Source of the DNA: Pseudobutyrivibrio sp. ACV-2
Lineage (GTDB): Bacteria; Bacillota; Clostridia; Lachnospirales; Lachnospiraceae
Direction: 5' to 3'
NCBI RefSeq assembly: GCF_900107545.1
Contig: NZ_FNQZ01000001.1
Coordinates: forward strand, 372,001-436,000
DNA length: 64,000 nucleotides
Below the pieces are notes generated by a model that worked only from the letters and a program-made list of their open reading frames with translations, was not told where the DNA came from and searched no databases. The translations under genes and the position numbers were made by a program. Each line of letters begins with the position of its first letter. Positions within the stretch are counted from its first letter, which is position 1. This document shows positions 1 to 64,000 of this stretch, piece after piece.

Positions 1-871
1 ATGGTTCCATCATCTTTGTCAGGACTGCAGCATTGCTTGCATCCATCGCCTCTAAAATAGAAGCTCTGGTGCTTGCGTCCATTGCCTGTAAAATCTGACA
101 TACTAAATCATAATCATCGGTCATAGCATCAAAGATTGAAGCAGCATTTTTAGCCTTCATGCTTGAATATGTCTTTACGTAATCCTCTATCTCCTTGTCG
201 TTCTGAAGCTGGCTGACCACCTGTTTATATATTGCAGCAGCATTTTCAGGCTCAATGGATTCATAATAGGTCTTATATTCATTTATATCGGGTGCATTTT
301 CAGAAAAAACAACCTCCTCATAGAATTTTTCTTTTGTCTCCTCGAAAGCTGTTTGGTTGGCTTTATATTCGGCTAGCTCCTGAGCGGAGGTTTCAAGTTC
401 CGCTATATAATCGCTGTTTGACTCGCCAGCCGCTTTCATCTCCTCTATCTGAGTTTCCAGTTCTTTTATTCTGTCTATGGCTGACTCCACCGTAGTATAC
501 TGAGAATATTCATCTTCAACCACTTCCTGTGGCAAATAATCCTCTATACCTGGTAATATCTGATTCACATAAGGGACATCCTTGAGAACAGGAAATAACA
601 CAGTAGAGCCAAAACCGCCCACATCCATTTTTACCAAAAAGGCAAAAATGACAAGCCAAATAAGGAGGATTAAAAGCACTACAAATGCCATTATTATTCC
701 TCCTCCAATGCCGAGTCTTTCTTCATCCTCAGGTAGAGTTTCGCCGTTGGCCTTGGCCTCCTTGCGCCTCTCCTTTAGTGCGGCCTTTTCAGCTTTTTTA
801 GCTTCTTTTTCAGCTTTTTTTGCTTCCTTCTTTGCAGCTTTATCATCCGCTGCATTTGCTACGTCTGCCAT
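1..871 (-). CDS. MotE/YlxF-like flagellar protein, 3' end outside window
   Basis: The reading frame is open from an ATG at 871 to the window edge, so the C-terminus is missing. The N-terminus is a lysine/alanine-rich helix (residues about 10-35). One membrane segment (around IIMAFVVLLILLIWLVIFAF) follows, then a long charged coiled-coil region. The last visible part has alanine/methionine-rich helical repeats (AASIFDAMTDD, ASILEAMDAS) typical of MgtE N-terminal-type domains in MotE/YlxF flagellar proteins. It starts 3 bases after the fliJ stop, matching the fliJ-ylxF order of B. subtilis. MotE-type proteins are thought to chaperone or stabilise the motor stator; that role here is inferred from family and position. 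Confidence 0.75.
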   Translation of the reverse strand, partial: MADVANAADDKAAKKEAKKAEKEAKKAEKAALKERRKEAKANGETLPEDEERLGIGGGIIMAFVVLLILLIWLVIFAFLVKMDVGGFGSTVLFPVLKDVPYVNQILPGIEDYLPQEVVEDEYSQYTTVESAIDRIKELETQIEEMKAAGESNSDYIAELETSAQELAEYKANQTAFEETKEKFYEEVVFSENAPDINEYKTYYESIEPENAAAIYKQVVSQLQNDKEIEDYVKTYSSMKAKNAASIFDAMTDDYDLVCQILQAMDASTRASILEAMDASNAAVLTKMMEP

Positions 872-874
872 AAT

Positions 875-1327
875 TTATTCTTCCTTTTCTGTATTAAAAT
901 ATGAATAGCTTACAAGTTCATCAGTGATTTTACTTTCTTCACGATCTATCTCATCTAAGAACTCCTCAAAGGCATGTTCCCTTAGCTTTTCGTGCATTTT
1001 CCGCTCCATCATGACTGCATTAAGGCGTTTCCTTGCGTTTTCCATGGCTTTTTGAGCTTTTGAAACCTCAAACATCTGATTTCGAAGAGCAACCTTCATG
1101 GAAGTAATTGAGCTCTTACAAGTCTTTATTGCTTTAATATCTATATCTCCTATAGAAAGTTCCTTAAGGCGCTTTTCATATCCGGCCTGTCTTATCATTA
1201 AATCACGAAGCTTATTTTGTTCTTCATTAAAACGAGCCGTTGCCATTCCAAAATTTGCCTTTTCCTGCTCTTCAATTTTTCGCTTTAGTTCTAAAATGTT
1301 TTGCATTCTATAAACAAATTTAGCCAC
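875..1327 (-). CDS. fliJ: Flagellar protein FliJ
   Basis: A 150-residue, almost entirely alpha-helical, highly charged protein starting AKFVYRMQNILELKRK, the usual FliJ opening (basic, then RxQNIL-LK). FliJ is the soluble coiled-coil stalk of the flagellar type III export ATPase and works with FliH and FliI at the cytoplasmic base. The start is a GTG at 1327 preceded by GAGGTGG at 4-base spacing; the next ATG is 7 codons in and would remove the conserved N-terminus. It lies between fliI (24-base gap) and the MotE-like gene (3-base gap), so it is translated within the flagellar operon. Confidence 0.85.
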   Translation of the reverse strand: MAKFVYRMQNILELKRKIEEQEKANFGMATARFNEEQNKLRDLMIRQAGYEKRLKELSIGDIDIKAIKTCKSSITSMKVALRNQMFEVSKAQKAMENARKRLNAVMMERKMHEKLREHAFEEFLDEIDREESKITDELVSYSYFNTEKEE

Positions 1328-1351
1328 GGTACCACCTCTGATTACTGCCTA

Positions 1352-2662
1352 CTATTCTGCAAAAATCGATGTCATCTGCTGAATAATTTCGTCGTATTCA
1401 AATTTGTCATGCGTTTGCTGAAGTAGAAAATCATTTACTGCATCTATCTTTTTGATTGCATAATCAATTGATTTATTTGAACCATTTTTATATGCACCTA
1501 TATTTATAAGATCTTCGGCCTCTTGGTATGTAGCCAGAACATTTTTCAGCTTACCTGCTACAACTTTATGCTCAGGCGTTGCCACAGCAGACATAACTCT
1601 GGAAATGGACTGTAAAACATCTATAGCAGGATAATGATTCTTTTGTGCCAACTTTCTGTTTAGCACAATATGACCATCTAAAATAGAACGAGCTGTATCA
1701 GTAATTGGCTCATTGAAATCATCACCATCTACAAGAACCGTATATAGACCTGTTATAGACCCAACCGCGGCATTTCCTGCCCTTTCCAAGAGACGTGGCA
1801 TCTCAGAATATACTGAAGGCGGATATCCTCTTGTAACCGGTGGTTCTCCTGATGCAAGACCAATTTCTCGCTGAGCCATAGAAAAACGGGTCAAGGAATC
1901 CATCATCAAAAGTACATCCTTGCCCTGATCCCTAAAATATTCCGCAATGGCTGTAGCTGTTAGGGCAGCCTTTTTTCTTATCAAAGCGGGCTTATCAGAT
2001 GTGGCACACACAACGACAGAACGTGCCATACCTTCAGGACCCAAATCGTTTTCAACGAACTCTCTGACCTCACGACCACGCTCTCCAATAAGAGCTATTA
2101 CATTGATTTCGGCCTTTGTGTTTCTTGCAAACATACCCATAAGTGTGGATTTTCCTACACCTGAGCCTGCAAAGATTCCAATTCTTTGACCCTTTCCTAC
2201 AGTTATAAGTCCATCAACAGCCTTGACTCCAAGGGGTAGAGGTTCTTTAATAATCACTCTTGCCATAGGATCAGGGGAATCTGCTTCTGCCGGGTATTCA
2301 ACCAAATTCTGAAAATCAGATAAATCATCTGTATCAGAAGGAACGCCAAGGCCATCCACAAGATGCCCAAGTAACTGGTCTCCCACAGCAATGCCAAGAG
2401 GATGTCCGGTATTCTCTACCATACAGCCAACACCAATACCCTCAACATTCTCATAAGGCATCAAAAGCAGACGTTTGTCTTTAAATCCGACAACCTCTGC
2501 TTTTATTCGCTGGTCGGAGCCCTCCACGATAATTTCGCACAAATCGCGAAGCTTGGCCTCCGGTCCCACTGACTCAATTGTAAGTCCAACAACCTTTACA
2601 ACCTTGCCAAGAGATTTAAAGTAATCCTTCTCTGTAAGCTGCATCAATAATCCCTGATCCAC
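1352..2662 (-). CDS. fliI: Flagellum-specific export ATPase FliI
   Basis: A 436-residue F1-beta-like ATPase that powers export of flagellar subunits. Visible features are an N-terminal beta-barrel, a Walker A (GIFAGSGVGKSTL) near residue 165, the conserved IGERGREVREF, and a Walker B-type stretch VLLMMDSLTRFSMAQREIGLA. The FliI/SctN signature PPSVYSEMPRLLERAG distinguishes it from AtpD and Rho. Start: a GTG at 2662 with AGGAGG four bases upstream, preferred over the ATG six codons later, which lies too far from the ribosome site. It begins 8 bases after the fliH stop. The length is normal for the family. Confidence 0.97.
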   Translation of the reverse strand: MDQGLLMQLTEKDYFKSLGKVVKVVGLTIESVGPEAKLRDLCEIIVEGSDQRIKAEVVGFKDKRLLLMPYENVEGIGVGCMVENTGHPLGIAVGDQLLGHLVDGLGVPSDTDDLSDFQNLVEYPAEADSPDPMARVIIKEPLPLGVKAVDGLITVGKGQRIGIFAGSGVGKSTLMGMFARNTKAEINVIALIGERGREVREFVENDLGPEGMARSVVVCATSDKPALIRKKAALTATAIAEYFRDQGKDVLLMMDSLTRFSMAQREIGLASGEPPVTRGYPPSVYSEMPRLLERAGNAAVGSITGLYTVLVDGDDFNEPITDTARSILDGHIVLNRKLAQKNHYPAIDVLQSISRVMSAVATPEHKVVAGKLKNVLATYQEAEDLINIGAYKNGSNKSIDYAIKKIDAVNDFLLQQTHDKFEYDEIIQQMTSIFAE

Positions 2663-2670
2663 TTTGCCTC

Positions 2671-3570
2671 CTAGCTTAGGGCTCTAATTTCCCTTATAAG
2701 ATTATCCAACTCTGTATCTATACTACAATCAAATATGCCACCATCTGTTTCAATAATACACTGATTATCGTTTAAAAGTGGAACCGCAATAATATCAAGT
2801 CCCACCTCTGCACCAACTTTTTCCTGAATCTCTTCTTTCTTTCCTTTTATGTATTCTGCATTTGCATCTGATACCTTAATCTGCATCTGGCCTGTTCGTT
2901 CAATTTTCATAATACAGTGGTCTAAAAGATGATAAATAACATCTTTTCTTCCAGATAATTCTGCAGAAAAAACCCTCTCAAAAACCGGCAGACACATTTC
3001 TACAATTTCACGCTCCATGTTTATCTGCATTTCCATATATTGGTTTTCTATTCGCTGTATTTCAGCCTGCATAGACGACTGAGCATCTGCAAGCTCTAAA
3101 GCAGCCCTTTGCGTTCCCTCATTATAGCCTTCCTTCTCACCATCCTGACGTGCAAGATTTCTCATGGCATCAGCATTCAACTGCGCAGCATTTAAAATCT
3201 CTTCAGCCTGAGCATTAGCATCATCTATAATCTGTTGTGCCTGCATCTTTGCCTGCTCTAAAAGTTCCTCAACCTGGGGTCCTACATCTACCGTTTCTTC
3301 CTCTTCCATGATAGTATCAGCCAATCCCAAAAATTCATCAGTATCAACCCCATCTGGAATTTCAGCCCCTGATTCTTGCATAGCAGCCAGCCTTCGCGCT
3401 CTCTCCTCATCTAGAAGCCTGGCCTTGTAGGCCTTTTCCTGCTTCATAATCAGTTCTTTCGCTTTGGCGTTGGAGTCAATAACCACTTCATTTGACTCTC
3501 CTTCCTCATCAGGCTCATTGGGAGCAATCAAAAACCCGTAAACTACGTTGTGACTAGACAACAAGCTCAT
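2671..3570 (-). CDS. fliH: Flagellar assembly protein FliH
   Basis: A 299-residue, acidic, coiled-coil protein with a long central helix rich in alanine, glutamate and glutamine and a C-terminal domain (VSDANAEYIKGKKEEIQ...ETDGGIFDCSIDTELDNL) matching the FliH/SctL E-type stator fold. FliH regulates FliI and links it to the C-ring. The ATG at 3570 is chosen because GAGGAGG lies 6 bases upstream; a longer frame open to 3630 would overlap fliG by 77 bases. With this start the overlap with fliG is 17 bases, so the two genes are probably translationally coupled. Assignment rests on the C-terminal domain and position between fliG and fliI. Confidence 0.88.
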   Translation of the reverse strand: MSLLSSHNVVYGFLIAPNEPDEEGESNEVVIDSNAKAKELIMKQEKAYKARLLDEERARRLAAMQESGAEIPDGVDTDEFLGLADTIMEEEETVDVGPQVEELLEQAKMQAQQIIDDANAQAEEILNAAQLNADAMRNLARQDGEKEGYNEGTQRAALELADAQSSMQAEIQRIENQYMEMQINMEREIVEMCLPVFERVFSAELSGRKDVIYHLLDHCIMKIERTGQMQIKVSDANAEYIKGKKEEIQEKVGAEVGLDIIAVPLLNDNQCIIETDGGIFDCSIDTELDNLIREIRALS

Positions 3571-4561
3571 CCGAACCTCCTCTAGAAATAACAATCTCCG
3601 CAGAATCTTCAAGCTTTCTGATAATTCCAACTATCTTCTGCTGAGCTTCTTCTACATCCTTCATACGAACTGGACCCATAAACTCCATATCTTCCTTAAT
3701 CATTGATGCAAGACGAGAAGAAAGATTCTTAAAGATTGCGTTTTGAACCTCTTCATTAGCTCCCTTCAAAGCCACACCAAGGTCTGAGTTATCAACGTCT
3801 CTAAGAACACGCTGTATAGCTCTGTCGTCCAGAAGAAGGATATCCTCGAATACGAACATCTTCTTTCTGATTTCCTCAGCAAGCTCTGGTTCTTCGATTT
3901 CCAAAGATTCCATGATACGTTTTTCTGTACCACGGTCTACAGTGTTCAAGATATTTACTACCGCATCTACGCCGCCGGCGATAGAGTAATCCTGATTGAT
4001 AAGAGATGAAAGCTTTCTTTCCAATACTCTTTCAACCTCCTTAATAACCTCAGGTGAGGTTCTATCCATAAGTGCAATACGTCTAGCCACATCAGCCTGC
4101 TTCTCAGGAGGCAGTGCTCCTATGATAAGTGAAGCCTGGCCAGCTGACAGATAAGAAAGAATCATGGCTATTGTTTGTGGATGTTCATCCTGAATAAAGT
4201 TTAATACCTGTGAAGGCTCTGTCTTTCTGATAAATTCGAAAGGACGAACCTGTAGTGACGCTGTCAGCTTTGTGATAACATCCTGGGCCTTGTCATTACC
4301 AAGAGCCTTCTCCAGAAGCTCTTTAGCATAACTAATACCACCTTCAGCAATGTACTGCTGTGCCAAACAAACCTGATAAAATTCTTCTATTACTTCTTCC
4401 TTAACTGTAGGAGAAATACTTCGAGTGTTTGCTATCTCAAGGGTCAGTTCTTCAATTTCCTCTTCCTTGAGATGCTTGAATATCTGTGACGATTTCTCCG
4501 GTCCAAGGGCGATTAAAAGTATTGCGGCCTTTTGTACGCCATTCATGTCTTCAGTAGCCAT
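3554..4561 (-). CDS. fliG: Flagellar motor switch protein FliG
   Basis: A 335-residue protein of the C-ring that carries torque and directional switching. Recognisable parts are the N-terminal domain (NGVQKAAILLIALGPEKSSQIFKHL), the middle-domain EHPQTIAMILSYL near residue 130, and a C-terminal torque helix region with FVFEDILLLDDRAIQRVLRDVD near residue 240. The charged residues of the last helix (KDVEEAQQKIVGIIRKLED) are present. Length equals the family norm. The start ATG is 4 bases downstream of the fliF stop, and its end overlaps the fliH start. Confidence 0.98.
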   Translation of the reverse strand: MATEDMNGVQKAAILLIALGPEKSSQIFKHLKEEEIEELTLEIANTRSISPTVKEEVIEEFYQVCLAQQYIAEGGISYAKELLEKALGNDKAQDVITKLTASLQVRPFEFIRKTEPSQVLNFIQDEHPQTIAMILSYLSAGQASLIIGALPPEKQADVARRIALMDRTSPEVIKEVERVLERKLSSLINQDYSIAGGVDAVVNILNTVDRGTEKRIMESLEIEEPELAEEIRKKMFVFEDILLLDDRAIQRVLRDVDNSDLGVALKGANEEVQNAIFKNLSSRLASMIKEDMEFMGPVRMKDVEEAQQKIVGIIRKLEDSAEIVISRGGSDELVV

Positions 4562-4565
4562 AACC

Positions 4566-6182
4566 TTATCCCCAATCCTCGTTTAGCCAATTTCTTAGAA
4601 GCTGAGCAACAGCCTCTGGTTTCTCATCTACAAACTTTTCAATAAGTATGCGGGCTTCAGATTTTTCTGTGTAACCGATATCTTCAAGCTCCTCTTCCTC
4701 CTCTTCCTGAGCAGTAGAAGCAATAAGATCATCAATTGTAAGTTCTTGCTCCACCGGCTCCTCTTCTTCCACCTTAAGACTTCTAAATACAACAAAGCCA
4801 AGCATTGCAAAGATAAGGAATGCAAGAACAATTTGAAGAATATCTGTAACCTCGATTCCAGGTCCCTCAGAATACTGGAACATTGGAATCTCATAAGCTA
4901 CAACCTTTACATTAGCCTGTGGGAAGCCTGTTGTTCTGGCTACCACCTCAACGATATCATCAGAAACTTCCTGTTGAACCGGATTAGAATTTGCCTTTAC
5001 AAACTCATCGAATGTCTGTCCCAGTTCTTCAAGAGTTCCATCTTTTTTCATTTTATCTTCGTTATAGATAGCAAATGTCTTACATGTAACTGAAATTGAT
5101 GAATCCTCAAGGGCACGTTTTCCCATTTCATCTGTATGTGTTGTAACAGTTTCACTAGGAAGATAATCCCTTTCAAATTCATCAGTGGAAGCGGTCGTCT
5201 GATTACCATCCTCCATGACATAAGTAGTATCATCATCATTTGAATCAGTTCCAGGAACACCACCAGCACCGCTTACCGATGTAGAGCTGGAGCCTGATTC
5301 CTTATCCAAATATCCCTCGCTTCGACCTTCATCAACGTAGTATTTGTAGTCTACATAGCTGTTTTCATCAAAGGTCATTGATAAATTGACGCCAACAGAG
5401 ACTGTATCGTACAGATTTGTTCCATCAAGCACCGTCTGAACCCGTTTCGCAATTTCATCGCTGGCCTTTTCTCTCACATCTTGATTTGCAGATGCTGAGC
5501 CTGCGGCAGTACCGGTGTTTGCTGTAGGGAAAAGTAAATTACCATCTGTATCCATGATGGTTACATTTTCAGTGTCGTCATTTCCCATGTTTGTAGCAAC
5601 AAATTTTGCAATTCCTGCTACAGTTTCATCCGATATAGGTGAAGTAAGTGTAAGTACTATCGATGCATAGCCATCTTCACTTCTGGAAAGAATAGTTCCA
5701 TCATCCTCTGGAATATTCAAAGTGACTTCAGCTTTTTCAACCATATTTAGAGACTGAATCTTTCTACCAAAATCCTGTTCAAGCAAAATCTTATAGCGTT
5801 TTTGCTTATCTGCCTCTGTTGTTGAAAAGCTACCATCTATGACATCTGCTATAGTGTATTCTGAAGTTGGAATTTCATTAGAACCAAGAAGTATACTTGC
5901 GTTAGCATTATCTTTTTCATTTATATAAAATGTGAAACCATCATCACTGGTTTGATAAGATATATTATTGTCCTCAAGAAGAGTTTTAACGGCTGCAGCC
6001 TGCTTACCGTCCTCGCAGGTAATAAGCTGAACATATGTCGGGCGGGTAATTATAACTCCCAAAATAATAAAGGACACAACAACTACAGCAGTGATTGAAA
6101 CTATCAATACCTGCTGACGCTTTGTAAATTTTCTCCACCACTCAAGAATTCTATTCAAAATCGCTTGAATTTGTTCCGGCAT
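4566..6182 (-). CDS. fliF: Flagellar MS-ring protein FliF
   Basis: A 538-residue membrane protein that builds the MS ring. It has an N-terminal membrane helix (about residues 25-47), the YscJ-like periplasmic ring domains with QLITCEDGKQAAAVKTLLEDN and the FliF-type QDFGRKIQSLNMVEKAEVTLNIPE segment (kept here in parts), a low-complexity Ser/Thr/Asp stretch near residues 290-330, a second membrane helix near 445-465 and a C-terminal FliG-binding tail (ILIEKFVDEKPEAVAQLLRN). The tail is strongly acidic. It is preceded by AAGGGG at workable spacing. The 135-base gap before it is the largest inside the flagellar cluster. Confidence 0.97.
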   Translation of the reverse strand: MPEQIQAILNRILEWWRKFTKRQQVLIVSITAVVVVSFIILGVIITRPTYVQLITCEDGKQAAAVKTLLEDNNISYQTSDDGFTFYINEKDNANASILLGSNEIPTSEYTIADVIDGSFSTTEADKQKRYKILLEQDFGRKIQSLNMVEKAEVTLNIPEDDGTILSRSEDGYASIVLTLTSPISDETVAGIAKFVATNMGNDDTENVTIMDTDGNLLFPTANTGTAAGSASANQDVREKASDEIAKRVQTVLDGTNLYDTVSVGVNLSMTFDENSYVDYKYYVDEGRSEGYLDKESGSSSTSVSGAGGVPGTDSNDDDTTYVMEDGNQTTASTDEFERDYLPSETVTTHTDEMGKRALEDSSISVTCKTFAIYNEDKMKKDGTLEELGQTFDEFVKANSNPVQQEVSDDIVEVVARTTGFPQANVKVVAYEIPMFQYSEGPGIEVTDILQIVLAFLIFAMLGFVVFRSLKVEEEEPVEQELTIDDLIASTAQEEEEEELEDIGYTEKSEARILIEKFVDEKPEAVAQLLRNWLNEDWG

Positions 6183-6212
6183 AACTCTTCCCCTTTTACA
6201 GTCATTCTCTTT

Positions 6213-6225
6213 GGCGCTAAGCGCC
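6213..6225 (-). other. Short perfect hairpin in fliE-fliF spacer
   Basis: GGCGCTTAGCGCC (minus strand) forms a compact GC stem about 31 bases before the fliF start, without a U-tract. It may tune stability or processing of the flagellar transcript between fliE and fliF. The rest of the spacer (6183-6317) shows no gene or convincing terminator. Confidence 0.35.
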
Positions 6226-6317
6226 GTCTCAGCTAAGCAACAAGTGTCATTACAAATTTGCTACACAAATGCGGCACTTTTGGAGCATAATCTCAACCTG
6301 CAAGCAGGTCAAATATA

Positions 6318-6629
6318 TTATACCTGCATCTGCATTATCTGCTGATAAGATTCAAGAATTCGATCTCTGACAGCCACAGTGTATTGAAGCGCTATTCCTG
6401 CTTTACGCTCAGCTATCATCAAATCGTGAGTATTCGTAGTTTCGCCAAGAGCAAATGCCACCTGCTCCTTATTCGCATTTTTTTGTAACTGATTTGTATC
6501 CTCTAAAAGAGTCATCACCGAATCCAACATGCTCTGAAAGCCAGTGGTGGCATCAACCTTTTCCGACTTCTGTGGCATTCCTGCAACCGGTGTAATTCCA
6601 TACAAATTGTGAATTCCAGATACATCCAT
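6318..6629 (-). CDS. fliE: Flagellar hook-basal body protein FliE
   Basis: A 103-residue protein with the FliE pattern: a variable N-terminus, a central helix (GFQSMLDSVMTLLEDTNQLQ) and the conserved C-terminal block (NTHDLMIAERKAGIALQYTVAVRDRILESYQQIM, read in parts). FliE is the adaptor between the MS ring and the rod and is one of the first exported subunits. It follows flgC by 24 bases and precedes fliF, as in most Firmicutes. Confidence 0.95.
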   Translation of the reverse strand: MDVSGIHNLYGITPVAGMPQKSEKVDATTGFQSMLDSVMTLLEDTNQLQKNANKEQVAFALGETTNTHDLMIAERKAGIALQYTVAVRDRILESYQQIMQMQV

Positions 6630-6653
6630 TTAATAACCCTCCCCACCAGATTA

Positions 6654-7109
6654 TTAACTTTGACCGATAGATATTCCACTTTGCGCCATAGCCTTTATAG
6701 CATTGAAAGCCGTAACATTAGCCTCATATGAACGGCTAGCGCTTATAAGGTTAGTCATCTCAGTGACAGTGTTCACATTTGGATATCTTACATATCCATT
6801 TTCATCAGCGTCTGGATGAGATGGATCATATTCCATGATAAAGTCGTTTTCTGTATCCTCTGATACTTTAGAAACCTTTACGCCATTTCCATAGTATGCC
6901 TGTTCTGTAGTCTTTAAAACATTTTTGAAATTAGGCATACCAGCTTTTAACTGTTTTTCCTGAAAAGTAACAATTTTTCTACGATATGGTTCACCGTTTT
7001 TTGTACGCGTTGTACTGATATTTGCAATATTTTCAGCAATAATATCCATTCTGAAGCGCTGAGCGGTCATACCAGATGCAGCTATGTCAAAAGGTTGAAA
7101 AAGTCCCAT
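6654..7109 (-). CDS. flgC: Flagellar basal-body rod protein FlgC
   Basis: A 151-residue proximal rod protein starting MGLFQPFDIAASGMTAQRFR, the typical FlgC N-terminal helix, followed by DIIAENIANISTTRT, the rod-protein NIAN motif. The C-terminal helix (EMTNLISASRSYEANVTAFNAIK) is also canonical. The ATG at 7109 is chosen because AAGGAGG lies 5 bases upstream; an upstream in-frame start at 7127 would sit before this ribosome site. It is 26 bases downstream of the flgB stop. Confidence 0.97.
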   Translation of the reverse strand: MGLFQPFDIAASGMTAQRFRMDIIAENIANISTTRTKNGEPYRRKIVTFQEKQLKAGMPNFKNVLKTTEQAYYGNGVKVSKVSEDTENDFIMEYDPSHPDADENGYVRYPNVNTVTEMTNLISASRSYEANVTAFNAIKAMAQSGISIGQS

Positions 7110-7135
7110 AAAAACCTCCTTAAACAAAAGCCAAA

Positions 7136-7531
7136 TTACTTACAAACTGTTGCGAACCTGTTAAATTCATTGGTAATACTTGTGGTAAGACTCTGATAAC
7201 GAAGCTGTTCTGATGCAAGTTCTACCTGCTCAGTATCAGGATCTGAATTGTTTCCATCTAGTCTGTATGAATAGTGTTCATAATCAGTGTACTCATAGCC
7301 ATCCACATGATTACCATTATCATCCAGTACGTTTACTGCCCTGTCTAAAGTTTTTTCATGGGTACCAACAAGTTCACGTCTTAAAACACTGGCAAATTCC
7401 ATTTCCTGTCTTTTATATCCAGGAGTATCGCCGTTGGCTATGTTATTCATAATCAACGTCTGTCGCTGATAGCTGGCGTCAGCGGTCATATCAAGCAGAT
7501 TTATATAAGAAAAAGCATCTGAACTAATCAT
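7136..7531 (-). CDS. flgB: Flagellar basal-body rod protein FlgB
   Basis: A 131-residue proximal rod subunit. It has the rod-family N-terminus with QTLIMNNIANGDTPGYKR, the signature NIAN-x-TPGYK motif near residue 30, and a C-terminal helix with LRYQSLTTSITNEFNRFA. It is the first gene of the flagellar run and lies 266 bases downstream of codY, with AGGAGG upstream of the ATG. codY has its own intrinsic terminator, so the flagellar operon should have a promoter in 7532-7733. A candidate is TTGCAC, 17 bases, TACATG on the minus strand, but this is weak. Confidence 0.96.
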   Translation of the reverse strand: MISSDAFSYINLLDMTADASYQRQTLIMNNIANGDTPGYKRQEMEFASVLRRELVGTHEKTLDRAVNVLDDNGNHVDGYEYTDYEHYSYRLDGNNSDPDTEQVELASEQLRYQSLTTSITNEFNRFATVCK

Positions 7532-7733
7532 ACTTACATTCCTCCTAGACTATTTAACCAAACTACAAGGTGATTAATTTGAAAACATGTATGTTTCAGG
7601 CTCATGTTGTGCAAATTCACCATTATCAGCACCATAGATAGTACATTTATCCAATGTAATAAGTTTTTATTAGATTATCATCTATAATAATGCAATATTG
7701 TGTATAAGTTATGAATTATAATATTAGATAATT

Positions 7734-7764
7734 AAAAAAAGAGACCTAAGTTTCCTTAAGTCCC
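7734..7764 (-). terminator. Rho-independent terminator of codY
   Basis: On the minus strand GGGACTTAAG-GAAA-CTTAGGTCTC makes a 10-pair stem with a GAAA tetraloop, followed by seven T. It lies 34 bases after the codY stop. Confidence 0.9.
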
Positions 7765-7797
7765 TTTAAAATACATATCTTTTAATATTCCATTTTA

Positions 7798-8574
7798 TTA
7801 TTTATTCTTTTTAATTTCTTCAAGCTCGTCAAATACCACGTCATTAAGAACCTTGATGTAAGTACCCTTCATTCCTGATGAGCGGGATTCAATAACGCCA
7901 GCTGATTCAAATTTACGAAGAGCATTTACAATAACAGATCTTGTTATACCTACTCTATCGGCAATTTTTGATGCAACCAACACCCCTTCATTACCATCTA
8001 ATTCCTCGAAAATGTGAATAATTGCTTCAAGCTCTGAATATGAAAGTGTTGAAATAGCACTCTTAACTACCTGAAGCTTACGATTTTCCTCAGCAGATTC
8101 CTCATTTACTGAACGCATCATTTCAAGACCTACGACTGTTGTGCCATACTCTGTAAGGATAATATCATCTATATCATACTGCTTGTCAAATCTATAAACA
8201 AAGAGTGTACCAAGACGCTCACCAGCAATATCGATTGGTGCAATGATTGCAGAATACATATCAATATCAGACTTTTCAAAACCTAGAGTCTTAAGATTAA
8301 CATTTTCCTTTGTTGAAAGAATTGAAAGTAATCTCTCATTTAATAATGGATCGATGAAACCACCAACCTCATCAACAATAAGCTCACCGATTTCTGTTGT
8401 ATTTGGAAGATGAGAAAGTCCAAGGACTTTACCCTTCTTTGAAATAACAAGCACTGATGAATCAAGAATTTCTGTTAATACTGAACAAATATCATTAAAA
8501 ACAACCTTTGATGAATTGTTATTGTGAAGAAGCTTTCCAATCTTTCTTGTCTTGTCTAGTAACTGTACACTCAT
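7798..8574 (-). CDS. codY: GTP/branched-chain-amino-acid-sensing global repressor CodY
   Basis: A 258-residue protein with the N-terminal GAF-type effector domain (MSVQLLDKTRKIGKLL) and the highly conserved C-terminal winged helix-turn-helix (ASKIADRVGITRSVIVNALRK, split here, then SSGMKGTYIKVLN). CodY binds GTP and isoleucine/valine/leucine and represses stationary-phase genes when nutrients are rich. The recognition helix is essentially identical to that of Bacillus, so the same AATTTTCWGAAAATT box is expected. A 13/15 match sits just upstream of its own -35 (see 8701-8715). Its place before flgB is the ancestral Firmicute arrangement. Confidence 0.97.
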   Translation of the reverse strand: MSVQLLDKTRKIGKLLHNNNSSKVVFNDICSVLTEILDSSVLVISKKGKVLGLSHLPNTTEIGELIVDEVGGFIDPLLNERLLSILSTKENVNLKTLGFEKSDIDMYSAIIAPIDIAGERLGTLFVYRFDKQYDIDDIILTEYGTTVVGLEMMRSVNEESAEENRKLQVVKSAISTLSYSELEAIIHIFEELDGNEGVLVASKIADRVGITRSVIVNALRKFESAGVIESRSSGMKGTYIKVLNDVVFDELEEIKKNK

Positions 8575-8612
8575 TAATCTATATTCCTCCTAAATCTAAA
8601 ACAATGCAAATT

Positions 8613-8642
8613 TTCATATCATCCGCTTCCCCGAAGTGTCAA
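8613..8642 (-). promoter_or_regulatory. Candidate second SigA promoter of codY
   Basis: TTGACA, 18 bases, TATGAA on the minus strand, 39 bases before the codY start codon. Confidence 0.45.
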
Positions 8643-8670
8643 ATAATTCTAATTATAAGAATTATTATGA

Positions 8671-8699
8671 ATTTTAACACATATTCACATTAAAAACAA
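8671..8699 (-). promoter_or_regulatory. Candidate SigA promoter of codY
   Basis: TTGTTT, 17 bases, TAAAAT on the minus strand, directly downstream of a CodY-box-like sequence; about 97 bases before the codY start. Confidence 0.55.
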
Positions 8700-8700
8700 T

Positions 8701-8715
8701 AAATTTCAGAATATT
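8701..8715 (-). promoter_or_regulatory. CodY box (autoregulatory candidate)
   Basis: AATATTCTGAAATTT matches the CodY consensus AATTTTCWGAAAATT at 13 of 15 positions and ends one base before the -35 of the codY promoter candidate. Binding here could exclude polymerase, giving negative autoregulation. Confidence 0.6.
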
Positions 8716-8732
8716 AGAAACATTTATTGAAT

Positions 8733-10802
8733 TTAGTTCTGACTCTGCACAAATCTGCACTCATCATTAGCACAAACCAGTTTGTTACCCTTTTCTACCA
8801 TGTAAGTGCCACATTTTGGACACTTTTCGGTAGTAGGCTTTGACCAGCTAATGAAATCACATTCTGGATGATTAGAACATCCAAAGAACTTTCTGCCCTT
8901 CTGTGACTTTCTGATTACTACATCACCGCCACATTTTGGACATGGAACTCCTATTTTTTCCAGGAATGGCTTTGTATTACGGCATTCCGGGAAACCAGGA
9001 CAAGCAAGGAACTTGCCGTGAGGTCCAAATTTAATAACCATGTTACGTCCGCATTCCTCACAGATTACGTCTGTAACCTCATCATGGATTTCGACCTTTT
9101 TAAGCTCTTCCTCTGCTACCTTTACAGCTTTATCCAAGTCAGGGTAGAAATTTCTTACAACAGATTTCCACTCTACTGTTCCCTCTTCTACTCCATCTAA
9201 AAGAAGTTCAAGATTTGCTGTAAATTTATCATCTACGATGATAGGGAATGAATCTACCATAATAGAATTGACAACCTCACCAAGCTCTGTTACAAACAGA
9301 TTTTTTGCTTCCTTTGTGATGTAATGTCTCTTGAGAAGTGTAGTAATTGTTGGTGAATAGGTACTTGGTCGACCAATTCCCAGTTCCTCAAGAGTCTTTA
9401 CAAGAGAAGCTTCTGTGAAATGTGGTGAAGGCTGTGTAAAATGCTGTTTCTCATCAAAGCTGTTAAATTTAAGCTTTGAATCCTCATTAAGCTTTGCAAG
9501 TGGATGTGTCTTTGCATCCTGCTCATCATCTGCATCAGTATAAATCATCATAAATCCATCAAAATTAACTGCAGACTCAGAAGCTGTAAACACCTGATTG
9601 TTTGCCTTTACGCTAAGTGAAACTGTGTCATAAACCGCATTTGCCATCTGGCTTGCCACGAAACGCTTCCATACAAGCTGATACAGTCTAAACTGATCTC
9701 TTGTAAGACTTTCCTTAATCTCCGATGGAATAAGCTCTATATTGGCAGGTCTGATTGCCTCGTGGGCATCCTGAACCTTTCCAGTATTCTTCTTAGATGA
9801 CACAGCCGCCTCTGATAAATAGTTATCACCATAGTTTGCAGATATAAAGCCTTCAGCCATAGCTCTTGCTTCATCAGAAACACGAGTTGAATCAGTACGA
9901 AGATATGTAATCAAACCGACTGTACCGTGCCCCTTGACGCTGACGCCTTCATAAAGCTGCTGTGCAACGCTCATAGTCTTTTGAATTGAGAAATTAAGTG
10001 CCTTTGATGCTTCCTGTTGCATTGTAGATGTTGTAAATGGAAGTGGTGCTTTCTTTTCTCTTTTGCCATGTTTAATGGAATCTATTACATAATCTGCTCC
10101 ATCAAGCTCAGCCATTATTTTATCAAGGCTTTCCTTATCAGAAATATCTTTCTTTCCTGTACTATCGCCATAATACTTTGCTGTGATAGGCTTTTTGGAA
10201 CCTGGCACATCAAGAAGTACATCAAGTGTGTAATACTCTTGAGGAATAAACTGCTCAATTTCCTTTTCCCTGTCACAAATGATTCTAAGGGCAACTGACT
10301 GAACACGTCCGGCAGAAAGCCCTCTTTTTACCTTTGTCCAAAGAAGTGGTGAAATCTCATAACCCACCATTCTATCAAGCATTCTACGTGCCTGCTGAGC
10401 ATCAACCAGACCCATATCGATTTCTCTAGGATTTTTCAGAGAATTCTTTACTGCCGTCTTTGTGATTTCATTGAAAGTAATTCTGTAAACCTTTTTATCC
10501 TGTAAATTGAGGGCGTAAGTGAGATGCCAAGAAATGGCTTCCCCCTCACGGTCGGGATCAGTTGCCAGATAAATCTTATCTGCCTTCTTTACTTCCTTGC
10601 GAAGTGCAGCAAGTAGCTCTCCCTTTCCTCGTATTGTTATATATTTAGGTTCAAAATCATTTTCAGGGTCAAAACCAAGCTGTGATTTAGGCATATCTCT
10701 AACATGTCCCTGGGAAGCCATTACCTCATAATTGCTTCCTAAAAACTTCTTGATGGTATGCACCTTAGCTGGCGACTCCACAATAACAAGATTTTTTGCC
10801 AT
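8733..10802 (-). CDS. topA: DNA topoisomerase I (type IA)
   Basis: A 689-residue type IA topoisomerase that relaxes negative supercoils. It has an N-terminal Toprim domain (VIVESPAKVHTIKKFLG; DPDREGEAISWH near residue 110), the catalytic tyrosine in ITYLRTDSTRVS near residue 300, and a C-terminal tail of three zinc ribbons (CEECGRNM, CPKCGGDV, CPKCGTYM, each with a paired distal Cys2). This matches bacterial TopA in length and domain order. It has its own promoter candidate at 10894-10922. Its neighbours dprA upstream and codY downstream resemble B. subtilis smf-topA-...-codY, where trmFO, xerC and hslVU lie between. Confidence 0.98.
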   Translation of the reverse strand: MAKNLVIVESPAKVHTIKKFLGSNYEVMASQGHVRDMPKSQLGFDPENDFEPKYITIRGKGELLAALRKEVKKADKIYLATDPDREGEAISWHLTYALNLQDKKVYRITFNEITKTAVKNSLKNPREIDMGLVDAQQARRMLDRMVGYEISPLLWTKVKRGLSAGRVQSVALRIICDREKEIEQFIPQEYYTLDVLLDVPGSKKPITAKYYGDSTGKKDISDKESLDKIMAELDGADYVIDSIKHGKREKKAPLPFTTSTMQQEASKALNFSIQKTMSVAQQLYEGVSVKGHGTVGLITYLRTDSTRVSDEARAMAEGFISANYGDNYLSEAAVSSKKNTGKVQDAHEAIRPANIELIPSEIKESLTRDQFRLYQLVWKRFVASQMANAVYDTVSLSVKANNQVFTASESAVNFDGFMMIYTDADDEQDAKTHPLAKLNEDSKLKFNSFDEKQHFTQPSPHFTEASLVKTLEELGIGRPSTYSPTITTLLKRHYITKEAKNLFVTELGEVVNSIMVDSFPIIVDDKFTANLELLLDGVEEGTVEWKSVVRNFYPDLDKAVKVAEEELKKVEIHDEVTDVICEECGRNMVIKFGPHGKFLACPGFPECRNTKPFLEKIGVPCPKCGGDVVIRKSQKGRKFFGCSNHPECDFISWSKPTTEKCPKCGTYMVEKGNKLVCANDECRFVQSQN

Positions 10803-10893
10803 ATAAATTTCATCTCCAAATATTAATAACTATCGACAAATATAATTGCTCGTATCAGTTATATTATTTTGCTTCATAGTAGAAACGTTACTC

Positions 10894-10922
10894 ACTATAC
10901 AACAATAATTTTCTATTTTCAA
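10894..10922 (-). promoter_or_regulatory. SigA promoter of topA
   Basis: TTGAAA, 17 bases, TATAGT on the minus strand, about 90 bases before the topA ATG, in the 180-base dprA-topA spacer. Confidence 0.6.
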
Positions 10923-10982
10923 GGAAAACTTTAAATATTGACAGAAAACATTAAAATTTGATTATGAATATTACCCAACTGT

Positions 10983-12077
10983 TTAGCACTTGATGTAATT
11001 GTTTTTGAAGGCCTCACATAACAGGCCCATTCTTTCCAAAGCCAGTACATTAGACAGTAATTGCAGATAATCTATATTTGTTTCCTCCACAACCTGAGAT
11101 AGACTTTTAGGGTATAAATCAAATAACTCATAAACCTTTCCTAATTCATTTGACAATTTAGGCTTTTTGGCTTTTGCAACCTGCTCTTTAGGAGAAATAT
11201 CATGTCCATATAGTTCGGATAAATCACTCATAAACTGGTCAATTGACCACAAAATTTCTGCTCCCTGGGAAATAAGCTTATTACAACCAGTTGAAAGATT
11301 ATCCCCTACTCTTCCTGGAACAACAAATATTTCTTTTCCCTGCTCCAGTGCAAAATCTGCAGTAATTAAGGAACCTGATTTTTCCCTGGCTTCTACCACT
11401 ATCACAATATCAGAAAGTGCTGAGACTATTCGATTTCTTCTTGGGAAATTCATCGGAAGTGGTGTTGCGCCCATCTGGTACTCTGATAAGATTGCTCCAC
11501 TTTTTGCTATTTCTTCATATAGTAATCTATTTTCAGCAGGATAAATCACATCGCAACCACTTCCAAGTACCGCAACAGTCTTTCCAGCGGCTTCCAGGCA
11601 GCCTTTGTGCCCATAGGCATCTACGCCCCTTGCCATACCGCTTATAATGGTAAATCCTGCCTTAGCCAGCCTGTTTCCAAGCTCCTGCGCCATTTTTCTG
11701 CCATAGGCACTACATCTTCTAGCTCCTACTATCGAAATACATTTATTAAAATCAGGCAGTGTTCCATTATAAAAAAGCCCGTATGGCGGATCATAAATAT
11801 TCCTAAGCTTCTGCGGATATTTGTCTGATTCCATTGTTATAAAGGAAAAAGGGGAATGATTAAAGTCGTCGTATTCCCTTTCCAAATCAAATTTATTTCT
11901 ATCAGCTATAAAGCTTTCCACCTTTGTAGGCTCCATAAGACCGCTTTCCAGGAGTTCTTTATCACTTGCCCTATAAATATTGTAGGAATCATAAAAGTGC
12001 TCCAAAAGGCGGCTTTTTCTACTATAAGGTATATCCTCATTTCTCAGGAACCAATACTCATAAATTTTTGTATTCAT
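10983..12077 (-). CDS. dprA: DNA-processing protein DprA (Smf)
   Basis: A 364-residue protein with an N-terminal SAM-like region, the Rossmann-like DprA core (SIVGARRCSAYGRKMAQELG; ISGMARGVDAYGHKGCLEA; AVLGSGCDVIYPAENRLLY) and a C-terminal winged-helix (DprA-type DML1-like) domain. It loads RecA on incoming single-stranded DNA in transformation. The ATG at 12077 overlaps the comM stop as TGATG and has GGGAGG 7 bases upstream, so longer frames open to 12092 are less likely. comM, dprA and comEC together suggest retained transformation genes, but no comG pilus genes are in this window. Confidence 0.96.
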   Translation of the reverse strand: MNTKIYEYWFLRNEDIPYSRKSRLLEHFYDSYNIYRASDKELLESGLMEPTKVESFIADRNKFDLEREYDDFNHSPFSFITMESDKYPQKLRNIYDPPYGLFYNGTLPDFNKCISIVGARRCSAYGRKMAQELGNRLAKAGFTIISGMARGVDAYGHKGCLEAAGKTVAVLGSGCDVIYPAENRLLYEEIAKSGAILSEYQMGATPLPMNFPRRNRIVSALSDIVIVVEAREKSGSLITADFALEQGKEIFVVPGRVGDNLSTGCNKLISQGAEILWSIDQFMSDLSELYGHDISPKEQVAKAKKPKLSNELGKVYELFDLYPKSLSQVVEETNIDYLQLLSNVLALERMGLLCEAFKNNYIKC

Positions 12078-13606
12078 CAGCATTCCTCCCAATACTTTTT
12101 GTCCAAACCTCGATAAAGGATTGCCTCCTGCAGATGAATAAGTTTAATGTCTTCACTTTCATCCATATCGGCCAAAGTTCTGGCAACTCTAAGCACCTTA
12201 TGATAAGTTCTCGCAGTCAATGAATACTTGTTATACATAGCTTCCATATATGCTGTGTTTCCATCTGATAAATTGCAAAATTTGCCAATAAGGTTGCTGG
12301 GAATCTGACTATTAAATAGAAACCCATATTCTCTGTAGCGATTTCTTTGAATTTCGTGGGCAGCAATCACGCGCTTTCTAATACAATCAGAAGATTCATT
12401 ATCCTCTCTTTTTGAAATCTGAGTAAAATTTAATGTTGGCGCCTCCACACAAATATCAATTCTATCCAAAAGTGGCTGAGATATTTTAGAAAGATATCTC
12501 ATAATGGATTGTCTGGTACAATGACATCGGTTTAAATCTGGATAATATCCACAGGAACATGGATTCATAGCCGCAACCAAAACGAAATCAGCTGGATAGG
12601 TAAAGCTTCCAGTAGCCCTTGCTATATTAACCTGTTTATCTTCAAGCGGCTGTCTTAGCATTTCTATGGTGGATTTATTAAATTCTGTCAGCTCATCTAA
12701 AAATAGTACGCCTCCATGAGATAAGGATATTTCTCCAGGCTTTGGAATCTGCCCACCACCTACAAGTCCCTGGGCTGAAACAGTGTGATGAGGGCTTCTG
12801 AATGGACGGTTTTTGATTAATCCTTTTCTTTCATTAAAAATACCTGAGACAGAATAAATCTTTGATACCTCCATCTGCTCTTCCAAATCCATTGGAGGCA
12901 AAATAGAAGGAATACATTTAGCAACCATCGATTTGCCAGCCCCCGGTGGTCCCACCATAAGCAGGTTGTGCATACCACTTATTGCCACCTCACAAGCTCT
13001 TCTAAGAGCCTGTTGTCCATTAATCATTGAAAAATCATATGCGGTTTCAATTATATTTGAAGTGTTTTCAGAGAAAATAGGTTCCATCTCATAATGCTCT
13101 TCATTGATAATATCTATAACATCCTTTAGCTTAGACACCCCAAGTGTGATAATTTCAGGCACAAGCCTAGCCTCTGTCAGATTATCCTTTGGTACTATTA
13201 CAATCTCAAGTCCTTTTTTCTTGGCCTCCATCACCATAGATAATACGCCGTTCACAGGCTGTATTTTGCCATCTAAGCCAATTTCTCCAAGTAGGCATAT
13301 ATCGCTTAGTCTACTGCTATCAATTATGCCTATAGCAGATAAAACAGCCACAGCAATGGGTAAATCAAAACCCGCTCCTGTCTTTTTGATGCTTGCAGGG
13401 GTGAAATTCACTGTGATTCGCTTAATAGGAAGCGCATACCCTTCATTTTTTAAGGCAGCTCGTACCCTTTCCTTGGCCTCCTTCACCTCCGAAGAAAGAT
13501 ATCCCACCATTTCAAACATGGGCATACCTTCAGATATATCTGCCTCAACAGATATAATCCTAGAATCGATACCATAAATGGTAGCGGTATTTACAATACT
13601 ATACAA
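12077..13606 (-). CDS. comM: ComM/YifB-family Mg-chelatase-like AAA+ ATPase
   Basis: A 509-residue protein. The N-terminal Lon-protease-like ChlI domain reads YGIDSRIISVEADISEGMP. An AAA+ Mg-chelatase core has Walker A GPPGAGKSMVAK near residue 220, Walker B GVLFLDELTEF and the sensor-like FVLVAAMNPCSCG. A C-terminal Mg-chelatase subunit region (LTARTYHKVLRVARTLADM) follows. ComM acts as a hexameric helicase promoting branch migration of donor DNA in natural transformation. The start is a TTG at 13606 with AAAGGAG five bases upstream; no ATG fits the conserved N-terminus. It is translationally coupled to dprA. Confidence 0.95.
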   Translation of the reverse strand: MYSIVNTATIYGIDSRIISVEADISEGMPMFEMVGYLSSEVKEAKERVRAALKNEGYALPIKRITVNFTPASIKKTGAGFDLPIAVAVLSAIGIIDSSRLSDICLLGEIGLDGKIQPVNGVLSMVMEAKKKGLEIVIVPKDNLTEARLVPEIITLGVSKLKDVIDIINEEHYEMEPIFSENTSNIIETAYDFSMINGQQALRRACEVAISGMHNLLMVGPPGAGKSMVAKCIPSILPPMDLEEQMEVSKIYSVSGIFNERKGLIKNRPFRSPHHTVSAQGLVGGGQIPKPGEISLSHGGVLFLDELTEFNKSTIEMLRQPLEDKQVNIARATGSFTYPADFVLVAAMNPCSCGYYPDLNRCHCTRQSIMRYLSKISQPLLDRIDICVEAPTLNFTQISKREDNESSDCIRKRVIAAHEIQRNRYREYGFLFNSQIPSNLIGKFCNLSDGNTAYMEAMYNKYSLTARTYHKVLRVARTLADMDESEDIKLIHLQEAILYRGLDKKYWEEC

Positions 13607-13644
13607 TTAAACTCCTTTTGGGGATTTAAGAATATGAAAATATT

Positions 13645-13683
13645 AAGAAAAAAGACAGGAGTCATGATAACATACTCCTGTCC
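13645..13683 (-). terminator. Rho-independent terminator of trpS operon
   Basis: Minus strand: GACAGGAGT, 11-base loop, ACTCCTGTC, then TTTTTTCTT. It lies 35 bases after the trpS stop and ends just upstream of comM. Confidence 0.9.
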
Positions 13684-13717
13684 TAAAAACAATGAAAAAT
13701 AATTTTATTGGTTTCCT

Positions 13718-14728
13718 CTATCTTATACGCTCAGTAAGTCCAAGCTTCTTGTGAACTTTTCTTAAGGTCTTGTTAGCAAAATAAGATGCTTTTTCAGCGT
13801 TTTCCTTTATACATTCATTAATGTATGTTTTGTCCTTTTCAAGTTCGGCACAGCGTGCATGGAATGGATCAAGCATATCTGCTACAGCCTCACCAACTGC
13901 AAGCTTAAAGTCTCCATAGCCCTTTCCATCGAATTCCTTTGCTACTTCATCCATAGTTTTGCCTGTTACAACACCATAGATTTCCATAAGGTTAGATACA
14001 CCTGGCTTGTTTTCTACATCGTAGCGAACCTCAGCATCTGAATCTGTAACAGCCTTTTTGAACTTGCGGATTATAGTATCTCTGTCATCAATAAGGTAAA
14101 TTGTAGCATTAACATTTTCGTCAGATTTTGACATCTTTTTGGTAGGCTCGGCAAGAGACATGATTCTTGCACCAGCCTTTGGGAAATATCCCTCAGGTAT
14201 AGTGAAAACATCACCATAAATATTGTTAAAGCGCTCTGCTACGTCACGGCAGATTTCAAGATGCTGCTTTTGGTCAGCACCGATTGGTACCAAATCAGCC
14301 TGATAAAGAAGAATATCTGCAGCCATAAGTGCAGGATATGTAAATAAGCCTGCGTTAATATTATCAGCATGCTTTGCTGATTTATCCTTAAACTGAGTCA
14401 TTCTGTTAAGCTCGCCCATGTATGTGAAGCAGTCGAGAATCCATCCAAGCTCAGCATGAGCCGAAACATGAGACTGAAAATAGATGCAGTTCTTCTTTGG
14501 ATCAAGTCCTGCTGCTACATACTGAGTGTAGATTCTTCTTGCGTTCTGCTTGAACTCTGTAGGATTTTGTCTGACTGTAAGTGAATGTAAATCCATAACA
14601 CCAAAGAAGCAATCATAATCCTCGTGTAAATTTACCCAGTTCTTAAGTGCTCCTATATAATTTCCAATGGTAAGCTTTCCTGTAGCCTGCATACCTGAAT
14701 ATAATACTTTTCTTTCCTTTTCCATCAT
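13718..14728 (-). CDS. trpS: Tryptophanyl-tRNA synthetase
   Basis: A 336-residue class Ic synthetase that charges tRNA-Trp. The HIGH-like motif is in SGMQATGKLTIGNYIGALKN and the KMSKS loop is KKMSKSDENVNATIYL near residue 195. GADQKQHLEICRDVAERFN is the typical tryptophan-pocket region. Two tandem ATGs (14728 and 14725) follow GGAG; either may be used. No T-box is visible upstream. Instead it follows DUF5662 by 11 bases and a GH13-like gene further up, so it appears to be the last gene of a three-gene operon. Confidence 0.97.
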   Translation of the reverse strand: MMEKERKVLYSGMQATGKLTIGNYIGALKNWVNLHEDYDCFFGVMDLHSLTVRQNPTEFKQNARRIYTQYVAAGLDPKKNCIYFQSHVSAHAELGWILDCFTYMGELNRMTQFKDKSAKHADNINAGLFTYPALMAADILLYQADLVPIGADQKQHLEICRDVAERFNNIYGDVFTIPEGYFPKAGARIMSLAEPTKKMSKSDENVNATIYLIDDRDTIIRKFKKAVTDSDAEVRYDVENKPGVSNLMEIYGVVTGKTMDEVAKEFDGKGYGDFKLAVGEAVADMLDPFHARCAELEKDKTYINECIKENAEKASYFANKTLRKVHKKLGLTERIR

Positions 14729-14739
14729 TATTTCTCCAG

Positions 14740-15273
14740 TTATTTATTATGTAAAATTTCTTTTCTAATGTAGTCGTTTGTAGCATCCTCGCCATATTCA
14801 GCAAGATGTGTAAGCATTTTTTCGAGCAAATCTGCTGTGTTTTTATGCATCATGTATTTGCCCTTGCCACGCTCATAATACTCAAGTGCACTCCTATCAG
14901 TATATTTATCCTTTTGATAGGTCTTGCAGGCAGCAACTCTGTCACAATACATTTCAACAACATATTTAACTGGCATCTCCATGCCTGTCATACTATGATT
15001 TTCATCTAAACCATAATCAATCCAATACTCGAAATGATGCTTATTCCTGCCTTTATGATGCAGCCAAGCAAGCGACACCCCTGTCTCAAGCCTTTCTGCA
15101 TTATTAGGGCTCTTATCTCCCTGAAAGTATTTAGCTCCAACAGAAAATTCTACCCAGGAATATTTTGATAAATCGTGGGTAAGTCCCTGCCAATATAATC
15201 CAACTGCAAAGCAGCCTTTTCTTACAAGATGTCTATGATGCGTAATAGTTTTAAAATGTTTCCAAGCCTTCAT
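14740..15273 (-). CDS. DUF5662 family protein
   Basis: A 177-residue soluble protein rich in His, Trp and Tyr. It starts KAWKHFKTITHHRHLVRKG and has repeated histidine motifs (LTHDLSKYSWVEF, LAWLHHKGRNKHHFEYW, VEMYCDRVAACK). The pattern of conserved His/Asp over predicted helices resembles DUF5662 and is suggestive of a metal-binding helical protein, but no function is established. There is no signal peptide or membrane segment. It sits 36 bases after a degenerate GH13 gene and 11 bases before trpS, so co-transcription is likely. Confidence 0.8.
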   Translation of the reverse strand: MKAWKHFKTITHHRHLVRKGCFAVGLYWQGLTHDLSKYSWVEFSVGAKYFQGDKSPNNAERLETGVSLAWLHHKGRNKHHFEYWIDYGLDENHSMTGMEMPVKYVVEMYCDRVAACKTYQKDKYTDRSALEYYERGKGKYMMHKNTADLLEKMLTHLAEYGEDATNDYIRKEILHNK

Positions 15274-15309
15274 TTATCAATCAACTCCTAGTTTTACTTA
15301 AATAGAATT

Positions 15310-17163
15310 CTATTTAGTATTTACCCTCAATCCCACAAGTACACTTATGGAACTTCCAGGTACTTTTATTGTTTGCTGATTATCAATCGGCTTTGGCGTA
15401 AAATCACTTTTATCGTTGTAGTCGGCGGTGTTAAAACAAATGCGCCATCGTTTGCCAGGAGCTAAAAGAGGAAGTGCCATTTCCACAGTGTCATAGTGGA
15501 AGTTGTAGCAAATAAATACCTCTTCTTTTTCATCTACATAAGCTCCGTTATATAGAACACCTAACGCCTTCTGCTCTTCTCCTATGCTCATCATCCATGG
15601 TTCTGAACCGTGGAAGGACATATCTGGAAGGCCCAGGTGCTTGTAATCGTTCATTAAGAAAGGTGTCTCTACCCTTAGACATTTATGCTTCTTTCTGAAA
15701 TCTATAAGCTGCTCAACAAATCTCTGCAGGGATGCTTTACTTTTATTTTTAGTAAATACTGTGTAGCCAATTTCATTATCCTGACAATATGGATTATTAT
15801 TCCCCTGATGAGTAGCCGCAACTTCATCGCCTGCCACAATAAGTGGAACACTTTGAGACATCATCAGAGCCGCAAGTGAATTGCGCATCTGCCTGAATCT
15901 GTTGGCATTTATCATTTTGTTGGTGGTTTTTCCTTCAACACCGTAGTTGAAGGAGAAATTATTGTTTGTGCCGTCTCTGTTGTCCTCACCATTATCTAAG
16001 TTGTGCTTCTCGCCGTATGAATAGGAATCCCACAGTGAAAAACCATTTACGTTTGCCATGTAATTGACAAAACCGTAAGCACCATTCTGACGGCGCATAT
16101 GATTAGCAAACTGCACCATGCTACCATTCATATGATTTTGAATCTGACGGGTAACATTCATGAAGGAATCATTGTATACAAAAAGATGTTTACTGCCCGA
16201 CTCACTGCATAGAATCTCTTCTGGAATATATTCGTAGAAGATTTTTGTAGTGCCAAGATAAGGTTCTTTTGCGATTCTCTCTATTGGTGCATTGCAGCCC
16301 ACAATATGAAAACCATCTATATGGAAGTATTTTACATAATATTTTAAACATTCAAGTTGAACATCTGATGATGTTTCCTGGGCAAATGCCATCTCCATGA
16401 TAACTTCAAAACCGTTGTTATGAAGCTTTGAAACCATGGCACGAAGACCTTCTGCTGCCTTAGATGCACCACCAAAATAAGATGCTTTTGGTGCAAAATA
16501 ATCTGCAAGGCCAAACCCCCAGTAATTAACTTTTCCTATATAATCCTGAACCTGTGTGATTTTGCCCTTCGAGGAAATGCTTGATTTGCATTCTAAAAAC
16601 AGCTCCTCAAAATCGTATAAAGGCATAATTTCAAGGCTTGTTATTCCAAGCTTTTTAAAGTATGGAAGCTTAGATAAAAGCCCTTTATATGAGCCAACTT
16701 TTGCCGAAGACATCCCATTTCCTGCTGTAAAGCCACGCATATGTAGCTTGTACAAAACCATGTCAGTAGGGGCTATAGATACCTTTGTATCCTTCCAGTC
16801 TTTTTCAATATGTGAAATACCTGAATAAACCTTAAACTGTTGCTTTTCTCTGGCTGCTGCATCAGCCCAAATATCTCTTCCCACTATAGCTGTAGCGTAA
16901 GAATCTACGTAGGTTGTTTTGTCTTCCTTTAGTAAATAACAAATATCATCAGGATTTATACCTGAAACAGTTACAGAATAAACCAGACCTAAAGCATGTT
17001 CATCAGAAAGATCTATTGTAGAAATCTGTTTTTTAGTTGATTTGTCGAATAACAGAATAGAGATTTTTTCAGAAGTGGCATTTACTGCAAATGTAAATGT
17101 TACTTTATCTCTTCCACATATTCGTGGTCCATATTCTCTAAAATCTCCTCTTGAAACGTTCAT
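15310..17163 (-). CDS. Glycogen-debranching-type GH13 protein lacking catalytic residues
   Basis: A protein of about 617 residues that aligns by eye with GlgX/isoamylase-type GH13 proteins: an N-terminal CBM48-like region, a TIM barrel and a C-terminal beta domain. The landmark EKHNLDNGEDNRDGTNNNFS of GlgX is intact. However, the region II nucleophile position (GFRFD in GlgX) reads GFHIV, region I (NH) reads AFAQE, and the region IV HD before GF reads VN. Nucleophile and transition-state residues are therefore replaced, and hydrolysis is unlikely. The ATG at 17163 has GGGG upstream; alternative starts are ATG 17175 and TTG 17181. It heads an operon with DUF5662 and trpS. A binding or regulatory role is inference only. 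Confidence 0.85.
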   Translation of the reverse strand: MNVSRGDFREYGPRICGRDKVTFTFAVNATSEKISILLFDKSTKKQISTIDLSDEHALGLVYSVTVSGINPDDICYLLKEDKTTYVDSYATAIVGRDIWADAAAREKQQFKVYSGISHIEKDWKDTKVSIAPTDMVLYKLHMRGFTAGNGMSSAKVGSYKGLLSKLPYFKKLGITSLEIMPLYDFEELFLECKSSISSKGKITQVQDYIGKVNYWGFGLADYFAPKASYFGGASKAAEGLRAMVSKLHNNGFEVIMEMAFAQETSSDVQLECLKYYVKYFHIDGFHIVGCNAPIERIAKEPYLGTTKIFYEYIPEEILCSESGSKHLFVYNDSFMNVTRQIQNHMNGSMVQFANHMRRQNGAYGFVNYMANVNGFSLWDSYSYGEKHNLDNGEDNRDGTNNNFSFNYGVEGKTTNKMINANRFRQMRNSLAALMMSQSVPLIVAGDEVAATHQGNNNPYCQDNEIGYTVFTKNKSKASLQRFVEQLIDFRKKHKCLRVETPFLMNDYKHLGLPDMSFHGSEPWMMSIGEEQKALGVLYNGAYVDEKEEVFICYNFHYDTVEMALPLLAPGKRWRICFNTADYNDKSDFTPKPIDNQQTIKVPGSSISVLVGLRVNTK

Positions 17164-17219
17164 AAAAAGCCCCATCTTCAAAGTTTAGCGTATATTTTGT
17201 CTAAAATAATAGAAATCAC

Positions 17220-17248
17220 TAGACATTACTAATGATGAATTATATCAT
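17220..17248 (+). promoter_or_regulatory. Candidate promoter of DUF1292 gene
   Basis: TAGACA, 17 bases, TATCAT, about 44 bases before the ATG at 17292 in the divergent spacer. Confidence 0.4.
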
Positions 17249-17291
17249 AAGGCTATACCTTAAACAAATATAATCTTAAAAGGAGTAAAAG

Positions 17292-17600
17292 ATGGACGAA
17301 AATCAGGTTTTTCCAGTTGATAACGAGGATGATGATGTAGTTGTCACTTTAAATTTAGATGATGGTACAGAGGTAACATGTGAGATTCTTACAATCTTTG
17401 ATGTAAATGAGCAGGACTATATTGTTCTTCTTCCCCTTGATAAAAATGGCGAGCCTAACGCTGATGGTGAAGTATATATATATCGTTATTTCGAAGATGA
17501 AAGCGGTGCACCATCGCTTGATAACATTGATTCTGATGAGGAATATGAGGCAGTCTCTAAGCGTTTTGATGAAATCTACGCCGAGGATGACGAGGACTAA
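17292..17600 (+). CDS. DUF1292 family protein (YrzB-like)
   Basis: A 102-residue, very acidic protein (DEDDDVV at the start, AEDDED at the end) with the DUF1292 pattern of a short beta-rich domain: VVTLNLDDGTEVTCEILTIF, then YIVLLPLDK and EVYIYRY. Function is unknown in the family; B. subtilis YrzB lies in the yrrL-yrzB region. The ATG has AAAAGGAG six bases upstream. It is one of the few plus-strand genes here and is transcribed alone, ending in a strong terminator that overlaps the convergent helicase gene. Confidence 0.85.
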   Translation: MDENQVFPVDNEDDDVVVTLNLDDGTEVTCEILTIFDVNEQDYIVLLPLDKNGEPNADGEVYIYRYFEDESGAPSLDNIDSDEEYEAVSKRFDEIYAEDDED

Positions 17601-17605
17601 TCAGT

Positions 17606-19411
17606 TTAATCAAACATTTCATCTAAAAATCGGGATTTATCCCGATTTTTTTTATTGGTATAGGTAATATAAAGGTTTCTTTTGCAACGGGTAATCCCCA
17701 CATAAAAAAGTCTTCGCTCCGCTTCTATATCCTCTCTTGACTGACATTTATTTGTTGGAATCACGCCATCACTGGCAGATATAATAAACACATTTTCAAA
17801 TTCCAGTCCCTTGCTGGAATGAAGTGTATATAAACCTACCTTTCCGGATTTATCTACTACCCTGTTTCGATTTTCATAATCAATCTTTAGTCTGAGTCCA
17901 TTTAATTTATCTATAGCCTGTCTGATGGTTCTGCAATCCTTAAAAACCTCCTGAATAAATTCTATTACCTCCTGATATTCTGCTATATCCACCTCATTGC
18001 TAACAGCTTCCTGAAGCAAAAAATTGTCATAGTCCATAACTCTACACAGGTAGCTAATAGCAGCTCCAGGTGACATTTTTGCCATTAGCTTTATATCAGC
18101 CCAAAAAGACTCTACCACCTTATAATAGCCAGGGTTATTGTCATAAAAATCAAGCATGGATTTTTCTGTTATACCATTTTCTACGGCCTGTCTATGTAAG
18201 TAACGGTTGGGCCTGTTGATTACAGACAACAATCTGGCTTTAGTGGCATTTCCTATAGCAATCTGAAAATAGCTTTCTATATCTGCAATAATAAAATGAG
18301 AATAGATATTTGGCATTTTCTCCTTCAAATAGAAACTAATTCCACTTGTAGTAAGCTTGTCCACCAAATATCTAGCATCCGAGTGATTTCTGTATAATAC
18401 AGCTATTTCATCATAAGAAGTGCCATTTTTTCTAAGTTCGCCAATCTTATTTATTATAAATTCAGCTTCTATGGCAGGGGATTTTTTCTCTATTATTTGG
18501 ATATTACCATCACCTACAGTGCTTTTTATATTTTTTTCAAAACGATTTTCATTCTTTCCGATGAGAAGACCTGCTGATTTCACAACATTGGCAGGATTTC
18601 TGTAATTGTAATCTAAAACAATTTGTTTAGCATTTGGATAGTATTCCATAAAATCACGCATAATTTTAGGATTTGAGCCCCTAAAACCATAGATAGACTG
18701 ATCATCATCTCCTACGCAAAACAAATTATGAGTTCTATCTGCCAGAAGATTAGTCAGCTTAAACTGTAAATCATTCATGTCCTGCATTTCATCCACAAGA
18801 TAATATGAAAATCTATGCTGCCATTTATTTAAAATGTCAGGTCTATCAATAAAAAGCTGATAGGCTTTAATGAGCATGTCGTCAAAATCAATGACATGAT
18901 ATTTAGCCTTTAGACTCTCATAGGCTTCTATGAAGCATTTAAGCTTTGTGGCATCTGCGTATTTCGGCTCGTAGGATTCTAAATCAATATTTTTATTATT
19001 AACAGTAGATAATTCAGTGATATAGGAATTTGCCAGAGCTATGTCATCCTTATCTATATCTGCTATAGTCATAGCTTCCTTCAAAATCTTATTTCTCATC
19101 TGTCCCATTATGATATCAGATGATTTAAATCCCTTTTCCTTTTGTAGAATGCCCCAAAATAAAGAATGGAACGTTCCAAAGGTCACTGGATGTACATCAT
19201 CTGATAACCTGTTGAAACGTTCCTTCATTTCAATTGCCGCAGCTTTGGTAAATGTAATTACCAAAATCTCCTGCGCTGGTACACCAGAATTAATAAGCTC
19301 ACTAATTCGTTTAGTTAATACAGCTGTTTTACCGCTTCCAGGCCCTGCTATTACAAGACAAGGCCCCTCTTTGTGAAAAACAGCCTGCTTTTGTGGGACG
19401 TTTAGTTCCAT
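17606..19411 (-). CDS. UvrD/PcrA-like superfamily 1 DNA helicase
   Basis: A 601-residue SF1A 3'-5' helicase, shorter than PcrA or UvrD (about 720-740). Motifs in order are Q-motif LNVPQKQAV, Walker A GPGSGKTAVLT, Ia VITFTKAAAIEMKERF, Walker B-type LVDEMQDMNDLQ, III GDDDQSIYGFRGS, IV DYNYRNPANVV, V LHSSKGLEFENVFI and VI YVGITRCKRNLYI. It probably has a DNA repair or recombination role. The C-terminal extension for UvrB/RNA polymerase contact in PcrA is missing, so I leave the symbol blank. It lies 63 bases downstream of gltX without a clear terminator between, so the two may share a transcript. Its last codons overlap a convergent terminator. Confidence 0.92.
   Translation of the reverse strand: MELNVPQKQAVFHKEGPCLVIAGPGSGKTAVLTKRISELINSGVPAQEILVITFTKAAAIEMKERFNRLSDDVHPVTFGTFHSLFWGILQKEKGFKSSDIIMGQMRNKILKEAMTIADIDKDDIALANSYITELSTVNNKNIDLESYEPKYADATKLKCFIEAYESLKAKYHVIDFDDMLIKAYQLFIDRPDILNKWQHRFSYYLVDEMQDMNDLQFKLTNLLADRTHNLFCVGDDDQSIYGFRGSNPKIMRDFMEYYPNAKQIVLDYNYRNPANVVKSAGLLIGKNENRFEKNIKSTVGDGNIQIIEKKSPAIEAEFIINKIGELRKNGTSYDEIAVLYRNHSDARYLVDKLTTSGISFYLKEKMPNIYSHFIIADIESYFQIAIGNATKARLLSVINRPNRYLHRQAVENGITEKSMLDFYDNNPGYYKVVESFWADIKLMAKMSPGAAISYLCRVMDYDNFLLQEAVSNEVDIAEYQEVIEFIQEVFKDCRTIRQAIDKLNGLRLKIDYENRNRVVDKSGKVGLYTLHSSKGLEFENVFIISASDGVIPTNKCQSREDIEAERRLFYVGITRCKRNLYITYTNKKNRDKSRFLDEMFD
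17627..17653 (+). terminator. Rho-independent terminator of DUF1292, inside helicase 3' end
   Basis: AATCGGGAT-TT-ATCCCGATT followed by eight T on the plus strand. On the minus strand the same bases encode the last residues of the helicase (NRDKSRF) and form the same stem followed by only five T. Confidence 0.9.
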
Positions 19412-19474
19412 ATACCTCCTATACGCCCAAATTCAAGGTTACCAGCCTATTATTTAATTAAATATTTGCCAAAA

Positions 19475-20926
19475 TTATTTAGACAATTTTTCGATTGCCG
19501 CTTTGATACGCTTGATAGACTCTTCCTTGCCAAGGATTTCCATCAGCTCTGTTGCACCGCCAGGAGTCATCTGCTTACCTGAAACAGCTGTACGTACTGG
19601 CCAGAGAACGTATCCGTTTTTGTATTCATGCTCTGCAGCAAAGCCTGTAAGTGCTGCATATAACGCATCATTTGAATAATCATCCAAGCCTTCAAGAACT
19701 GGTAAGAGCTCCTTTAATACAGCAAGTGATGACTCTTCGTTTGTCTTCATCTTTTTATGAGTATACATTGCACTATCATACTCAGGTACAGCATCAAAGA
19801 AATCAACATGATCCTTGATGTCTGGGAAAATCTCAATACGAGTCTGAACCATCTTTGCAATCTTCTTGAGGTCTACATCGCTCTTGATGTATTCCTTGAG
19901 ATATGGCTCAGCCATCTCGTAGAATTTGTCAAAGTCCATAGCCTTCATGTATTCGCCGTTCATCCACTTAAGCTTTGTGATATCGAATACTGCAGGTGAC
20001 TTTGAAATACGATGATAATCGAATTCTTTTACAAGCTCCTCTAATGAGAAGATTTCGTTATCATTTTCTGGAGACCAGCCAAGTAAAGCTACGAAATTGA
20101 CAACCGCCTCTGTTAAGAAGCCCTGCTCAATTAAATCCTCATAAGATGAGTGACCTGAACGCTTTGAAAGCTTCTGATGCTCTTCATTTGTGATAAGTGG
20201 GCAGTGAATGTACTTAGGTACTTCCCAGCCAAAAGCCTCGTAAAGACGATTGTACTTTGGTGATGATGAAATATATTCATTACCACGAACAACGTGTGTG
20301 ATACCCATAAGGTGATCGTCAACAACGTTGGCAAAATTGTATGTAGGATAACCATCTGATTTGATGAGAATCATATCGTCAAGCTCTGCATTATCAACTG
20401 TGATTTCTCCATAAAGCTCATCTACAAAAGTAGTTGTGCCTGTACGTGGATTGTTCTGACGGATAACATATGGCTTACCAGCTGCAAGATTGGCCTCTAC
20501 CTCTTCCTTTGAAAGGTTGAGACAATGCTTGTCATAAATAGAAATCTCTTTATCACCGATAACCTGCTTACACTCTGCAAGACGCTCTTCATCGCAGAAG
20601 CAGTAATATGCTTCGCCTTTTTCGATAAGCTTTTTAGCATACTCAAGATAGATGCCCTGCTCCTGACGCTCTGACTGAACATATGGACCACAGCCCTTGT
20701 CCTTGTCTGGGCCTTCATCATGAATAAGACCTGTTGCTGCAAGTGTTCTATAGATAATATCAACAGCACCTTCCACAAGACGCTCCTGATCAGTATCTTC
20801 AATTCGAAGAAGGAAATCGCCTCCCTCGTGCTTAGCAACTAAATATGCATAAAGAGCTGTACGAAGATTTCCAACGTGCATACGACCAGTTGGTGATGGT
20901 GCAAAACGTGTTCTTACTTTACTCAT
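19475..20926 (-). CDS. gltX: Glutamyl-tRNA synthetase
   Basis: A 483-residue class I synthetase. It has the HIGH motif in [23 protein letters not shown] and [16 protein letters not shown] motifs, the glutamate-tRNA core [24 protein letters not shown] and a KMSKS-like loop [11 protein letters not shown] near residue 250. The length is full. It charges tRNA-Glu, and in many Firmicutes also tRNA-Gln before amidation. The preceding gene on this strand ends in a terminator at 20943-20982, so gltX is probably started from the short 20927-20942 region or by readthrough; no clear promoter is seen. Confidence 0.97.
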
Positions 20927-20942
20927 TTTATTTCCTCACTAT

Positions 20943-20982
20943 AAAAAAACATAAAATTAAGGACTGCAAAAGTGCAATCCTT
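20943..20982 (-). terminator. Rho-independent terminator after Cthe_2159-like lipoprotein
   Basis: Minus strand: AAGGATTGCA, 4-base loop, TGCAGTCCTT, then TAATTTTATG and seven T. Confidence 0.8.
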
Positions 20983-21002
20983 AATAATTCTATACCAAAA
21001 TC

Positions 21003-22304
21003 CTAATTTTGCAAGTCATTTTTCTGAGGAGGCTCCCCTTGTGGCTTTTGTCCCTGCGGCATATTTTCTGGATCAAAATCTTCAGGTAGATTATCAGGAT
21101 TAAAATCACTATTACCCCTAGGGCCTCCTTTTCCCATGCCACCTTGGAAATCACCTTCAGCCCCTGTGGAGGTTATATTATTCTCACCGCCATTTTCGAT
21201 AATATTGCTATTACTTCCACCAGTGGCCGTAACCTTACCGCCATTAATGATGATTGAAGATTCATCTGCATCAAGTCCGCACTCAGGAGAATCAGCACCT
21301 GTCACATTTATCTCACCATCATTTATTGTAATGCATCCATCATATCCGCCATTACAGTCTATACCATCATTATTTTGACTAGTAACATTAACCTTTCCAC
21401 CGTTAATCTCAATATAATAACCTGCGTTTATTCCATCATCCGATGATTCTATAGTGATATCACCGTCATTAATGCATATGCTGTCCTTGGACTCGATACC
21501 TTCATTTTGACTTGTAACACATAAAGTTCCAGCATTTATGACAAGAAGTTTTTCAACCTCTATTCCATCACTTACAGCATTAATCGTGATAGTTCCTCCG
21601 TCTACACAAACTAAATCGTTTGCATTTATGCCATCTGTACCATTTGATGTGATATTTATAGTACCACTTTCAATATAAAGCTCATCATCGCAGGAAATAC
21701 CATGCTTATGATTTCCATTTATATTTAAAGTACCATCACCTAAAATAATCAAATCATCTTCGCTTGAAATAACGCCTTTTCCTATTTCTTCACCTGTTGA
21801 TGAATCTGTTTCATAGGTATCGCTATCTGTCAAAGTATTCGTTGTACCCTCAGCCATTTCTATATAAAGATTTTTGACCTGGCTTGCATATATTACAGGT
21901 CCCTTTTCACTTGTAAGCTCAACGCCATTTAAAATGAGCTTTACGCTTTCATCAGTATTTATAAGTATTGAGGCCTTTTGAGACGAACCACTAAGAGTAT
22001 AGGTTCCGCCTTCAGTTATATACAAAACTCCATCCTCATTAGAGCAGCCACTGCCGTCTATAGACATATCACCTTCTGAAAATGTGATACTGGCCTTTGT
22101 GGTCCAATCATCTTTTATTTCAAGTACATTATACTCCACTGTTCCAGACGAAGATGTAGTAGATGTGTCTGATGCTGTAGTCGTGGTAGATGTGGTATTT
22201 TTTGAAGAATCAGAGCCTGCTTCCAAGGTGGATGTGCCTGCACATGCTGACAAGCTTGCAACTATCACTAAACTTAATAAACTTAAATAAATTTTCTTTT
22301 TCAA
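21003..22304 (-). CDS. Cthe_2159/DUF4353-type beta-helix lipoprotein
   Basis: A 433-residue exported lipoprotein with lipobox LSACAG (Cys about residue 21) and a Ser/Thr/Asp-rich linker to residue 60. A long parallel beta-helix of short Asp/Asn/Gly repeats follows (INGNHKHGISCDDELYIESG, ITSNGTDGINANDLVC, SDGIEVEKLLV, NEGIESKDSIC, DDGINAGYYIEING, NDGIDCNGG). The C-terminal tail is rich in Gly, Pro and Gln. Cthe_2159-type proteins bind polygalacturonate or cellulose, and the Asp-rich turns suggest Ca2+. A TTG start at 22304 has AAAGGAG 5 bases upstream. It is the last gene of a VTC-DUF4956-lipoprotein operon. Confidence 0.85.
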   Translation of the reverse strand: MKKKIYLSLLSLVIVASLSACAGTSTLEAGSDSSKNTTSTTTTASDTSTTSSSGTVEYNVLEIKDDWTTKASITFSEGDMSIDGSGCSNEDGVLYITEGGTYTLSGSSQKASILINTDESVKLILNGVELTSEKGPVIYASQVKNLYIEMAEGTTNTLTDSDTYETDSSTGEEIGKGVISSEDDLIILGDGTLNINGNHKHGISCDDELYIESGTINITSNGTDGINANDLVCVDGGTITINAVSDGIEVEKLLVINAGTLCVTSQNEGIESKDSICINDGDITIESSDDGINAGYYIEINGGKVNVTSQNNDGIDCNGGYDGCITINDGEINVTGADSPECGLDADESSIIINGGKVTATGGSNSNIIENGGENNITSTGAEGDFQGGMGKGGPRGNSDFNPDNLPEDFDPENMPQGQKPQGEPPQKNDLQN

Positions 22305-22319
22305 GGCAACTCCTTTCCT

Positions 22320-23006
22320 TTAAAGCTCCTCTGCTTCATTTGCATCACAACGGCCACATACTACAGTAAGATTTCCATTTCTCATTCTTATTTCATCTAA
22401 AAATGATTTTTCCAATTTTTCATCGTTTAACTTTACTTTATAGTTGATTTCATACATAGAACCCATATTAGTAGTCTTTACTGCTATTTGCTTGTGTGTC
22501 TTTGTGTATTTTTCAAATAAATCATCAAAAATTTCGCTGTAATCTAGATTTTCAGGAATAGTTACTCTTAAATCTTTTTCTTCCATATCAGATGCTGCAT
22601 ATTTTGTATAATACATAACAAAATGAATTGGGCAAATCAAAGCTGTTGTAGCAGCTGCAAGTGGTAGTTCACCTATAGCACAAATTATACCAATAGTCAT
22701 TGTAAAGAATACAAATCCAATATCTCTTGAGCTTCCCTGCAAAGATCTAAATCTTACCAATGAAAAGGCTCCCACTACTGCAAGGCTGGTGCCAAAATTT
22801 CCGTTTACCGCAAGCATTACAAGGCACACAAGGCTAGGCATGATAATTAGTGTTCGCGCAAAATTTTTAGATGTTTTTCCTGTGTAAATATATGTTAATG
22901 ATATGATAAGTCCCAGTAATGATGCAACTGATGCATCTACAAGGGCATCTGTAACTGTAAGTGTAGTAGTTGTTGATGATTGAATTGCTGATAATAATGC
23001 TTCCAT
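22320..23006 (-). CDS. DUF4956 membrane protein
   Basis: A 228-residue protein with about four membrane helices in the N-terminal half (VASLLGLIISLTYIYTG, LIIMPSLVCLVMLAV, VFFTMTIGIICAIGELPLA, TTALICPIHFVMYYT) and a C-terminal cytoplasmic ferredoxin-like domain (ENLDYSEIFDDLFEKY, SMYEINYKVKL). The conserved loop SLVRFRSLQGSSRDIGFVFF matches DUF4956. Function is unknown. The family is repeatedly found next to VTC-type polyphosphate polymerases, as here (6-base gap), so a transport or coupling role is a plausible inference. Confidence 0.88.
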   Translation of the reverse strand: MEALLSAIQSSTTTTLTVTDALVDASVASLLGLIISLTYIYTGKTSKNFARTLIIMPSLVCLVMLAVNGNFGTSLAVVGAFSLVRFRSLQGSSRDIGFVFFTMTIGIICAIGELPLAAATTALICPIHFVMYYTKYAASDMEEKDLRVTIPENLDYSEIFDDLFEKYTKTHKQIAVKTTNMGSMYEINYKVKLNDEKLEKSFLDEIRMRNGNLTVVCGRCDANEAEEL

Positions 23007-23012
23007 TTAGGT

Positions 23013-23708
23013 TTAAGCCTCCTTCAACTGCTTCTTATAAAAGTTTCCGTATTTTGAAAATGATGTTGGATAAATCCTGTATTTTGATAATAGTCTTGCA
23101 AACCATAGTGGCATTGCATCTGAGATTTTTACCTCCATAAGACGATAGCCCTTCGATAACAAATATTCATTATCTTCATCGCTATAAAGAGTCAAATTAA
23201 AATCTCTGCTTCGAATATTAATATCAAAGGTTACTCTAAACTCAGAATCCTCTTTTCCAAACATCGCCAGCCTGTCATAGGCAATATATCTTTTAGGCTC
23301 CAGCGGATAATGATTAAAAAAGTAATCTATTTCTTTAAATATCTGGTTGGGATTCGTTGGCATTTTACCTGTAATCAAATATCTTTCAGCCTCTTCCATG
23401 GGAATGGCAACTCTTCGTTTATTTACCAGACCCTTATATTTCTTTTTAATCTCTAAAAAACACATGCTGTCATAGGTTGGTTTTCCATAACAGCGAACTC
23501 TAAATTTCTCTTTGTACTTCGGTCCTTCAATTGAAGTCCTGATAAGCTCATCTGTTGGAGTGTCATAGTAAATGTTTCTTATGGTATGAAGACCGTATTC
23601 GTCTTCTTCCATGTACTCATCCAGCTCTGCTTTAAAATTCACATAAGTATCTTCGTCTAACAGAAATTTCTTCTCATATCTATTAAATACTTTTTGTATA
23701 TGTCCCAC
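23013..23708 (-). CDS. VTC-domain polyphosphate polymerase-like protein
   Basis: A 231-residue soluble protein of the VTC family (catalytic domain of yeast Vtc4), which makes polyphosphate from ATP in a tunnel lined by basic residues. Landmarks seen are RYEKKFLLDEDTY, NIYYDTPTDELIR, KEKFRVRCYGKP, CFLEIKKKYKGLVNKRR, FRVTFDINIRSR and LMEVKISDAMPLW. The key basic and acidic residues of the tunnel appear retained. The start is a GTG at 23708 with AAAGGAG six bases upstream. It is the first gene of a three-gene operon, with no CotH gene in this copy. Whether the product is truly polyphosphate is inferred. Confidence 0.85.
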   Translation of the reverse strand: MGHIQKVFNRYEKKFLLDEDTYVNFKAELDEYMEEDEYGLHTIRNIYYDTPTDELIRTSIEGPKYKEKFRVRCYGKPTYDSMCFLEIKKKYKGLVNKRRVAIPMEEAERYLITGKMPTNPNQIFKEIDYFFNHYPLEPKRYIAYDRLAMFGKEDSEFRVTFDINIRSRDFNLTLYSDEDNEYLLSKGYRLMEVKISDAMPLWFARLLSKYRIYPTSFSKYGNFYKKQLKEA

Positions 23709-23844
23709 ATTTTTCTCCTTTCGGAATTTGTTTTTAGCTGATGGTTATACTTTAAATATGCAATGTGAATGTAAAGTGATGACGAAAAAAAGGTTTTCGG
23801 AAGGTTCTGAAAAGAATATTTAAAAGATTACTATTCTATCAAAT

Positions 23845-23874
23845 AAAAAAACATAGCCGTTAAGCTATGCTTTT
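23845..23874 (-). terminator. Rho-independent terminator of galT
   Basis: Minus strand: AGCATAGC, 5-6 base loop, GCTATGT, then seven T, 15 bases after the galT stop. Confidence 0.85.
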
Positions 23875-23888
23875 AAAAATTTGTTATC

Positions 23889-25382
23889 CTACAAGGCTGA
23901 AATGAATCGCATAAATGCTTCTTGTCCCTCAGGTGTACATTTATATACACCAGCGCATTCAAGGACCTTGCAAAATACCTTACCTATTTCCTGCTGAAGG
24001 ATTTCATTGATATTATCATTATTAATCTCAGGATAATTCTTGCTGAATTCTTCTACCCAGTCTGCGTGTTTCGCAAGCTCTAGATTGCTTCTAATATCTT
24101 TGCCAGCAACAATATAATTTGCCAACTGCTCTATTTCTCCCTTTAGACGACTTGGTAATACCGCAAGTCCCATCACTTCAATCAAGCCTATGTTTTCTTT
24201 TTTTATATGATGAAGGTATGCGTGAGGATGATAAACACCAAGTGGATGCTCCTCAGTTGTAATATTGTTGCGAAGAGCAAGGTCTAATTCAAATAGTTCT
24301 CCTCTTTTTCTTGCAATAGGAGTAATTGTGTTGTGCGCCTCACCATCAGTCTCTGCAAAAATAAATGCAGACTCATCTGTATATCCTCGCCATACATTTA
24401 AAATATGTTCTGCCAAATCGATGATTCTTTTTTCATCCTTACACTGAAGGCGTATAACTGAAAGTGGCCATTTTACGATACCCGCTTTAACATCTTCAAA
24501 GCCTGAAATAGTAAATTCTTTTATGATAGGTGCTTTTTCCATGGCAAAGGTGTAATGTCCACCTTGGAAATGATCGTGACTTAAAATCGAACCGCCCACA
24601 ATTGGAAGATCAGCATTGCTTCCTAAGAAATAATGAGGAAACTGCTTTACAAAATCAAAGAGCTTCACAAAGGTTGCACGCTCGATTTTCATAGGAGTGT
24701 GCTCTCCGTTAAATACGATGCAATGCTCGTTATAGTATACATATGGGCTATACTGAAATCCCCACTTACTATCATTGATTGTGATAGGAATAATTCTATG
24801 ATTTTCTCTTGCTGGATGATTGGTTCTACCGGCATAGCCTTCATTTTCCATGCACAGCTGGCACTTTGGATATGCAGACTGTTTGGCATTTTTTGCTGCA
24901 GCAATTGCCTTAGGGTCTTTTTCCGGCTTTGATAGATTAATTGTGATATCAAGTGTCCCATAATCAGTATCTACAGTCCACTTTAAATCCTTCTTTACTC
25001 GATATGTACGAATATAATCAGAAGCTTTGGATAGATTATAGAAATAATCTGTTGCAGCCTCAGGACCTTCAGTTTTATATAGGGTGTTAAATTTATCAAT
25101 AACTTGAAACGGACGTGGACATAGCTGATTCATAAGCTTTGTATCAAATAAATCTCTATAGGTAATAGAATCCTCAATAATGCCACGCTTAACAGCTTCA
25201 TCTAATAAATTTTTTAGTACATCCTCAAGGACAATGTTTGACAAATCACAGTCAGGGTCTGTGAATTCATCTTCTCTCATACACTCAAGCAAGAGGTTTG
25301 TAGTATAGATTTTCTCACACTCTGGTGTTAGACCTGAGTTAATGCCATATTGTACTAATTTCTTTATACTCTCTTGTAACAT
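23889..25382 (-). CDS. galT: UDP-glucose--hexose-1-phosphate uridylyltransferase, class II
   Basis: A 497-residue class II GalT (Firmicute type) of the Leloir pathway, exchanging UMP between UDP-glucose and galactose-1-phosphate. Visible landmarks are NHPARENHRIIPI, CIVFNGEHTPMKI, DLPIVGGSILSHDHFQGG (catalytic His region) and PLGVYHPHAYLHHIKKENIGL. The ATG at 25382 has GGAGG four bases upstream and is preferred over a start at 25403. No galK or galE is in the window, so it appears as a lone gene with its own terminator and a promoter candidate at 25451-25478. Confidence 0.95.
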   Translation of the reverse strand: MLQESIKKLVQYGINSGLTPECEKIYTTNLLLECMREDEFTDPDCDLSNIVLEDVLKNLLDEAVKRGIIEDSITYRDLFDTKLMNQLCPRPFQVIDKFNTLYKTEGPEAATDYFYNLSKASDYIRTYRVKKDLKWTVDTDYGTLDITINLSKPEKDPKAIAAAKNAKQSAYPKCQLCMENEGYAGRTNHPARENHRIIPITINDSKWGFQYSPYVYYNEHCIVFNGEHTPMKIERATFVKLFDFVKQFPHYFLGSNADLPIVGGSILSHDHFQGGHYTFAMEKAPIIKEFTISGFEDVKAGIVKWPLSVIRLQCKDEKRIIDLAEHILNVWRGYTDESAFIFAETDGEAHNTITPIARKRGELFELDLALRNNITTEEHPLGVYHPHAYLHHIKKENIGLIEVMGLAVLPSRLKGEIEQLANYIVAGKDIRSNLELAKHADWVEEFSKNYPEINNDNINEILQQEIGKVFCKVLECAGVYKCTPEGQEAFMRFISAL

Positions 25383-25450
25383 ATTCCCTCCAGAAATAGT
25401 CATTAAAACTTCCTTACAGAAACAATTTTATCAATTTTAGTTTTTTCAGG

Positions 25451-25478
25451 TAAATATTCTCGCTAAAAATACTTGCAA
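25451..25478 (-). promoter_or_regulatory. Candidate promoter of galT
   Basis: TTGCAA, 16 bases, TATTTA on the minus strand, about 70 bases before the start. Confidence 0.4.
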
Positions 25479-25497
25479 AAACGACTATGATTTTATT

Positions 25498-25523
25498 AAA
25501 AAAAGAGCACCAAACTGGTGCTC
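25498..25523 (-). terminator. Rho-independent terminator of hrcA-dnaJ operon
   Basis: Minus strand: GAGCACCA-GTT-TGGTGCTC then TTTTTTT, 5 bases past the dnaJ stop. Confidence 0.93.
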
Positions 25524-25528
25524 AAATA

Positions 25529-26698
25529 TTATAAGTCTTCGATTGCGTCTTTTATTTTATCAGCAAAGCCCTTGCGCTTCTTTTCTGTCTTTACAGTCTT
25601 TGGGCCACCTGTAGTGGTATTGCCTGTAAGCTCATCAAATTTACGAAGTGCTTCCTTTGCATCCTTTGAAAGTGATGTAGGAACCTGAACCATAAGTGTA
25701 ACATAATGGTCCCCACGCATGGCTTTATTTCTAAGAGATGGTACACCCTTACCCTTAAGTCTGATAGTTGTGTCAGTCTGAGTTCCTGGCTTAACCTCGT
25801 ACGAAACCTTGCCATCGAGAGTATCGATAATCACCTCTCCACCTAAAGCTGCCTGGGCAAAGGAAATAGGTGCTGATGAATAAATATCGTAATCTCTACG
25901 CTGGAAGATTGGATGGCTTGATACAACTACCTCTACAAGTAAATCGCCTCTAGGGCCACCGTTGCGGCCTGGCTCACCCTTTTCACGAATACGTACGCTC
26001 TGACCATTATCAATACCTGCTGGAATTGATACAGAAATCTTTTTCTTGCGAGCAACATATCCGGAGCCGTTACAGTCTGGACATGGAGTATCGATAACCT
26101 CTCCTGTTCCACCACAGTCTGGACAGGTTGTAACATTCTGAACCATACCAAATAAAGACTGCTGTGTAACCATAACACGGCCTTTACCGCCACATTTTGT
26201 ACATGTACGCTTGCTAGTGCCAGGCTTTGCACCTGTGCCATGACAAGCTGCACATTCGTCCTTAAGAACTATTTCAATCTGCTTTTCACAACCAAAAGCT
26301 GCCTCTTCAAAGCTGATGTGAACAGCTGCTCTAAGGTTTGCGCCACGCATAGGCCCATTTGAAGCACGTCCACCGCCGCCTCCAAAGAAGCTTCCAAAGA
26401 TATCGCCAAAGATATCACCGAAATCCATTCCAGAGAAGTCAAAACCACCGGCTCCACCACCGCCGTTTTCAAATGCAGCGTGGCCAAACTGGTCGTATTG
26501 GCGTCTCTTGTCAGCATCAGAAAGAATTGCATAGGCTTCTGAGGCCTCCTTAAATTTCTTTTCAGCCTCTGCATCACCTGGGTTCATATCTGGGTGATAT
26601 TTCTTTGCAAGCTTTCTGTATGCACTTTTAAGCTCACTGTCTGAGGCTGTCTTGGAAACGCCAAGGACCTCATAGTAATCACGTTTTTGTTCTGCCAT
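25529..26698 (-). CDS. dnaJ: Chaperone DnaJ
   Basis: A 389-residue type I Hsp40. The J domain has the HPD motif ([11 protein letters not shown]). A Gly/Phe-rich linker ([16 protein letters not shown]) follows, then a zinc-finger domain with four CxxCxGxG repeats ([32 protein letters not shown]) and C-terminal substrate-binding beta domains. It stimulates DnaK ATPase and delivers clients. It is last in the hrcA-grpE-dnaK-dnaJ operon, with a UUCG-capped hairpin in the 61-base gap after dnaK and a terminator directly after it. Confidence 0.98.
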
Positions 26699-26725
26699 AA
26701 TTTATCAATCCTTTATTACACCATA

Positions 26726-26745
26726 AGCTCCCCCGAAGGGGAGCT
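26726..26745 (-). other. UUCG tetraloop hairpin between dnaK and dnaJ
   Basis: Minus strand AGCTCCCC-TTCG-GGGGAGCT, a perfect 8-pair stem with the very stable UUCG loop and no U-tract. It could protect the dnaK 3' end or lower dnaJ expression by processing. Confidence 0.6.
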
Positions 26746-26759
26746 AAATATTTTATAAA

Positions 26760-28664
<1,905 letters not shown>

Positions 28665-28693
28665 CTATTTCTTTAAGAAATGTGATTAACTGA

Positions 28694-29311
28694 TTAATTT
28701 GCTACTTTGACCATTGAATGGCGAACTACTGAATCACCAAACATATAGCCCTTTTGGAATTCTTCAACGACGATGTTCTCGCCTACTTCCTCATCCTCAA
28801 CATGCATTACTGCATTGTGGAAGTCAGGATTGAATTCCTGTCCTACTGCTTCGATTGGCTTAACTCCTGCCTCATCAAGTGTAGTAAGTAACTGCTTATA
28901 TATCATGAGCATACCATCTGCAAATGGATCTGCTCCTTCCTCAACTGTAGCAAGACCTCTTTCAAAGTTGTCTACTACAGGGAGAATCTTTTCAATGATG
29001 TTTTTCGCACCCATGCTAAACATCTGAGACTTTTCAGCTTCTGTACGACGACGGAAGTTTTCAAATTCTGCCATCTGACGCATTACCCTGTCATTGAGCT
29101 GTTCAATCTGCTCGTCTCTTTTATCTTTTTTCTTTTCCTTTTTCTTGAAGACCTTTTTAGCTTCCTTTTCTGATACCTGCTCTTCTGAATTTCCTTCAGC
29201 CTGTGTGGTATCAGCCTCGGTAGCCTCAGTCATCTCCTCGGCATTTTCTACAGCCTCTTTAACAGCTTCTTCTGTAGAAAATTCTTCCATTTTTTCTTTA
29301 TCTTCTGCCAT
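28694..29311 (-). CDS. grpE: Nucleotide exchange factor GrpE
   Basis: A 205-residue protein with a low-complexity acidic N-terminus (about 60 residues of Glu/Ala/Thr), a long coiled coil (DKRDEQIEQLNDRVMRQMAEFENFRRRTE) and the C-terminal beta domain with FNPDFHNAVMHVEDEE and QKGYMFGDSVVRHSMVKVA. GrpE exchanges ADP for ATP on DnaK and acts as a thermosensor. The gene is 12 bases downstream of hrcA and 41 bases before dnaK. Confidence 0.97.
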   Translation of the reverse strand: MAEDKEKMEEFSTEEAVKEAVENAEEMTEATEADTTQAEGNSEEQVSEKEAKKVFKKKEKKKDKRDEQIEQLNDRVMRQMAEFENFRRRTEAEKSQMFSMGAKNIIEKILPVVDNFERGLATVEEGADPFADGMLMIYKQLLTTLDEAGVKPIEAVGQEFNPDFHNAVMHVEDEEVGENIVVEEFQKGYMFGDSVVRHSMVKVAN

Positions 29312-29323
29312 TAAGAAAATCTC

Positions 29324-30373
29324 CTAACTATCATTTTTGTTTTCATTTTTAAGGAGCTTATCAAGCTGTCCCTTAAGACTTTTTATATTATCAACAACAT
29401 TTTCGTAGTCCATACGTTTAGGGCCTACGATACCGATGGTACCCTTTACCCCGTCTCCAAGCTCATATGTTGCTGTAACAATCGAACAATCTTTCATTGT
29501 AGATATTGGTGTTTCATCACCAATGTATACCTGAATGCCTGTCTCCTCATCTGTATTTTTATCAGTAAGAAGCTCAATCAATGATTGTTTTTCTTCGAAT
29601 GTATCTAAAAGCTCTGATGCTTTCTTTGAATCTGAAAGCTCAGGATATTTGAAAATGTTTGTTGCACCTGAAGTGTAAACCTGTAAATCATCGTCTTCTG
29701 TAATGGTCTCAGCAACTGTGTCAAGTACCTGCGAGATTATCTCATCATGAATACCTGCCTGTTCCTTTAATCTGGTGATTAGAGCCAGATTAATCTGATC
29801 CACTGTAAGGCCGTTAAGATTTGTGTTTAGAAGCATGTTTAGCTTCAACATGGTTTCGTTATCAAGTGGCTTATCTATATTAATGATTTTGTTTTTGACG
29901 ATGTTGCCATCCATAACTACAACCGATAGAACCTGGTGTTCATCAACTGCAGAAAGCTGGACGAATTTAAGCTTGTTTGAAACAACTGTAGGTGCTGAAA
30001 CCAAGGTAGCATACTGTGTATTTGTAGCTAAAACCTTTGCAACGTTTTTGAGGAGTGTTTCCATCTTCTCTTCACGTTCAAGCATCCATTCCTTCATATC
30101 TGAAACTTCCTTGTCCTTGGAAGCTATCAGATTATTAACGTAGAACCTGTAGCCCTTGTCGGAAGGAATACGTCCTGCGGAGGTATGAGGCTGAACAATA
30201 TAGCCTAAGTCCTCCAAGTCTGACATTTCATTACGAATGGTGGCAGAGCTCAAATTCAAATCAGTGTATTTAGAAATGGTACGGGAACCTACCGGCTCAC
30301 CTGTTTCTAAATAGTTTTTGATAATGGCATTAAGTATTTTTACTTTTCTCTCATCAAGCTCTGTATCAGCCAT
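29324..30373 (-). CDS. hrcA: Heat-inducible transcription repressor HrcA
   Basis: A 349-residue repressor of class I heat-shock genes. The N-terminal winged helix has DERKVKILNAIIKNYLETGEPVGSRTISKY and NLSSATIRNEMSDLEDLGYIVQPHTSAGRIPSDKGYRFYV (read in parts), the most conserved HrcA signature. A GAF-like dimer domain follows, ending TIGIVGPKRMDYENVV. It binds the CIRCE palindrome at 30407-30433 directly upstream, so it controls its own operon, and its folding by GroEL gives feedback. Confidence 0.98.
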   Translation of the reverse strand: MADTELDERKVKILNAIIKNYLETGEPVGSRTISKYTDLNLSSATIRNEMSDLEDLGYIVQPHTSAGRIPSDKGYRFYVNNLIASKDKEVSDMKEWMLEREEKMETLLKNVAKVLATNTQYATLVSAPTVVSNKLKFVQLSAVDEHQVLSVVVMDGNIVKNKIINIDKPLDNETMLKLNMLLNTNLNGLTVDQINLALITRLKEQAGIHDEIISQVLDTVAETITEDDDLQVYTSGATNIFKYPELSDSKKASELLDTFEEKQSLIELLTDKNTDEETGIQVYIGDETPISTMKDCSIVTATYELGDGVKGTIGIVGPKRMDYENVVDNIKSLKGQLDKLLKNENKNDS

Positions 30374-30406
30374 ATATCCACCTCACTTTGAAAGGATTTT
30401 GTGTTG

Positions 30407-30433
30407 TTAGCACTCATTCAATTGGAGTGCTAA
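30407..30433 (-). promoter_or_regulatory. CIRCE operator
   Basis: Perfect TTAGCACTC-N9-GAGTGCTAA, the HrcA-binding element, 34-60 bases upstream of hrcA and just downstream of the -10 of its promoter. Confidence 0.98.
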
Positions 30434-30447
30434 TTAATTCTGAGGTT

Positions 30448-30476
30448 AATTTACACCTACCCGCCGGATTTGTCAA
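30448..30476 (-). promoter_or_regulatory. SigA promoter of hrcA-grpE-dnaK-dnaJ
   Basis: Minus strand TTGACA, 17 bases, TAAATT. The expected start point lies about 8 bases before the CIRCE, so bound HrcA would block the initiating polymerase. Confidence 0.75.
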
Positions 30477-30505
30477 CATGGTTTATGGTATTTTTAGATT
30501 TAATT

Positions 30506-30537
30506 AATAAATAAAGCGCCATGAAATCCATGGCGCT
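30506..30537 (-). terminator. Rho-independent terminator of diguanylate cyclase gene
   Basis: Minus strand AGCGCCATG-GATTT-CATGGCGCT followed by TTATTTATT, a strong 9-pair stem with a broken U-tract. Confidence 0.75.
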
Positions 30538-30547
30538 CACCACTTTA

Positions 30548-32152
30548 TTATAATTTCTTTTTCAAACTCTTATTTTTATACATTTTTTCGTCAGCCAGAT
30601 AAAGTATCTGCCTATAATCTCTGTTTTCACCGGCAGCCTTTATTTCATATCCCCAGGCTATAATAACCGGCTCTGACGGATGCTTTTTGTTATGTACCTT
30701 CAATTTCTGTTCAAGCTGTAAAATAAGTTCTTTTACTAAATACTCGCAGTTGTCTTTGCGTATTATAACCGAAAACTCATCTCCACCTATACGGTAACAC
30801 TTTCCATCCTTTTCAAACACCTCCCTAATGATATTGGATGCATTAATTATATATCTGTCTCCTGCCTGATGACCTTTTGTATCATTTATTTTCTTTAAGT
30901 CATTTAAATCCATTGATAAAATGCAGTATTCATTACAGTTTACAAGCTTTTCCACATCATGATTAAAGGCAGTTCTATTATTAAGCTTAGTGATTGAATC
31001 CGTATTTGCCAGTTCTTTATAATAGTCGGCCATCCTGGCTTTTTCAAACTCCTTCATAGATTCAACGGTGTTTAAATATGCCAGAATACCAAAATACAAC
31101 AACACTAATATTCTTCCTACAACATCATTTTGTATACCTTCACCATTCCAGAATAAATAAATATCTGCAGCTGCTACACCAATAAGTACCAACATTGCTA
31201 GGGCGTTTATAAGCACCATTCTATCCTTATGAATTCTATGCGTATTAAAAGCATTTACAATTGAAGCTATAACATAGATAATCGAAACAGCCCAGGACAT
31301 ATGTGTATAGCCTACGGATTGCTTGAAATCCATAATATCAAGCACTGCAAGTCCCATTACTAATACAAAATTAAACAATGAAACACATATTGGTATCCTA
31401 TATAGGAATTTATCTGTAGCCCATAAAGATTCATGAATGTAAATAATATAAGGAGCAGGAATAAATATTAAAATAATAAAAGCCAGTATTCCAGAAAAAG
31501 GTCTATTATCAATCAAAACCACAAGTGCATTGGTTTCTCCCGCTGACCAAAGTCCAATCAGAACAGCTGTCACACCAAAAAAAATCATTTTGGAATCTGC
31601 CATTACTTTAAGCTTCCTATATGAAAAATTTATAATTAGCACCAATCCAAATAAAATATCAAGTATGGATATAATGAGTGGCAAAGTGGAATCAACAACC
31701 ACGCTAGACCTGATGTTATAGTAATCACCTGCCGTAAAAACAACGGACGTAACCAGGCTTTCCTCATATACCGGCACAATTTTAACATCTATTTCCTTAT
31801 TTGAGTCAGAAACCGCTATAAAATGCCATACATCACCATGAGATTTGATTAGTCTTGAATGAGGACCTATATTCTCATATACAAGCTCCCCATCCGCATA
31901 TACATATACATCCATATATGTAGTAGGAAAAGAAAGACAGCCACCAGCTTCTTTAATTATATCAGCAGAAAACTTGGCATTGTATGTATTATCAGCATCA
32001 AAATATTCCTCCTCCGGCATAATGTCAACACCAGTGCTATCAGGAAACATGTCATGGGAAGTAGTACCTGATCCATTAACCACAGTCATCCCTAAAATGA
32101 TGCAAAAAATTATAAGAAATAAAGAATATATTCCAAAAAGGCCTTTTTTCAT
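30548..32152 (-). CDS. Membrane diguanylate cyclase with 7TM sensor region
   Basis: A 534-residue protein with an N-terminal membrane/signal helix (GIYSLFLIIFCIILGM), an extracytoplasmic beta-rich domain (about 40-165), seven or so membrane helices (about 170-380) and a C-terminal GGDEF domain with intact RIGGDEFSVI near residue 470. The layout resembles 7TMR-DISM sensors fused to GGDEF. It should make c-di-GMP in response to an external ligand. No inhibitory RxxD site is seen just before GGDEF. It is monocistronic, with its own promoter candidate and terminator. The signal sensed is unknown. Confidence 0.87.
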   Translation of the reverse strand: MKKGLFGIYSLFLIIFCIILGMTVVNGSGTTSHDMFPDSTGVDIMPEEEYFDADNTYNAKFSADIIKEAGGCLSFPTTYMDVYVYADGELVYENIGPHSRLIKSHGDVWHFIAVSDSNKEIDVKIVPVYEESLVTSVVFTAGDYYNIRSSVVVDSTLPLIISILDILFGLVLIINFSYRKLKVMADSKMIFFGVTAVLIGLWSAGETNALVVLIDNRPFSGILAFIILIFIPAPYIIYIHESLWATDKFLYRIPICVSLFNFVLVMGLAVLDIMDFKQSVGYTHMSWAVSIIYVIASIVNAFNTHRIHKDRMVLINALAMLVLIGVAAADIYLFWNGEGIQNDVVGRILVLLYFGILAYLNTVESMKEFEKARMADYYKELANTDSITKLNNRTAFNHDVEKLVNCNEYCILSMDLNDLKKINDTKGHQAGDRYIINASNIIREVFEKDGKCYRIGGDEFSVIIRKDNCEYLVKELILQLEQKLKVHNKKHPSEPVIIAWGYEIKAAGENRDYRQILYLADEKMYKNKSLKKKL

Positions 32153-32194
32153 ATTAACCTCTATTTATCAAAATAATAAAATGAATCTACCCTA

Positions 32195-32222
32195 AATATA
32201 CAACAACATTGAGTCCTATCAA
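32195..32222 (-). promoter_or_regulatory. Candidate promoter of diguanylate cyclase
   Basis: Minus strand TTGATA, 16 bases, TATATT, about 43 bases before the ATG. Confidence 0.45.
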
Positions 32223-32257
32223 ATAATCTACAGAAAAATTCACATTCATTTAACATA

Positions 32258-32303
32258 CAAAAAGACATAAAGATACAGTGTAATTATCTGCATCTTTATG
32301 TCT
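32258..32303 (-). terminator. Rho-independent terminator of maltodextrin operon
   Basis: Minus strand AGACATAAAGAT...ATCTTTATGTCT with an extended inner stem (CAG/CTG) and TTTTTG after. It lies 17 bases past the neopullulanase stop. Confidence 0.85.
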
Positions 32304-32319
32304 AATAAAAATATGAAAA

Positions 32320-34164
32320 TTACGAAACTTTAATTACATATGAAGCTAATGCAGGAACATTAAGCTTAACCTCTCCATCCTGGCACTCAAATGCAATATC
32401 TGAACCAAATACATCTTTATCACCCTCAAATGCAGATGCTCCAATTATCCATAAAGGAATGTTAATTGTTCTTTCCAGATCATCCATTGAAATTACGCAA
32501 ATGTACTTGTTTGAATCTAAAAATCTTGCAACAACAAGTACTCTGTCATTTGCATATAAAACTTTTCTTCCACCTTCATATAAAGCAGGCTCATTTTTTC
32601 TCATATCAATAAGCTTTTTGTAAACATCATAATATGGCTTTCCTTCAGCCTTTTCACGTCCCCAATGCATAGGATATCTACAGCCAGCATCAGAAATTGT
32701 ATGGCCTTCAATACCTACCTCGTCTCCATAATAAATACAAGGAATTCCTGTCCAGAAGAACTGAGATATTGCTACGCTCTTCCATTTTTCAAAACCTATA
32801 CCCTCATAGTTATGCACTCTGTCTACATCATGACTATCAAACAGATTCATCTGGCAATCAGCGATAGCCTGCGGAATCACAGTGTAATGTAAATCAGTTC
32901 TTGTAACTACATCAGCTGCGGTAAGCTTATATGGTACCTTTGCTATTTTGTCATTTCTTGCAAGGAAAAGATCTGGCATGCCTGCAAACTGGCGCATAAT
33001 ACGTCCAAATCCAAAATAATTCATTGGAGTATTCCATAAATCTCCCTGAAGATATTCACTGCAATCTGCCCAATGCTCACCTATAATGAAGGCATCTGAT
33101 TTTACTTCTCGAATAGAGTCGCAAACGCCCTTCCATACTTCTTCAAATAGCTGGACATCGTCGTTCTTTGCCAATACGTCAGCAACGTCAAATCTCCATC
33201 CATCAATATTGTATGGTGGCTTAAGCCATTTTTTAAGTACAGAATCCTCTCCCTTATAAATAATCTCTCTAAGCTCCTCATTTCTATAATCCAGTACTGG
33301 AAGGGTATGGATGCCTGCCCATCCAAGGAGACTTCCGTCTTCTTTTTTGAAATAGTAAGGCTTGTGTTCATGAACCCACTTGTGCTCAATTCCAGTATGA
33401 TTAATAGAAATATCAAGAATCAGCTTCATATCATTTTTGTGAAGTTCCTCTGATAAAGCAGCCAATGCCTCATCTCCACCAAAGTGCTTATCTACATGGA
33501 AATAATCTGTACAGTCGTATTTATGTGTGGAATATGACTCAAAAATAGGATTTAAGTAGATAGCTGTAACACCAAGCTCCTTTAAATAAGGAATCTTTTC
33601 GATGATACCCTCTAAATCGCCTCCAAAAAAGTCCATTCCATGGGCATCCTGCACTGAAAGTGGTGGCTGACTCCAGTCATCCATCTTAATGCACTTATGC
33701 CCCATATATGTGTACTCGCCATCCTGAACGTCATTATCCTTATTTCCATTGCAAAAACGCTCTGGGAAAATCTGATAAAAAACAGCCCCCTTTACCCAAT
33801 CAGGATTTCTATAGTTGGTAAGAAGCACGAAATCATGCTTGTAATCAGTATCAACTGTTGAGATACCTGCCTGAGTGTAGAAATATACAACATCCTCTGT
33901 AGTGATAACAAAATGATACTGTAATTTAGGCTCATTAATCTTAACCTTTGCAGAATAATATTTTAGGCCTGATTCAATTTTAGAAACTTCCATATCTATG
34001 TATTGCTCAGCACCATTTATTATTCTTCTCAATAAAACATCCTTAACAGGAGACTCTTCCCATAATCTAAGGGATATCTCAATCTCATCTCGAAGCTCAG
34101 GTGTAGGATTACTTACAAATCCTATTGTTCCGTCACTATAAATGCTATCTAGCCAGTTTCTCAT
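32320..34164 (-). CDS. GH13 neopullulanase/cyclomaltodextrinase-type alpha-glycosidase
   Basis: A 614-residue cytoplasmic enzyme (no signal peptide) with an N-terminal CBM34-like domain (about 1-125), a GH13 barrel and a C-terminal beta domain. The catalytic motifs are intact: region I DISINHTG, region II GWRFDVADVL (nucleophile Asp), region III IIGEHW (acid Glu), region IV FDSHDVDR. QIFPERFCNGNKDND is typical of the GH13_20 neopullulanase/maltogenic group. It would cut imported maltodextrins or pullulan fragments. It is 12 bases downstream of the amylase lipoprotein, last in the mal operon. Confidence 0.93.
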   Translation of the reverse strand: MRNWLDSIYSDGTIGFVSNPTPELRDEIEISLRLWEESPVKDVLLRRIINGAEQYIDMEVSKIESGLKYYSAKVKINEPKLQYHFVITTEDVVYFYTQAGISTVDTDYKHDFVLLTNYRNPDWVKGAVFYQIFPERFCNGNKDNDVQDGEYTYMGHKCIKMDDWSQPPLSVQDAHGMDFFGGDLEGIIEKIPYLKELGVTAIYLNPIFESYSTHKYDCTDYFHVDKHFGGDEALAALSEELHKNDMKLILDISINHTGIEHKWVHEHKPYYFKKEDGSLLGWAGIHTLPVLDYRNEELREIIYKGEDSVLKKWLKPPYNIDGWRFDVADVLAKNDDVQLFEEVWKGVCDSIREVKSDAFIIGEHWADCSEYLQGDLWNTPMNYFGFGRIMRQFAGMPDLFLARNDKIAKVPYKLTAADVVTRTDLHYTVIPQAIADCQMNLFDSHDVDRVHNYEGIGFEKWKSVAISQFFWTGIPCIYYGDEVGIEGHTISDAGCRYPMHWGREKAEGKPYYDVYKKLIDMRKNEPALYEGGRKVLYANDRVLVVARFLDSNKYICVISMDDLERTINIPLWIIGASAFEGDKDVFGSDIAFECQDGEVKLNVPALASYVIKVS

Positions 34165-34176
34165 CTTAACACCTCG

Positions 34177-35586
34177 TTAATTTCTTTTTAAAATATAAAA
34201 GCTATATGGATTTAACTTTTCCAAATTCAACTCATTATTACTGTATAGTACTTCTTCATCGCCGCTTATAATAATTGATAAGTCAAGCTCCTCCTGTACT
34301 CTAGTAGAAAAATTAGCTATAAACACAAGGCTTTCATCGTCAGAGTTTCTCTCAAAAGCAATTATGTTTTTGTTTCCCACATCAAGGAATTCAAAGCCAG
34401 CAAAATTATCATTATTTTGAAGTGCACTATGGTTTTGCTTTAATTCAGATAAATCTGCAATTACACTACGATAGTCGCCTGTTCCTGCCTCCCAATCTAC
34501 AGGATCCTTCTCCATGAATTCTATGGCATGGTCATAGCCGATTTCATCAGAGGTATAAATCATAGGAACACCCGGAAGTGTAAAAATCAAAGCAAGACTT
34601 GCAGGCATTGACTCTGTACTGAAGGCCTTTGAAATAGTCCTATCATAGAAATTCACATCATGATTGTCCAAATAATTAAGTGGGAATGTGGTTTCAGGCA
34701 TCTTTGGCAAATAGAGCTTTAATTTATCTGCAGTCTTTCTATCCTGTGCCACCTCTACTAAGGTTTCGTAGAATTTGGAATTATAATTTGAATCAAAGGC
34801 ATAATTTAAAAGTTTTTCGTTTACCCAGCCTAAATCCTCTGCAAGCATATAAATGTCTTTTTCTTTATCAAGCTCTGCTCTGGCCTGTTCCCAAAAATCT
34901 ACTGGAACGCCTGGTGCATAATCACATCTAAAGCCATCCACATCGAATTCTTCAATCCAATATTTCATTGATGCAATCATTTCAGTTCTAAGCTCTTCAT
35001 TGTCATAATTTAGATCAGCAACATCAGGCCAACCCATTCCTTCTGGTGAAATGATTTTTCCATCAGCTTGAGTATACCAATCAGGATGCTCACTAACCCA
35101 TGGATTATCCCATCCTGTATGATTAGCAACCCAGTCCATCATTACATGAAATCCCATTTCATGTGCCTTATCAACCAGATTTTTAAAATCTTCCTTGGAG
35201 CCGAATTCAGGATTTACCTCTGTATAATTGTCTACAGAATAATATGAACCAAGGGTTCCTGAGCGGTTTGTCTTAGAAATAGGATGTATCGGCATAAACC
35301 ATAGTGTGTTTATACCCATGTCCTTTAACTCCTGCAAATGCTCTGCAAATTCGTTGAATGTGCCTGACTTAGTATATTGTCTAACATTAACTTCATACAT
35401 AACTGCAGAATTAACCCACGCTGGAGCTGTAGAGTCTTCATTTTTTAATGCATCCTTGGCTTCAGCTACAGTGTCAACTGTATCAACGCTTTCTGCTTCT
35501 TCTATTGTATTACTTGTGCTTCCACAAGCAGTTAATGCTAAAGTTCCTGCTAACATCAAACTGGTCATTTTTAACTTAAACCCCAT
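34177..35586 (-). CDS. Secreted lipoprotein alpha-amylase (GH13)
   Basis: A 469-residue protein with a lipoprotein signal (lipobox LTACGS, Cys about residue 21), a linker and a compact GH13 barrel. Region I is MDWVANHTG, region II is VDGFRCDYAPGVP (nucleophile Asp), region III is MLAEDLG (acid Glu), and region IV is YLDNHDVNF. All catalytic residues are present. It would hydrolyse starch or maltodextrins at the outer face of the membrane and feed the MalEFG transporter encoded just upstream. A stem-loop sits between malG and this gene. It may alternatively be a maltogenic or cyclodextrin-acting enzyme. Confidence 0.93.
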   Translation of the reverse strand: MGFKLKMTSLMLAGTLALTACGSTSNTIEEAESVDTVDTVAEAKDALKNEDSTAPAWVNSAVMYEVNVRQYTKSGTFNEFAEHLQELKDMGINTLWFMPIHPISKTNRSGTLGSYYSVDNYTEVNPEFGSKEDFKNLVDKAHEMGFHVMMDWVANHTGWDNPWVSEHPDWYTQADGKIISPEGMGWPDVADLNYDNEELRTEMIASMKYWIEEFDVDGFRCDYAPGVPVDFWEQARAELDKEKDIYMLAEDLGWVNEKLLNYAFDSNYNSKFYETLVEVAQDRKTADKLKLYLPKMPETTFPLNYLDNHDVNFYDRTISKAFSTESMPASLALIFTLPGVPMIYTSDEIGYDHAIEFMEKDPVDWEAGTGDYRSVIADLSELKQNHSALQNNDNFAGFEFLDVGNKNIIAFERNSDDESLVFIANFSTRVQEELDLSIIISGDEEVLYSNNELNLEKLNPYSFYILKRN

Positions 35587-35635
35587 TATAAATTACCTTT
35601 CTATAAAACCTGTTACATTTTCCTTTAAAAGAGTT

Positions 35636-35660
35636 TCCCCAAGGCATTTAACCTTGGGGA
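35636..35660 (-). other. Stem-loop between malG and amylase gene
   Basis: Minus strand TCCCCAAGG, 7-base loop, CCTTGGGGA. There is no direct U-tract, so it is more likely an mRNA processing or stability element than a terminator. Confidence 0.55.
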
Positions 35661-35718
35661 GAGAATGAAGAAAATATAAAAATTAAAATGGATTAACCAA
35701 AATCACATATTTATCTTA

Positions 35719-36981
35719 CTATCCCTTTACAGATCCAGATAATCCTTCTACGTAGAATCTCTGAAGCCATACGAATAAAATTACGATTGGAATAGCTACG
35801 ATTACAGCACCAGCTGCAAACTGTGTGTAATATGCATCAATTCTTCTAAAATCAGTTAACCAGTACAAACCTACTGCAACTGTATATGAGCTTTGCTTGT
35901 CACCAAAGAGCATACTTGGGAAGATGTAGTCTGACCAAGCTCCAAGGAAAGCGCCAAGTGCCTGATATACAATAATTGATTTTGAAAGTGGCAATATAAT
36001 ATGGAAGAAAATCTGTGCTCTTGAAGCTCCATCGATAATAGCTGCCTCGTCAATTGCCTTTGGAATTGTATCAAAGAATCCCTTACTGATGTGGTAGCCC
36101 ATAGCCGCTCCTGCTACGCCTACTACGATAAGTGCTACAAGTGACTGATTGATACCAAGTCCCTTTAAAATATTATAAACAGCGATAAGTGACATAAAGC
36201 CTGGGAATAAACCGATAATCATCAGAATATTCATAAATGCTTTTCTACCTGCAAATCTTGTTCTACTTAAGATGAATGATGTAGAAAGAATTACAAAGGT
36301 ATTTAATACACAAGCAAACATTGCAACGATGAATGTGTTGATCCACCATTTTGTAAATGGAATTACACTATCTTCTGCAAATAAAGCTGCAAAGTTCTTA
36401 AGTGTAAGGTGCTTAGGGAAGAAATATCCTACATAGTAACCTGGCTCCTCACGAAGTGCTGTAAGAACAATCCATAAAATAGGGAACATCCAGATAACGC
36501 TCATGATTGTAAGGGCGATGTAGCCTCTGTCTGTCTGTGTTACCTTCATAATGTAGATAAGTGTAACAAAAGCTGCCACAAGTCCAATCCAGTATCCAAA
36601 TGTGAGATAACGGTTTAAAAAGTTGCTGTAAACTCCTACACCTTCAAGGATAGTCTTTGTTGAGAACATTGCGAATACCCAGAAAGCTGTAGATAAAGCC
36701 TGAACACACTGCCAAGCCTTATAGCCAACAACAGTTGTTTTAATAATGTTAAAGACAGCTAAAGCCAGCGAAAGTACTGTGAACAATATGAGGAAAATGA
36801 TAATAATACTAAGTGCCGGCTTGTTGTCTGCTGCCAATATATGTCCAGCTCCGGTAATAAGGGAGATTGTCTGTCCATCTTTACTTGCATATGGCAAGAA
36901 AAGGCAAATGAACCCTACAACCGCACCAATAATTGAGTTTAAGAAATATTTTAGATTTAATCCTATTACTGTACGATTCAT
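35719..36981 (-). CDS. malG: Maltodextrin ABC transporter permease MalG-like
   Basis: A 420-residue membrane protein, longer than E. coli MalG (296) because it carries extra N-terminal membrane helices (SIIGAVVGFICLFLPY, LSIIIIFLILFTVLSLALAV, and others to about 155). The C-terminal part is a standard sugar permease with the EAA loop EAAIIDGASRAQIFFHIILPL near residue 315. It pairs with MalF and overlaps its stop by one base (TAATG). No ATP-binding msmX/malK gene is here, as usual in Firmicutes, where a shared ATPase serves several sugar permeases. Confidence 0.9.
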   Translation of the reverse strand: MNRTVIGLNLKYFLNSIIGAVVGFICLFLPYASKDGQTISLITGAGHILAADNKPALSIIIIFLILFTVLSLALAVFNIIKTTVVGYKAWQCVQALSTAFWVFAMFSTKTILEGVGVYSNFLNRYLTFGYWIGLVAAFVTLIYIMKVTQTDRGYIALTIMSVIWMFPILWIVLTALREEPGYYVGYFFPKHLTLKNFAALFAEDSVIPFTKWWINTFIVAMFACVLNTFVILSTSFILSRTRFAGRKAFMNILMIIGLFPGFMSLIAVYNILKGLGINQSLVALIVVGVAGAAMGYHISKGFFDTIPKAIDEAAIIDGASRAQIFFHIILPLSKSIIVYQALGAFLGAWSDYIFPSMLFGDKQSSYTVAVGLYWLTDFRRIDAYYTQFAAGAVIVAIPIVILFVWLQRFYVEGLSGSVKG

Positions 36982-38300
36982 TAGCTAAATCCCTCCTCAT
37001 TTTTCAAAGCATTAGACCTAGAGAAAGATACTAATGTAAATATAGCAGAGATTACAAATATGATGATACCGATTGTAGCAGCAAGGTTGTAATCGTTACT
37101 ATCCTTTGTCAGCTTGTAAAGCCATGTTACAAGCAAGTCTGTCTTTCCTGCTCCCTTATAGTAGTCAAGAGTAAGAGGCTCTCCTGCTGTAAGGAAATAG
37201 ATTGTATTAAAGTTATTAAAATTTCCGATGAGGTTTGAAATAATATAAGGGGTTGTAACAAACCACATGTAAGGAAATGTTATTTTTCTAAACATCATGA
37301 ATGGGCTGGCACCATCAATCTTTGCTGACTCATATAATTCGCCAGGGATGTTCATCAAGATACCACTAACCATAAGCATGGTAACAGGAACTCCAATCCA
37401 GAAGTTGACAATGATAACTGAAAATCTTGCCCATGTTGCATTTGATAAAAATGGTAATGAACTTGCAGTGAAGCCCCACTGCTGAAGTAATACGTTAAAG
37501 ATACCCTTTTCACCAAGCATTGTTGCAACTACTCTTAGTGAAATAAATGCTGGAATCGCCATTGTAAATACAAAGATTGTTCTCCATACCTTTTTGAACT
37601 TGATTCCATTTGAATTGATAATGATTGCAAGAATCATTCCACCGAAATAGCAGGTGAATGTTGCTGCAAATCCCCAGATGAGTGTCCATCCAAGAACTGG
37701 CCAGAATGTAGATGAAAGTCTATCACTTGTAGACAGAAGTGTGATAAAGTTCTTGATTCCAACCCAGTTGAAAAGATTTCCTGGTGGCTGGTGATTTGAG
37801 TCGTAGTTTGTGAATGCCATTAGAATCATGTAGATAAGAGGCATTACTGTGAATACACCAAGACCAACAACTGGAACACTCAGGAATAAAAATCTAATGT
37901 TGTTGTTTGCTAAGCTCTTTACATCCTCGATAAAGTTGTTATTATGCTTGCCCTCTTCTGCTCTTCTAAGGGCTTCCTTTCCTGAGGAAATTGTAAATAG
38001 CCAGAATAAGATAAATGCAATAGTAACTACTATTGTCACAACACCTGATAAAAGGATCAGCATTGAGTTATCTCCTGCTGTCATCTCATAGATACCAAGT
38101 GCTTCATTGAAAGCCATTCCCTGAACATTTTCGCCCAGTGTAGCTAAATCTCTTAATTTTTCAGCACCATATAAAACCATATATAAGATGTATGATATTT
38201 CAATGGCAAGGAAAATAAGTCCTTTTAATATTTGCCCGCAGGCGGCGTTAGCCGCTCCGCAGACAACATATGATATTTTAGAAATCGTATTTTTATTCAT
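36981..38300 (-). CDS. malF: Maltodextrin ABC transporter permease MalF-like
   Basis: A 439-residue membrane protein with an N-terminal pair of helices and periplasmic loop, then six helices and the EAA motif YESAKIDGASPFMMFRKITFP near residue 335. VPVVGLGVFTVMPLIYMILMAFTN matches MalF-type permeases. The substrate (maltose/maltodextrin) is inferred from flanking amylases. It is 6 bases downstream of malE and one-base overlapped with malG. Confidence 0.93.
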   Translation of the reverse strand: MNKNTISKISYVVCGAANAACGQILKGLIFLAIEISYILYMVLYGAEKLRDLATLGENVQGMAFNEALGIYEMTAGDNSMLILLSGVVTIVVTIAFILFWLFTISSGKEALRRAEEGKHNNNFIEDVKSLANNNIRFLFLSVPVVGLGVFTVMPLIYMILMAFTNYDSNHQPPGNLFNWVGIKNFITLLSTSDRLSSTFWPVLGWTLIWGFAATFTCYFGGMILAIIINSNGIKFKKVWRTIFVFTMAIPAFISLRVVATMLGEKGIFNVLLQQWGFTASSLPFLSNATWARFSVIIVNFWIGVPVTMLMVSGILMNIPGELYESAKIDGASPFMMFRKITFPYMWFVTTPYIISNLIGNFNNFNTIYFLTAGEPLTLDYYKGAGKTDLLVTWLYKLTKDSNDYNLAATIGIIIFVISAIFTLVSFSRSNALKNEEGFS

Positions 38301-38306
38301 ATTTTA

Positions 38307-39572
38307 TTATTCTGTTAATGTACCTGTAATACTGTCTACAAGTGCATCAAGCTGCTCCTGAAGATTTGCTTTTGTTACATCACCGTAGTAAATTCCTTCG
38401 CCAAGGGCCTTCATTGGATCCCAATAATCACCCATCTTTGGAATACTTGGCTGGTTTGTAGCCTTTGAAGCCTGATCGTTAAGTGCAGATGCTACGAAAT
38501 CTGCCTTGATTTCATCACTTGAAGCAAGTGACTCAAGTACTGGGATATCACCCTGCTCGTTGTATCTGATGAGGCAATTCTCTGGGTTAGCCATGTAAAC
38601 TGCTAACTGCTGTGCGCAAAGTGGGAACTGAGTGTTTGACTTTACTGTGATTGTCTTGAAATCTACAAAGTTTGAAAGCTGAACTTCATTTCCACCGATT
38701 GTAGCTGTAGGAAGTGCAACTGCACCAAGGCTGTCACCAAGAGCTTCCTTGAACTCTGGAGCTGACCATGCACCTGATGTTACAGCACCAAGGTTACCAT
38801 TCTTAAACTCTGAACCTGCAACACCGTCAACATCCTCGATGTACTTTGGATTGTTTGCAAGATCGATTAAGTATTCACCAGCTTCAAGACCGTTTGCATC
38901 ATTGAATGAGCAATCTGTTGGGTCCTTGCCATCTTCTCCGAAGAGTGTACCGTTGTTTCCAAGGAAGTACATTTCTGTGTACCATGAATCTGTCATCTTA
39001 GAACCAAAGTTGTACTTTCCACTTCCAAGATCCTTTGCCATCATTGTGTCAAGGCTCTTTACCTCATCCTCTGTGTAGAGGTCCTTGTTGTAATACATGA
39101 AGAATGTATTTGGCGAGAATGGTACAGCATACTGAATATCATCAACTGTTACAGCATTAAGAGCTGACTCTGGGAGCTCATCCTTGATTGTGTCGAAGTC
39201 TTTTACGATAGGAAGAAGAAGTCCCTTTGCTGCAAGATCAGCAACACCGCCTGATGGTGTATAGAAGATATCTGCTGCTGTATCAGCATCTGTCTCAAGG
39301 TTTGCTGGTGCCTCGTCGATACCAACTACTGCGATTTCATAAGTGATGTTGAATTCATCATGAATCTCATCAAACTTCTTAACCATCTCATCTGTGATTC
39401 CAACTTCTTCTTCTGGAACCCAAATCTTAAGTGTGACATCCTGTGTCTCACCTTCTGCTGGTGCAGAAGCATTTGATCCTGCATCACCTGTGCTTGAACT
39501 GCCGCAACCAACTGCTACGCTTGCGAGCACTGTAGCACTAAGTGCAAGCGCTCCTAATTGTTTTAATTTCAT
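38307..39572 (-). CDS. malE: Extracellular maltodextrin-binding lipoprotein MalE-like
   Basis: A 421-residue lipoprotein (SVAVGCGSS, Cys about residue 23) with a Ser/Ala/Gly linker and a family-1 solute-binding fold: LKIWVPEEEVGITDEMVKKF, FYTPSGGVADLAAKGLLLPI, ALNAVTVDDIQYAVPFSPNTF. It matches MalE/MalX-type maltodextrin receptors. It is the first gene of the malEFG-amylase-neopullulanase operon, with a near-consensus promoter and a palindromic operator directly upstream, and is likely induced by maltodextrin. Confidence 0.93.
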   Translation of the reverse strand: MKLKQLGALALSATVLASVAVGCGSSSTGDAGSNASAPAEGETQDVTLKIWVPEEEVGITDEMVKKFDEIHDEFNITYEIAVVGIDEAPANLETDADTAADIFYTPSGGVADLAAKGLLLPIVKDFDTIKDELPESALNAVTVDDIQYAVPFSPNTFFMYYNKDLYTEDEVKSLDTMMAKDLGSGKYNFGSKMTDSWYTEMYFLGNNGTLFGEDGKDPTDCSFNDANGLEAGEYLIDLANNPKYIEDVDGVAGSEFKNGNLGAVTSGAWSAPEFKEALGDSLGAVALPTATIGGNEVQLSNFVDFKTITVKSNTQFPLCAQQLAVYMANPENCLIRYNEQGDIPVLESLASSDEIKADFVASALNDQASKATNQPSIPKMGDYWDPMKALGEGIYYGDVTKANLQEQLDALVDSITGTLTE

Positions 39573-39611
39573 TCCTTTTTCCCTCCATTAACTTTCTTAA
39601 CTTAGTTTTTG

Positions 39612-39625
39612 CTTAACCATTTAAC
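39612..39625 (-). promoter_or_regulatory. Second operator-like palindrome upstream of malE
   Basis: Minus strand GTTAA-ATGG-TTAAG, 9 of 10 half-site bases as at 39681-39694, in the malE leader about 45 bases before the ATG and 69 bases from the first site (about 6.5 helical turns). Confidence 0.5.
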
Positions 39626-39680
39626 TAATTCGTTAAATAGTTTAGGCTTGTGAACCTTAAATGTTTTGGGTTTTATTTAG

Positions 39681-39694
39681 GTTAATCGCTTAAC
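39681..39694 (-). promoter_or_regulatory. LacI-family operator at malE start site
   Basis: Palindrome GTTAA-GCGA-TTAAC (minus), with central CG typical of LacI-family operators. It begins 3 bases after the -10, so it covers the transcription start. The same site recurs at 49292-49305. Confidence 0.75.
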
Positions 39695-39697
39695 TGT

Positions 39698-39726
39698 AGT
39701 ATAGGACCTAGGCCTCAAATCGTCAA
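39698..39726 (-). promoter_or_regulatory. SigA promoter of malE operon
   Basis: Minus strand TTGACG, 17 bases, TATACT, about 126 bases before the malE ATG. Confidence 0.8.
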
Positions 39727-39788
39727 CCCCTAATATTCATTTCGATAGTTTTGACAATTTTTCTCTATGGTTTTTGGTCATATTTTAC

Positions 39789-39826
39789 AAAACAAAAAAC
39801 GAGTCGATAATCAAATCGACTCGTTT
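39789..39826 (-). terminator. Rho-independent terminator of lacI-type regulator
   Basis: Minus strand AACGAGTCGA, 8-base loop, TCGACTCGTT, then TTTTGTTTT. It separates the regulator from malE. The 316-base spacer 39573-39888 is otherwise filled by the malE promoter, two operator sites and two GTTAACG copies 21 bases apart (39851 and 39872). Confidence 0.92.
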
Positions 39827-39888
39827 ATTAGTAGTTTTATATAGTTTTTAGTTAACGAACCTGTGAAATACGTTAACGCAAGCGGATT

Positions 39889-40896
39889 TTATATTTGTTT
39901 TACCGACTGACGCTCTACCAGTTTAACCGGAAGATGTGCATCTAACGTATATTCCTTATTACCCTCAATCATTTCGAACATGCCTTTTGTGGCTTCCTTT
40001 GCCTTTTCCCTGAAATCCTGGGAAATGGTGGTAAGCTTTGGCGTTACGAACTCTCCTTCAGGCAAATTATCAAAGCCGATGATAGATATATCATCAGGAA
40101 CATTGAAACCTACCTGTCTAACTCCCTCAATAAGACCAAAGGCTACTATATCTGACATAGTAGCAATTGCAGTATATTTATTCTTGGATAAAGCCACATC
40201 CTGTCCTACGTTTATGGCATCATCATAGTCAGTATTAGTCCTGAATATATCGTCTTTATTAAAGTTAATTCCAGCTTCTTCACAGGCTTTAATAAAACCA
40301 AGATATCTTCTTTTAACAACACTTGACTCATTGTAGTCCGGACAAACTAAAGCAATTTTGTTATGTCCTTTTCCTATAAGATACCTGGCTGAAAGATAGC
40401 CTCCACGATAGTCATCAAGACCGACATTTACTATGCCGTCTTCTTCAGTGTAGGTATCAAGAAAAACAGCCGGTGCATCTAAGGCACTACAAATCTCATG
40501 AACATCCTGTTCCATTACACCTAGGAAAAAAGCTCCATCCACATTCCATGAAGAAAGCTGCGGAATAACCTGGTGACAATCTGGAACACATCTAAGCATT
40601 ACATAGTAATCCCTATCTCTTACTTCTTTTTCTAAAGAAGCAACCATCTGAGCGTAGTAAGGATTCATAAGGAAATCCTCTTCAGGGCCTATGTATGGAA
40701 CAACTATACCAATCATCCTGCTTTCTCTTTTTGCAAGAGATCTGGCCATAGCATTAGGCTTATAATCCACTTCTTTAATAATTTTTTCAATTCGCGCCTT
40801 TGTCTCAGCTGAAACTTTACCAGTATTTCCATTTAAAACATTTGAAACTGTGGCTGTGCTGACTCCAGCGAGATTTGCAATATCTTTAAGATTCAT
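39889..40896 (-). CDS. LacI-family transcriptional regulator (MalR-like)
   Basis: A 335-residue regulator. The helix-turn-helix is LKDIANLAGVSTATVSNVLN, the hinge is YKPNAMARSLA, and the sugar-binding core of periplasmic-binding-protein type follows (IGIVVPYIGPEE, DDYRGGYLSARYLIGKGH, ISIIGFDNLPEGEFVTPKLTTISQD). The ATG at 40896 has AGGAG five bases upstream; an adjacent ATG at 40899 is too close to it. It lies between a GH31 gene and malEFG and most likely represses malE and GH87 through GTTAA-N4-TTAAC palindromes. Half-sites overlapping its own promoter suggest autoregulation. The effector is probably a maltodextrin (inferred). Confidence 0.92.
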   Translation of the reverse strand: MNLKDIANLAGVSTATVSNVLNGNTGKVSAETKARIEKIIKEVDYKPNAMARSLAKRESRMIGIVVPYIGPEEDFLMNPYYAQMVASLEKEVRDRDYYVMLRCVPDCHQVIPQLSSWNVDGAFFLGVMEQDVHEICSALDAPAVFLDTYTEEDGIVNVGLDDYRGGYLSARYLIGKGHNKIALVCPDYNESSVVKRRYLGFIKACEEAGINFNKDDIFRTNTDYDDAINVGQDVALSKNKYTAIATMSDIVAFGLIEGVRQVGFNVPDDISIIGFDNLPEGEFVTPKLTTISQDFREKAKEATKGMFEMIEGNKEYTLDAHLPVKLVERQSVKQI

Positions 40897-40940
40897 CATT
40901 TCTCCTAGGTTAACAATTTACTTACGATTAACCCCAATTA

Positions 40941-40969
40941 ACTATAATCATTTATAGTCACATTGTCAA
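40941..40969 (-). promoter_or_regulatory. SigA promoter of the LacI-type regulator
   Basis: Minus strand TTGACA, 17 bases, TATAGT. GTTAA half-sites overlap the -10 and lie downstream (GTTAATTGG, GTTAATCGT, GTTAACC), suggesting autoregulation. Confidence 0.7.
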
Positions 40970-40983
40970 ACCCAGCTTATACA

Positions 40984-43239
40984 TTAAATCAATTCCCTTA
41001 TAGAGTCTTTGATTTCAAGATCGATGTTCTCAAATTCAATAATTTCTTTAAGCTCTTCTATGGTAGAAATAGACTGAACAAGTTCATTTACCTTTTCTTT
41101 TTCTCCTATTTCAATCCATGCATTTTCAAGTATACCAAATACTTCATCCTTGAAATTGTTTTCAGTCTTAACCTTTCCAGATACAAATACTGTCTGGCCT
41201 TCGCTTACAGGTGCAGCATCTAATGTAACGAGCTTTGCCCCCTCAAGACCTAAAATTTCAATTTCATAGCTTCTCTTCTCTGGGATAACGCTTAAATCAC
41301 CCTCTGCTGGATGGATGGTAACTGTTGTCTCATTTGTGCTTTCATCATATTTTACAGTAAATCTTGTGGTAGCAAATTTACCATTTTCATATTCCATAGT
41401 GAGGCCATCATCCTCGTACATAACGAACTCGCCGTCTTTTCCAGCACCGATGAGAAGCTTAAGCTTGGTAGGATTTGCCACACCATTTCCCTCTTCTAAT
41501 GAAAGAGGTATAATGCCGCCTTCCTTTAATAAAACAGGGATAGAATCAATCTTTCTATAGATGTTCTTTCTGCCACCTTCATATACTCTGCCATTGAAAA
41601 TATCAAACCATCTTCCCTCTGGGATAATCATGTTAGTCTTTGACATTCTAAGTCTTGGGCTTGTTTCTTCTGTGATTGCACCTACAAGAAGTGAATCGCC
41701 GAAGAAGTATTCATTGCCCTGGTGATATGCTGCCTTGCAGTCAGGCATATGATAATACAGTGGCTGAATCAGCATCTGTCCATCCTTGTGAGCCTTGTAG
41801 CTCATGGTATAAGTGTATGGAAGCATCTGATGACGGAATCTCATAAAATCACCCATAATCTTGCGATATGGTTCATTTACTGCCCATGGTTCCTTGTTAA
41901 AGAATGGGCTACAGCTACTGTGAAGACGCATAACTGGAGAAAAAACGCCATACTGAATCCAACGAATAAGTCTCTCCTCATTTTTATCTCCCATCATATG
42001 ACCACCTATGTCATGGCTCCACCAGCCGTAACCAATGTTTGAGGCTGTTGATGTGAAATATGGCTGAAATGCAAGGCTCTTCCAGCTTGAAACTGTATCA
42101 CCTGAGAAGCCAAGTGGATATCTGTGGCTACCAACTCCTGCATATCTAGAGAATATCATAGGGCGATTTCCGTCTCTTTTTCTATCCTCATAGTGATAGT
42201 GATTTAAAAGGAAAAGTGGATCAATGTTGCTATTTCCCTTTTTAGTTCCCTGCTGCCAGTCAATCCACCAGAAATCTACGCCCTCATCCTCATATGGATT
42301 CATAACATGCTTAAAGTATGCTTTTCTAAAGGCTTTGTCTGCAAAATCAAACTCGATAGCTTTTTCTTCCTTTGTATCTACACCAAGCTCCTTTGCCATA
42401 TTTTCGTACTGAACTTCAAAAGCACGAATACCATCTGCAGGATGAAGATTAAGTGTAGTTGCGAGGCCTCTGTCCTTAAGATTTTTAAGGAAACGGCGGT
42501 AATCTGGGAACAGCTTGTCATCCCAGGTGTAGCCTGTCCAACCTGTGCCATATTTACTGTCTACTTCAGTTAAATGCCAGTCCATATCGATAACAGCCAC
42601 TGAAAGTGGAATATTTTCTGCTGCCATCTTATCAAGCATTTCGTTATAGCTATCCTCGGTATATCTATAATATCTGCTCCACCAATTGCCAAGGGCGTAT
42701 CTTGGAACCATTGGTGTAGGGCCACATAATGTGAAAAAATCCTTTAGACCTGCTTCAAAATCAGTGCCATAACCAAAGAAGTAAAGATCAATTCCCTGAC
42801 CTCTTCTGTCCTCAAACTCACCTTCTTCATTTAAAAGGGCTGTATCGCTATCATCAACTACCGCATATCCGTTTTCACCGAATATACCGCCATCAAGCCA
42901 TACACCACCATCTGCCCCATCAAGTGTACGGGCCGTACCAAAAAGATTTCTGTCTGAATTGCCGTAAACTACACTGTAATGCCATACATTTCCGGTGTCC
43001 TTCATAGTGATAGAAAGACCCTCTGGAGAGAATTCTTCTCCATCATAGCTGAGTATAAGGTGCTCAGTGTTAATAATTAAATTTCCTTTTTCATGAGTGC
43101 TTGTATATTCCACATGTGGAAAATCACGGTTGACTACCGCTTGAGTAGGCTCGTTTACAAAAAGCCCATTTCTTTGATATTCCAGTCTTATTAATCTACT
43201 GGTAAGAACTGTAATACGATATTTGTTTCCTATTGTCAT
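40984..43239 (-). CDS. GH31 alpha-glucosidase
   Basis: A 751-residue intracellular GH31 enzyme (no signal peptide) with an N-terminal beta-sandwich (LIRLEYQRNGLFVNEPTQAV), the TIM barrel starting around residue 185 (YALGNWWSRYYRYTEDSYNEM), the catalytic nucleophile in DFWWIDWQQGTKKG and the acid/base in GFSGDTVSSWKS, then C-terminal beta domains. The RYALGNWWSRY form groups with family members acting on alpha-glucosides such as maltose or isomaltose; exact linkage is not predictable. It may be transcribed with its own promoter and ends 15 bases before the -35 of the LacI-type regulator. Confidence 0.93.
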   Translation of the reverse strand: MTIGNKYRITVLTSRLIRLEYQRNGLFVNEPTQAVVNRDFPHVEYTSTHEKGNLIINTEHLILSYDGEEFSPEGLSITMKDTGNVWHYSVVYGNSDRNLFGTARTLDGADGGVWLDGGIFGENGYAVVDDSDTALLNEEGEFEDRRGQGIDLYFFGYGTDFEAGLKDFFTLCGPTPMVPRYALGNWWSRYYRYTEDSYNEMLDKMAAENIPLSVAVIDMDWHLTEVDSKYGTGWTGYTWDDKLFPDYRRFLKNLKDRGLATTLNLHPADGIRAFEVQYENMAKELGVDTKEEKAIEFDFADKAFRKAYFKHVMNPYEDEGVDFWWIDWQQGTKKGNSNIDPLFLLNHYHYEDRKRDGNRPMIFSRYAGVGSHRYPLGFSGDTVSSWKSLAFQPYFTSTASNIGYGWWSHDIGGHMMGDKNEERLIRWIQYGVFSPVMRLHSSCSPFFNKEPWAVNEPYRKIMGDFMRFRHQMLPYTYTMSYKAHKDGQMLIQPLYYHMPDCKAAYHQGNEYFFGDSLLVGAITEETSPRLRMSKTNMIIPEGRWFDIFNGRVYEGGRKNIYRKIDSIPVLLKEGGIIPLSLEEGNGVANPTKLKLLIGAGKDGEFVMYEDDGLTMEYENGKFATTRFTVKYDESTNETTVTIHPAEGDLSVIPEKRSYEIEILGLEGAKLVTLDAAPVSEGQTVFVSGKVKTENNFKDEVFGILENAWIEIGEKEKVNELVQSISTIEELKEIIEFENIDLEIKDSIRELI

Positions 43240-43255
43240 TTTTCGACCTCATTTC

Positions 43256-43284
43256 TAAATAATATATTTTTTAATGAGCGTCAA
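43256..43284 (-). promoter_or_regulatory. Candidate proximal promoter of GH31 gene
   Basis: Minus strand TTGACG, 17 bases, TATTTA. It would leave only about 10 bases of leader and cut the GAGG ribosome site, so use is doubtful. Confidence 0.3.
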
Positions 43285-43296
43285 ACCTAAAAACAT

Positions 43297-43331
43297 AAAA
43301 AGGTCACCACTATCATTGATAGCGATGACCT
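43297..43331 (-). terminator. Terminator-like hairpin in GH31 leader
   Basis: Minus strand AGGTCATCGCTATC-AAT-GATAGTGGTGACCT then TTTTT, a 14-pair stem (two or three wobble pairs). No minus-strand gene lies directly upstream, because feoB diverges, so it is either an attenuator or an insulator. Confidence 0.7.
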
Positions 43332-43343
43332 AAACCCAAATCA

Positions 43344-43372
43344 ATAATATAATAATCCCCAAAATATTTCAA
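43344..43372 (-). promoter_or_regulatory. Candidate distal promoter of GH31 gene
   Basis: Minus strand TTGAAA, 17 bases, TATTAT, placing the start point just before the terminator-like hairpin at 43297-43331. Confidence 0.45.
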
Positions 43373-43486
43373 TAGAATTTTAAGTATTATTTGCCAGTTA
43401 TAGTTTTATACGTCTGACTATTATTAGTTCCTTGCAACCGTTTAAATCTATTAAAATAAATACGATTAAATAATAAGAGGTTTATC

Positions 43487-45820
43487 ATGACATTAAAAGA
43501 CATTAAAATTGGCGAAAGCGCCAAGATATTATCAGTCGGTGGAGATGGTGCCTTAAGACAGCATTTTCTTGATATGGGAATTATCCCGGGGGTTGAAGTT
43601 AAAATCGTTAAATATGCCCCAATGGGTGACCCAATTGAAATACTTATACATGGATATAAGCTGACACTTCGCGTGGCAGAGGCTGCCCAGCTTGAAGTAA
43701 CACCTGCAGGCAGCACTTTACTTTCAAATGATAATATTCAAAAGAAAAAATCCATACACCCGGGCTTTGGTGAAGATGGAATATTTCACCCTAAGGGAAG
43801 CGGAAATCCTCTAGCTGAAGGTGAGCTCATCACATTTGCTTTAGTTGGAAATCAAAACTGTGGTAAAACCACTCTCTTCAACCAGCTGACAGGAGCCAAC
43901 CAGCACGTAGGAAATTTTCCTGGTGTTACAGTTGATAGAAAAGATGGTTCCATAAAGGGGCATCCTAATACATTAATTACCGACCTTCCAGGCATTTATT
44001 CTATGTCTCCATATACAAATGAGGAAATTGTATCCAGAAATTTCGTTTTGGATGAAAAGCCAAAGGGAATAATAAACATCGTGGATGCCACAAATATCGA
44101 AAGAAATCTTTATCTTACAATGCAACTTTTGGAGATGGAAATCCCAATGGTTGTAGCTTTAAATATGATGGATGAGGTAACTGCCAACAGTGGCTCAATC
44201 GATGTAAATGCAATGGAGGAAGCCCTTGGAGTTCCAGTCGTTCCTATTTCAGCAGCAAAAAACGAGGGCGTAGATGAGCTGATAGAACATGCCCTTCATG
44301 TAGCCTACTACAGAGAAAAGCCTTTAAAACAGGATTTCTGCGATGAAAATGATAATGGCGGTGCGGTCCACAGAGGTATACATTCAATAAGCCATTTGAT
44401 TGAAGATCATGCAAAAGCAGCTAATCTTCCACTTCGATTTGCCACAACAAAGGTAATTGAAAAAGACGATTTGATAATTAGACAGCTAAAGCTGGCACAA
44501 AATGAGATAGAAACCTTAGAGCATATTGTTCTTCAGATGGAGGAAGAACGAGGCCTTGACAGAAGTGCTGCTATAGCTGATATGAGATATGCCTTTATAA
44601 ACAGGGTCTGCTCTAAAACTGTAATAAAGCCTAGGGAAAGCAAGGAAACCATCATAAGTGAGCAGATAGATAAATTCCTTACTGGCAAATATACTGCTAT
44701 ACCTATATTTATAGCCATCATGGGACTGGTATTTTATCTCACCTTTAATGTAATAGGAGGCGGTTTGCAAGGACTCCTTGAAACTGGCATAGATAATTTA
44801 AGCCAGGGTGTAGAAACTCTCATGGTAGCGGGCAATGTAAATAAAACAATTCAGGGACTTGTTATAGATGGAATTTTTGCTGGTGTAGGAAGTGTGTTAA
44901 GCTTTCTTCCTATTATCGTCACCATGTTTTTCTTCCTGTCACTATTAGAGGACAGCGGATATATCGCAAGAGTTGCCTTTGTAATGGATAAACTTTTAAG
45001 AAAGATTGGTCTTTCAGGTCGAAGTATTGTTCCAATGCTAATAGGCTTTGGCTGCACAGTTCCAGCTGTTATGTCAAGCCGTACTCTTCCTAGTATGCGT
45101 GACAGAAAAATGACAATTCTTATGACACCATTTATGAGCTGTAGTGCCAAGCTTCCAATATACGCATTTTTCGTAGATGCGTTTTTCCCTGAACACAAGG
45201 CTTTGATTATGGTAGGCCTTTATGTTACAGGTATGGTACTTGGTATTGTATGTGCGTTACTTGCAAAAATCACCCGCTATAAAGGAGAGGCTTCACCATT
45301 TGTTATGGAGCTTCCAAATTATAGAATGCCAAGCCTTAAAAATGTAGGACAGCTTCTCTGGGAAAAGGCAAAGGACTTTATTCAAAAGGCTTTTACCATT
45401 ATCTTCCTTGCAACCATTGTAATATGGGTATTACAAAGCTTTGATACACACCTTAATCTGGTTACAGATTCGAAGGATAGCATACTTGCTATGATATCTG
45501 GATGGCTTGTTCCTTTATTTGCTCCTGTTGGACTTGGCAGTTGGCAGATAGTTACATCCTTAATCAGTGGATTCATAGCAAAGGAAAGTGTAGTTTCATC
45601 CCTTGAGGTGTTGTTCTCAGGAGATGTGACAAGTGCTCTTTCAAGTGCATCTGCCGCCGCTCTTCTAGTATTCTCACTGCTCTACACTCCATGTGTAGCT
45701 GCTGTGGCATCAATAAAAAGAGAGCTAGGCCGCAAATGGGCTTATGGCATAGTCATTTGGCAGTGTGTTATAGCATGGCTTGCAGCTTTAGTAACTTATT
45801 CATTAGCAAGTCTATTTTAA
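43487..45820 (+). CDS. feoB: Ferrous iron transporter, FeoA-FeoB fusion
   Basis: A 777-residue protein that fuses an N-terminal FeoA SH3-like domain (residues 1-75, LRQHFLDMGIIPGVEVKIV) to a full FeoB. The G domain has G1 GNQNCGKTTLFNQL near residue 123, G2/G3 NFPGVTV and DLPGIYSMSPYT, and G4 NMMD. A core with Gate motifs and about eight helices follows (GYIARVAFVMDKLLRKIGLSGRS; IPMLIGFGCTVPAVMS-type PMLIGFGCTVPAVMSSRTL). It imports Fe2+ with GTP hydrolysis. It is transcribed alone, divergently from GH31. No clear Fur or DtxR box is visible upstream. Confidence 0.97.
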   Translation: MTLKDIKIGESAKILSVGGDGALRQHFLDMGIIPGVEVKIVKYAPMGDPIEILIHGYKLTLRVAEAAQLEVTPAGSTLLSNDNIQKKKSIHPGFGEDGIFHPKGSGNPLAEGELITFALVGNQNCGKTTLFNQLTGANQHVGNFPGVTVDRKDGSIKGHPNTLITDLPGIYSMSPYTNEEIVSRNFVLDEKPKGIINIVDATNIERNLYLTMQLLEMEIPMVVALNMMDEVTANSGSIDVNAMEEALGVPVVPISAAKNEGVDELIEHALHVAYYREKPLKQDFCDENDNGGAVHRGIHSISHLIEDHAKAANLPLRFATTKVIEKDDLIIRQLKLAQNEIETLEHIVLQMEEERGLDRSAAIADMRYAFINRVCSKTVIKPRESKETIISEQIDKFLTGKYTAIPIFIAIMGLVFYLTFNVIGGGLQGLLETGIDNLSQGVETLMVAGNVNKTIQGLVIDGIFAGVGSVLSFLPIIVTMFFFLSLLEDSGYIARVAFVMDKLLRKIGLSGRSIVPMLIGFGCTVPAVMSSRTLPSMRDRKMTILMTPFMSCSAKLPIYAFFVDAFFPEHKALIMVGLYVTGMVLGIVCALLAKITRYKGEASPFVMELPNYRMPSLKNVGQLLWEKAKDFIQKAFTIIFLATIVIWVLQSFDTHLNLVTDSKDSILAMISGWLVPLFAPVGLGSWQIVTSLISGFIAKESVVSSLEVLFSGDVTSALSSASAAALLVFSLLYTPCVAAVASIKRELGRKWAYGIVIWQCVIAWLAALVTYSLASLF

Positions 45821-45829
45821 TAAATCTTC

Positions 45830-45866
45830 AAAAAAGAGTGGACGATTGAGGTGCCCACTCTTTATG
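45830..45866. terminator. Bidirectional terminator between feoB and GH87 gene
   Basis: AAGAGTGG, 13-base loop, CCACTCTT with U-tracts on both strands: six T on the minus strand, TTTATGTTT on the plus strand. Confidence 0.85.
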
Positions 45867-45871
45867 TTTGT

Positions 45872-48800
45872 CTATTTATTTTTGTATTTTTTATTAATTT
45901 GTAGAGCTAAATAAATTGCAGATATTAGTATTACTCCAAGTATTCCCGCAAAGACAAAGATGCCAGAATTGTTAGCCTCTTCATTTGCAGCTGCTGGCAC
46001 TGCTTCATCTGAGATACTATTTTCATCAGCATCAGATGATTGAACCACAGTACCTTCTTCTTTATCGCTTTCTTCGGTCTTACTATCATCATTATCTAAA
46101 CTTAAATCATTTGAAAGTGAAATCTCTTCATTTTCAGTTACTGTCTCAGCTGAGGTTTTATTTGCTTTTCTTGACTGATTTTTAGATGTAGTAATATTGT
46201 TTGTTGTTGCCATAATCTTTTCTACATCTGCATTTGCATCGACAGTTTCAGCACTAACTGATACAGCTTCAACTTTTTGTCCATTATCACTTGAGTCAGT
46301 ATTATTCGATGATGATACACTAGTCTGACCATCACTTCTGCCAGTGCTGACATTTTCATTTTTAACACTGTTATCCTGCTGTGAACTTTCAGCAGCTTCA
46401 TTATCATTACCACTGACAACTTCAACAATATCTGTGATAACTTCTTTGATTTTATCAATAATTGTCTCTTCTTTCTCTTCAACAACATTTAAAACTGCAT
46501 TTGGATTATTATTTTTAATAAATCCTACACTTAAGTTAGCAGTCTTGTTATTGCTAATCTCTGCATTTACTTTTCCTGCGCCATAATTAGATGAAGGCTC
46601 AAACACCTCAACTGCATATGTTGCACCATCAATTGAATTATTTTTGATAGTTACCTTATCAAGGGCGTAATTTGCTTCAAGAAGGATGCCTTCATATACT
46701 GCATCTACGATTTTGTTATTTACAATCTGATAATCTGCCTCCATTGAACGCTTTGATGCCCACATCCAAATTGCTCCAATATCATAGCTTTCATCTGACT
46801 GACGTGATCCTGCTCTTTCAAGAAGGTTTCCTGAAACAGTTGTTGTTCCGCCAAAATCCTTTTTGATATCAAACTCTGTACCAACTGCAATACCAGAACC
46901 ATTGTTGATGATATCTGTTATGTAATTGTCTGTGGCCTTGTTATTTGATCCACCGTAAATTGCAATACCATTTGCAAGTGTTGGCACCTGGATTGTATTG
47001 TGTGTAATAGTATTATTTGAACTATCTGCAAGCCATGGCCAGATTGCGATTCCATCATCGCCTGTATTTCTAATGCTGTTATTTCTGACAACTGAACCAT
47101 TAGTCTTTGAACACATATTGATGCCGTCTGCGTATGTATTTCTGATACGTGAACCCTGAATCACAAGATTTTCAGTATTTGCAGCCCATACACCGACCTT
47201 TGTATGCTCAATCCAAATATTTTCAATAGTTACATTAGTTGCTCTATCGCCACTACCCTCAAAAGCAGCTAAATCACCTTTGTCATCTCTTACTGTTGAT
47301 ACACCATTGATTGCAAAATTGTAAAACTTACTTGTTCCAGAATATTTGAATGCTGCACCAGCACCATTTAAATTTGTATACCACATACCGGCACCATAGA
47401 TTTTTACTCCATTTACTTCAATGGCTTTTTTATCAGGGAAATCGAAATTTCCTTCTGGAATCCATACGCCCTTGCCAGTCTCCTTGGCAGCCTTTATAGC
47501 TTTTGTAAATCCAGCTAAATCACTATTACCATCATTTGCAACAGCTCCAAAATCTTCTACTGAGATAGTGTCTTCGGGCTGCGTAATTGGAGCATTTACA
47601 TACTCTGTTTCAATTAAATCTACAACGTAATACTGGGTTGAATCTGTTTTTTCAAGCTTAAGCTTAGCGCCAGCTTCGAATGATTTAGCAAGAAGAATTC
47701 TTGTCTCATCAAAATATCTATGAGACTTTCCATTGCTTACAGTATTGTTAAAAGGATAGCTTCCATACACCCATGCATGCTTTGAAGATAATTCAATATC
47801 CTTTACAAATTCTCCGTCTACACTAAGAGCAAGGCTTCCGTTATTTCCCAGTCCATCCTCTGAGTCTGGCATAGCATATCTTAATACTAAAGAGTTTGCT
47901 TTTTCAGGAAGTGTAAATTCTACATAATCACCTGAATCATTAAGCTTTACAGCCTGTCTGCCAATTGCCTCTGATTGAATAGCTTTTGTGTACTCTGTGC
48001 TCTTTTCTAATACTTCACCATTTGTTTTCGCAGCTTCTGCCTGTAAAGTATTGTATGGTGTTTTTGCTCCAGATCCATCAAAAGAAATCTCTTTTTCTAG
48101 ATCTGTATTTGGACCTTCCTCACAGTCATCCTTAACAGATGCCTCTTCTTTAGCTGCATTTTCAGCATCCTCTTTTGAAGAATAAGTAGCACCAGATGGT
48201 GTAACATATACCTTTTCTTTATCTGTAAAGAAAATATCTTCAGTCTGATTTACACCATTATTGAACACACCCCAAAATGGCTCCTCAGAAGCATCCTTAG
48301 GTACAGATACCTTCCACCAGTTATCGCCAAGACTTTCATCCTTTTTGGCAGCCTGACCTGGCCAGTCTGCACCAATTACATAGCTCTTAGAATCTTTATT
48401 TTCGTTATCTTCCTTTTCATAGAAGTAGCCATTTATGTCATCCCAGTTCTTATAATCATAGAAATAAATATCCGTCATAAGACTTGGATCTGCAAAGCCT
48501 TCTGCAAGCTCTGCTTCGTTTTTCGAGCCATATACAGCTTTTCCACCTGTAACATAAACATGTCTTTCATCAGATAATAAAAGCTCTGTTCTTTCGCTAT
48601 CATTTTCTGCATTGAAGAAAATAATGCTAAATGGAGTTTTTGCAGGAACAGTAATCTTATCCCACTTTTCCCCTAGCTCGTCGGCCTTTTCAACCTCCTG
48701 ACCTGGCCATGAGCCAAGAGCCTCACCAGGATTTCCATATACATAGCTTCTGATATTTCCCCAGTCCTTGCTATCTAAAAAATAAACTACTGTTTCACCT

Positions 48801-49264
48801 TCAAAATCAGTATTTGTATTTTCTTCCTCTTCTGGGTCTTCAGCGTCGGGAACAGAATTTTCCTCTGCCTCAGATGCTGAAGTATAGGACTCACTATTTG
48901 CTGTCACATATAGATTTTCCTCTGTTGGAAGATAAAGCTCTGCTCGTTTTGCATCATTTGATTTGTTGTAAAAAATAATATTGAAAGGTGGCACCTCTGA
49001 AACAGCAACCTTTACCCAATCTTCACCAATTTCTGATGCCGCAGAAGCTGTGGTATTTCCCCAGCCTCCAAGTAACTCACCTTTATCACCGTATATATAT
49101 GCCCCCACTTCTGACCAGTGGTTAACATTGTAAAAATACACATATGTATTTTCCTCTGCTTTTGAAACTATGGAAAATTGATTGGAAAATACTATCGTGC
49201 TAAGAAGCAACAATGCAGCACATAAAAAAGATACGGCTCGTTTAAACCCCAATAATTTTTTCAT
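45872..49264 (-). CDS. Secreted GH87-type alpha-1,3-glucanase/mycodextranase with CBM26-like repeats
   Basis: An 1130-residue exported protein. Signal peptide is about residues 1-37. Three CBM26-like starch-binding modules (about 40-125, 157-245, 265-360) share YFxxxxWxxIxxYxY, GxWPGQ and FxIIFxN. A CBM35-like module (about 402-558; YNTLQAEAAKTNG) and a parallel beta-helix (about 565-925) match GH87 mycodextranase: VWIPEGNF, GAGMWYTNL, IWIEHTKVGVW, RIRNTYADGIN, RNTGDDGIAIW. The conserved Asp residues are D713, D736 and D737. A Ser/Glu-rich linker leads to a C-terminal membrane helix (about 1103-1123) with a basic tail and no LPxTG. It likely attacks alpha-1,3-linked glucans at the cell surface. 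Confidence 0.85.
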   Translation of the reverse strand: MKKLLGFKRAVSFLCAALLLLSTIVFSNQFSIVSKAEENTYVYFYNVNHWSEVGAYIYGDKGELLGGWGNTTASAASEIGEDWVKVAVSEVPPFNIIFYNKSNDAKRAELYLPTEENLYVTANSESYTSASEAEENSVPDAEDPEEEENTNTDFEGETVVYFLDSKDWGNIRSYVYGNPGEALGSWPGQEVEKADELGEKWDKITVPAKTPFSIIFFNAENDSERTELLLSDERHVYVTGGKAVYGSKNEAELAEGFADPSLMTDIYFYDYKNWDDINGYFYEKEDNENKDSKSYVIGADWPGQAAKKDESLGDNWWKVSVPKDASEEPFWGVFNNGVNQTEDIFFTDKEKVYVTPSGATYSSKEDAENAAKEEASVKDDCEEGPNTDLEKEISFDGSGAKTPYNTLQAEAAKTNGEVLEKSTEYTKAIQSEAIGRQAVKLNDSGDYVEFTLPEKANSLVLRYAMPDSEDGLGNNGSLALSVDGEFVKDIELSSKHAWVYGSYPFNNTVSNGKSHRYFDETRILLAKSFEAGAKLKLEKTDSTQYYVVDLIETEYVNAPITQPEDTISVEDFGAVANDGNSDLAGFTKAIKAAKETGKGVWIPEGNFDFPDKKAIEVNGVKIYGAGMWYTNLNGAGAAFKYSGTSKFYNFAINGVSTVRDDKGDLAAFEGSGDRATNVTIENIWIEHTKVGVWAANTENLVIQGSRIRNTYADGINMCSKTNGSVVRNNSIRNTGDDGIAIWPWLADSSNNTITHNTIQVPTLANGIAIYGGSNNKATDNYITDIINNGSGIAVGTEFDIKKDFGGTTTVSGNLLERAGSRQSDESYDIGAIWMWASKRSMEADYQIVNNKIVDAVYEGILLEANYALDKVTIKNNSIDGATYAVEVFEPSSNYGAGKVNAEISNNKTANLSVGFIKNNNPNAVLNVVEEKEETIIDKIKEVITDIVEVVSGNDNEAAESSQQDNSVKNENVSTGRSDGQTSVSSSNNTDSSDNGQKVEAVSVSAETVDANADVEKIMATTNNITTSKNQSRKANKTSAETVTENEEISLSNDLSLDNDDSKTEESDKEEGTVVQSSDADENSISDEAVPAAANEEANNSGIFVFAGILGVILISAIYLALQINKKYKNK

Positions 49265-49291
49265 AACATAATCCTTTCGTTATCATTAATA

Positions 49292-49305
49292 GTTAATCGG
49301 TTAAC
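49292..49305 (-). promoter_or_regulatory. LacI-family operator upstream of GH87 gene
   Basis: GTTAA-CCGA-TTAAC (minus), the same half-sites as the malE operator at 39681-39694, 28-41 bases before the GH87 ATG. It links this gene to the MalR-like regulon. Confidence 0.75.
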
Positions 49306-49333
49306 CTATTATTTAAAAAATAATCACCTGCAA
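49306..49333 (-). promoter_or_regulatory. Candidate proximal promoter of GH87 gene
   Basis: Minus strand TTGCAG, 16 bases, TAATAG, directly followed by the operator as at malE, although the -35 lies within the hairpin 49315-49351. Confidence 0.4.
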
Positions 49334-49351
49334 TAAGGCAGATGATTATTT
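49315..49351 (-). terminator. Terminator-like hairpin in GH87 leader
   Basis: Minus strand AAATAATCATCTGC, 6-base loop, GCAGGTGATTATTT then TTT, a 14-pair stem. A competing stem (49341-49369, GATAATAATTTC with GAAATAATCATC) uses its 5' arm, as in attenuators. lepA diverges, so no minus-strand gene lies upstream to be terminated. Confidence 0.7.
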
Positions 49352-49549
49352 CATAACGAAATTATTATCTTCTTTATATATTTGAAGATTATTCTATTAA
49401 TTTATGAATATTATATCAATAATTAATTTTCACCAATATTTTATATACCAACTTGGTGATTATTTATAATTCTAGTATCACTGCAATAACAAGCTTATCC
49501 CCAGAGACAGTTTTATAACCTTACGGATTGCCTATAGATTTTCTTGTAA
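49352..49549. other. AT-rich spacer between GH87 and lepA
   Basis: No gene seen. It holds a promoter-like minus-strand pair TTGATA, 17 bases, TAGAAT (49391-49419) that would place the GH87 hairpin in the transcript, and a loose inverted repeat CACCAA/TTGGTG around 49430-49458. Nothing else convincing. Confidence 0.4.
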
Positions 49550-49578
49550 TTGTTATTTTACCTACTCTTTGGTAATAT
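49550..49578 (+). promoter_or_regulatory. Candidate promoter of lepA-hemW
   Basis: TTGTTA, 17 bases, TAATAT, about 70 bases before the lepA ATG. Confidence 0.5.
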
Positions 49579-49648
49579 ATTTACGCAATCATTTTTGCCA
49601 AAACCATCTAGTTTTAGCAAAGATAATTACATTTTTATGAGGTGAAAA

Positions 49649-51454
49649 ATGGATCAAAGTAAAATTAGAAATTTTTGTATAGTTGCGCATATCGATCATG
49701 GCAAGTCTACACTTGCCGATCGTATCATACAAATGACCGGCACTCTCACAGACCGTGAGATGCAGGCTCAGGTTCTTGATAATATGGAGCTTGAGCGTGA
49801 ACGTGGTATTACCATCAAATCCCAGGCAGTCCGTATCATTTACAAGGCTGACGATGGCGAGGAATACATCTTTAATCTAATCGACACACCAGGTCACGTG
49901 GATTTCAATTACGAGGTTTCCCGCTCCCTTGCTGCATGCGATGGGGCTATTCTTGTTGTTGATGCTGCTCAGGGTATTGAGGCTCAGACTCTTGCCAATG
50001 TTTATCTTGCGCTTGATCATGACCTTGATGTTATTCCTGTTATCAACAAAATCGATTTACCATCTGCAGATCCAGAGCGTGTAATCGAGGAAATCGAAGA
50101 TATTATTGGACTTGAAGCCCAGGAGGCTCCACTGATTTCTGCAAAAACAGGTCTTAATATTCACGATGTTTTAGAGGCTATCGTTCATCAGCTGCCTGCT
50201 CCAAAGGGAGACGTTTCAGCTCCTCTTCAGGCGCTTATTTTTGATTCTCTCTACGACCCTTATAAGGGTGTTATCGTATTCTGCCGTGTCAAGGAGGGCA
50301 CTCTTAAGACAGGCGACAAGGTGCGAATGATGGCAACAAATGCTGAATTTGACGTAGTTGAGGTTGGATATTTCGGTGCCGGCCAATTCATTCCTTGCGA
50401 CGAGCTTCCAGCAGGTATGGTAGGCTACATGACTGCTTCCATCAAAAACGTTCGCGACACCCGTGTTGGTGATACAATCACACACGCAAATAAGCCAGCA
50501 GCCGAACCACTTCCTGGTTATAAAAAGGTAAATCCTATGGTGTACTGCGGATTATATCCTGCTGATGGCGCTAAATATCCTGATTTACGTGATGCTCTTG
50601 AAAAGCTCCAGCTCAATGATGCAGCACTTCAGTTCGAGCCTGAGACATCTATTGCTCTTGGCTTTGGATTCCGCTGCGGTTTCCTTGGTCTTTTACATCT
50701 TGAGATTATTCAGGAGCGTCTTGAGAGAGAGTACAATCTTGATTTGGTTACTACTGCTCCATCGGTTGTTTATAGAGTTCACAAAACTGATGGAACAATG
50801 ATTGAGCTTACAAACCCTAGCAACTTACCTGACCCATCAGAAATCGATTACATGGAAGAACCAATCGTTGAAGCTGAAATTATGGTTACCAGTGATTTCA
50901 TCGGTGCAATCATGGACCTTTGCCAGGAGCGCCGCGGTCAGTATATTTCAATGGAATATATCGAGGAAACTCGTGCACTTATCAAATATACTCTTCCACT
51001 AAATGAAATCATCTACGATTTCTTTGATGCTCTTAAGAGCCGTTCCCGCGGATATGCATCCTTTGATTACGAGCTAAAGGGATATATGAAATCAGAGCTT
51101 GTTAAGCTTGATATCCTTATCAATAAAGAAGAGGTTGATGCCCTTTCATTTATCGTATTCTCAGGTACAGCTTATGAGCGTGGTCGCAAGATGTGTGAAA
51201 AGCTTAAGGATGAAATTCCACGTCACCTTTTTGAGATTCCAATCCAGGCCGCTGTAGGTTCTAAGGTTATTGCTCGTGAAACTGTAAAGGCTATGCGAAA
51301 AGACGTATTAGCAAAATGTTATGGTGGTGATATCTCACGTAAGAAAAAGCTTCTTGAAAAACAGAAGGAAGGAAAAAAGAGAATGCGTCAGGTGGGCAAT
51401 GTAGAGATTCCACAGGCAGCCTTCATGAGTGTTCTTAAATTGGACGAGGACTAA
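49649..51454 (+). CDS. lepA: Elongation factor 4 (LepA)
   Basis: A 601-residue translational GTPase that back-translocates or helps ribosome assembly. G1 is [13 protein letters not shown], the switch region is [14 protein letters not shown]3 is [15 protein letters not shown], and G4 is [11 protein letters not shown]. The diagnostic C-terminal domain ends [18 protein letters not shown], followed by [15 protein letters not shown]. The length is the family norm. The ATG has GAGGTGAAAA before it. hemW starts 2 bases after its stop, so lepA-hemW form an operon, as in B. subtilis. Confidence 0.98.
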
Positions 51455-51455
51455 A

Positions 51456-52655
51456 ATGTCGGGAATAGAATTATATATTCATATACCATTCTGTGTTAAA
51501 AAATGTTTATATTGCGATTTCCTTTCAGGGGTTTTCGACGAAAAAATGCAGCGGCGTTACACCGCTGCATTGTGCACTGAAATAAAATATTTAGCTGCCA
51601 CCCATCCTGATTGCAACATTTCTACTATTTATGTAGGTGGTGGCACTCCATCCTGGCTTTCAGAGGATTTAATGGATGATATTATCACTACTGTTAAAAA
51701 AAGCTTTAAGGTATCGCCTCTGGCAGAAATATCCGTTGAATGTAATCCTGGCACATTAACTGCAGAAAAGCTAAATGTTTACCGTTCTATAGGAATTAAC
51801 AGGTTGAGCATTGGTCTACAGTCAGCTAACGATGACGAGTTAAAGGAATTGGGGCGAATACATGATTATAACAGATTCCTACACACCTATGATTTAGTCC
51901 GCAAGGCTGGCTTTGACAATGTAAATGTAGATATTATGACAGGATTGCCTCACCAGACAATTGAAAAGCTGGAAAAGACCTTAAGCTGTGTAACTATGCT
52001 TCGTCCAGAGCACATTTCTGCCTACTCTCTCATCATCGAAAAGGGAACTCCTTTCTATGAAAAATACAAATTCGATGCAGTAAAGCAGCAGGCCGGTATG
52101 GAAACTGAGGATTTACCTACAGATGAAGAATCATATCATCTTTATAAATACACCATGGAATACTTGGAAGCTCGTGGTTACAAACGCTATGAAATATCCA
52201 ACTATGCCAGAAATGGCAAAGTATGCCGTCATAATATAGGATATTGGGACAGGGTGCCATATCTTGGAGCAGGACTTGGTGCCGCTTCACTATTCAACAA
52301 TGTTAGGACAAGCAATATTTCAGACATCTACAAATATGTTGAGACCTCCGAGGCTATCGCCTCAGGAAAGGATATTTCCTTCGATTTAAGCTCTCCTTAT
52401 TTTGAAACTGAAGAAACCCTTTCAAAAAAGGATGCAATGGCAGAATTTATGTATCTAGGCCTTAGAAAAATGGAAGGAATCAACAGAGCTGACTTTTACA
52501 TGATGTTTGGCCTGGATATTGAAGCTATCTATGGTCCCGTCATAACAGCTCTTAGAAATCAAGGCTTTATGGATGCGAAAGAAGGTCGTATTTTCCTTAC
52601 AGATATAGGTATTGACATAAGCAATCAGGTACTTTCAAAATTTTTATTGGATTAA
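51456..52655 (+). CDS. hemW: Radical SAM heme chaperone HemW
   Basis: A 399-residue radical SAM protein starting MSGIELYIHIPFCVKKCLYCDF, with the CxxxCxxC 4Fe-4S motif and the HemN-like IYVGGGTPSWL. It lacks the extra N-terminal cysteine pattern of true HemN and matches HemW, which inserts heme into respiratory proteins rather than oxidising coproporphyrinogen. The C-terminal domain (AMAEFMYLGLRKMEGI) is present. The ATG at 51456 follows the lepA stop by one base with GAGG upstream; a longer frame from 51429 would overlap lepA. What heme work it does in a likely fermenter is unclear. Confidence 0.93.
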   Translation: MSGIELYIHIPFCVKKCLYCDFLSGVFDEKMQRRYTAALCTEIKYLAATHPDCNISTIYVGGGTPSWLSEDLMDDIITTVKKSFKVSPLAEISVECNPGTLTAEKLNVYRSIGINRLSIGLQSANDDELKELGRIHDYNRFLHTYDLVRKAGFDNVNVDIMTGLPHQTIEKLEKTLSCVTMLRPEHISAYSLIIEKGTPFYEKYKFDAVKQQAGMETEDLPTDEESYHLYKYTMEYLEARGYKRYEISNYARNGKVCRHNIGYWDRVPYLGAGLGAASLFNNVRTSNISDIYKYVETSEAIASGKDISFDLSSPYFETEETLSKKDAMAEFMYLGLRKMEGINRADFYMMFGLDIEAIYGPVITALRNQGFMDAKEGRIFLTDIGIDISNQVLSKFLLD

Positions 52656-52677
52656 TTGGAAAAATTCTAATAAGCTA

Positions 52678-52706
52678 TTGACAATTTACCATTCATTATC
52701 TATTAT
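52678..52706 (+). promoter_or_regulatory. SigA promoter of rpsT
   Basis: TTGACA, 17 bases, TATTAT, consensus-like. The leader is about 90 bases long before the ATG at 52803, longer than needed for ribosome binding. Confidence 0.85.
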
Positions 52707-52802
52707 ATTTGAGTATGCGTTGAACTGTCCGTGTCCGGCTACGACGCAATTTAAATTTAATTATAACATTTATTTTTATTCAAGTTGGAGGTGTAGCAAC
52801 AC

Positions 52803-53066
52803 ATGGCAAATATTAAGTCTGCAAAGAAGCGTGTTCAGGTAGCTGCTATCAGAACAGAGCGTAATAAGGCAATCAGATCAGAGGTTAAGACATACGTTAA
52901 GCGTGTTGAGGCTGCTGTTGAAGCAAAGGATAAGGCACTTGCTGAGTCTGAGCTTAAGGCTGCTGTAAAGGTTATCGAGATGGCTGGTTCAAAGGGTGTT
53001 TATCATGACAACACTGTTAGCCGTAAGGTATCTCGTATTTCAAAGCTTGTTAATACACTTGCTTAA
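52803..53066 (+). CDS. rpsT: 30S ribosomal protein S20
   Basis: An 87-residue basic helical protein, MANIKSAKKRVQVAAIRTER and then NKAIRSEVKTYVKRVEAA, canonical S20. It stabilises 16S rRNA early in 30S assembly. GGAGG sits upstream of the ATG, and it has its own promoter and strong terminator. In B. subtilis rpsT lies next to holA (here across a c-di-GMP insertion). Confidence 0.98.
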   Translation: MANIKSAKKRVQVAAIRTERNKAIRSEVKTYVKRVEAAVEAKDKALAESELKAAVKVIEMAGSKGVYHDNTVSRKVSRISKLVNTLA

Positions 53067-53082
53067 TTAACGAATATAAACA

Positions 53083-53117
53083 AAAATCCAAGGTCCCGTC
53101 AGCCTTGGATTTTTTTA
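53083..53117 (+). terminator. Rho-independent terminator of rpsT
   Basis: AAATCCAAGG, 9-base loop, CCTTGGATTT then TTTTT. Confidence 0.93.
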
Positions 53118-53176
53118 TGTTAAAAATTATAATTTAAAAAATCAGAGCAGATGATAAACATCTGCCCCCACTATTA

Positions 53177-54004
53177 TTATCTATTAAATTTCTTTGATTC
53201 TATCTCATCAAGGGATGCCTCTAAAGCATCAGCAAGCTTCCTCTGCCAATCCTCTCCTGTCGCGGTCTTTTTCACGCCAGCATGACCTTTTCTCGTTCCC
53301 GATAGTTTTTCCATTTGCTTAATTGCTATATATCGCTGAAGATATGATGCATGGCTTGCAGACAAAATGCATCCACTAACTACAGCACCAGAATCCATAG
53401 TTCTTTGGTTTAATATCTTACCAGTAAAGGTACCAACCATTTTCTCCCCTTCATCACCATCCTCTGTTAAATAAAGGCTGAAAGGCACATTTTTTTGTAC
53501 CTGAGAACCATTAGGCTCAACAAAGCTCACACCACAATAAGACAAGTCTCTGACAACAACAGTGTAGGTTTGCCCCTGTTGTTCAATCTTCATAGCCTTG
53601 TCTAAATCAATCCTAACTCCTCTTCGTCTGTTAAATCTCTCTCCGAAGCGCTGTTTAGAAGTTAGCAGATTAATCTCCTTGCCTGTAGCTAGCTTAACTC
53701 GATATACATTGACATGCGCCCACTTAAAAACGCCATCTTCTGATATAGCAATTAAATCAAGAACAGAAACATGTCCTTTGAATGAGACTTCAAGCATCTT
53801 TTCCTGGATTTTGGTCATGATATTTTCGAGTGGTAGTATATCCTCTCCAAATCTCTTTTTAATTTCTGAAGTCTCTTCCATTGTAAGCCTAGCATACTCA
53901 GCAGGCATTTCAATGGTTTTTGATTCCAAAGTAGCTACAATAGACAGGGTATAATCTTTTGTAATATCTGAAATTGTTATCTCATTTAACTTTTTATTTT
54001 CCAT
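53177..54004 (-). CDS. PilZ-domain protein, candidate c-di-GMP receptor
   Basis: A 275-residue cytoplasmic protein. The C-terminal PilZ domain has the binding residues RFNRRRGVRI (RxxxR near residue 125) and DLSYCGVSF (D/NxSxxG near residue 155). The N-terminal half (about 1-110) looks like a YcgR-N/PilZN-type beta domain. It would bind c-di-GMP and act on motility or an envelope target. The ATG at 54004 lies only 6 bases after a perfect extended -10 (TGTTATAAT, minus strand) and shows no ribosome site, so it may be leaderless. It is divergent from the FIST-GGDEF gene. Confidence 0.88.
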   Translation of the reverse strand: MENKKLNEITISDITKDYTLSIVATLESKTIEMPAEYARLTMEETSEIKKRFGEDILPLENIMTKIQEKMLEVSFKGHVSVLDLIAISEDGVFKWAHVNVYRVKLATGKEINLLTSKQRFGERFNRRRGVRIDLDKAMKIEQQGQTYTVVVRDLSYCGVSFVEPNGSQVQKNVPFSLYLTEDGDEGEKMVGTFTGKILNQRTMDSGAVVSGCILSASHASYLQRYIAIKQMEKLSGTRKGHAGVKKTATGEDWQRKLADALEASLDEIESKKFNR

Positions 54005-54010
54005 ATGGCT

Positions 54011-54019
54011 ATTATAACA
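54011..54019 (-). promoter_or_regulatory. Extended -10 promoter of PilZ gene
   Basis: Minus strand TGTTATAAT; its start point would fall at or next to the ATG. Confidence 0.6.
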
Positions 54020-54071
54020 ATAAATTCACCTAGAATACATATTTATATTGTATTATTCCTAATATAGATGA

Positions 54072-54080
54072 TGTTATAAT
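54072..54080 (+). promoter_or_regulatory. Extended -10 promoter of FIST-GGDEF gene
   Basis: TGTTATAAT on the plus strand, with no good -35. AGGAG lies 7 bases before the ATG at 54102. Confidence 0.6.
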
Positions 54081-54101
54081 AGGTGAGCTAGGAGCAGAAT
54101 A

Positions 54102-55877
54102 ATGAAGCAATATAATTTTGAATTAACAAAACTATCAAACGCGAAAAAGATTTTGACAAATATTCAAGAGGCCTTAAGCGAGGACTCTTATTCTACACTT
54201 CTTTTTCACCTATATACATCAGAATTTAATGATGAACAGATTAGCGTTGTTCAGAAAGAAATTCTAAATTTCTTTCCAGAAGCCCATATCTGCGGCACCA
54301 GTACAAATGGTGATATATACCAGGGTAACATTTCTGAAAGCGGTATGATTATTGCATGCTCTGCTTTTGAATCTACCGAGGTAAATGTTAAGCTCTTTAA
54401 CTGTCTGTCTTACCAGGAGACCGCTATAGGTGAGTCAATTCGCGAAATAATAGATACTACAGAAAATATAAAGGCTGCAGAAATTTTAATCACCTTAAAA
54501 AGCATTAATAGCCACACCATTTTAAATGCTGCTGAACAATTTACTACTGACATCCCTGTTTTTGGTGGTGGTAGCGCCAATGCTGAAATATCCGGCAAAG
54601 TCACAAAAGTATTTACAAATGACGCCATCAGCCATTACGGAGTTATTCTTGTAACATACTGCGGTGATGATTTGGTTGTTGATGTGCACCACTCCATCGG
54701 TTGGAAGCCTTTAGGTAAAGACTTTTCCGTAACAAAAATTATAGGTAAAAATCTTTATGAACTGAATAACATCCCTGCTGCTCAAGTTTACAAAAACTAC
54801 CTGGATATAGACGCTGATGAAAATTTCTTCTCTAATATCTTGGAATTTCCTATCATGTCCCACCAACATGGATATGAGGTTTTGCGACTTCCGTTCTCTT
54901 GTGATAACTCGGATTTGTCCATAATGCTAGCAGCAGAAATAGATGCGGGAACACCTGTAAATCTTTCATATGGTGATCCGCAAGTTATTCAAAATGATAC
55001 AGCCAAACTCACACAACATGTAAGGGATTTCGCACCACAGGCCATATTCCTTATCTCATGCGGAGTAAGAAAACTATATTGGAAATATCTTATCAATAAA
55101 GAAACCTCACCATTTGCAAATATTGCACCTGTCTCAGGCTTTTATTCAAGTGGAGAGATTATGCGTATGGGTGACTATCTTATAGAGCATCACGTAACAC
55201 TCATTGCTGTAAGCATGCGAGAAGGCGGCAAAAGCACTACTCGACCTGCATTAAAGAGCGACAAAGAACTTCCAATGAGTGAAGAACAAAAGGTGCACAA
55301 CGAGATGTCAATGGTTAGACGTCTTGCTAATTTTATAAATGTTACTGCTGCAGAACTTCAGGACGCAAACGAAAAACTTAGAGAATTGGCAGAAACAGAT
55401 GAGCTCACAGGTCTTTATAACAGACGTATGCTAAGACGACTTGTTACGGACGCAATCCACCGTGCAAATAAATGTAATAATATTAATATGGTTGTTGGAA
55501 TTATTGATATTGACCATTTTAAGGAAGTAAATGATACTTATGGACATACAACTGGAGATACTGTTTTAAAAGTACTCTCAGAAGCCATGTTAAATGAAGT
55601 TGAACAACTACCAAGTGGTATCTTTGGTAGATGGGGCGGAGAAGAATTCGTATTTCTTGCACCTACATTTACATTAACAGATGAAGCTTTCGATGCTATC
55701 GAAGCAGCAAGAAGACGCATCTCTTCTATTCCTATTTATCATGTAGGACCTAGAACTATCAGTATAGGCGTTACAGCTTATCAGCCAGGTGATACAGTGG
55801 AAAGCTTGTTTGAAAGAGCGGATGAGGCTTTATACGAAGCTAAAGAAACAGGCCGAAATAAAACCTGTAAAAGATAA
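54102..55877 (+). CDS. FIST sensor-diguanylate cyclase
   Basis: A 591-residue soluble protein. The FIST-N domain (about 30-220) opens HICGTSTNGDIYQGNISESG. FIST-C (about 230-390) has FFSNILEFPIMS and VSGFYSSGEIMRMGDYLIEHH. A short coiled linker (AAELQDANEKLRELAET) leads to a GGDEF domain with DELTGLYNRRML and GRWGGEEFVFLAP near residue 525. No membrane segment is present. FIST domains bind small molecules such as amino acids in signal-transduction proteins; the active-site motif predicts c-di-GMP synthesis. No RxxD inhibitory site is seen. It ends in a bidirectional terminator. Confidence 0.92.
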   Translation: MKQYNFELTKLSNAKKILTNIQEALSEDSYSTLLFHLYTSEFNDEQISVVQKEILNFFPEAHICGTSTNGDIYQGNISESGMIIACSAFESTEVNVKLFNCLSYQETAIGESIREIIDTTENIKAAEILITLKSINSHTILNAAEQFTTDIPVFGGGSANAEISGKVTKVFTNDAISHYGVILVTYCGDDLVVDVHHSIGWKPLGKDFSVTKIIGKNLYELNNIPAAQVYKNYLDIDADENFFSNILEFPIMSHQHGYEVLRLPFSCDNSDLSIMLAAEIDAGTPVNLSYGDPQVIQNDTAKLTQHVRDFAPQAIFLISCGVRKLYWKYLINKETSPFANIAPVSGFYSSGEIMRMGDYLIEHHVTLIAVSMREGGKSTTRPALKSDKELPMSEEQKVHNEMSMVRRLANFINVTAAELQDANEKLRELAETDELTGLYNRRMLRRLVTDAIHRANKCNNINMVVGIIDIDHFKEVNDTYGHTTGDTVLKVLSEAMLNEVEQLPSGIFGRWGGEEFVFLAPTFTLTDEAFDAIEAARRRISSIPIYHVGPRTISIGVTAYQPGDTVESLFERADEALYEAKETGRNKTCKR

Positions 55878-55880
55878 TAA

Positions 55881-55926
55881 AAAGGCTTATGTATTTTGTC
55901 ATCGACAATTACATAAGCCCTTTTTT
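55881..55926. terminator. Bidirectional terminator between FIST-GGDEF gene and holA
   Basis: GGCTTATGTA...TACATAAGCC with inner pairs TTGTC/GACAA and six T on the plus strand. It overlaps the holA stop on the other strand. Confidence 0.85.
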
Positions 55927-56902
55927 ATGAAGCATATTTCATTATTATAAGCTCTACTGCCAGCTTTTCATCAAGCTGACCAGTCTTTACTTTTGTTTCA
56001 AAATCTGCTGAATCTTCAAGCAGTCTGCTTATCTCTTTATCAGTGTAATTTCTTGCCAACTGCAACGTTCTTTTAACAGCAAAATCAGGTGCTCCAACCT
56101 TTCTGGCTATGGTACCACTGTTTTCTCCAAAATCTGCTAGCTGCTTTATTACCTTCATCTGTCTGAACTGCCTAACTATCATATACAGGATTCTCATAGG
56201 AGGCTCCTTAGCCGCAAGCATATCCTGATACAAATCCATAGTCTTTCGTAGGTCTTTTGCGGCGATAGCATTAATCATATCGAAAATCTTGGTCTCTACT
56301 CTGGATACACATATAGCATTTACGTCGTCTATAGTAATCTGCTTTCTGTCTCCTACATAGGAGACAAGCTTTTCTAACTCTCTTGCCATATTATCCATGC
56401 TGTCGTGGGTCATTATAAGAAACTGGCTCCAGGCTTCTTTTTTCATCTGTACACCCGATTCTTTTAAAATACCTCCAACCCATCTAGCCAAATCTGATTC
56501 ATTTGGCATATTTATTTCTATATCGCCACCGGCTGCTTTTGCCGCCTTATAAAGCTTTCCTCGTTTATCAGCTGTAGGTTCAACAAATATAAATATGGTA
56601 AAATCTGGAATTGTAGATAGATACTCTCCAAGCTTTTCTGGCATTTTCTTTCCAAAGCCACTGTTTTCAATGAGTATCACTCGATGTTCAGCAAAAAACG
56701 GCATGGTCTCAGCCTGATCTATAACCTGCAGCTCATTAATACCCGAATCCTGATATTTGGAGAAATTCATATCATCTCCCTCAGCCACAAGGGCATTTAA
56801 AAGCTTGTTCTTGTACTGGAGCTTCAGATAATCTTCCTCGCCGTATAACAGATAAATATTTCTAAATTGTCCTTTTGCAATATCTTCGTCTATTCTTTTC
56901 AT
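55925..56902 (-). CDS. holA: DNA polymerase III delta subunit
   Basis: A 325-residue clamp-loader delta subunit. The N-terminal AAA+-like domain starts with IYLLYGEEDYLKLQYKN (degenerate P-loop, as usual in HolA). The middle has AVCVSRVETKIFDMINAIA-type text (AICVSRVETKIFDMINAI) and a C-terminal collar domain (ILYMIVRQFRQMKVI). It opens the beta clamp. It lies 15 bases downstream of the radical SAM gene. In B. subtilis it follows comEC directly; here thrS and other genes intervene. Confidence 0.95.
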   Translation of the reverse strand: MKRIDEDIAKGQFRNIYLLYGEEDYLKLQYKNKLLNALVAEGDDMNFSKYQDSGINELQVIDQAETMPFFAEHRVILIENSGFGKKMPEKLGEYLSTIPDFTIFIFVEPTADKRGKLYKAAKAAGGDIEINMPNESDLARWVGGILKESGVQMKKEAWSQFLIMTHDSMDNMARELEKLVSYVGDRKQITIDDVNAICVSRVETKIFDMINAIAAKDLRKTMDLYQDMLAAKEPPMRILYMIVRQFRQMKVIKQLADFGENSGTIARKVGAPDFAVKRTLQLARNYTDKEISRLLEDSADFETKVKTGQLDEKLAVELIIMKYAS

Positions 56903-56917
56903 AGCTAAAAGTATACC

Positions 56918-57814
56918 TTATATTCCTTCGCCATTAAAGTCTGGAATAAAGCTTTCCCTTGCCACTTTTCTATCTTGTATAAATGCATTTGTCACACCTA
57001 AATCAAGTGCATATTCCAAATACGTATCATACTCTCTTTTAGTTACTCTGCGATTTAATTCAGGATATTTATCAGCAATATGTGGCATAGGAGTATACTG
57101 ACTCATCAAGCTGATATAAATGTCATCACCGTAGGTGCCATAAAGATAATCCAGTATAGCTTTGGCATCCTTTACGTGTCCTGGCAAAAGTAATTGACGT
57201 ACTATAACGCCTGATTTTATAAAACCTTTGTCATCAAAAGCCGGCGCACCTGCCTGCCTAACCATCTCTTTTATGGCAGCTTTTACAACCGAAGGATAAT
57301 CTAAAGCCCGAGAATATCTTCCGGCTAATTCTTCGTCCATATATTTAAAATCTGGAAGATACACATCTACTATACCTTCTAATAGCTTTAAGCTTTCCAC
57401 CTTTTCGTAGCCACTTGTGTTATAGATTATGGGAATTGTAAGCCCCATATCCCTTGCTCTAGTTACCGATTTTACAATAGAAGGTATATAGTGAGTTCCT
57501 GTAACCAGATTAATATTATTAGCGCCTTTTTCCTGAAGCTCAAGATAGATTTCAGAAAGTCTTTCTATGGTAATCTCCTTACCTACTTTTCCATGGCTGA
57601 TTTCTTCATTCTGACAAAAAACACAGTGGAGCGGACATCCACTAAAGAATACCGCTCCACTACCATTTTCACCAGAAATGCAAGGCTCCTCCCAATAGTG
57701 AAGAGCCGCCCTGGCCAGTTTGACTATATTTCCTACCTGACAAACGCCAAGACCAATCGTCCTATCAACATCACAATCTCTAGGGCAAAGAGTACATTTA
57801 CTGTGAAATTCCAT
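56918..57814 (-). CDS. Radical SAM protein, PflA-like (COG1313 type)
   Basis: A 298-residue radical SAM protein. An N-terminal cysteine motif CTLCPRDCDVDR (likely a second metal site) precedes the CxxxCxxC cluster GCPLHCVFCQNEEIS near residue 60. NLVTGTHYIPSIV and VYLPDFKYMDEELAGRY follow. It resembles pyruvate-formate-lyase-activating-enzyme-like proteins of the PflX group, whose substrate is not known. The ATG has GAGGTG seven bases upstream and a small hairpin (GCTCCAATGGAGC) before it. Confidence 0.88.
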   Translation of the reverse strand: MEFHSKCTLCPRDCDVDRTIGLGVCQVGNIVKLARAALHYWEEPCISGENGSGAVFFSGCPLHCVFCQNEEISHGKVGKEITIERLSEIYLELQEKGANNINLVTGTHYIPSIVKSVTRARDMGLTIPIIYNTSGYEKVESLKLLEGIVDVYLPDFKYMDEELAGRYSRALDYPSVVKAAIKEMVRQAGAPAFDDKGFIKSGVIVRQLLLPGHVKDAKAILDYLYGTYGDDIYISLMSQYTPMPHIADKYPELNRRVTKREYDTYLEYALDLGVTNAFIQDRKVARESFIPDFNGEGI

Positions 57815-57865
57815 TATAAAACACCTCTTTTAGCTCCATTGGAGCCAATCTCCGGCAAGAAAGGC

Positions 57866-59632
57866 TTAGTTATGGCCTTTTGTCTTAATCTCGTTAACAA
57901 TAAGCTCTACAAACTCGTCAAACTTAACTGTTGTAGTTTGCTGCTGCCCGTGAAGTCTGTAAGAAACTGTGCCCTCAGCCTCTTCGTTTTTACCTAAAAC
58001 TGCAAGATAAGGAACCTTCTGAATCTGAGCTTCACGCATCTTGTAACCTAGCTTTTCTGAACGTGTATCAAATTCAACACGAACATCAGCGTCATTAAGA
58101 GCATCTACAAGCTTCTGTGAGTAAGCGTTAAGGTCTGCATCATCATTTTTAACTGGAAGTACCTTAACCTGTGTAGGAGCAAGCCAAAGTGGAAGATTTC
58201 CCTTTGTCTCCTCAAGGATGTATGCCATAAATCTATCAAGAGAACCAAGGATAGCTCTGTGGATTACTACAGGTGTCTGCTTGTTGCTCTCAGCATCTGT
58301 GTATGTAAGGTCAAACTTAGCTGGTAAGCAGAAATCAAGCTGACATGTAGAAAGAGTGATTTCGTTACCAATAGCTGGCTTAACGTTAACATCAAGCTTT
58401 GGTCCGTAGAATGCAGCCTCGCCAATCTCCTCTGTGAACTCAATACCAATTTCTGTAAGAGTCTCACGAAGAGCCTGCTCAGCTGTGTTCCACATCTCAT
58501 CATCCTGATGATATTTCTTTGTATCAGCTGGATCACGAAGTGAAAGAACACATCTGTAATCTGTAATACCAAAATCCTTATATGTGCTGAAGATGAGGTC
58601 GCAAACATTTTTAACCTCAGACTTAATCTGCTCCTGTGTACAGAAGATATGTGAATCGTTCTGGCAGAAGTGACGGCCTCTTTCGATACCCTTAAGTGTT
58701 CCTGATGACTCAAAACGGAAATCGTGAGCGATTTCTGCGATACGAATAGGAAGCTCCTTGTATGAGTGAGGACGGTTTGCAAAAATTCTCATGTGATGTG
58801 GGCAGTTCATAGGACGAAGAACAAAGTTCTCTCCTTCAACTTCCATAGCTGGGAACATGTTCTCCTTGTAGTGATCCCAGTGACCAGATGTCTGGTAAAG
58901 CTGAACTGTACCAACACAAGGTGTCATAACGTGGAGGTAACCAAGCTTACGCTCCTTGTTGCGGATGTAGTTTTCAAGCTCTGTCCAGATTGTATAACCA
59001 TTTGGAAGATACATTGGAAGTCCACGACCGATCAAATCATCTGCCATGAAAAGCTGCATGTCCTTACCGATTTTACGGTGATCACGCTCCTTTGCCTCCT
59101 CAAGGAGTGCAAGGTGCTCGTCAAGCTGCTCCTGTGTAGGGAAGCAAACACCGTATACACGGTTTAATACCTGATTTTCAGCATCGCCCTTCCAGTATGC
59201 ACCAGAATGCTTGATAAGTTTGAAATAGCGGCAAAGCTTAACATTATCAACGTGAGGTCCACGACAAAGATCTGTGAAATCGCCCTGGTCGTAGCAAGAA
59301 ATTACTGTTGTAGCTTCGTCCATATTATTAATAAGGTCAACCTTGTATGGGTCGTCCTTGAATTCCTCTAAAGCCTCTGCCTTTGAGATTTCTCTACGGT
59401 AAATCTTGGCACCTGACTTTGCAACCTTCTTCATTTCCTTTTCGATTTTAGCAATGTCCTCATCTGTGAGCATTACATCGCCAAGATCCATGTCGTAGTA
59501 GAAGCCCTCTTCTACTACTGGACCAACCCAAAATTTTGCGTTTGGATAAAGGTGCTTTACTGCCTGTGCCATCATGTGTGCACATGAGTGATTGAGCATG
59601 TTTAAAGCTTCATCTTCTTTGAAATTAACCAT
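57866..59632 (-). CDS. thrS: Threonyl-tRNA synthetase (TGS-less)
   Basis: A 588-residue class II synthetase. It starts directly with the editing (SAD) domain MLNHSCAHMMAQAVKHLYP, so the N-terminal TGS domain of usual ThrRS (about 640 residues) is missing. The catalytic core has the zinc-site MNCPHHM, motif 2 FRFESSGTLKGIERGRHFCQND and motif 3 AILGSLDRFMAYILEE. The anticodon domain ends in the last 100 residues (APTQVKVLPVKND). The ATG follows AAAAGGAGAAAAAC, and a T-box leader controls it. TGS-less ThrRS is known in some Firmicutes; editing residues appear present. Confidence 0.95.
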   Translation of the reverse strand: MVNFKEDEALNMLNHSCAHMMAQAVKHLYPNAKFWVGPVVEEGFYYDMDLGDVMLTDEDIAKIEKEMKKVAKSGAKIYRREISKAEALEEFKDDPYKVDLINNMDEATTVISCYDQGDFTDLCRGPHVDNVKLCRYFKLIKHSGAYWKGDAENQVLNRVYGVCFPTQEQLDEHLALLEEAKERDHRKIGKDMQLFMADDLIGRGLPMYLPNGYTIWTELENYIRNKERKLGYLHVMTPCVGTVQLYQTSGHWDHYKENMFPAMEVEGENFVLRPMNCPHHMRIFANRPHSYKELPIRIAEIAHDFRFESSGTLKGIERGRHFCQNDSHIFCTQEQIKSEVKNVCDLIFSTYKDFGITDYRCVLSLRDPADTKKYHQDDEMWNTAEQALRETLTEIGIEFTEEIGEAAFYGPKLDVNVKPAIGNEITLSTCQLDFCLPAKFDLTYTDAESNKQTPVVIHRAILGSLDRFMAYILEETKGNLPLWLAPTQVKVLPVKNDDADLNAYSQKLVDALNDADVRVEFDTRSEKLGYKMREAQIQKVPYLAVLGKNEEAEGTVSYRLHGQQQTTTVKFDEFVELIVNEIKTKGHN

Positions 59633-59693
59633 GTTTTTCTCCTTTTACTAATGAATGAATTTAAGTAGCAACTTTACTAAGGGTGCCATAAAA

Positions 59694-59950
59694 TAAAAAA
59701 GCCCCTAGGATGACTATGATAGTCGTCCTAAGGGTGCAAATTAATCATAATAATAGGCACGGTTCCACCTTAGTGTTTCACTCATTTTGTCTTTAACGGA
59801 ACTACCCGGAGACGCTTCACCGACCAAAATATCGGCTTCTACGTTCAGCTCAAGAATGGTGTTCATATAAGCTTCCACTAGACGCTTCCAGCCTAGGCGT
59901 CCTCTCTCTTAGCTTCCACAAATACTACTGTTTCTGTCATCGCTTTTTCG
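59694..59950 (-). ncRNA. T-box riboswitch (threonine) upstream of thrS
   Basis: The diagnostic T-box AAGGTGGAACCGTGC lies at 59771-59757 (minus). A terminator stem (59734-59701) with a U-tract ends the element. GCACCCTT can pair with the T-box AAGG..GTGC as antiterminator. The likely specifier is ACC (Thr) at 59860-59858 in the GAACACC context, and the Stem I AGAGAG is near 59908. Uncharged tRNA-Thr would favour read-through. Confidence 0.95.
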
Positions 59951-59956
59951 ATTGTT

Positions 59957-59985
59957 ATACTAACACAATTTAATTATTTAAACAA
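59957..59985 (-). promoter_or_regulatory. Promoter of thrS T-box leader
   Basis: Minus strand TTGTTT, 17 bases, TAGTAT, directly before the T-box RNA. Confidence 0.65.
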
Positions 59986-59992
59986 CCCTGCC

Positions 59993-60140
59993 TTACCAAT
60001 ACCAGGTGGCTTTTACCATATTTTCTGTATCTTTGGTCTCCGCTTTGACCAAATCTATATATTTAGGAACAAAGGTATCTGTCTCGTGCCATAGAACAAT
60101 AGCATCACTATCCCATGGTATCAAATCAGCTCTGCCTGCA
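59993..60140 (-). other. Out-of-frame C-terminal extension of ABC ATPase (frameshift candidate)
   Basis: Directly after the ATPase frame a -1 frame reads AGRADLIPWDSDAIVLWHE..., ending ENMVKATWYW at a stop 59993-59995. About 50 residues have natural composition. Joined to the 197-residue protein near 60140 it would give about 243 residues, close to usual ABC ATPase length. Confidence 0.55.
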
Positions 60141-60714
60141 GTCTTATCTTTCTGGCAAACTCCAGACCATCCTCATCCCTCTGGGCAATAAGAAGTGGCC
60201 TGTTACCCTTTATAGACATAATGTAATCTAAAACCTTTTGCCTTAATGTATCATCCATTCCTCTAAATGGTTCGTCTAAAACTATAAAATCCGCAGGAAC
60301 AAAAAAAGCTCTTACAAGTTCCACTAGTCTTCTGTCCGCATCTGAAAGCTCTGATACAGGAAGTTCCATTTTATCAATGGTTATAAATCTTGAAAGCTCT
60401 TCAATGGCTCTTCCCTTGCTGGCCCATCTGTGGACTTTTTTTACATTCCATATAGCATTTTTTTTGAGGTTCAGCTGACCGTTCTGGGATACATAAGCAC
60501 TCTGCAGAGTAGGATATTTATAATCTCCCATACGGCTAACCTTTCCTTCATCAGGCTTTTCAAGACCCATAAAAATCCTTAACGCTGATGTTTTTCCAGA
60601 GCCCTCTGGCCCAACAAAAGCATAACATCTGCCATCCTCTATCTCCACATTAAGCTTGTCTAAAACCTGTCTTCCCTCGTATGTTTTGCTGATGTTTTCT
60701 AGTATAATTGTCAT
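60121..60714 (-). CDS. ABC transporter ATP-binding protein, degenerate and possibly frameshifted
   Basis: A 197-residue, short ABC ATPase. Walker A is GPEGSGKTSALRIFMG near residue 35, the Q-loop region is AYVSQNGQLNLKKN, the signature is degraded (VSELSDADRRLVELVRA instead of LSGGQ), Walker B is DFIVLDEPFRGMDD near residue 145, and the H-loop position reads LLIAQRDE (no His). It ends about 50 residues before most ABC ATPases. A continuing protein-like reading in the -1 frame (59993-60140) suggests a frameshift or programmed slip at AGA-AAG. No permease gene is adjacent. Its neighbours are comEC and thrS; function is unknown. Confidence 0.8.
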   Translation of the reverse strand: MTIILENISKTYEGRQVLDKLNVEIEDGRCYAFVGPEGSGKTSALRIFMGLEKPDEGKVSRMGDYKYPTLQSAYVSQNGQLNLKKNAIWNVKKVHRWASKGRAIEELSRFITIDKMELPVSELSDADRRLVELVRAFFVPADFIVLDEPFRGMDDTLRQKVLDYIMSIKGNRPLLIAQRDEDGLEFARKIRLQAELI

Positions 60715-60837
60715 TTTAGTTTATCCTTCTATCTAATTTAGTAAGCTTTTTTCCAGCTCTCTTAAAGTAATCTCATACTCACAGAATATATTTTATCATT
60801 GCTAGCCTGCACAAGATACTTATTTCTTATAGCAAAT

Positions 60838-63132
60838 TTAATCGTTCCCCAAATATGTTTCTATCCCATCTAAAGTGATTTTAATTTGGCCTGAATTCAT
60901 AGTGTAATATATATCATCTGTCACCTCTTCTATGCGCTTTATTGCCTCATCCGATGGATGACCATAGCGATTTTTCTTTGAGCAGCTAATAATAGCTGTA
61001 TCTGGCGATAAGGCCTGCAAAAATGAACTATCGGAACTATAACGACTGCCATGATGACTGACCTTTAATAAATCTACATGATTGACATAGCCTGATTCAG
61101 CGATGGCTTGCTCCTGTGCTGCAGCTATATCTCCACCAAAGAAGGCTACGTAATCTGCCACCTTATCTAGATTTTTATCATATTTCATTAAAAGACAAAG
61201 TGATAAATCATTTACATCATCCGATGTCATCCCCTCATATGGATATATGCAAGTGAAAGATAAATGTTTTGTTCCACAGATTGTCCCCTGGGACATATAA
61301 ATAATCTGAGTGCCGTTTGCTTCTGCCAATCCTTTTAGTTTGCTTAGTGTCTCACCATCAGGTATTTCTGATGATAACACTATATTTTTAATATCATAAC
61401 CCATTTCCAGTAATTCAATCACGCCAGAAACATGGTCCAAATCCATATGTGTCAAAAACCAATAATCTATAGAACGTACTCCTTTGTATTTTAGAAATGG
61501 AAGCATGGTGTATTGACCTACTGCATCTGAAGATGTGCTTCCTCCATCGATAAAAAATTTTGTTCCATCTCCTGAGTTAATATATATTCCATCGCCTTGT
61601 CCTACATCTAAAACATCTATTTCAAATTCCCCTTTACCTGGGATAAGCCATATTAAAGATAAAAATAAAAAGCTACCCATAATTATATAAAGCTTTCTTT
61701 TTAACAAAATCAGGCTGTTTTTATCTTTTTTCTTTGTATAAATGGTAATGAGTGCTAATACACAGTAGTAAAGAAAAATGGCAAATATGTCTCTTTTTCC
61801 AACTATCACTGTTGAATGCGGTGTTTTATAAGCAATATCTGAAATCATCTCATAGAAATAAATAATAAAATGACATGGCAATAAAAACAAGCTACTCCCA
61901 GGTAGCCAAAATGCACCAATTAACCCAGCAACCAATCCTATCCCAAGCAAAAATGGCATCAGTGGCAGGATAAGTAAATTCAAAACAACTCCTAATATAG
62001 GAGTCTGATAAAATAGCCCCGTAACTATAGGAAGCATCCCTACAAACATTGAAAATGAAAATATAAGGCTATTTATTAAATATTCAAAAAGTTTTCTATG
62101 CAACGAAACTTTCTTAGCATAAAAACTGTCCTTTGGCTTTAAACCATGAAATCTAATTCTACAATAATTCGTATATACGTTATTAACTGGTAATACAAAT
62201 AGAGCTATAGAAAGTACTGCTCCAAAAGAAAATATAAAGCTTGAATTCGTTATGTATAAAGGTTCTTGTAGCAATAGAATAAGACCTAAAAGCGATAATG
62301 AGGTGAGCATATCATAGCTTTCTCCTAAAATCTGCGCACCTAAATAAACAAGAAACATTCCTATGGCTCTTATAGAAGATATGCTCCCACCTGTGAGAAA
62401 CCCATACACAATTGAAATAGAACCTGCAAAAATTCCACTTATGGTAAAATTGGCTCTCCTTTTTCTAAAGAAGGAATATACACCCATACAAATCACTGAA
62501 ACGTGCAATCCAGACACTGCCAAAATATGTGCTATGCCAACATTTTGAAAAAGATTCTTTAATGACATATCAAGAGCACCTTTTTCTCCAACAACCACAC
62601 TGGCTAAAAATCCGGCTTCTTCTGCAGGAAGGCAGCTTGAATAGACGTAAGCTATCTGCTTACGCAATTTGAATGGTATATCAAGTCTTTTCAAATACCC
62701 CGCGGTAAATGAATAGCCTTCAATATCTGTTATCTCAAAATAAAGTCCCAATGAATTATAGTACTTTGCCATATCAAAGGCCCCTTCATTTGTCGCAACA
62801 GAAAAATGTTGAACCTTACCATCAATATTTAGTTTACAAAAATTTGGAATTTCGTCTGAATCTAATTTGAATATAAAAGAAGTTTTTGATAGTGTTTCGC
62901 TTCTTGAGGTAATAGAAGCATTTTTAACATAATATAAAACTTTGTTATTTTTTATTTCCTTGTGATAAACATAACCGGTTGCTTTAATATGTTCCTGCTC
63001 TTCTAAAACAGTATCAGCAACCTTTGCTTTATCATATAGCCCCAGAAAGTCCCAGGGGCTATATGCACTTAAAGCAATTAGTAGAATAATCAGCAAGGAA
63101 ATCTTACAAAGTACTCGGCCTTGTAATTGCAA
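60838..63132 (-). CDS. comEC: ComEC/Rec2 DNA-uptake channel protein
   Basis: A 764-residue membrane protein. An N-terminal helix and OB-like DUF4131 region (about 1-155) precede the competence domain with AHILAVSGLHVSVICMG near residue 205 and about eight to ten helices. A metallo-beta-lactamase-type domain (about 510-764) has VLDVGQGDGIYINS, THMDLDHVSGVIE and KVSHHGSRYSSD. ComEC translocates single-stranded DNA across the membrane in transformation. The start is a TTG at 63132 with AGGAGG 7 bases before. It is 14 bases downstream of the GerMN gene. Length is normal. Confidence 0.95.
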   Translation of the reverse strand: MQLQGRVLCKISLLIILLIALSAYSPWDFLGLYDKAKVADTVLEEQEHIKATGYVYHKEIKNNKVLYYVKNASITSRSETLSKTSFIFKLDSDEIPNFCKLNIDGKVQHFSVATNEGAFDMAKYYNSLGLYFEITDIEGYSFTAGYLKRLDIPFKLRKQIAYVYSSCLPAEEAGFLASVVVGEKGALDMSLKNLFQNVGIAHILAVSGLHVSVICMGVYSFFRKRRANFTISGIFAGSISIVYGFLTGGSISSIRAIGMFLVYLGAQILGESYDMLTSLSLLGLILLLQEPLYITNSSFIFSFGAVLSIALFVLPVNNVYTNYCRIRFHGLKPKDSFYAKKVSLHRKLFEYLINSLIFSFSMFVGMLPIVTGLFYQTPILGVVLNLLILPLMPFLLGIGLVAGLIGAFWLPGSSLFLLPCHFIIYFYEMISDIAYKTPHSTVIVGKRDIFAIFLYYCVLALITIYTKKKDKNSLILLKRKLYIIMGSFLFLSLIWLIPGKGEFEIDVLDVGQGDGIYINSGDGTKFFIDGGSTSSDAVGQYTMLPFLKYKGVRSIDYWFLTHMDLDHVSGVIELLEMGYDIKNIVLSSEIPDGETLSKLKGLAEANGTQIIYMSQGTICGTKHLSFTCIYPYEGMTSDDVNDLSLCLLMKYDKNLDKVADYVAFFGGDIAAAQEQAIAESGYVNHVDLLKVSHHGSRYSSDSSFLQALSPDTAIISCSKKNRYGHPSDEAIKRIEEVTDDIYYTMNSGQIKITLDGIETYLGND

Positions 63133-63146
63133 TACATATCCTCCTA

Positions 63147-64000
63147 TTATTCCTGTATAATCTCATCCTCAGGAATATTTTCATCTTCTGTCGTTGAAAA
63201 ATCTCCCTCTGGTATAAACCCATCTTCTTCGAATATCGTATAGTCATCATCTGCAGAAGTCTTATTTATTATATCTTCATTACGAGATAAAGGCGCAGAT
63301 AAGTCTACGTCAATATTTGATAGATGAGGTGTAGCACCATTAACAAGTATTTGTACCTGTTTGATATTATCAAGCTTTGTTAATGAATTTATTATGGAAT
63401 ACAGTGTAACGTTTTCTGTAATACCTGCCATTGCCGTCTCAAAAGAGCTATCAAAGTTTACTATACATACTCCGTTTTCTGTAACTGAGATAGAATTAAT
63501 CTTTGTGCTGTCAGGTATTGCAGATAATAATCCTTCGGTGCTTGGACCCTTAAACAACTGCTCCATTACAACTTTTTCAATAGTTACATTACTGCTGTAA
63601 TATACAACCCTATTCTCTTCAACAAGTGACATTCCATCTGCACTGGCAAAATATAAGGTGAGCTCTGTTGAAAGTAAAGAATCTGTCTCCTGTCCAAAAT
63701 CCTCAATAAAAGTATCAGCTGTCATGGCCCCTACAGCCTCACCTGAAGAATCAACAAGAGGCTTATTATTCACATAAATAGATACATTCTTTACATCTTC
63801 TATTTGAGTAAGCGTTTTTACGATTGCTGCCCTTACTAATACTTCAGTGTAGACATCTATTGATTCATAATCACCTATAAAAAATAGTGAAAGTGCTCCA
63901 TCTGTTAATTCCCATCGACTTATTTCGATGCTTGAAGGTATTGTAGTAATATAATCTATATCATCAGTATCCTCTGATAGCATCTTAAGAGCCTCTTTTA
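63147..64000 (-). CDS. GerMN-domain protein, 5' end outside window
   Basis: The frame is open through the window edge (KEALKML... before the first visible Met at 63983), so the N-terminus and any lipoprotein signal are missing. It carries two GerMN repeats: one around LSLFFIGDYESIDVYTEV and ALIVKTLTQIEDV-type text (AAIVKTLTQIEDVKNVSIYV), the other around VVMEQLFKGPSTEGLLSAIP with TLYSIINSLTKLDNIKQVQI. The tail is acidic (EDENIPEDEIIQE). GerMN domains occur in spore-germination and general envelope lipoproteins. No sporulation gene accompanies it here, so the role is unclear. It leads into comEC. Confidence 0.82.
   Translation of the reverse strand, partial: KEALKMLSEDTDDIDYITTIPSSIEISRWELTDGALSLFFIGDYESIDVYTEVLVRAAIVKTLTQIEDVKNVSIYVNNKPLVDSSGEAVGAMTADTFIEDFGQETDSLLSTELTLYFASADGMSLVEENRVVYYSSNVTIEKVVMEQLFKGPSTEGLLSAIPDSTKINSISVTENGVCIVNFDSSFETAMAGITENVTLYSIINSLTKLDNIKQVQILVNGATPHLSNIDVDLSAPLSRNEDIINKTSADDDYTIFEEDGFIPEGDFSTTEDENIPEDEIIQE

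Follow-up and report, generated by a model that had tools for sequence, protein, structure and literature searches.

The locus and its product

The window, by which we mean the whole 64,000-nucleotide stretch of DNA analysed here, carries on its reverse strand a gene for a protein related to the debranching enzyme GlgX, followed by genes for a DUF5662 protein and TrpS, with a divergent DUF1292 gene, a UvrD-like helicase gene and a gltX-like gene on the upstream side (Table 1). An alternative TTG start at 17181 would lengthen the product by 6 residues. The protein matched the NCBIfam model TIGR02100 (GlgX) at 5.1e-76 with 256.2 bits, far under the curated cut-off of 640.9 bits, and the Pfam alpha-amylase domain at 7.5e-7, the nearest solved sequences being plant isoamylase 1 and bacterial GlgX. 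The predicted structure (pLDDT 88.7, pTM 0.90) has the isoamylase fold, with rice ISA1 as best structural match (VIA Z 42.2, rmsd 2.4 over 574 residues; predicted model, nearly full length) and S. venezuelae GlgX aligning at VIA Z 41.4 (predicted model). As modelled, this is the full GlgX/isoamylase fold, beyond chance resemblance; loops of low confidence are found at residues 381–410 (pLDDT 54–58) and 451–480 (pLDDT 58–80).

Table 1. Features of the pseudoenzyme locus, in coordinates of the window.
Feature	Position	Strand	Remarks
trpS	13718..14728	(-)	third gene of the run, 11 bases past DUF5662
DUF5662 protein, possible HD-type metal hydrolase	14740..15273	(-)	next gene downstream, 36-base gap
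GlgX-like pseudoenzyme, 617 aa counted from ATG	15310..17163	(-)	NCBIfam and Pfam matches, predicted model
Asn457, Tyr459	15787..15795	(-)	equivalents of S. venezuelae GlgX Asn534 and Tyr536 (outer sugar contacts), kept
Glu393	15985..15987	(-)	equivalent of Glu470 (outer sugar contact), kept
Region IV	16045..16050	(-)	Val372-Asn373 in place of GlgX His-Asp; reads MANVNGF
Region III	16231..16233	(-)	Glu311, acid/base position, retained here (KIFYEY)
Region II	16300..16302	(-)	Val288 at nucleophile Asp position; DGFHIV (DGFHIVG) for DGFRFD
Region I	16378..16383	(-)	Ala261-Gln262 in place of GlgX Asn-His; reads MEMAFAQ
Trp215	16519..16521	(-)	equivalent of S. venezuelae GlgX Trp222, kept
DUF1292 gene	17292..17600	(+)	divergent, within conserved gene order
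UvrD-like helicase	17606..19411	(-)	upstream part of conserved order
gltX-like gene	19475..20926	(-)	upstream part of conserved order

The GlgX landmark NGEDNRDGTNNN, reported as kept in the preliminary description of this DNA, was found in the protein, and the motif readings given there, GFHIV at the nucleophile site, AFAQ in region I and VN in region IV, were all borne out on re-reading. The accompanying statement that no catalytic residues are left holds for the nucleophile, region I and region IV, but not for region III, where Glu311 survives. From the catalytic triad Asp/Glu/Asp, the region I Asn-His and the region IV His, the window protein retains this Glu alone, and regions I and II are no longer separated by the 44-residue loop seen in GlgX. 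Since the nucleophile, the transition-state stabiliser and the active-site-adjacent loop are missing, the protein lacks the machinery of the GH13 mechanism, and judging from these residues the protein is almost certainly unable to hydrolyse by this route.

Loss of loop and catalytic residues across the group

To describe the relatives, we aligned 110 sequences, namely the 30 best whole-protein matches and 80 loci (the best 80 of 589) obtained from a search with the patterns GNNNxYCQ and KHNxxNGExN. As such a search biases counts of conservation, these were recounted on 38 loci from whole-protein or profile search and on 20 more, with one gene (G257, L164 and L185) common to both recounts and L099 identical to that gene. 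The nucleophile Asp, its residue counted by spacing, was absent in 76 of the 110 aligned sequences and present in 34. Within the 76, none of the seven canonical residues was kept in 36 sequences, one in 28, two in 11 and three in 1; all seven were found in 33 of the 34 nucleophile-bearing sequences, the remaining one (L109) being gapped at two positions. The spacing of regions I and II amounted to 23–24 residues in 76/76 and 20/20 loopless sequences versus 68–69 in 34/34 intact ones. Loss of the loop of about 44 residues is the universal mark of the group; almost no member has the nucleophile. In a tree of 109 rows, computed by a quick method with the partial L103 omitted and no plant sequences included, loopless and intact kinds fell on opposite sides of a single branch with support 100.

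Orthologues with intact catalytic residues, which the preliminary description had named as evidence against its reading, were not found among the 104 loopless sequences read (of which 102 are distinct, with the window protein counted in), where the full Asp/Glu/Asp triad occurred in none and the nucleophile Asp in two, L190 and L193, both without the acid/base Glu. The loopless L075 keeps both remaining triad members and lacks the nucleophile, and the region-III acid/base Glu, kept in 6/38 members, is not a group-wide feature. L190 and L193 (genomes G190 and G242) are distant relatives from the second recount of 20 loci, in which the Arg-x-Asp of region II is kept; the nucleophile was therefore lost more than once or else regained, and the two may possibly stand near the ancestral state.

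Retained glucan contacts

For S. venezuelae GlgX, the excerpted text of PMC9530166 lists Trp222, Tyr224, His271, Asp342, Glu378, Trp380 and His449 as contacts of the -1 sugar and Arg212, Glu470, Asn534 and Tyr536 as contacts at other sugars. We mapped these residues by motifs, with the offsets of 20 and 84 from the region-IV Asp in agreement and Arg212 unmappable. The equivalents of Trp222, Glu470, Asn534 and Tyr536 were retained in 38/38 loci and in 20/20 further loci, and that of Tyr224 was Tyr or Phe in all 38 and 20, while the positions of His271, the nucleophile and Glu378 drift freely across the group. At the position of Glu470, Glu was found in 75/76 loopless versus 19/34 intact sequences, a comparison in which the 46 pattern-found loci bias towards Glu. 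This pattern of conservation would fit a protein which grips a glucan chain without cutting it, and on these residues we consider it likely that the pseudoenzyme binds glucan. The same residues are conserved in GlgX too and lie in loops modelled with low confidence, so that their retention may reflect a need for folding and not for binding. The Pfam domain CBM_48 was detected in 3/40 members only.

Selection and distribution

Compared with a same-genus genome, the pseudoenzyme gene gave dN 0.135 and dS 2.37, values close to those of comM nearby in the same comparison (dN 0.158, dS 2.41), with dS being saturated against Pseudobutyrivibrio. The pseudoenzyme is under purifying selection. Stops were counted inside 3 of the 30 best matches with loci (L030, L045, L046), where open frames still reach 607–634 aa; a pseudogene or decaying copy is ruled out by dN/dS together with the open frames.

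The window protein was matched at E up to 1e-3 in 250 of the 299 genomes of its family. Counting as carriers all genomes in which BLAST matched the window protein at an E of 1e-45 or lower, with at most four candidates scored per genome, we found the pseudoenzyme in 235/299 family genomes; from these score-labelled genomes 30 and a further 20 sequences (the last listed rows) were read, and 50/50 were loopless by spacing or motif. An intact GlgX is present in 7 of the 15 genomes whose matches are weaker; the other 8 (e.g. G074) may hold pullulanases or very divergent members. In a class sample of 391 genomes, full-length matches (E below 1e-200) were obtained for 14/16 same-family genomes versus 0/375 others, and the 35 further genomes listed match in pieces or in part, like real GlgX and pullulanase.

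We take the family to be Lachnospiraceae from the labels of named relatives, Pseudobutyrivibrio being the closest of the named loci listed (74%). Of the 80 best pattern-search loci (from 589), 46 were loopless; 36 of them are labelled Lachnospiraceae or one of its genera and 10 have other or vaguer labels (Clostridium, Eubacterium, Clostridiales, Clostridia, Bacillota, bacterium). The proteins constitute a GlgX-derived pseudoenzyme group that is near-fixed in this one bacterial family. As a separate observation, all five sampled genomes of one genus, g207 (G207, G475, G516, G638, G672), have the pseudoenzyme and a GlgX-like frame of 726–728 aa, assigned to GlgX by its length, and are without DUF5662.

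Glycogen genes of the carriers

The window genome encodes GlgA (5.3e-158), GlgB (800 bits), two GlgP and a type I pullulanase (599 bits, cut-off 504.5), and an intact GlgX was not found there among all 17 candidates scored. Defining intact GlgX by a TIGR02100 E below 1e-100 with the best three candidates per genome scored, we found it in 98 of the 299 genomes, of which 91 also carry the pseudoenzyme; 144 genomes have the pseudoenzyme only, 7 intact GlgX only and 57 neither. GlgA stood above its cut-off in 289/299 genomes, and the pseudoenzyme occurred in 231 of these 289 and in 4 of the 10 without GlgA (Fisher p 0.008, kinship ignored). This link to GlgA is weak, because the ten GlgA-less genomes include incomplete and small ones. 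The pseudoenzyme gene itself lies outside any glycogen operon. At a distance of 15 kb, positions 32320–39572 hold a cluster in which a search identified a maltodextrin-glucosidase-like protein and a MalA-like amylase; with two permease-like proteins and a binding-protein-like lipoprotein as further members, we take it to be a maltodextrin cluster.

Gene neighbourhood and DUF5662

In relatives the order gltX, uvrD-like, DUF1292 (opposite strand), pseudoenzyme, DUF5662, trpS, comM, dprA, topA, codY recurred with gaps, where gltX, dprA, topA and codY are names we presume from the sequences. The neighbours were counted in the 20 nearest loci, which are close relatives, in 46 other loopless loci, which were selected by pattern, and in 34 intact GlgX loci, and as some loci end early, 1.5 kb downstream were available for 39/46 and 28/34. 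A same-strand DUF5662 gene lay no more than 0.8 kb downstream in 19/20, 29/46 and 0/34 of these, respectively, the gap being under 250 bases in 15 of the 19 and 19 of the 29; uvrD was found upstream in 14/20, 18/46 and 0/34 and trpS downstream in 12/20, 13/46 and 0/34. A less selected count, in which multi-contig genomes may hide some cases, placed DUF5662 within 5 kb of the pseudoenzyme in 41/88 genomes with both genes among the matches listed, with 14/17 for the top 30 matches versus 27/71 for the rest. The operon with DUF5662 and trpS proposed in the preliminary description is therefore reflected in the close DUF5662 gene of both loopless sets, but less so in the less selected count and in the occurrence of trpS.

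Across the 299 genomes, DUF5662 and the pseudoenzyme were both present in 200 and one of them alone in 35 and 46, slightly above chance (p 0.025). DUF5662 was detected in 96/391 class genomes, 86 of which lie outside the family (86/375); it occurs widely without the pseudoenzyme, and vice versa. The neighbourhood is an old gene order and no proof of joint function. Between the pseudoenzyme and DUF5662 no terminator-like site was found in the window, promoter-like sites in 11900–17700 were no commoner than in shuffles (17 vs 19.6), and a search of 10000 to 22500 gave no RNA element at gathering score.

The gap between pseudoenzyme and DUF5662 measured either under 380 or 670–790 bases (the latter in several loci such as L050, L056, L088 and L101), which would suit an additional gene or element of comparable length lying between them in some lineages. 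Also near the locus, 21003–23708 holds three genes in a row, for a repeat-rich lipoprotein, a membrane protein and a third protein presumably resembling a VTC-type polyphosphate polymerase, the roles in this row being our assumption. A phage or defence role was considered and discarded, as PHROGs matched DUF5662 only (6e-15, without an assigned function) and the sole PADLOC hit was to a weak GlgB model. Domain fusions which might name a partner were likewise discarded: in eight of the longer members, inspected by eye, the extra parts were charged low-complexity tails or probable untranslated upstream stretches.

DUF5662, a Pfam family without a named function, is more conserved than its neighbour, with a mean column identity of 64% (28 sequences) versus 49% and 38% for the pseudoenzyme. 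Invariant in 28/28 were H6, H13, H33-D34, Lys37, H72-H73, H79-H80 and D111, including an HDLSK motif, and the His and Asp residues may be metal ligands of an HD fold. In the VIA comparison of the DUF5662 model (pLDDT 90.7), 8 of the top 12 rows mention an HD or HDOD domain, and the remaining four are presumably HD proteins as well; the top matches were HD-GYP at modest Z of 6.7 and 5.7, in a list where the lack of other families proves nothing. The best Foldseek match had an E of 1.1, with none below 1, and no Pfam HD family was obtained at E up to 10 for the 28 members. From the invariant residues and the predicted structure, DUF5662 may be a metal hydrolase of the HD superfamily.

Discussion

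In this study, we describe a real, conserved group of GlgX-like pseudoenzymes, for which no earlier description was found in the open-access literature. With GlgX and isoamylase (TIGR02100) the group shares the ancestral fold, the NGE-N-DG and GNNN-YCQDN landmarks and the outer sugar contacts; it differs in having neither nucleophile, region I Asn-His, region IV His-Asp nor loop, and in a score under the cut-off. The preliminary description had suggested a selected binding or regulatory role for the dead fold. Loss of catalysis, purifying selection and the kept outer contacts agree with this suggestion, while binding and regulation themselves are inferred.

We lean towards a glucan-binding pseudoenzyme that serves glycogen metabolism as a regulator or scaffold, a reading drawn from the sequences that we rate as somewhat better supported than not. 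In this model, a GlgX-derived protein that has lost one loop and the catalytic set would still hold alpha-glucan chains on the outer side of its former cleft. With less assurance, its attachment to glycogen, or to the outer chains of glycogen, might regulate or position working glycogen enzymes, of which GlgA, GlgB, GlgP and the type I pullulanase are present in the window genome. By analogy, non-catalytic paralogues such as plant ISA2 and bacterial GlgD, the partner of GlgC, may serve as precedents; GlgD is a non-catalytic paralogue. It is presented as a regulatory subunit in bacterial glycogen metabolism in PMC10395257, yet it has another fold and belongs to another step, and is a precedent for the idea only. 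A wider form of the proposal would see a previously unrecognised, family-wide regulatory layer, in which a glucan-reading pseudoenzyme acts in many lineages without a real GlgX and a linked HD-type hydrolase provides a possible output; this we put forward as a tentative and rather doubtful extension.

S. venezuelae GlgX, which shares the fold of the pseudoenzyme, is activated by c-di-GMP according to the excerpt of PMC9530166. The corresponding motif ExR(X)6R was present within the first 130 residues of only 2/76 members, so that control by c-di-GMP is ruled out as a general feature of the group.

In a pairing with DUF5662, the GlgX-like protein would sense or bind glucan and control or tether an HD-type metal phosphohydrolase. 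The same-strand proximity at loopless loci, which intact GlgX loci do not share, the lack of a terminator-like site between the two genes, the invariant His and Asp residues and the HD or HDOD names among the VIA rows are all consistent with such a pairing. However, the linkage fades past the nearest relatives, co-occurrence is barely above chance, DUF5662 is found in class-mates outside the family, where no full-length match of the pseudoenzyme was obtained, the five sampled g207 genomes do without it, and Foldseek gives nothing below E 1. We therefore consider this explanation unlikely, and a functional unit of pseudoenzyme and DUF5662 as possible, not likely.

Quite unlikely, in our view, is an ISA2-like subunit, forming a hetero-oligomer with intact GlgX or, where GlgX is absent, with the type I pullulanase. 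Plant ISA2 provides a direct precedent, as the passages available from PMC12510319 and PMC3787081 describe a non-catalytic isoamylase paralogue which has lost catalytic residues and is retained by selection; the fold is the same, and the proteins described here likewise combine an isoamylase fold, maintained by selection, with lost catalytic residues. Intact GlgX is moreover commoner alongside the pseudoenzyme than without it (91/235 vs 7/64, p 1e-5). ISA2 acts with ISA1, however, while the pseudoenzyme is mostly found without an intact GlgX: an intact GlgX was found neither in the window genome, with all 17 candidates scored, nor, among the best three candidates per genome, in the other carriers that make up the 144/235, rendering GlgX unlikely as a general partner. 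The pseudoenzyme further lacks the 44-residue loop relative to bacterial GlgX, and its origin is likely separate from that of plant ISA2, with the tree holding no plant sequences.

A repurposed enzyme, whose barrel gained a new activity using other residues, would be in line with a group-specific Asp at position 513 of L017 in 96% of the 76 sequences and with a His at the region-II Arg in 35/38. Against it, this His occurs in only 5/20 more distant members, and Asp513 is the sole acidic residue at the eight conserved positions specific to the group, conservation elsewhere being common to GlgX, which makes this explanation very improbable. An unusual but working debranching enzyme, or an error of alignment, can practically be dismissed in spite of the acid/base Glu of the window protein and the nucleophile Asp of two relatives, as the full triad occurs in 0/104 and real GlgX forms a separate group.

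The pseudoenzyme may already have been listed under another name. For Butyrivibrio hungatei MB2003, the accessible part of PMC5716241 lists a GlgX2 of 648 aa and a GlgX1 of 726 aa, both as debranching enzymes, and by its length GlgX2 is probably a member of the group. In a later transcriptome paper (PMC6344614), glgX2 is listed as rising by 3.27 log2 on pectin; its locus tag differs there, and the sign of the FDR seems to be corrupted. Two glgX homologues are mentioned for Blautia obeum in a review (PMC10395257). It is from size or number that we infer GlgX2 or such second homologues to be the dead protein. In the excerpt of a review of prokaryotic alpha-glucan enzymes (PMC11046441), an inactive GH13 isoform is marked in the archaea table, and inactive prokaryotic GH13 proteins are thus not unheard of, while no such GlgX appears in that excerpt. 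Within the open-access literature, to which our search extended, we found no paper describing the loopless group and none naming DUF5662.

Annotation by best hit would label the pseudoenzyme a debranching enzyme, and counts of GlgX as well as models of glycogen breakdown would then be wrong for genomes whose sole GlgX-like gene is dead. This concerns a dominant gut bacterial family, most sampled members of which are carriers by score. If the pseudoenzyme binds glycogen, it would be a bacterial counterpart of plant ISA2 working without an active isoamylase, and the puzzle of retained dead debranching enzymes would become testable in bacteria.
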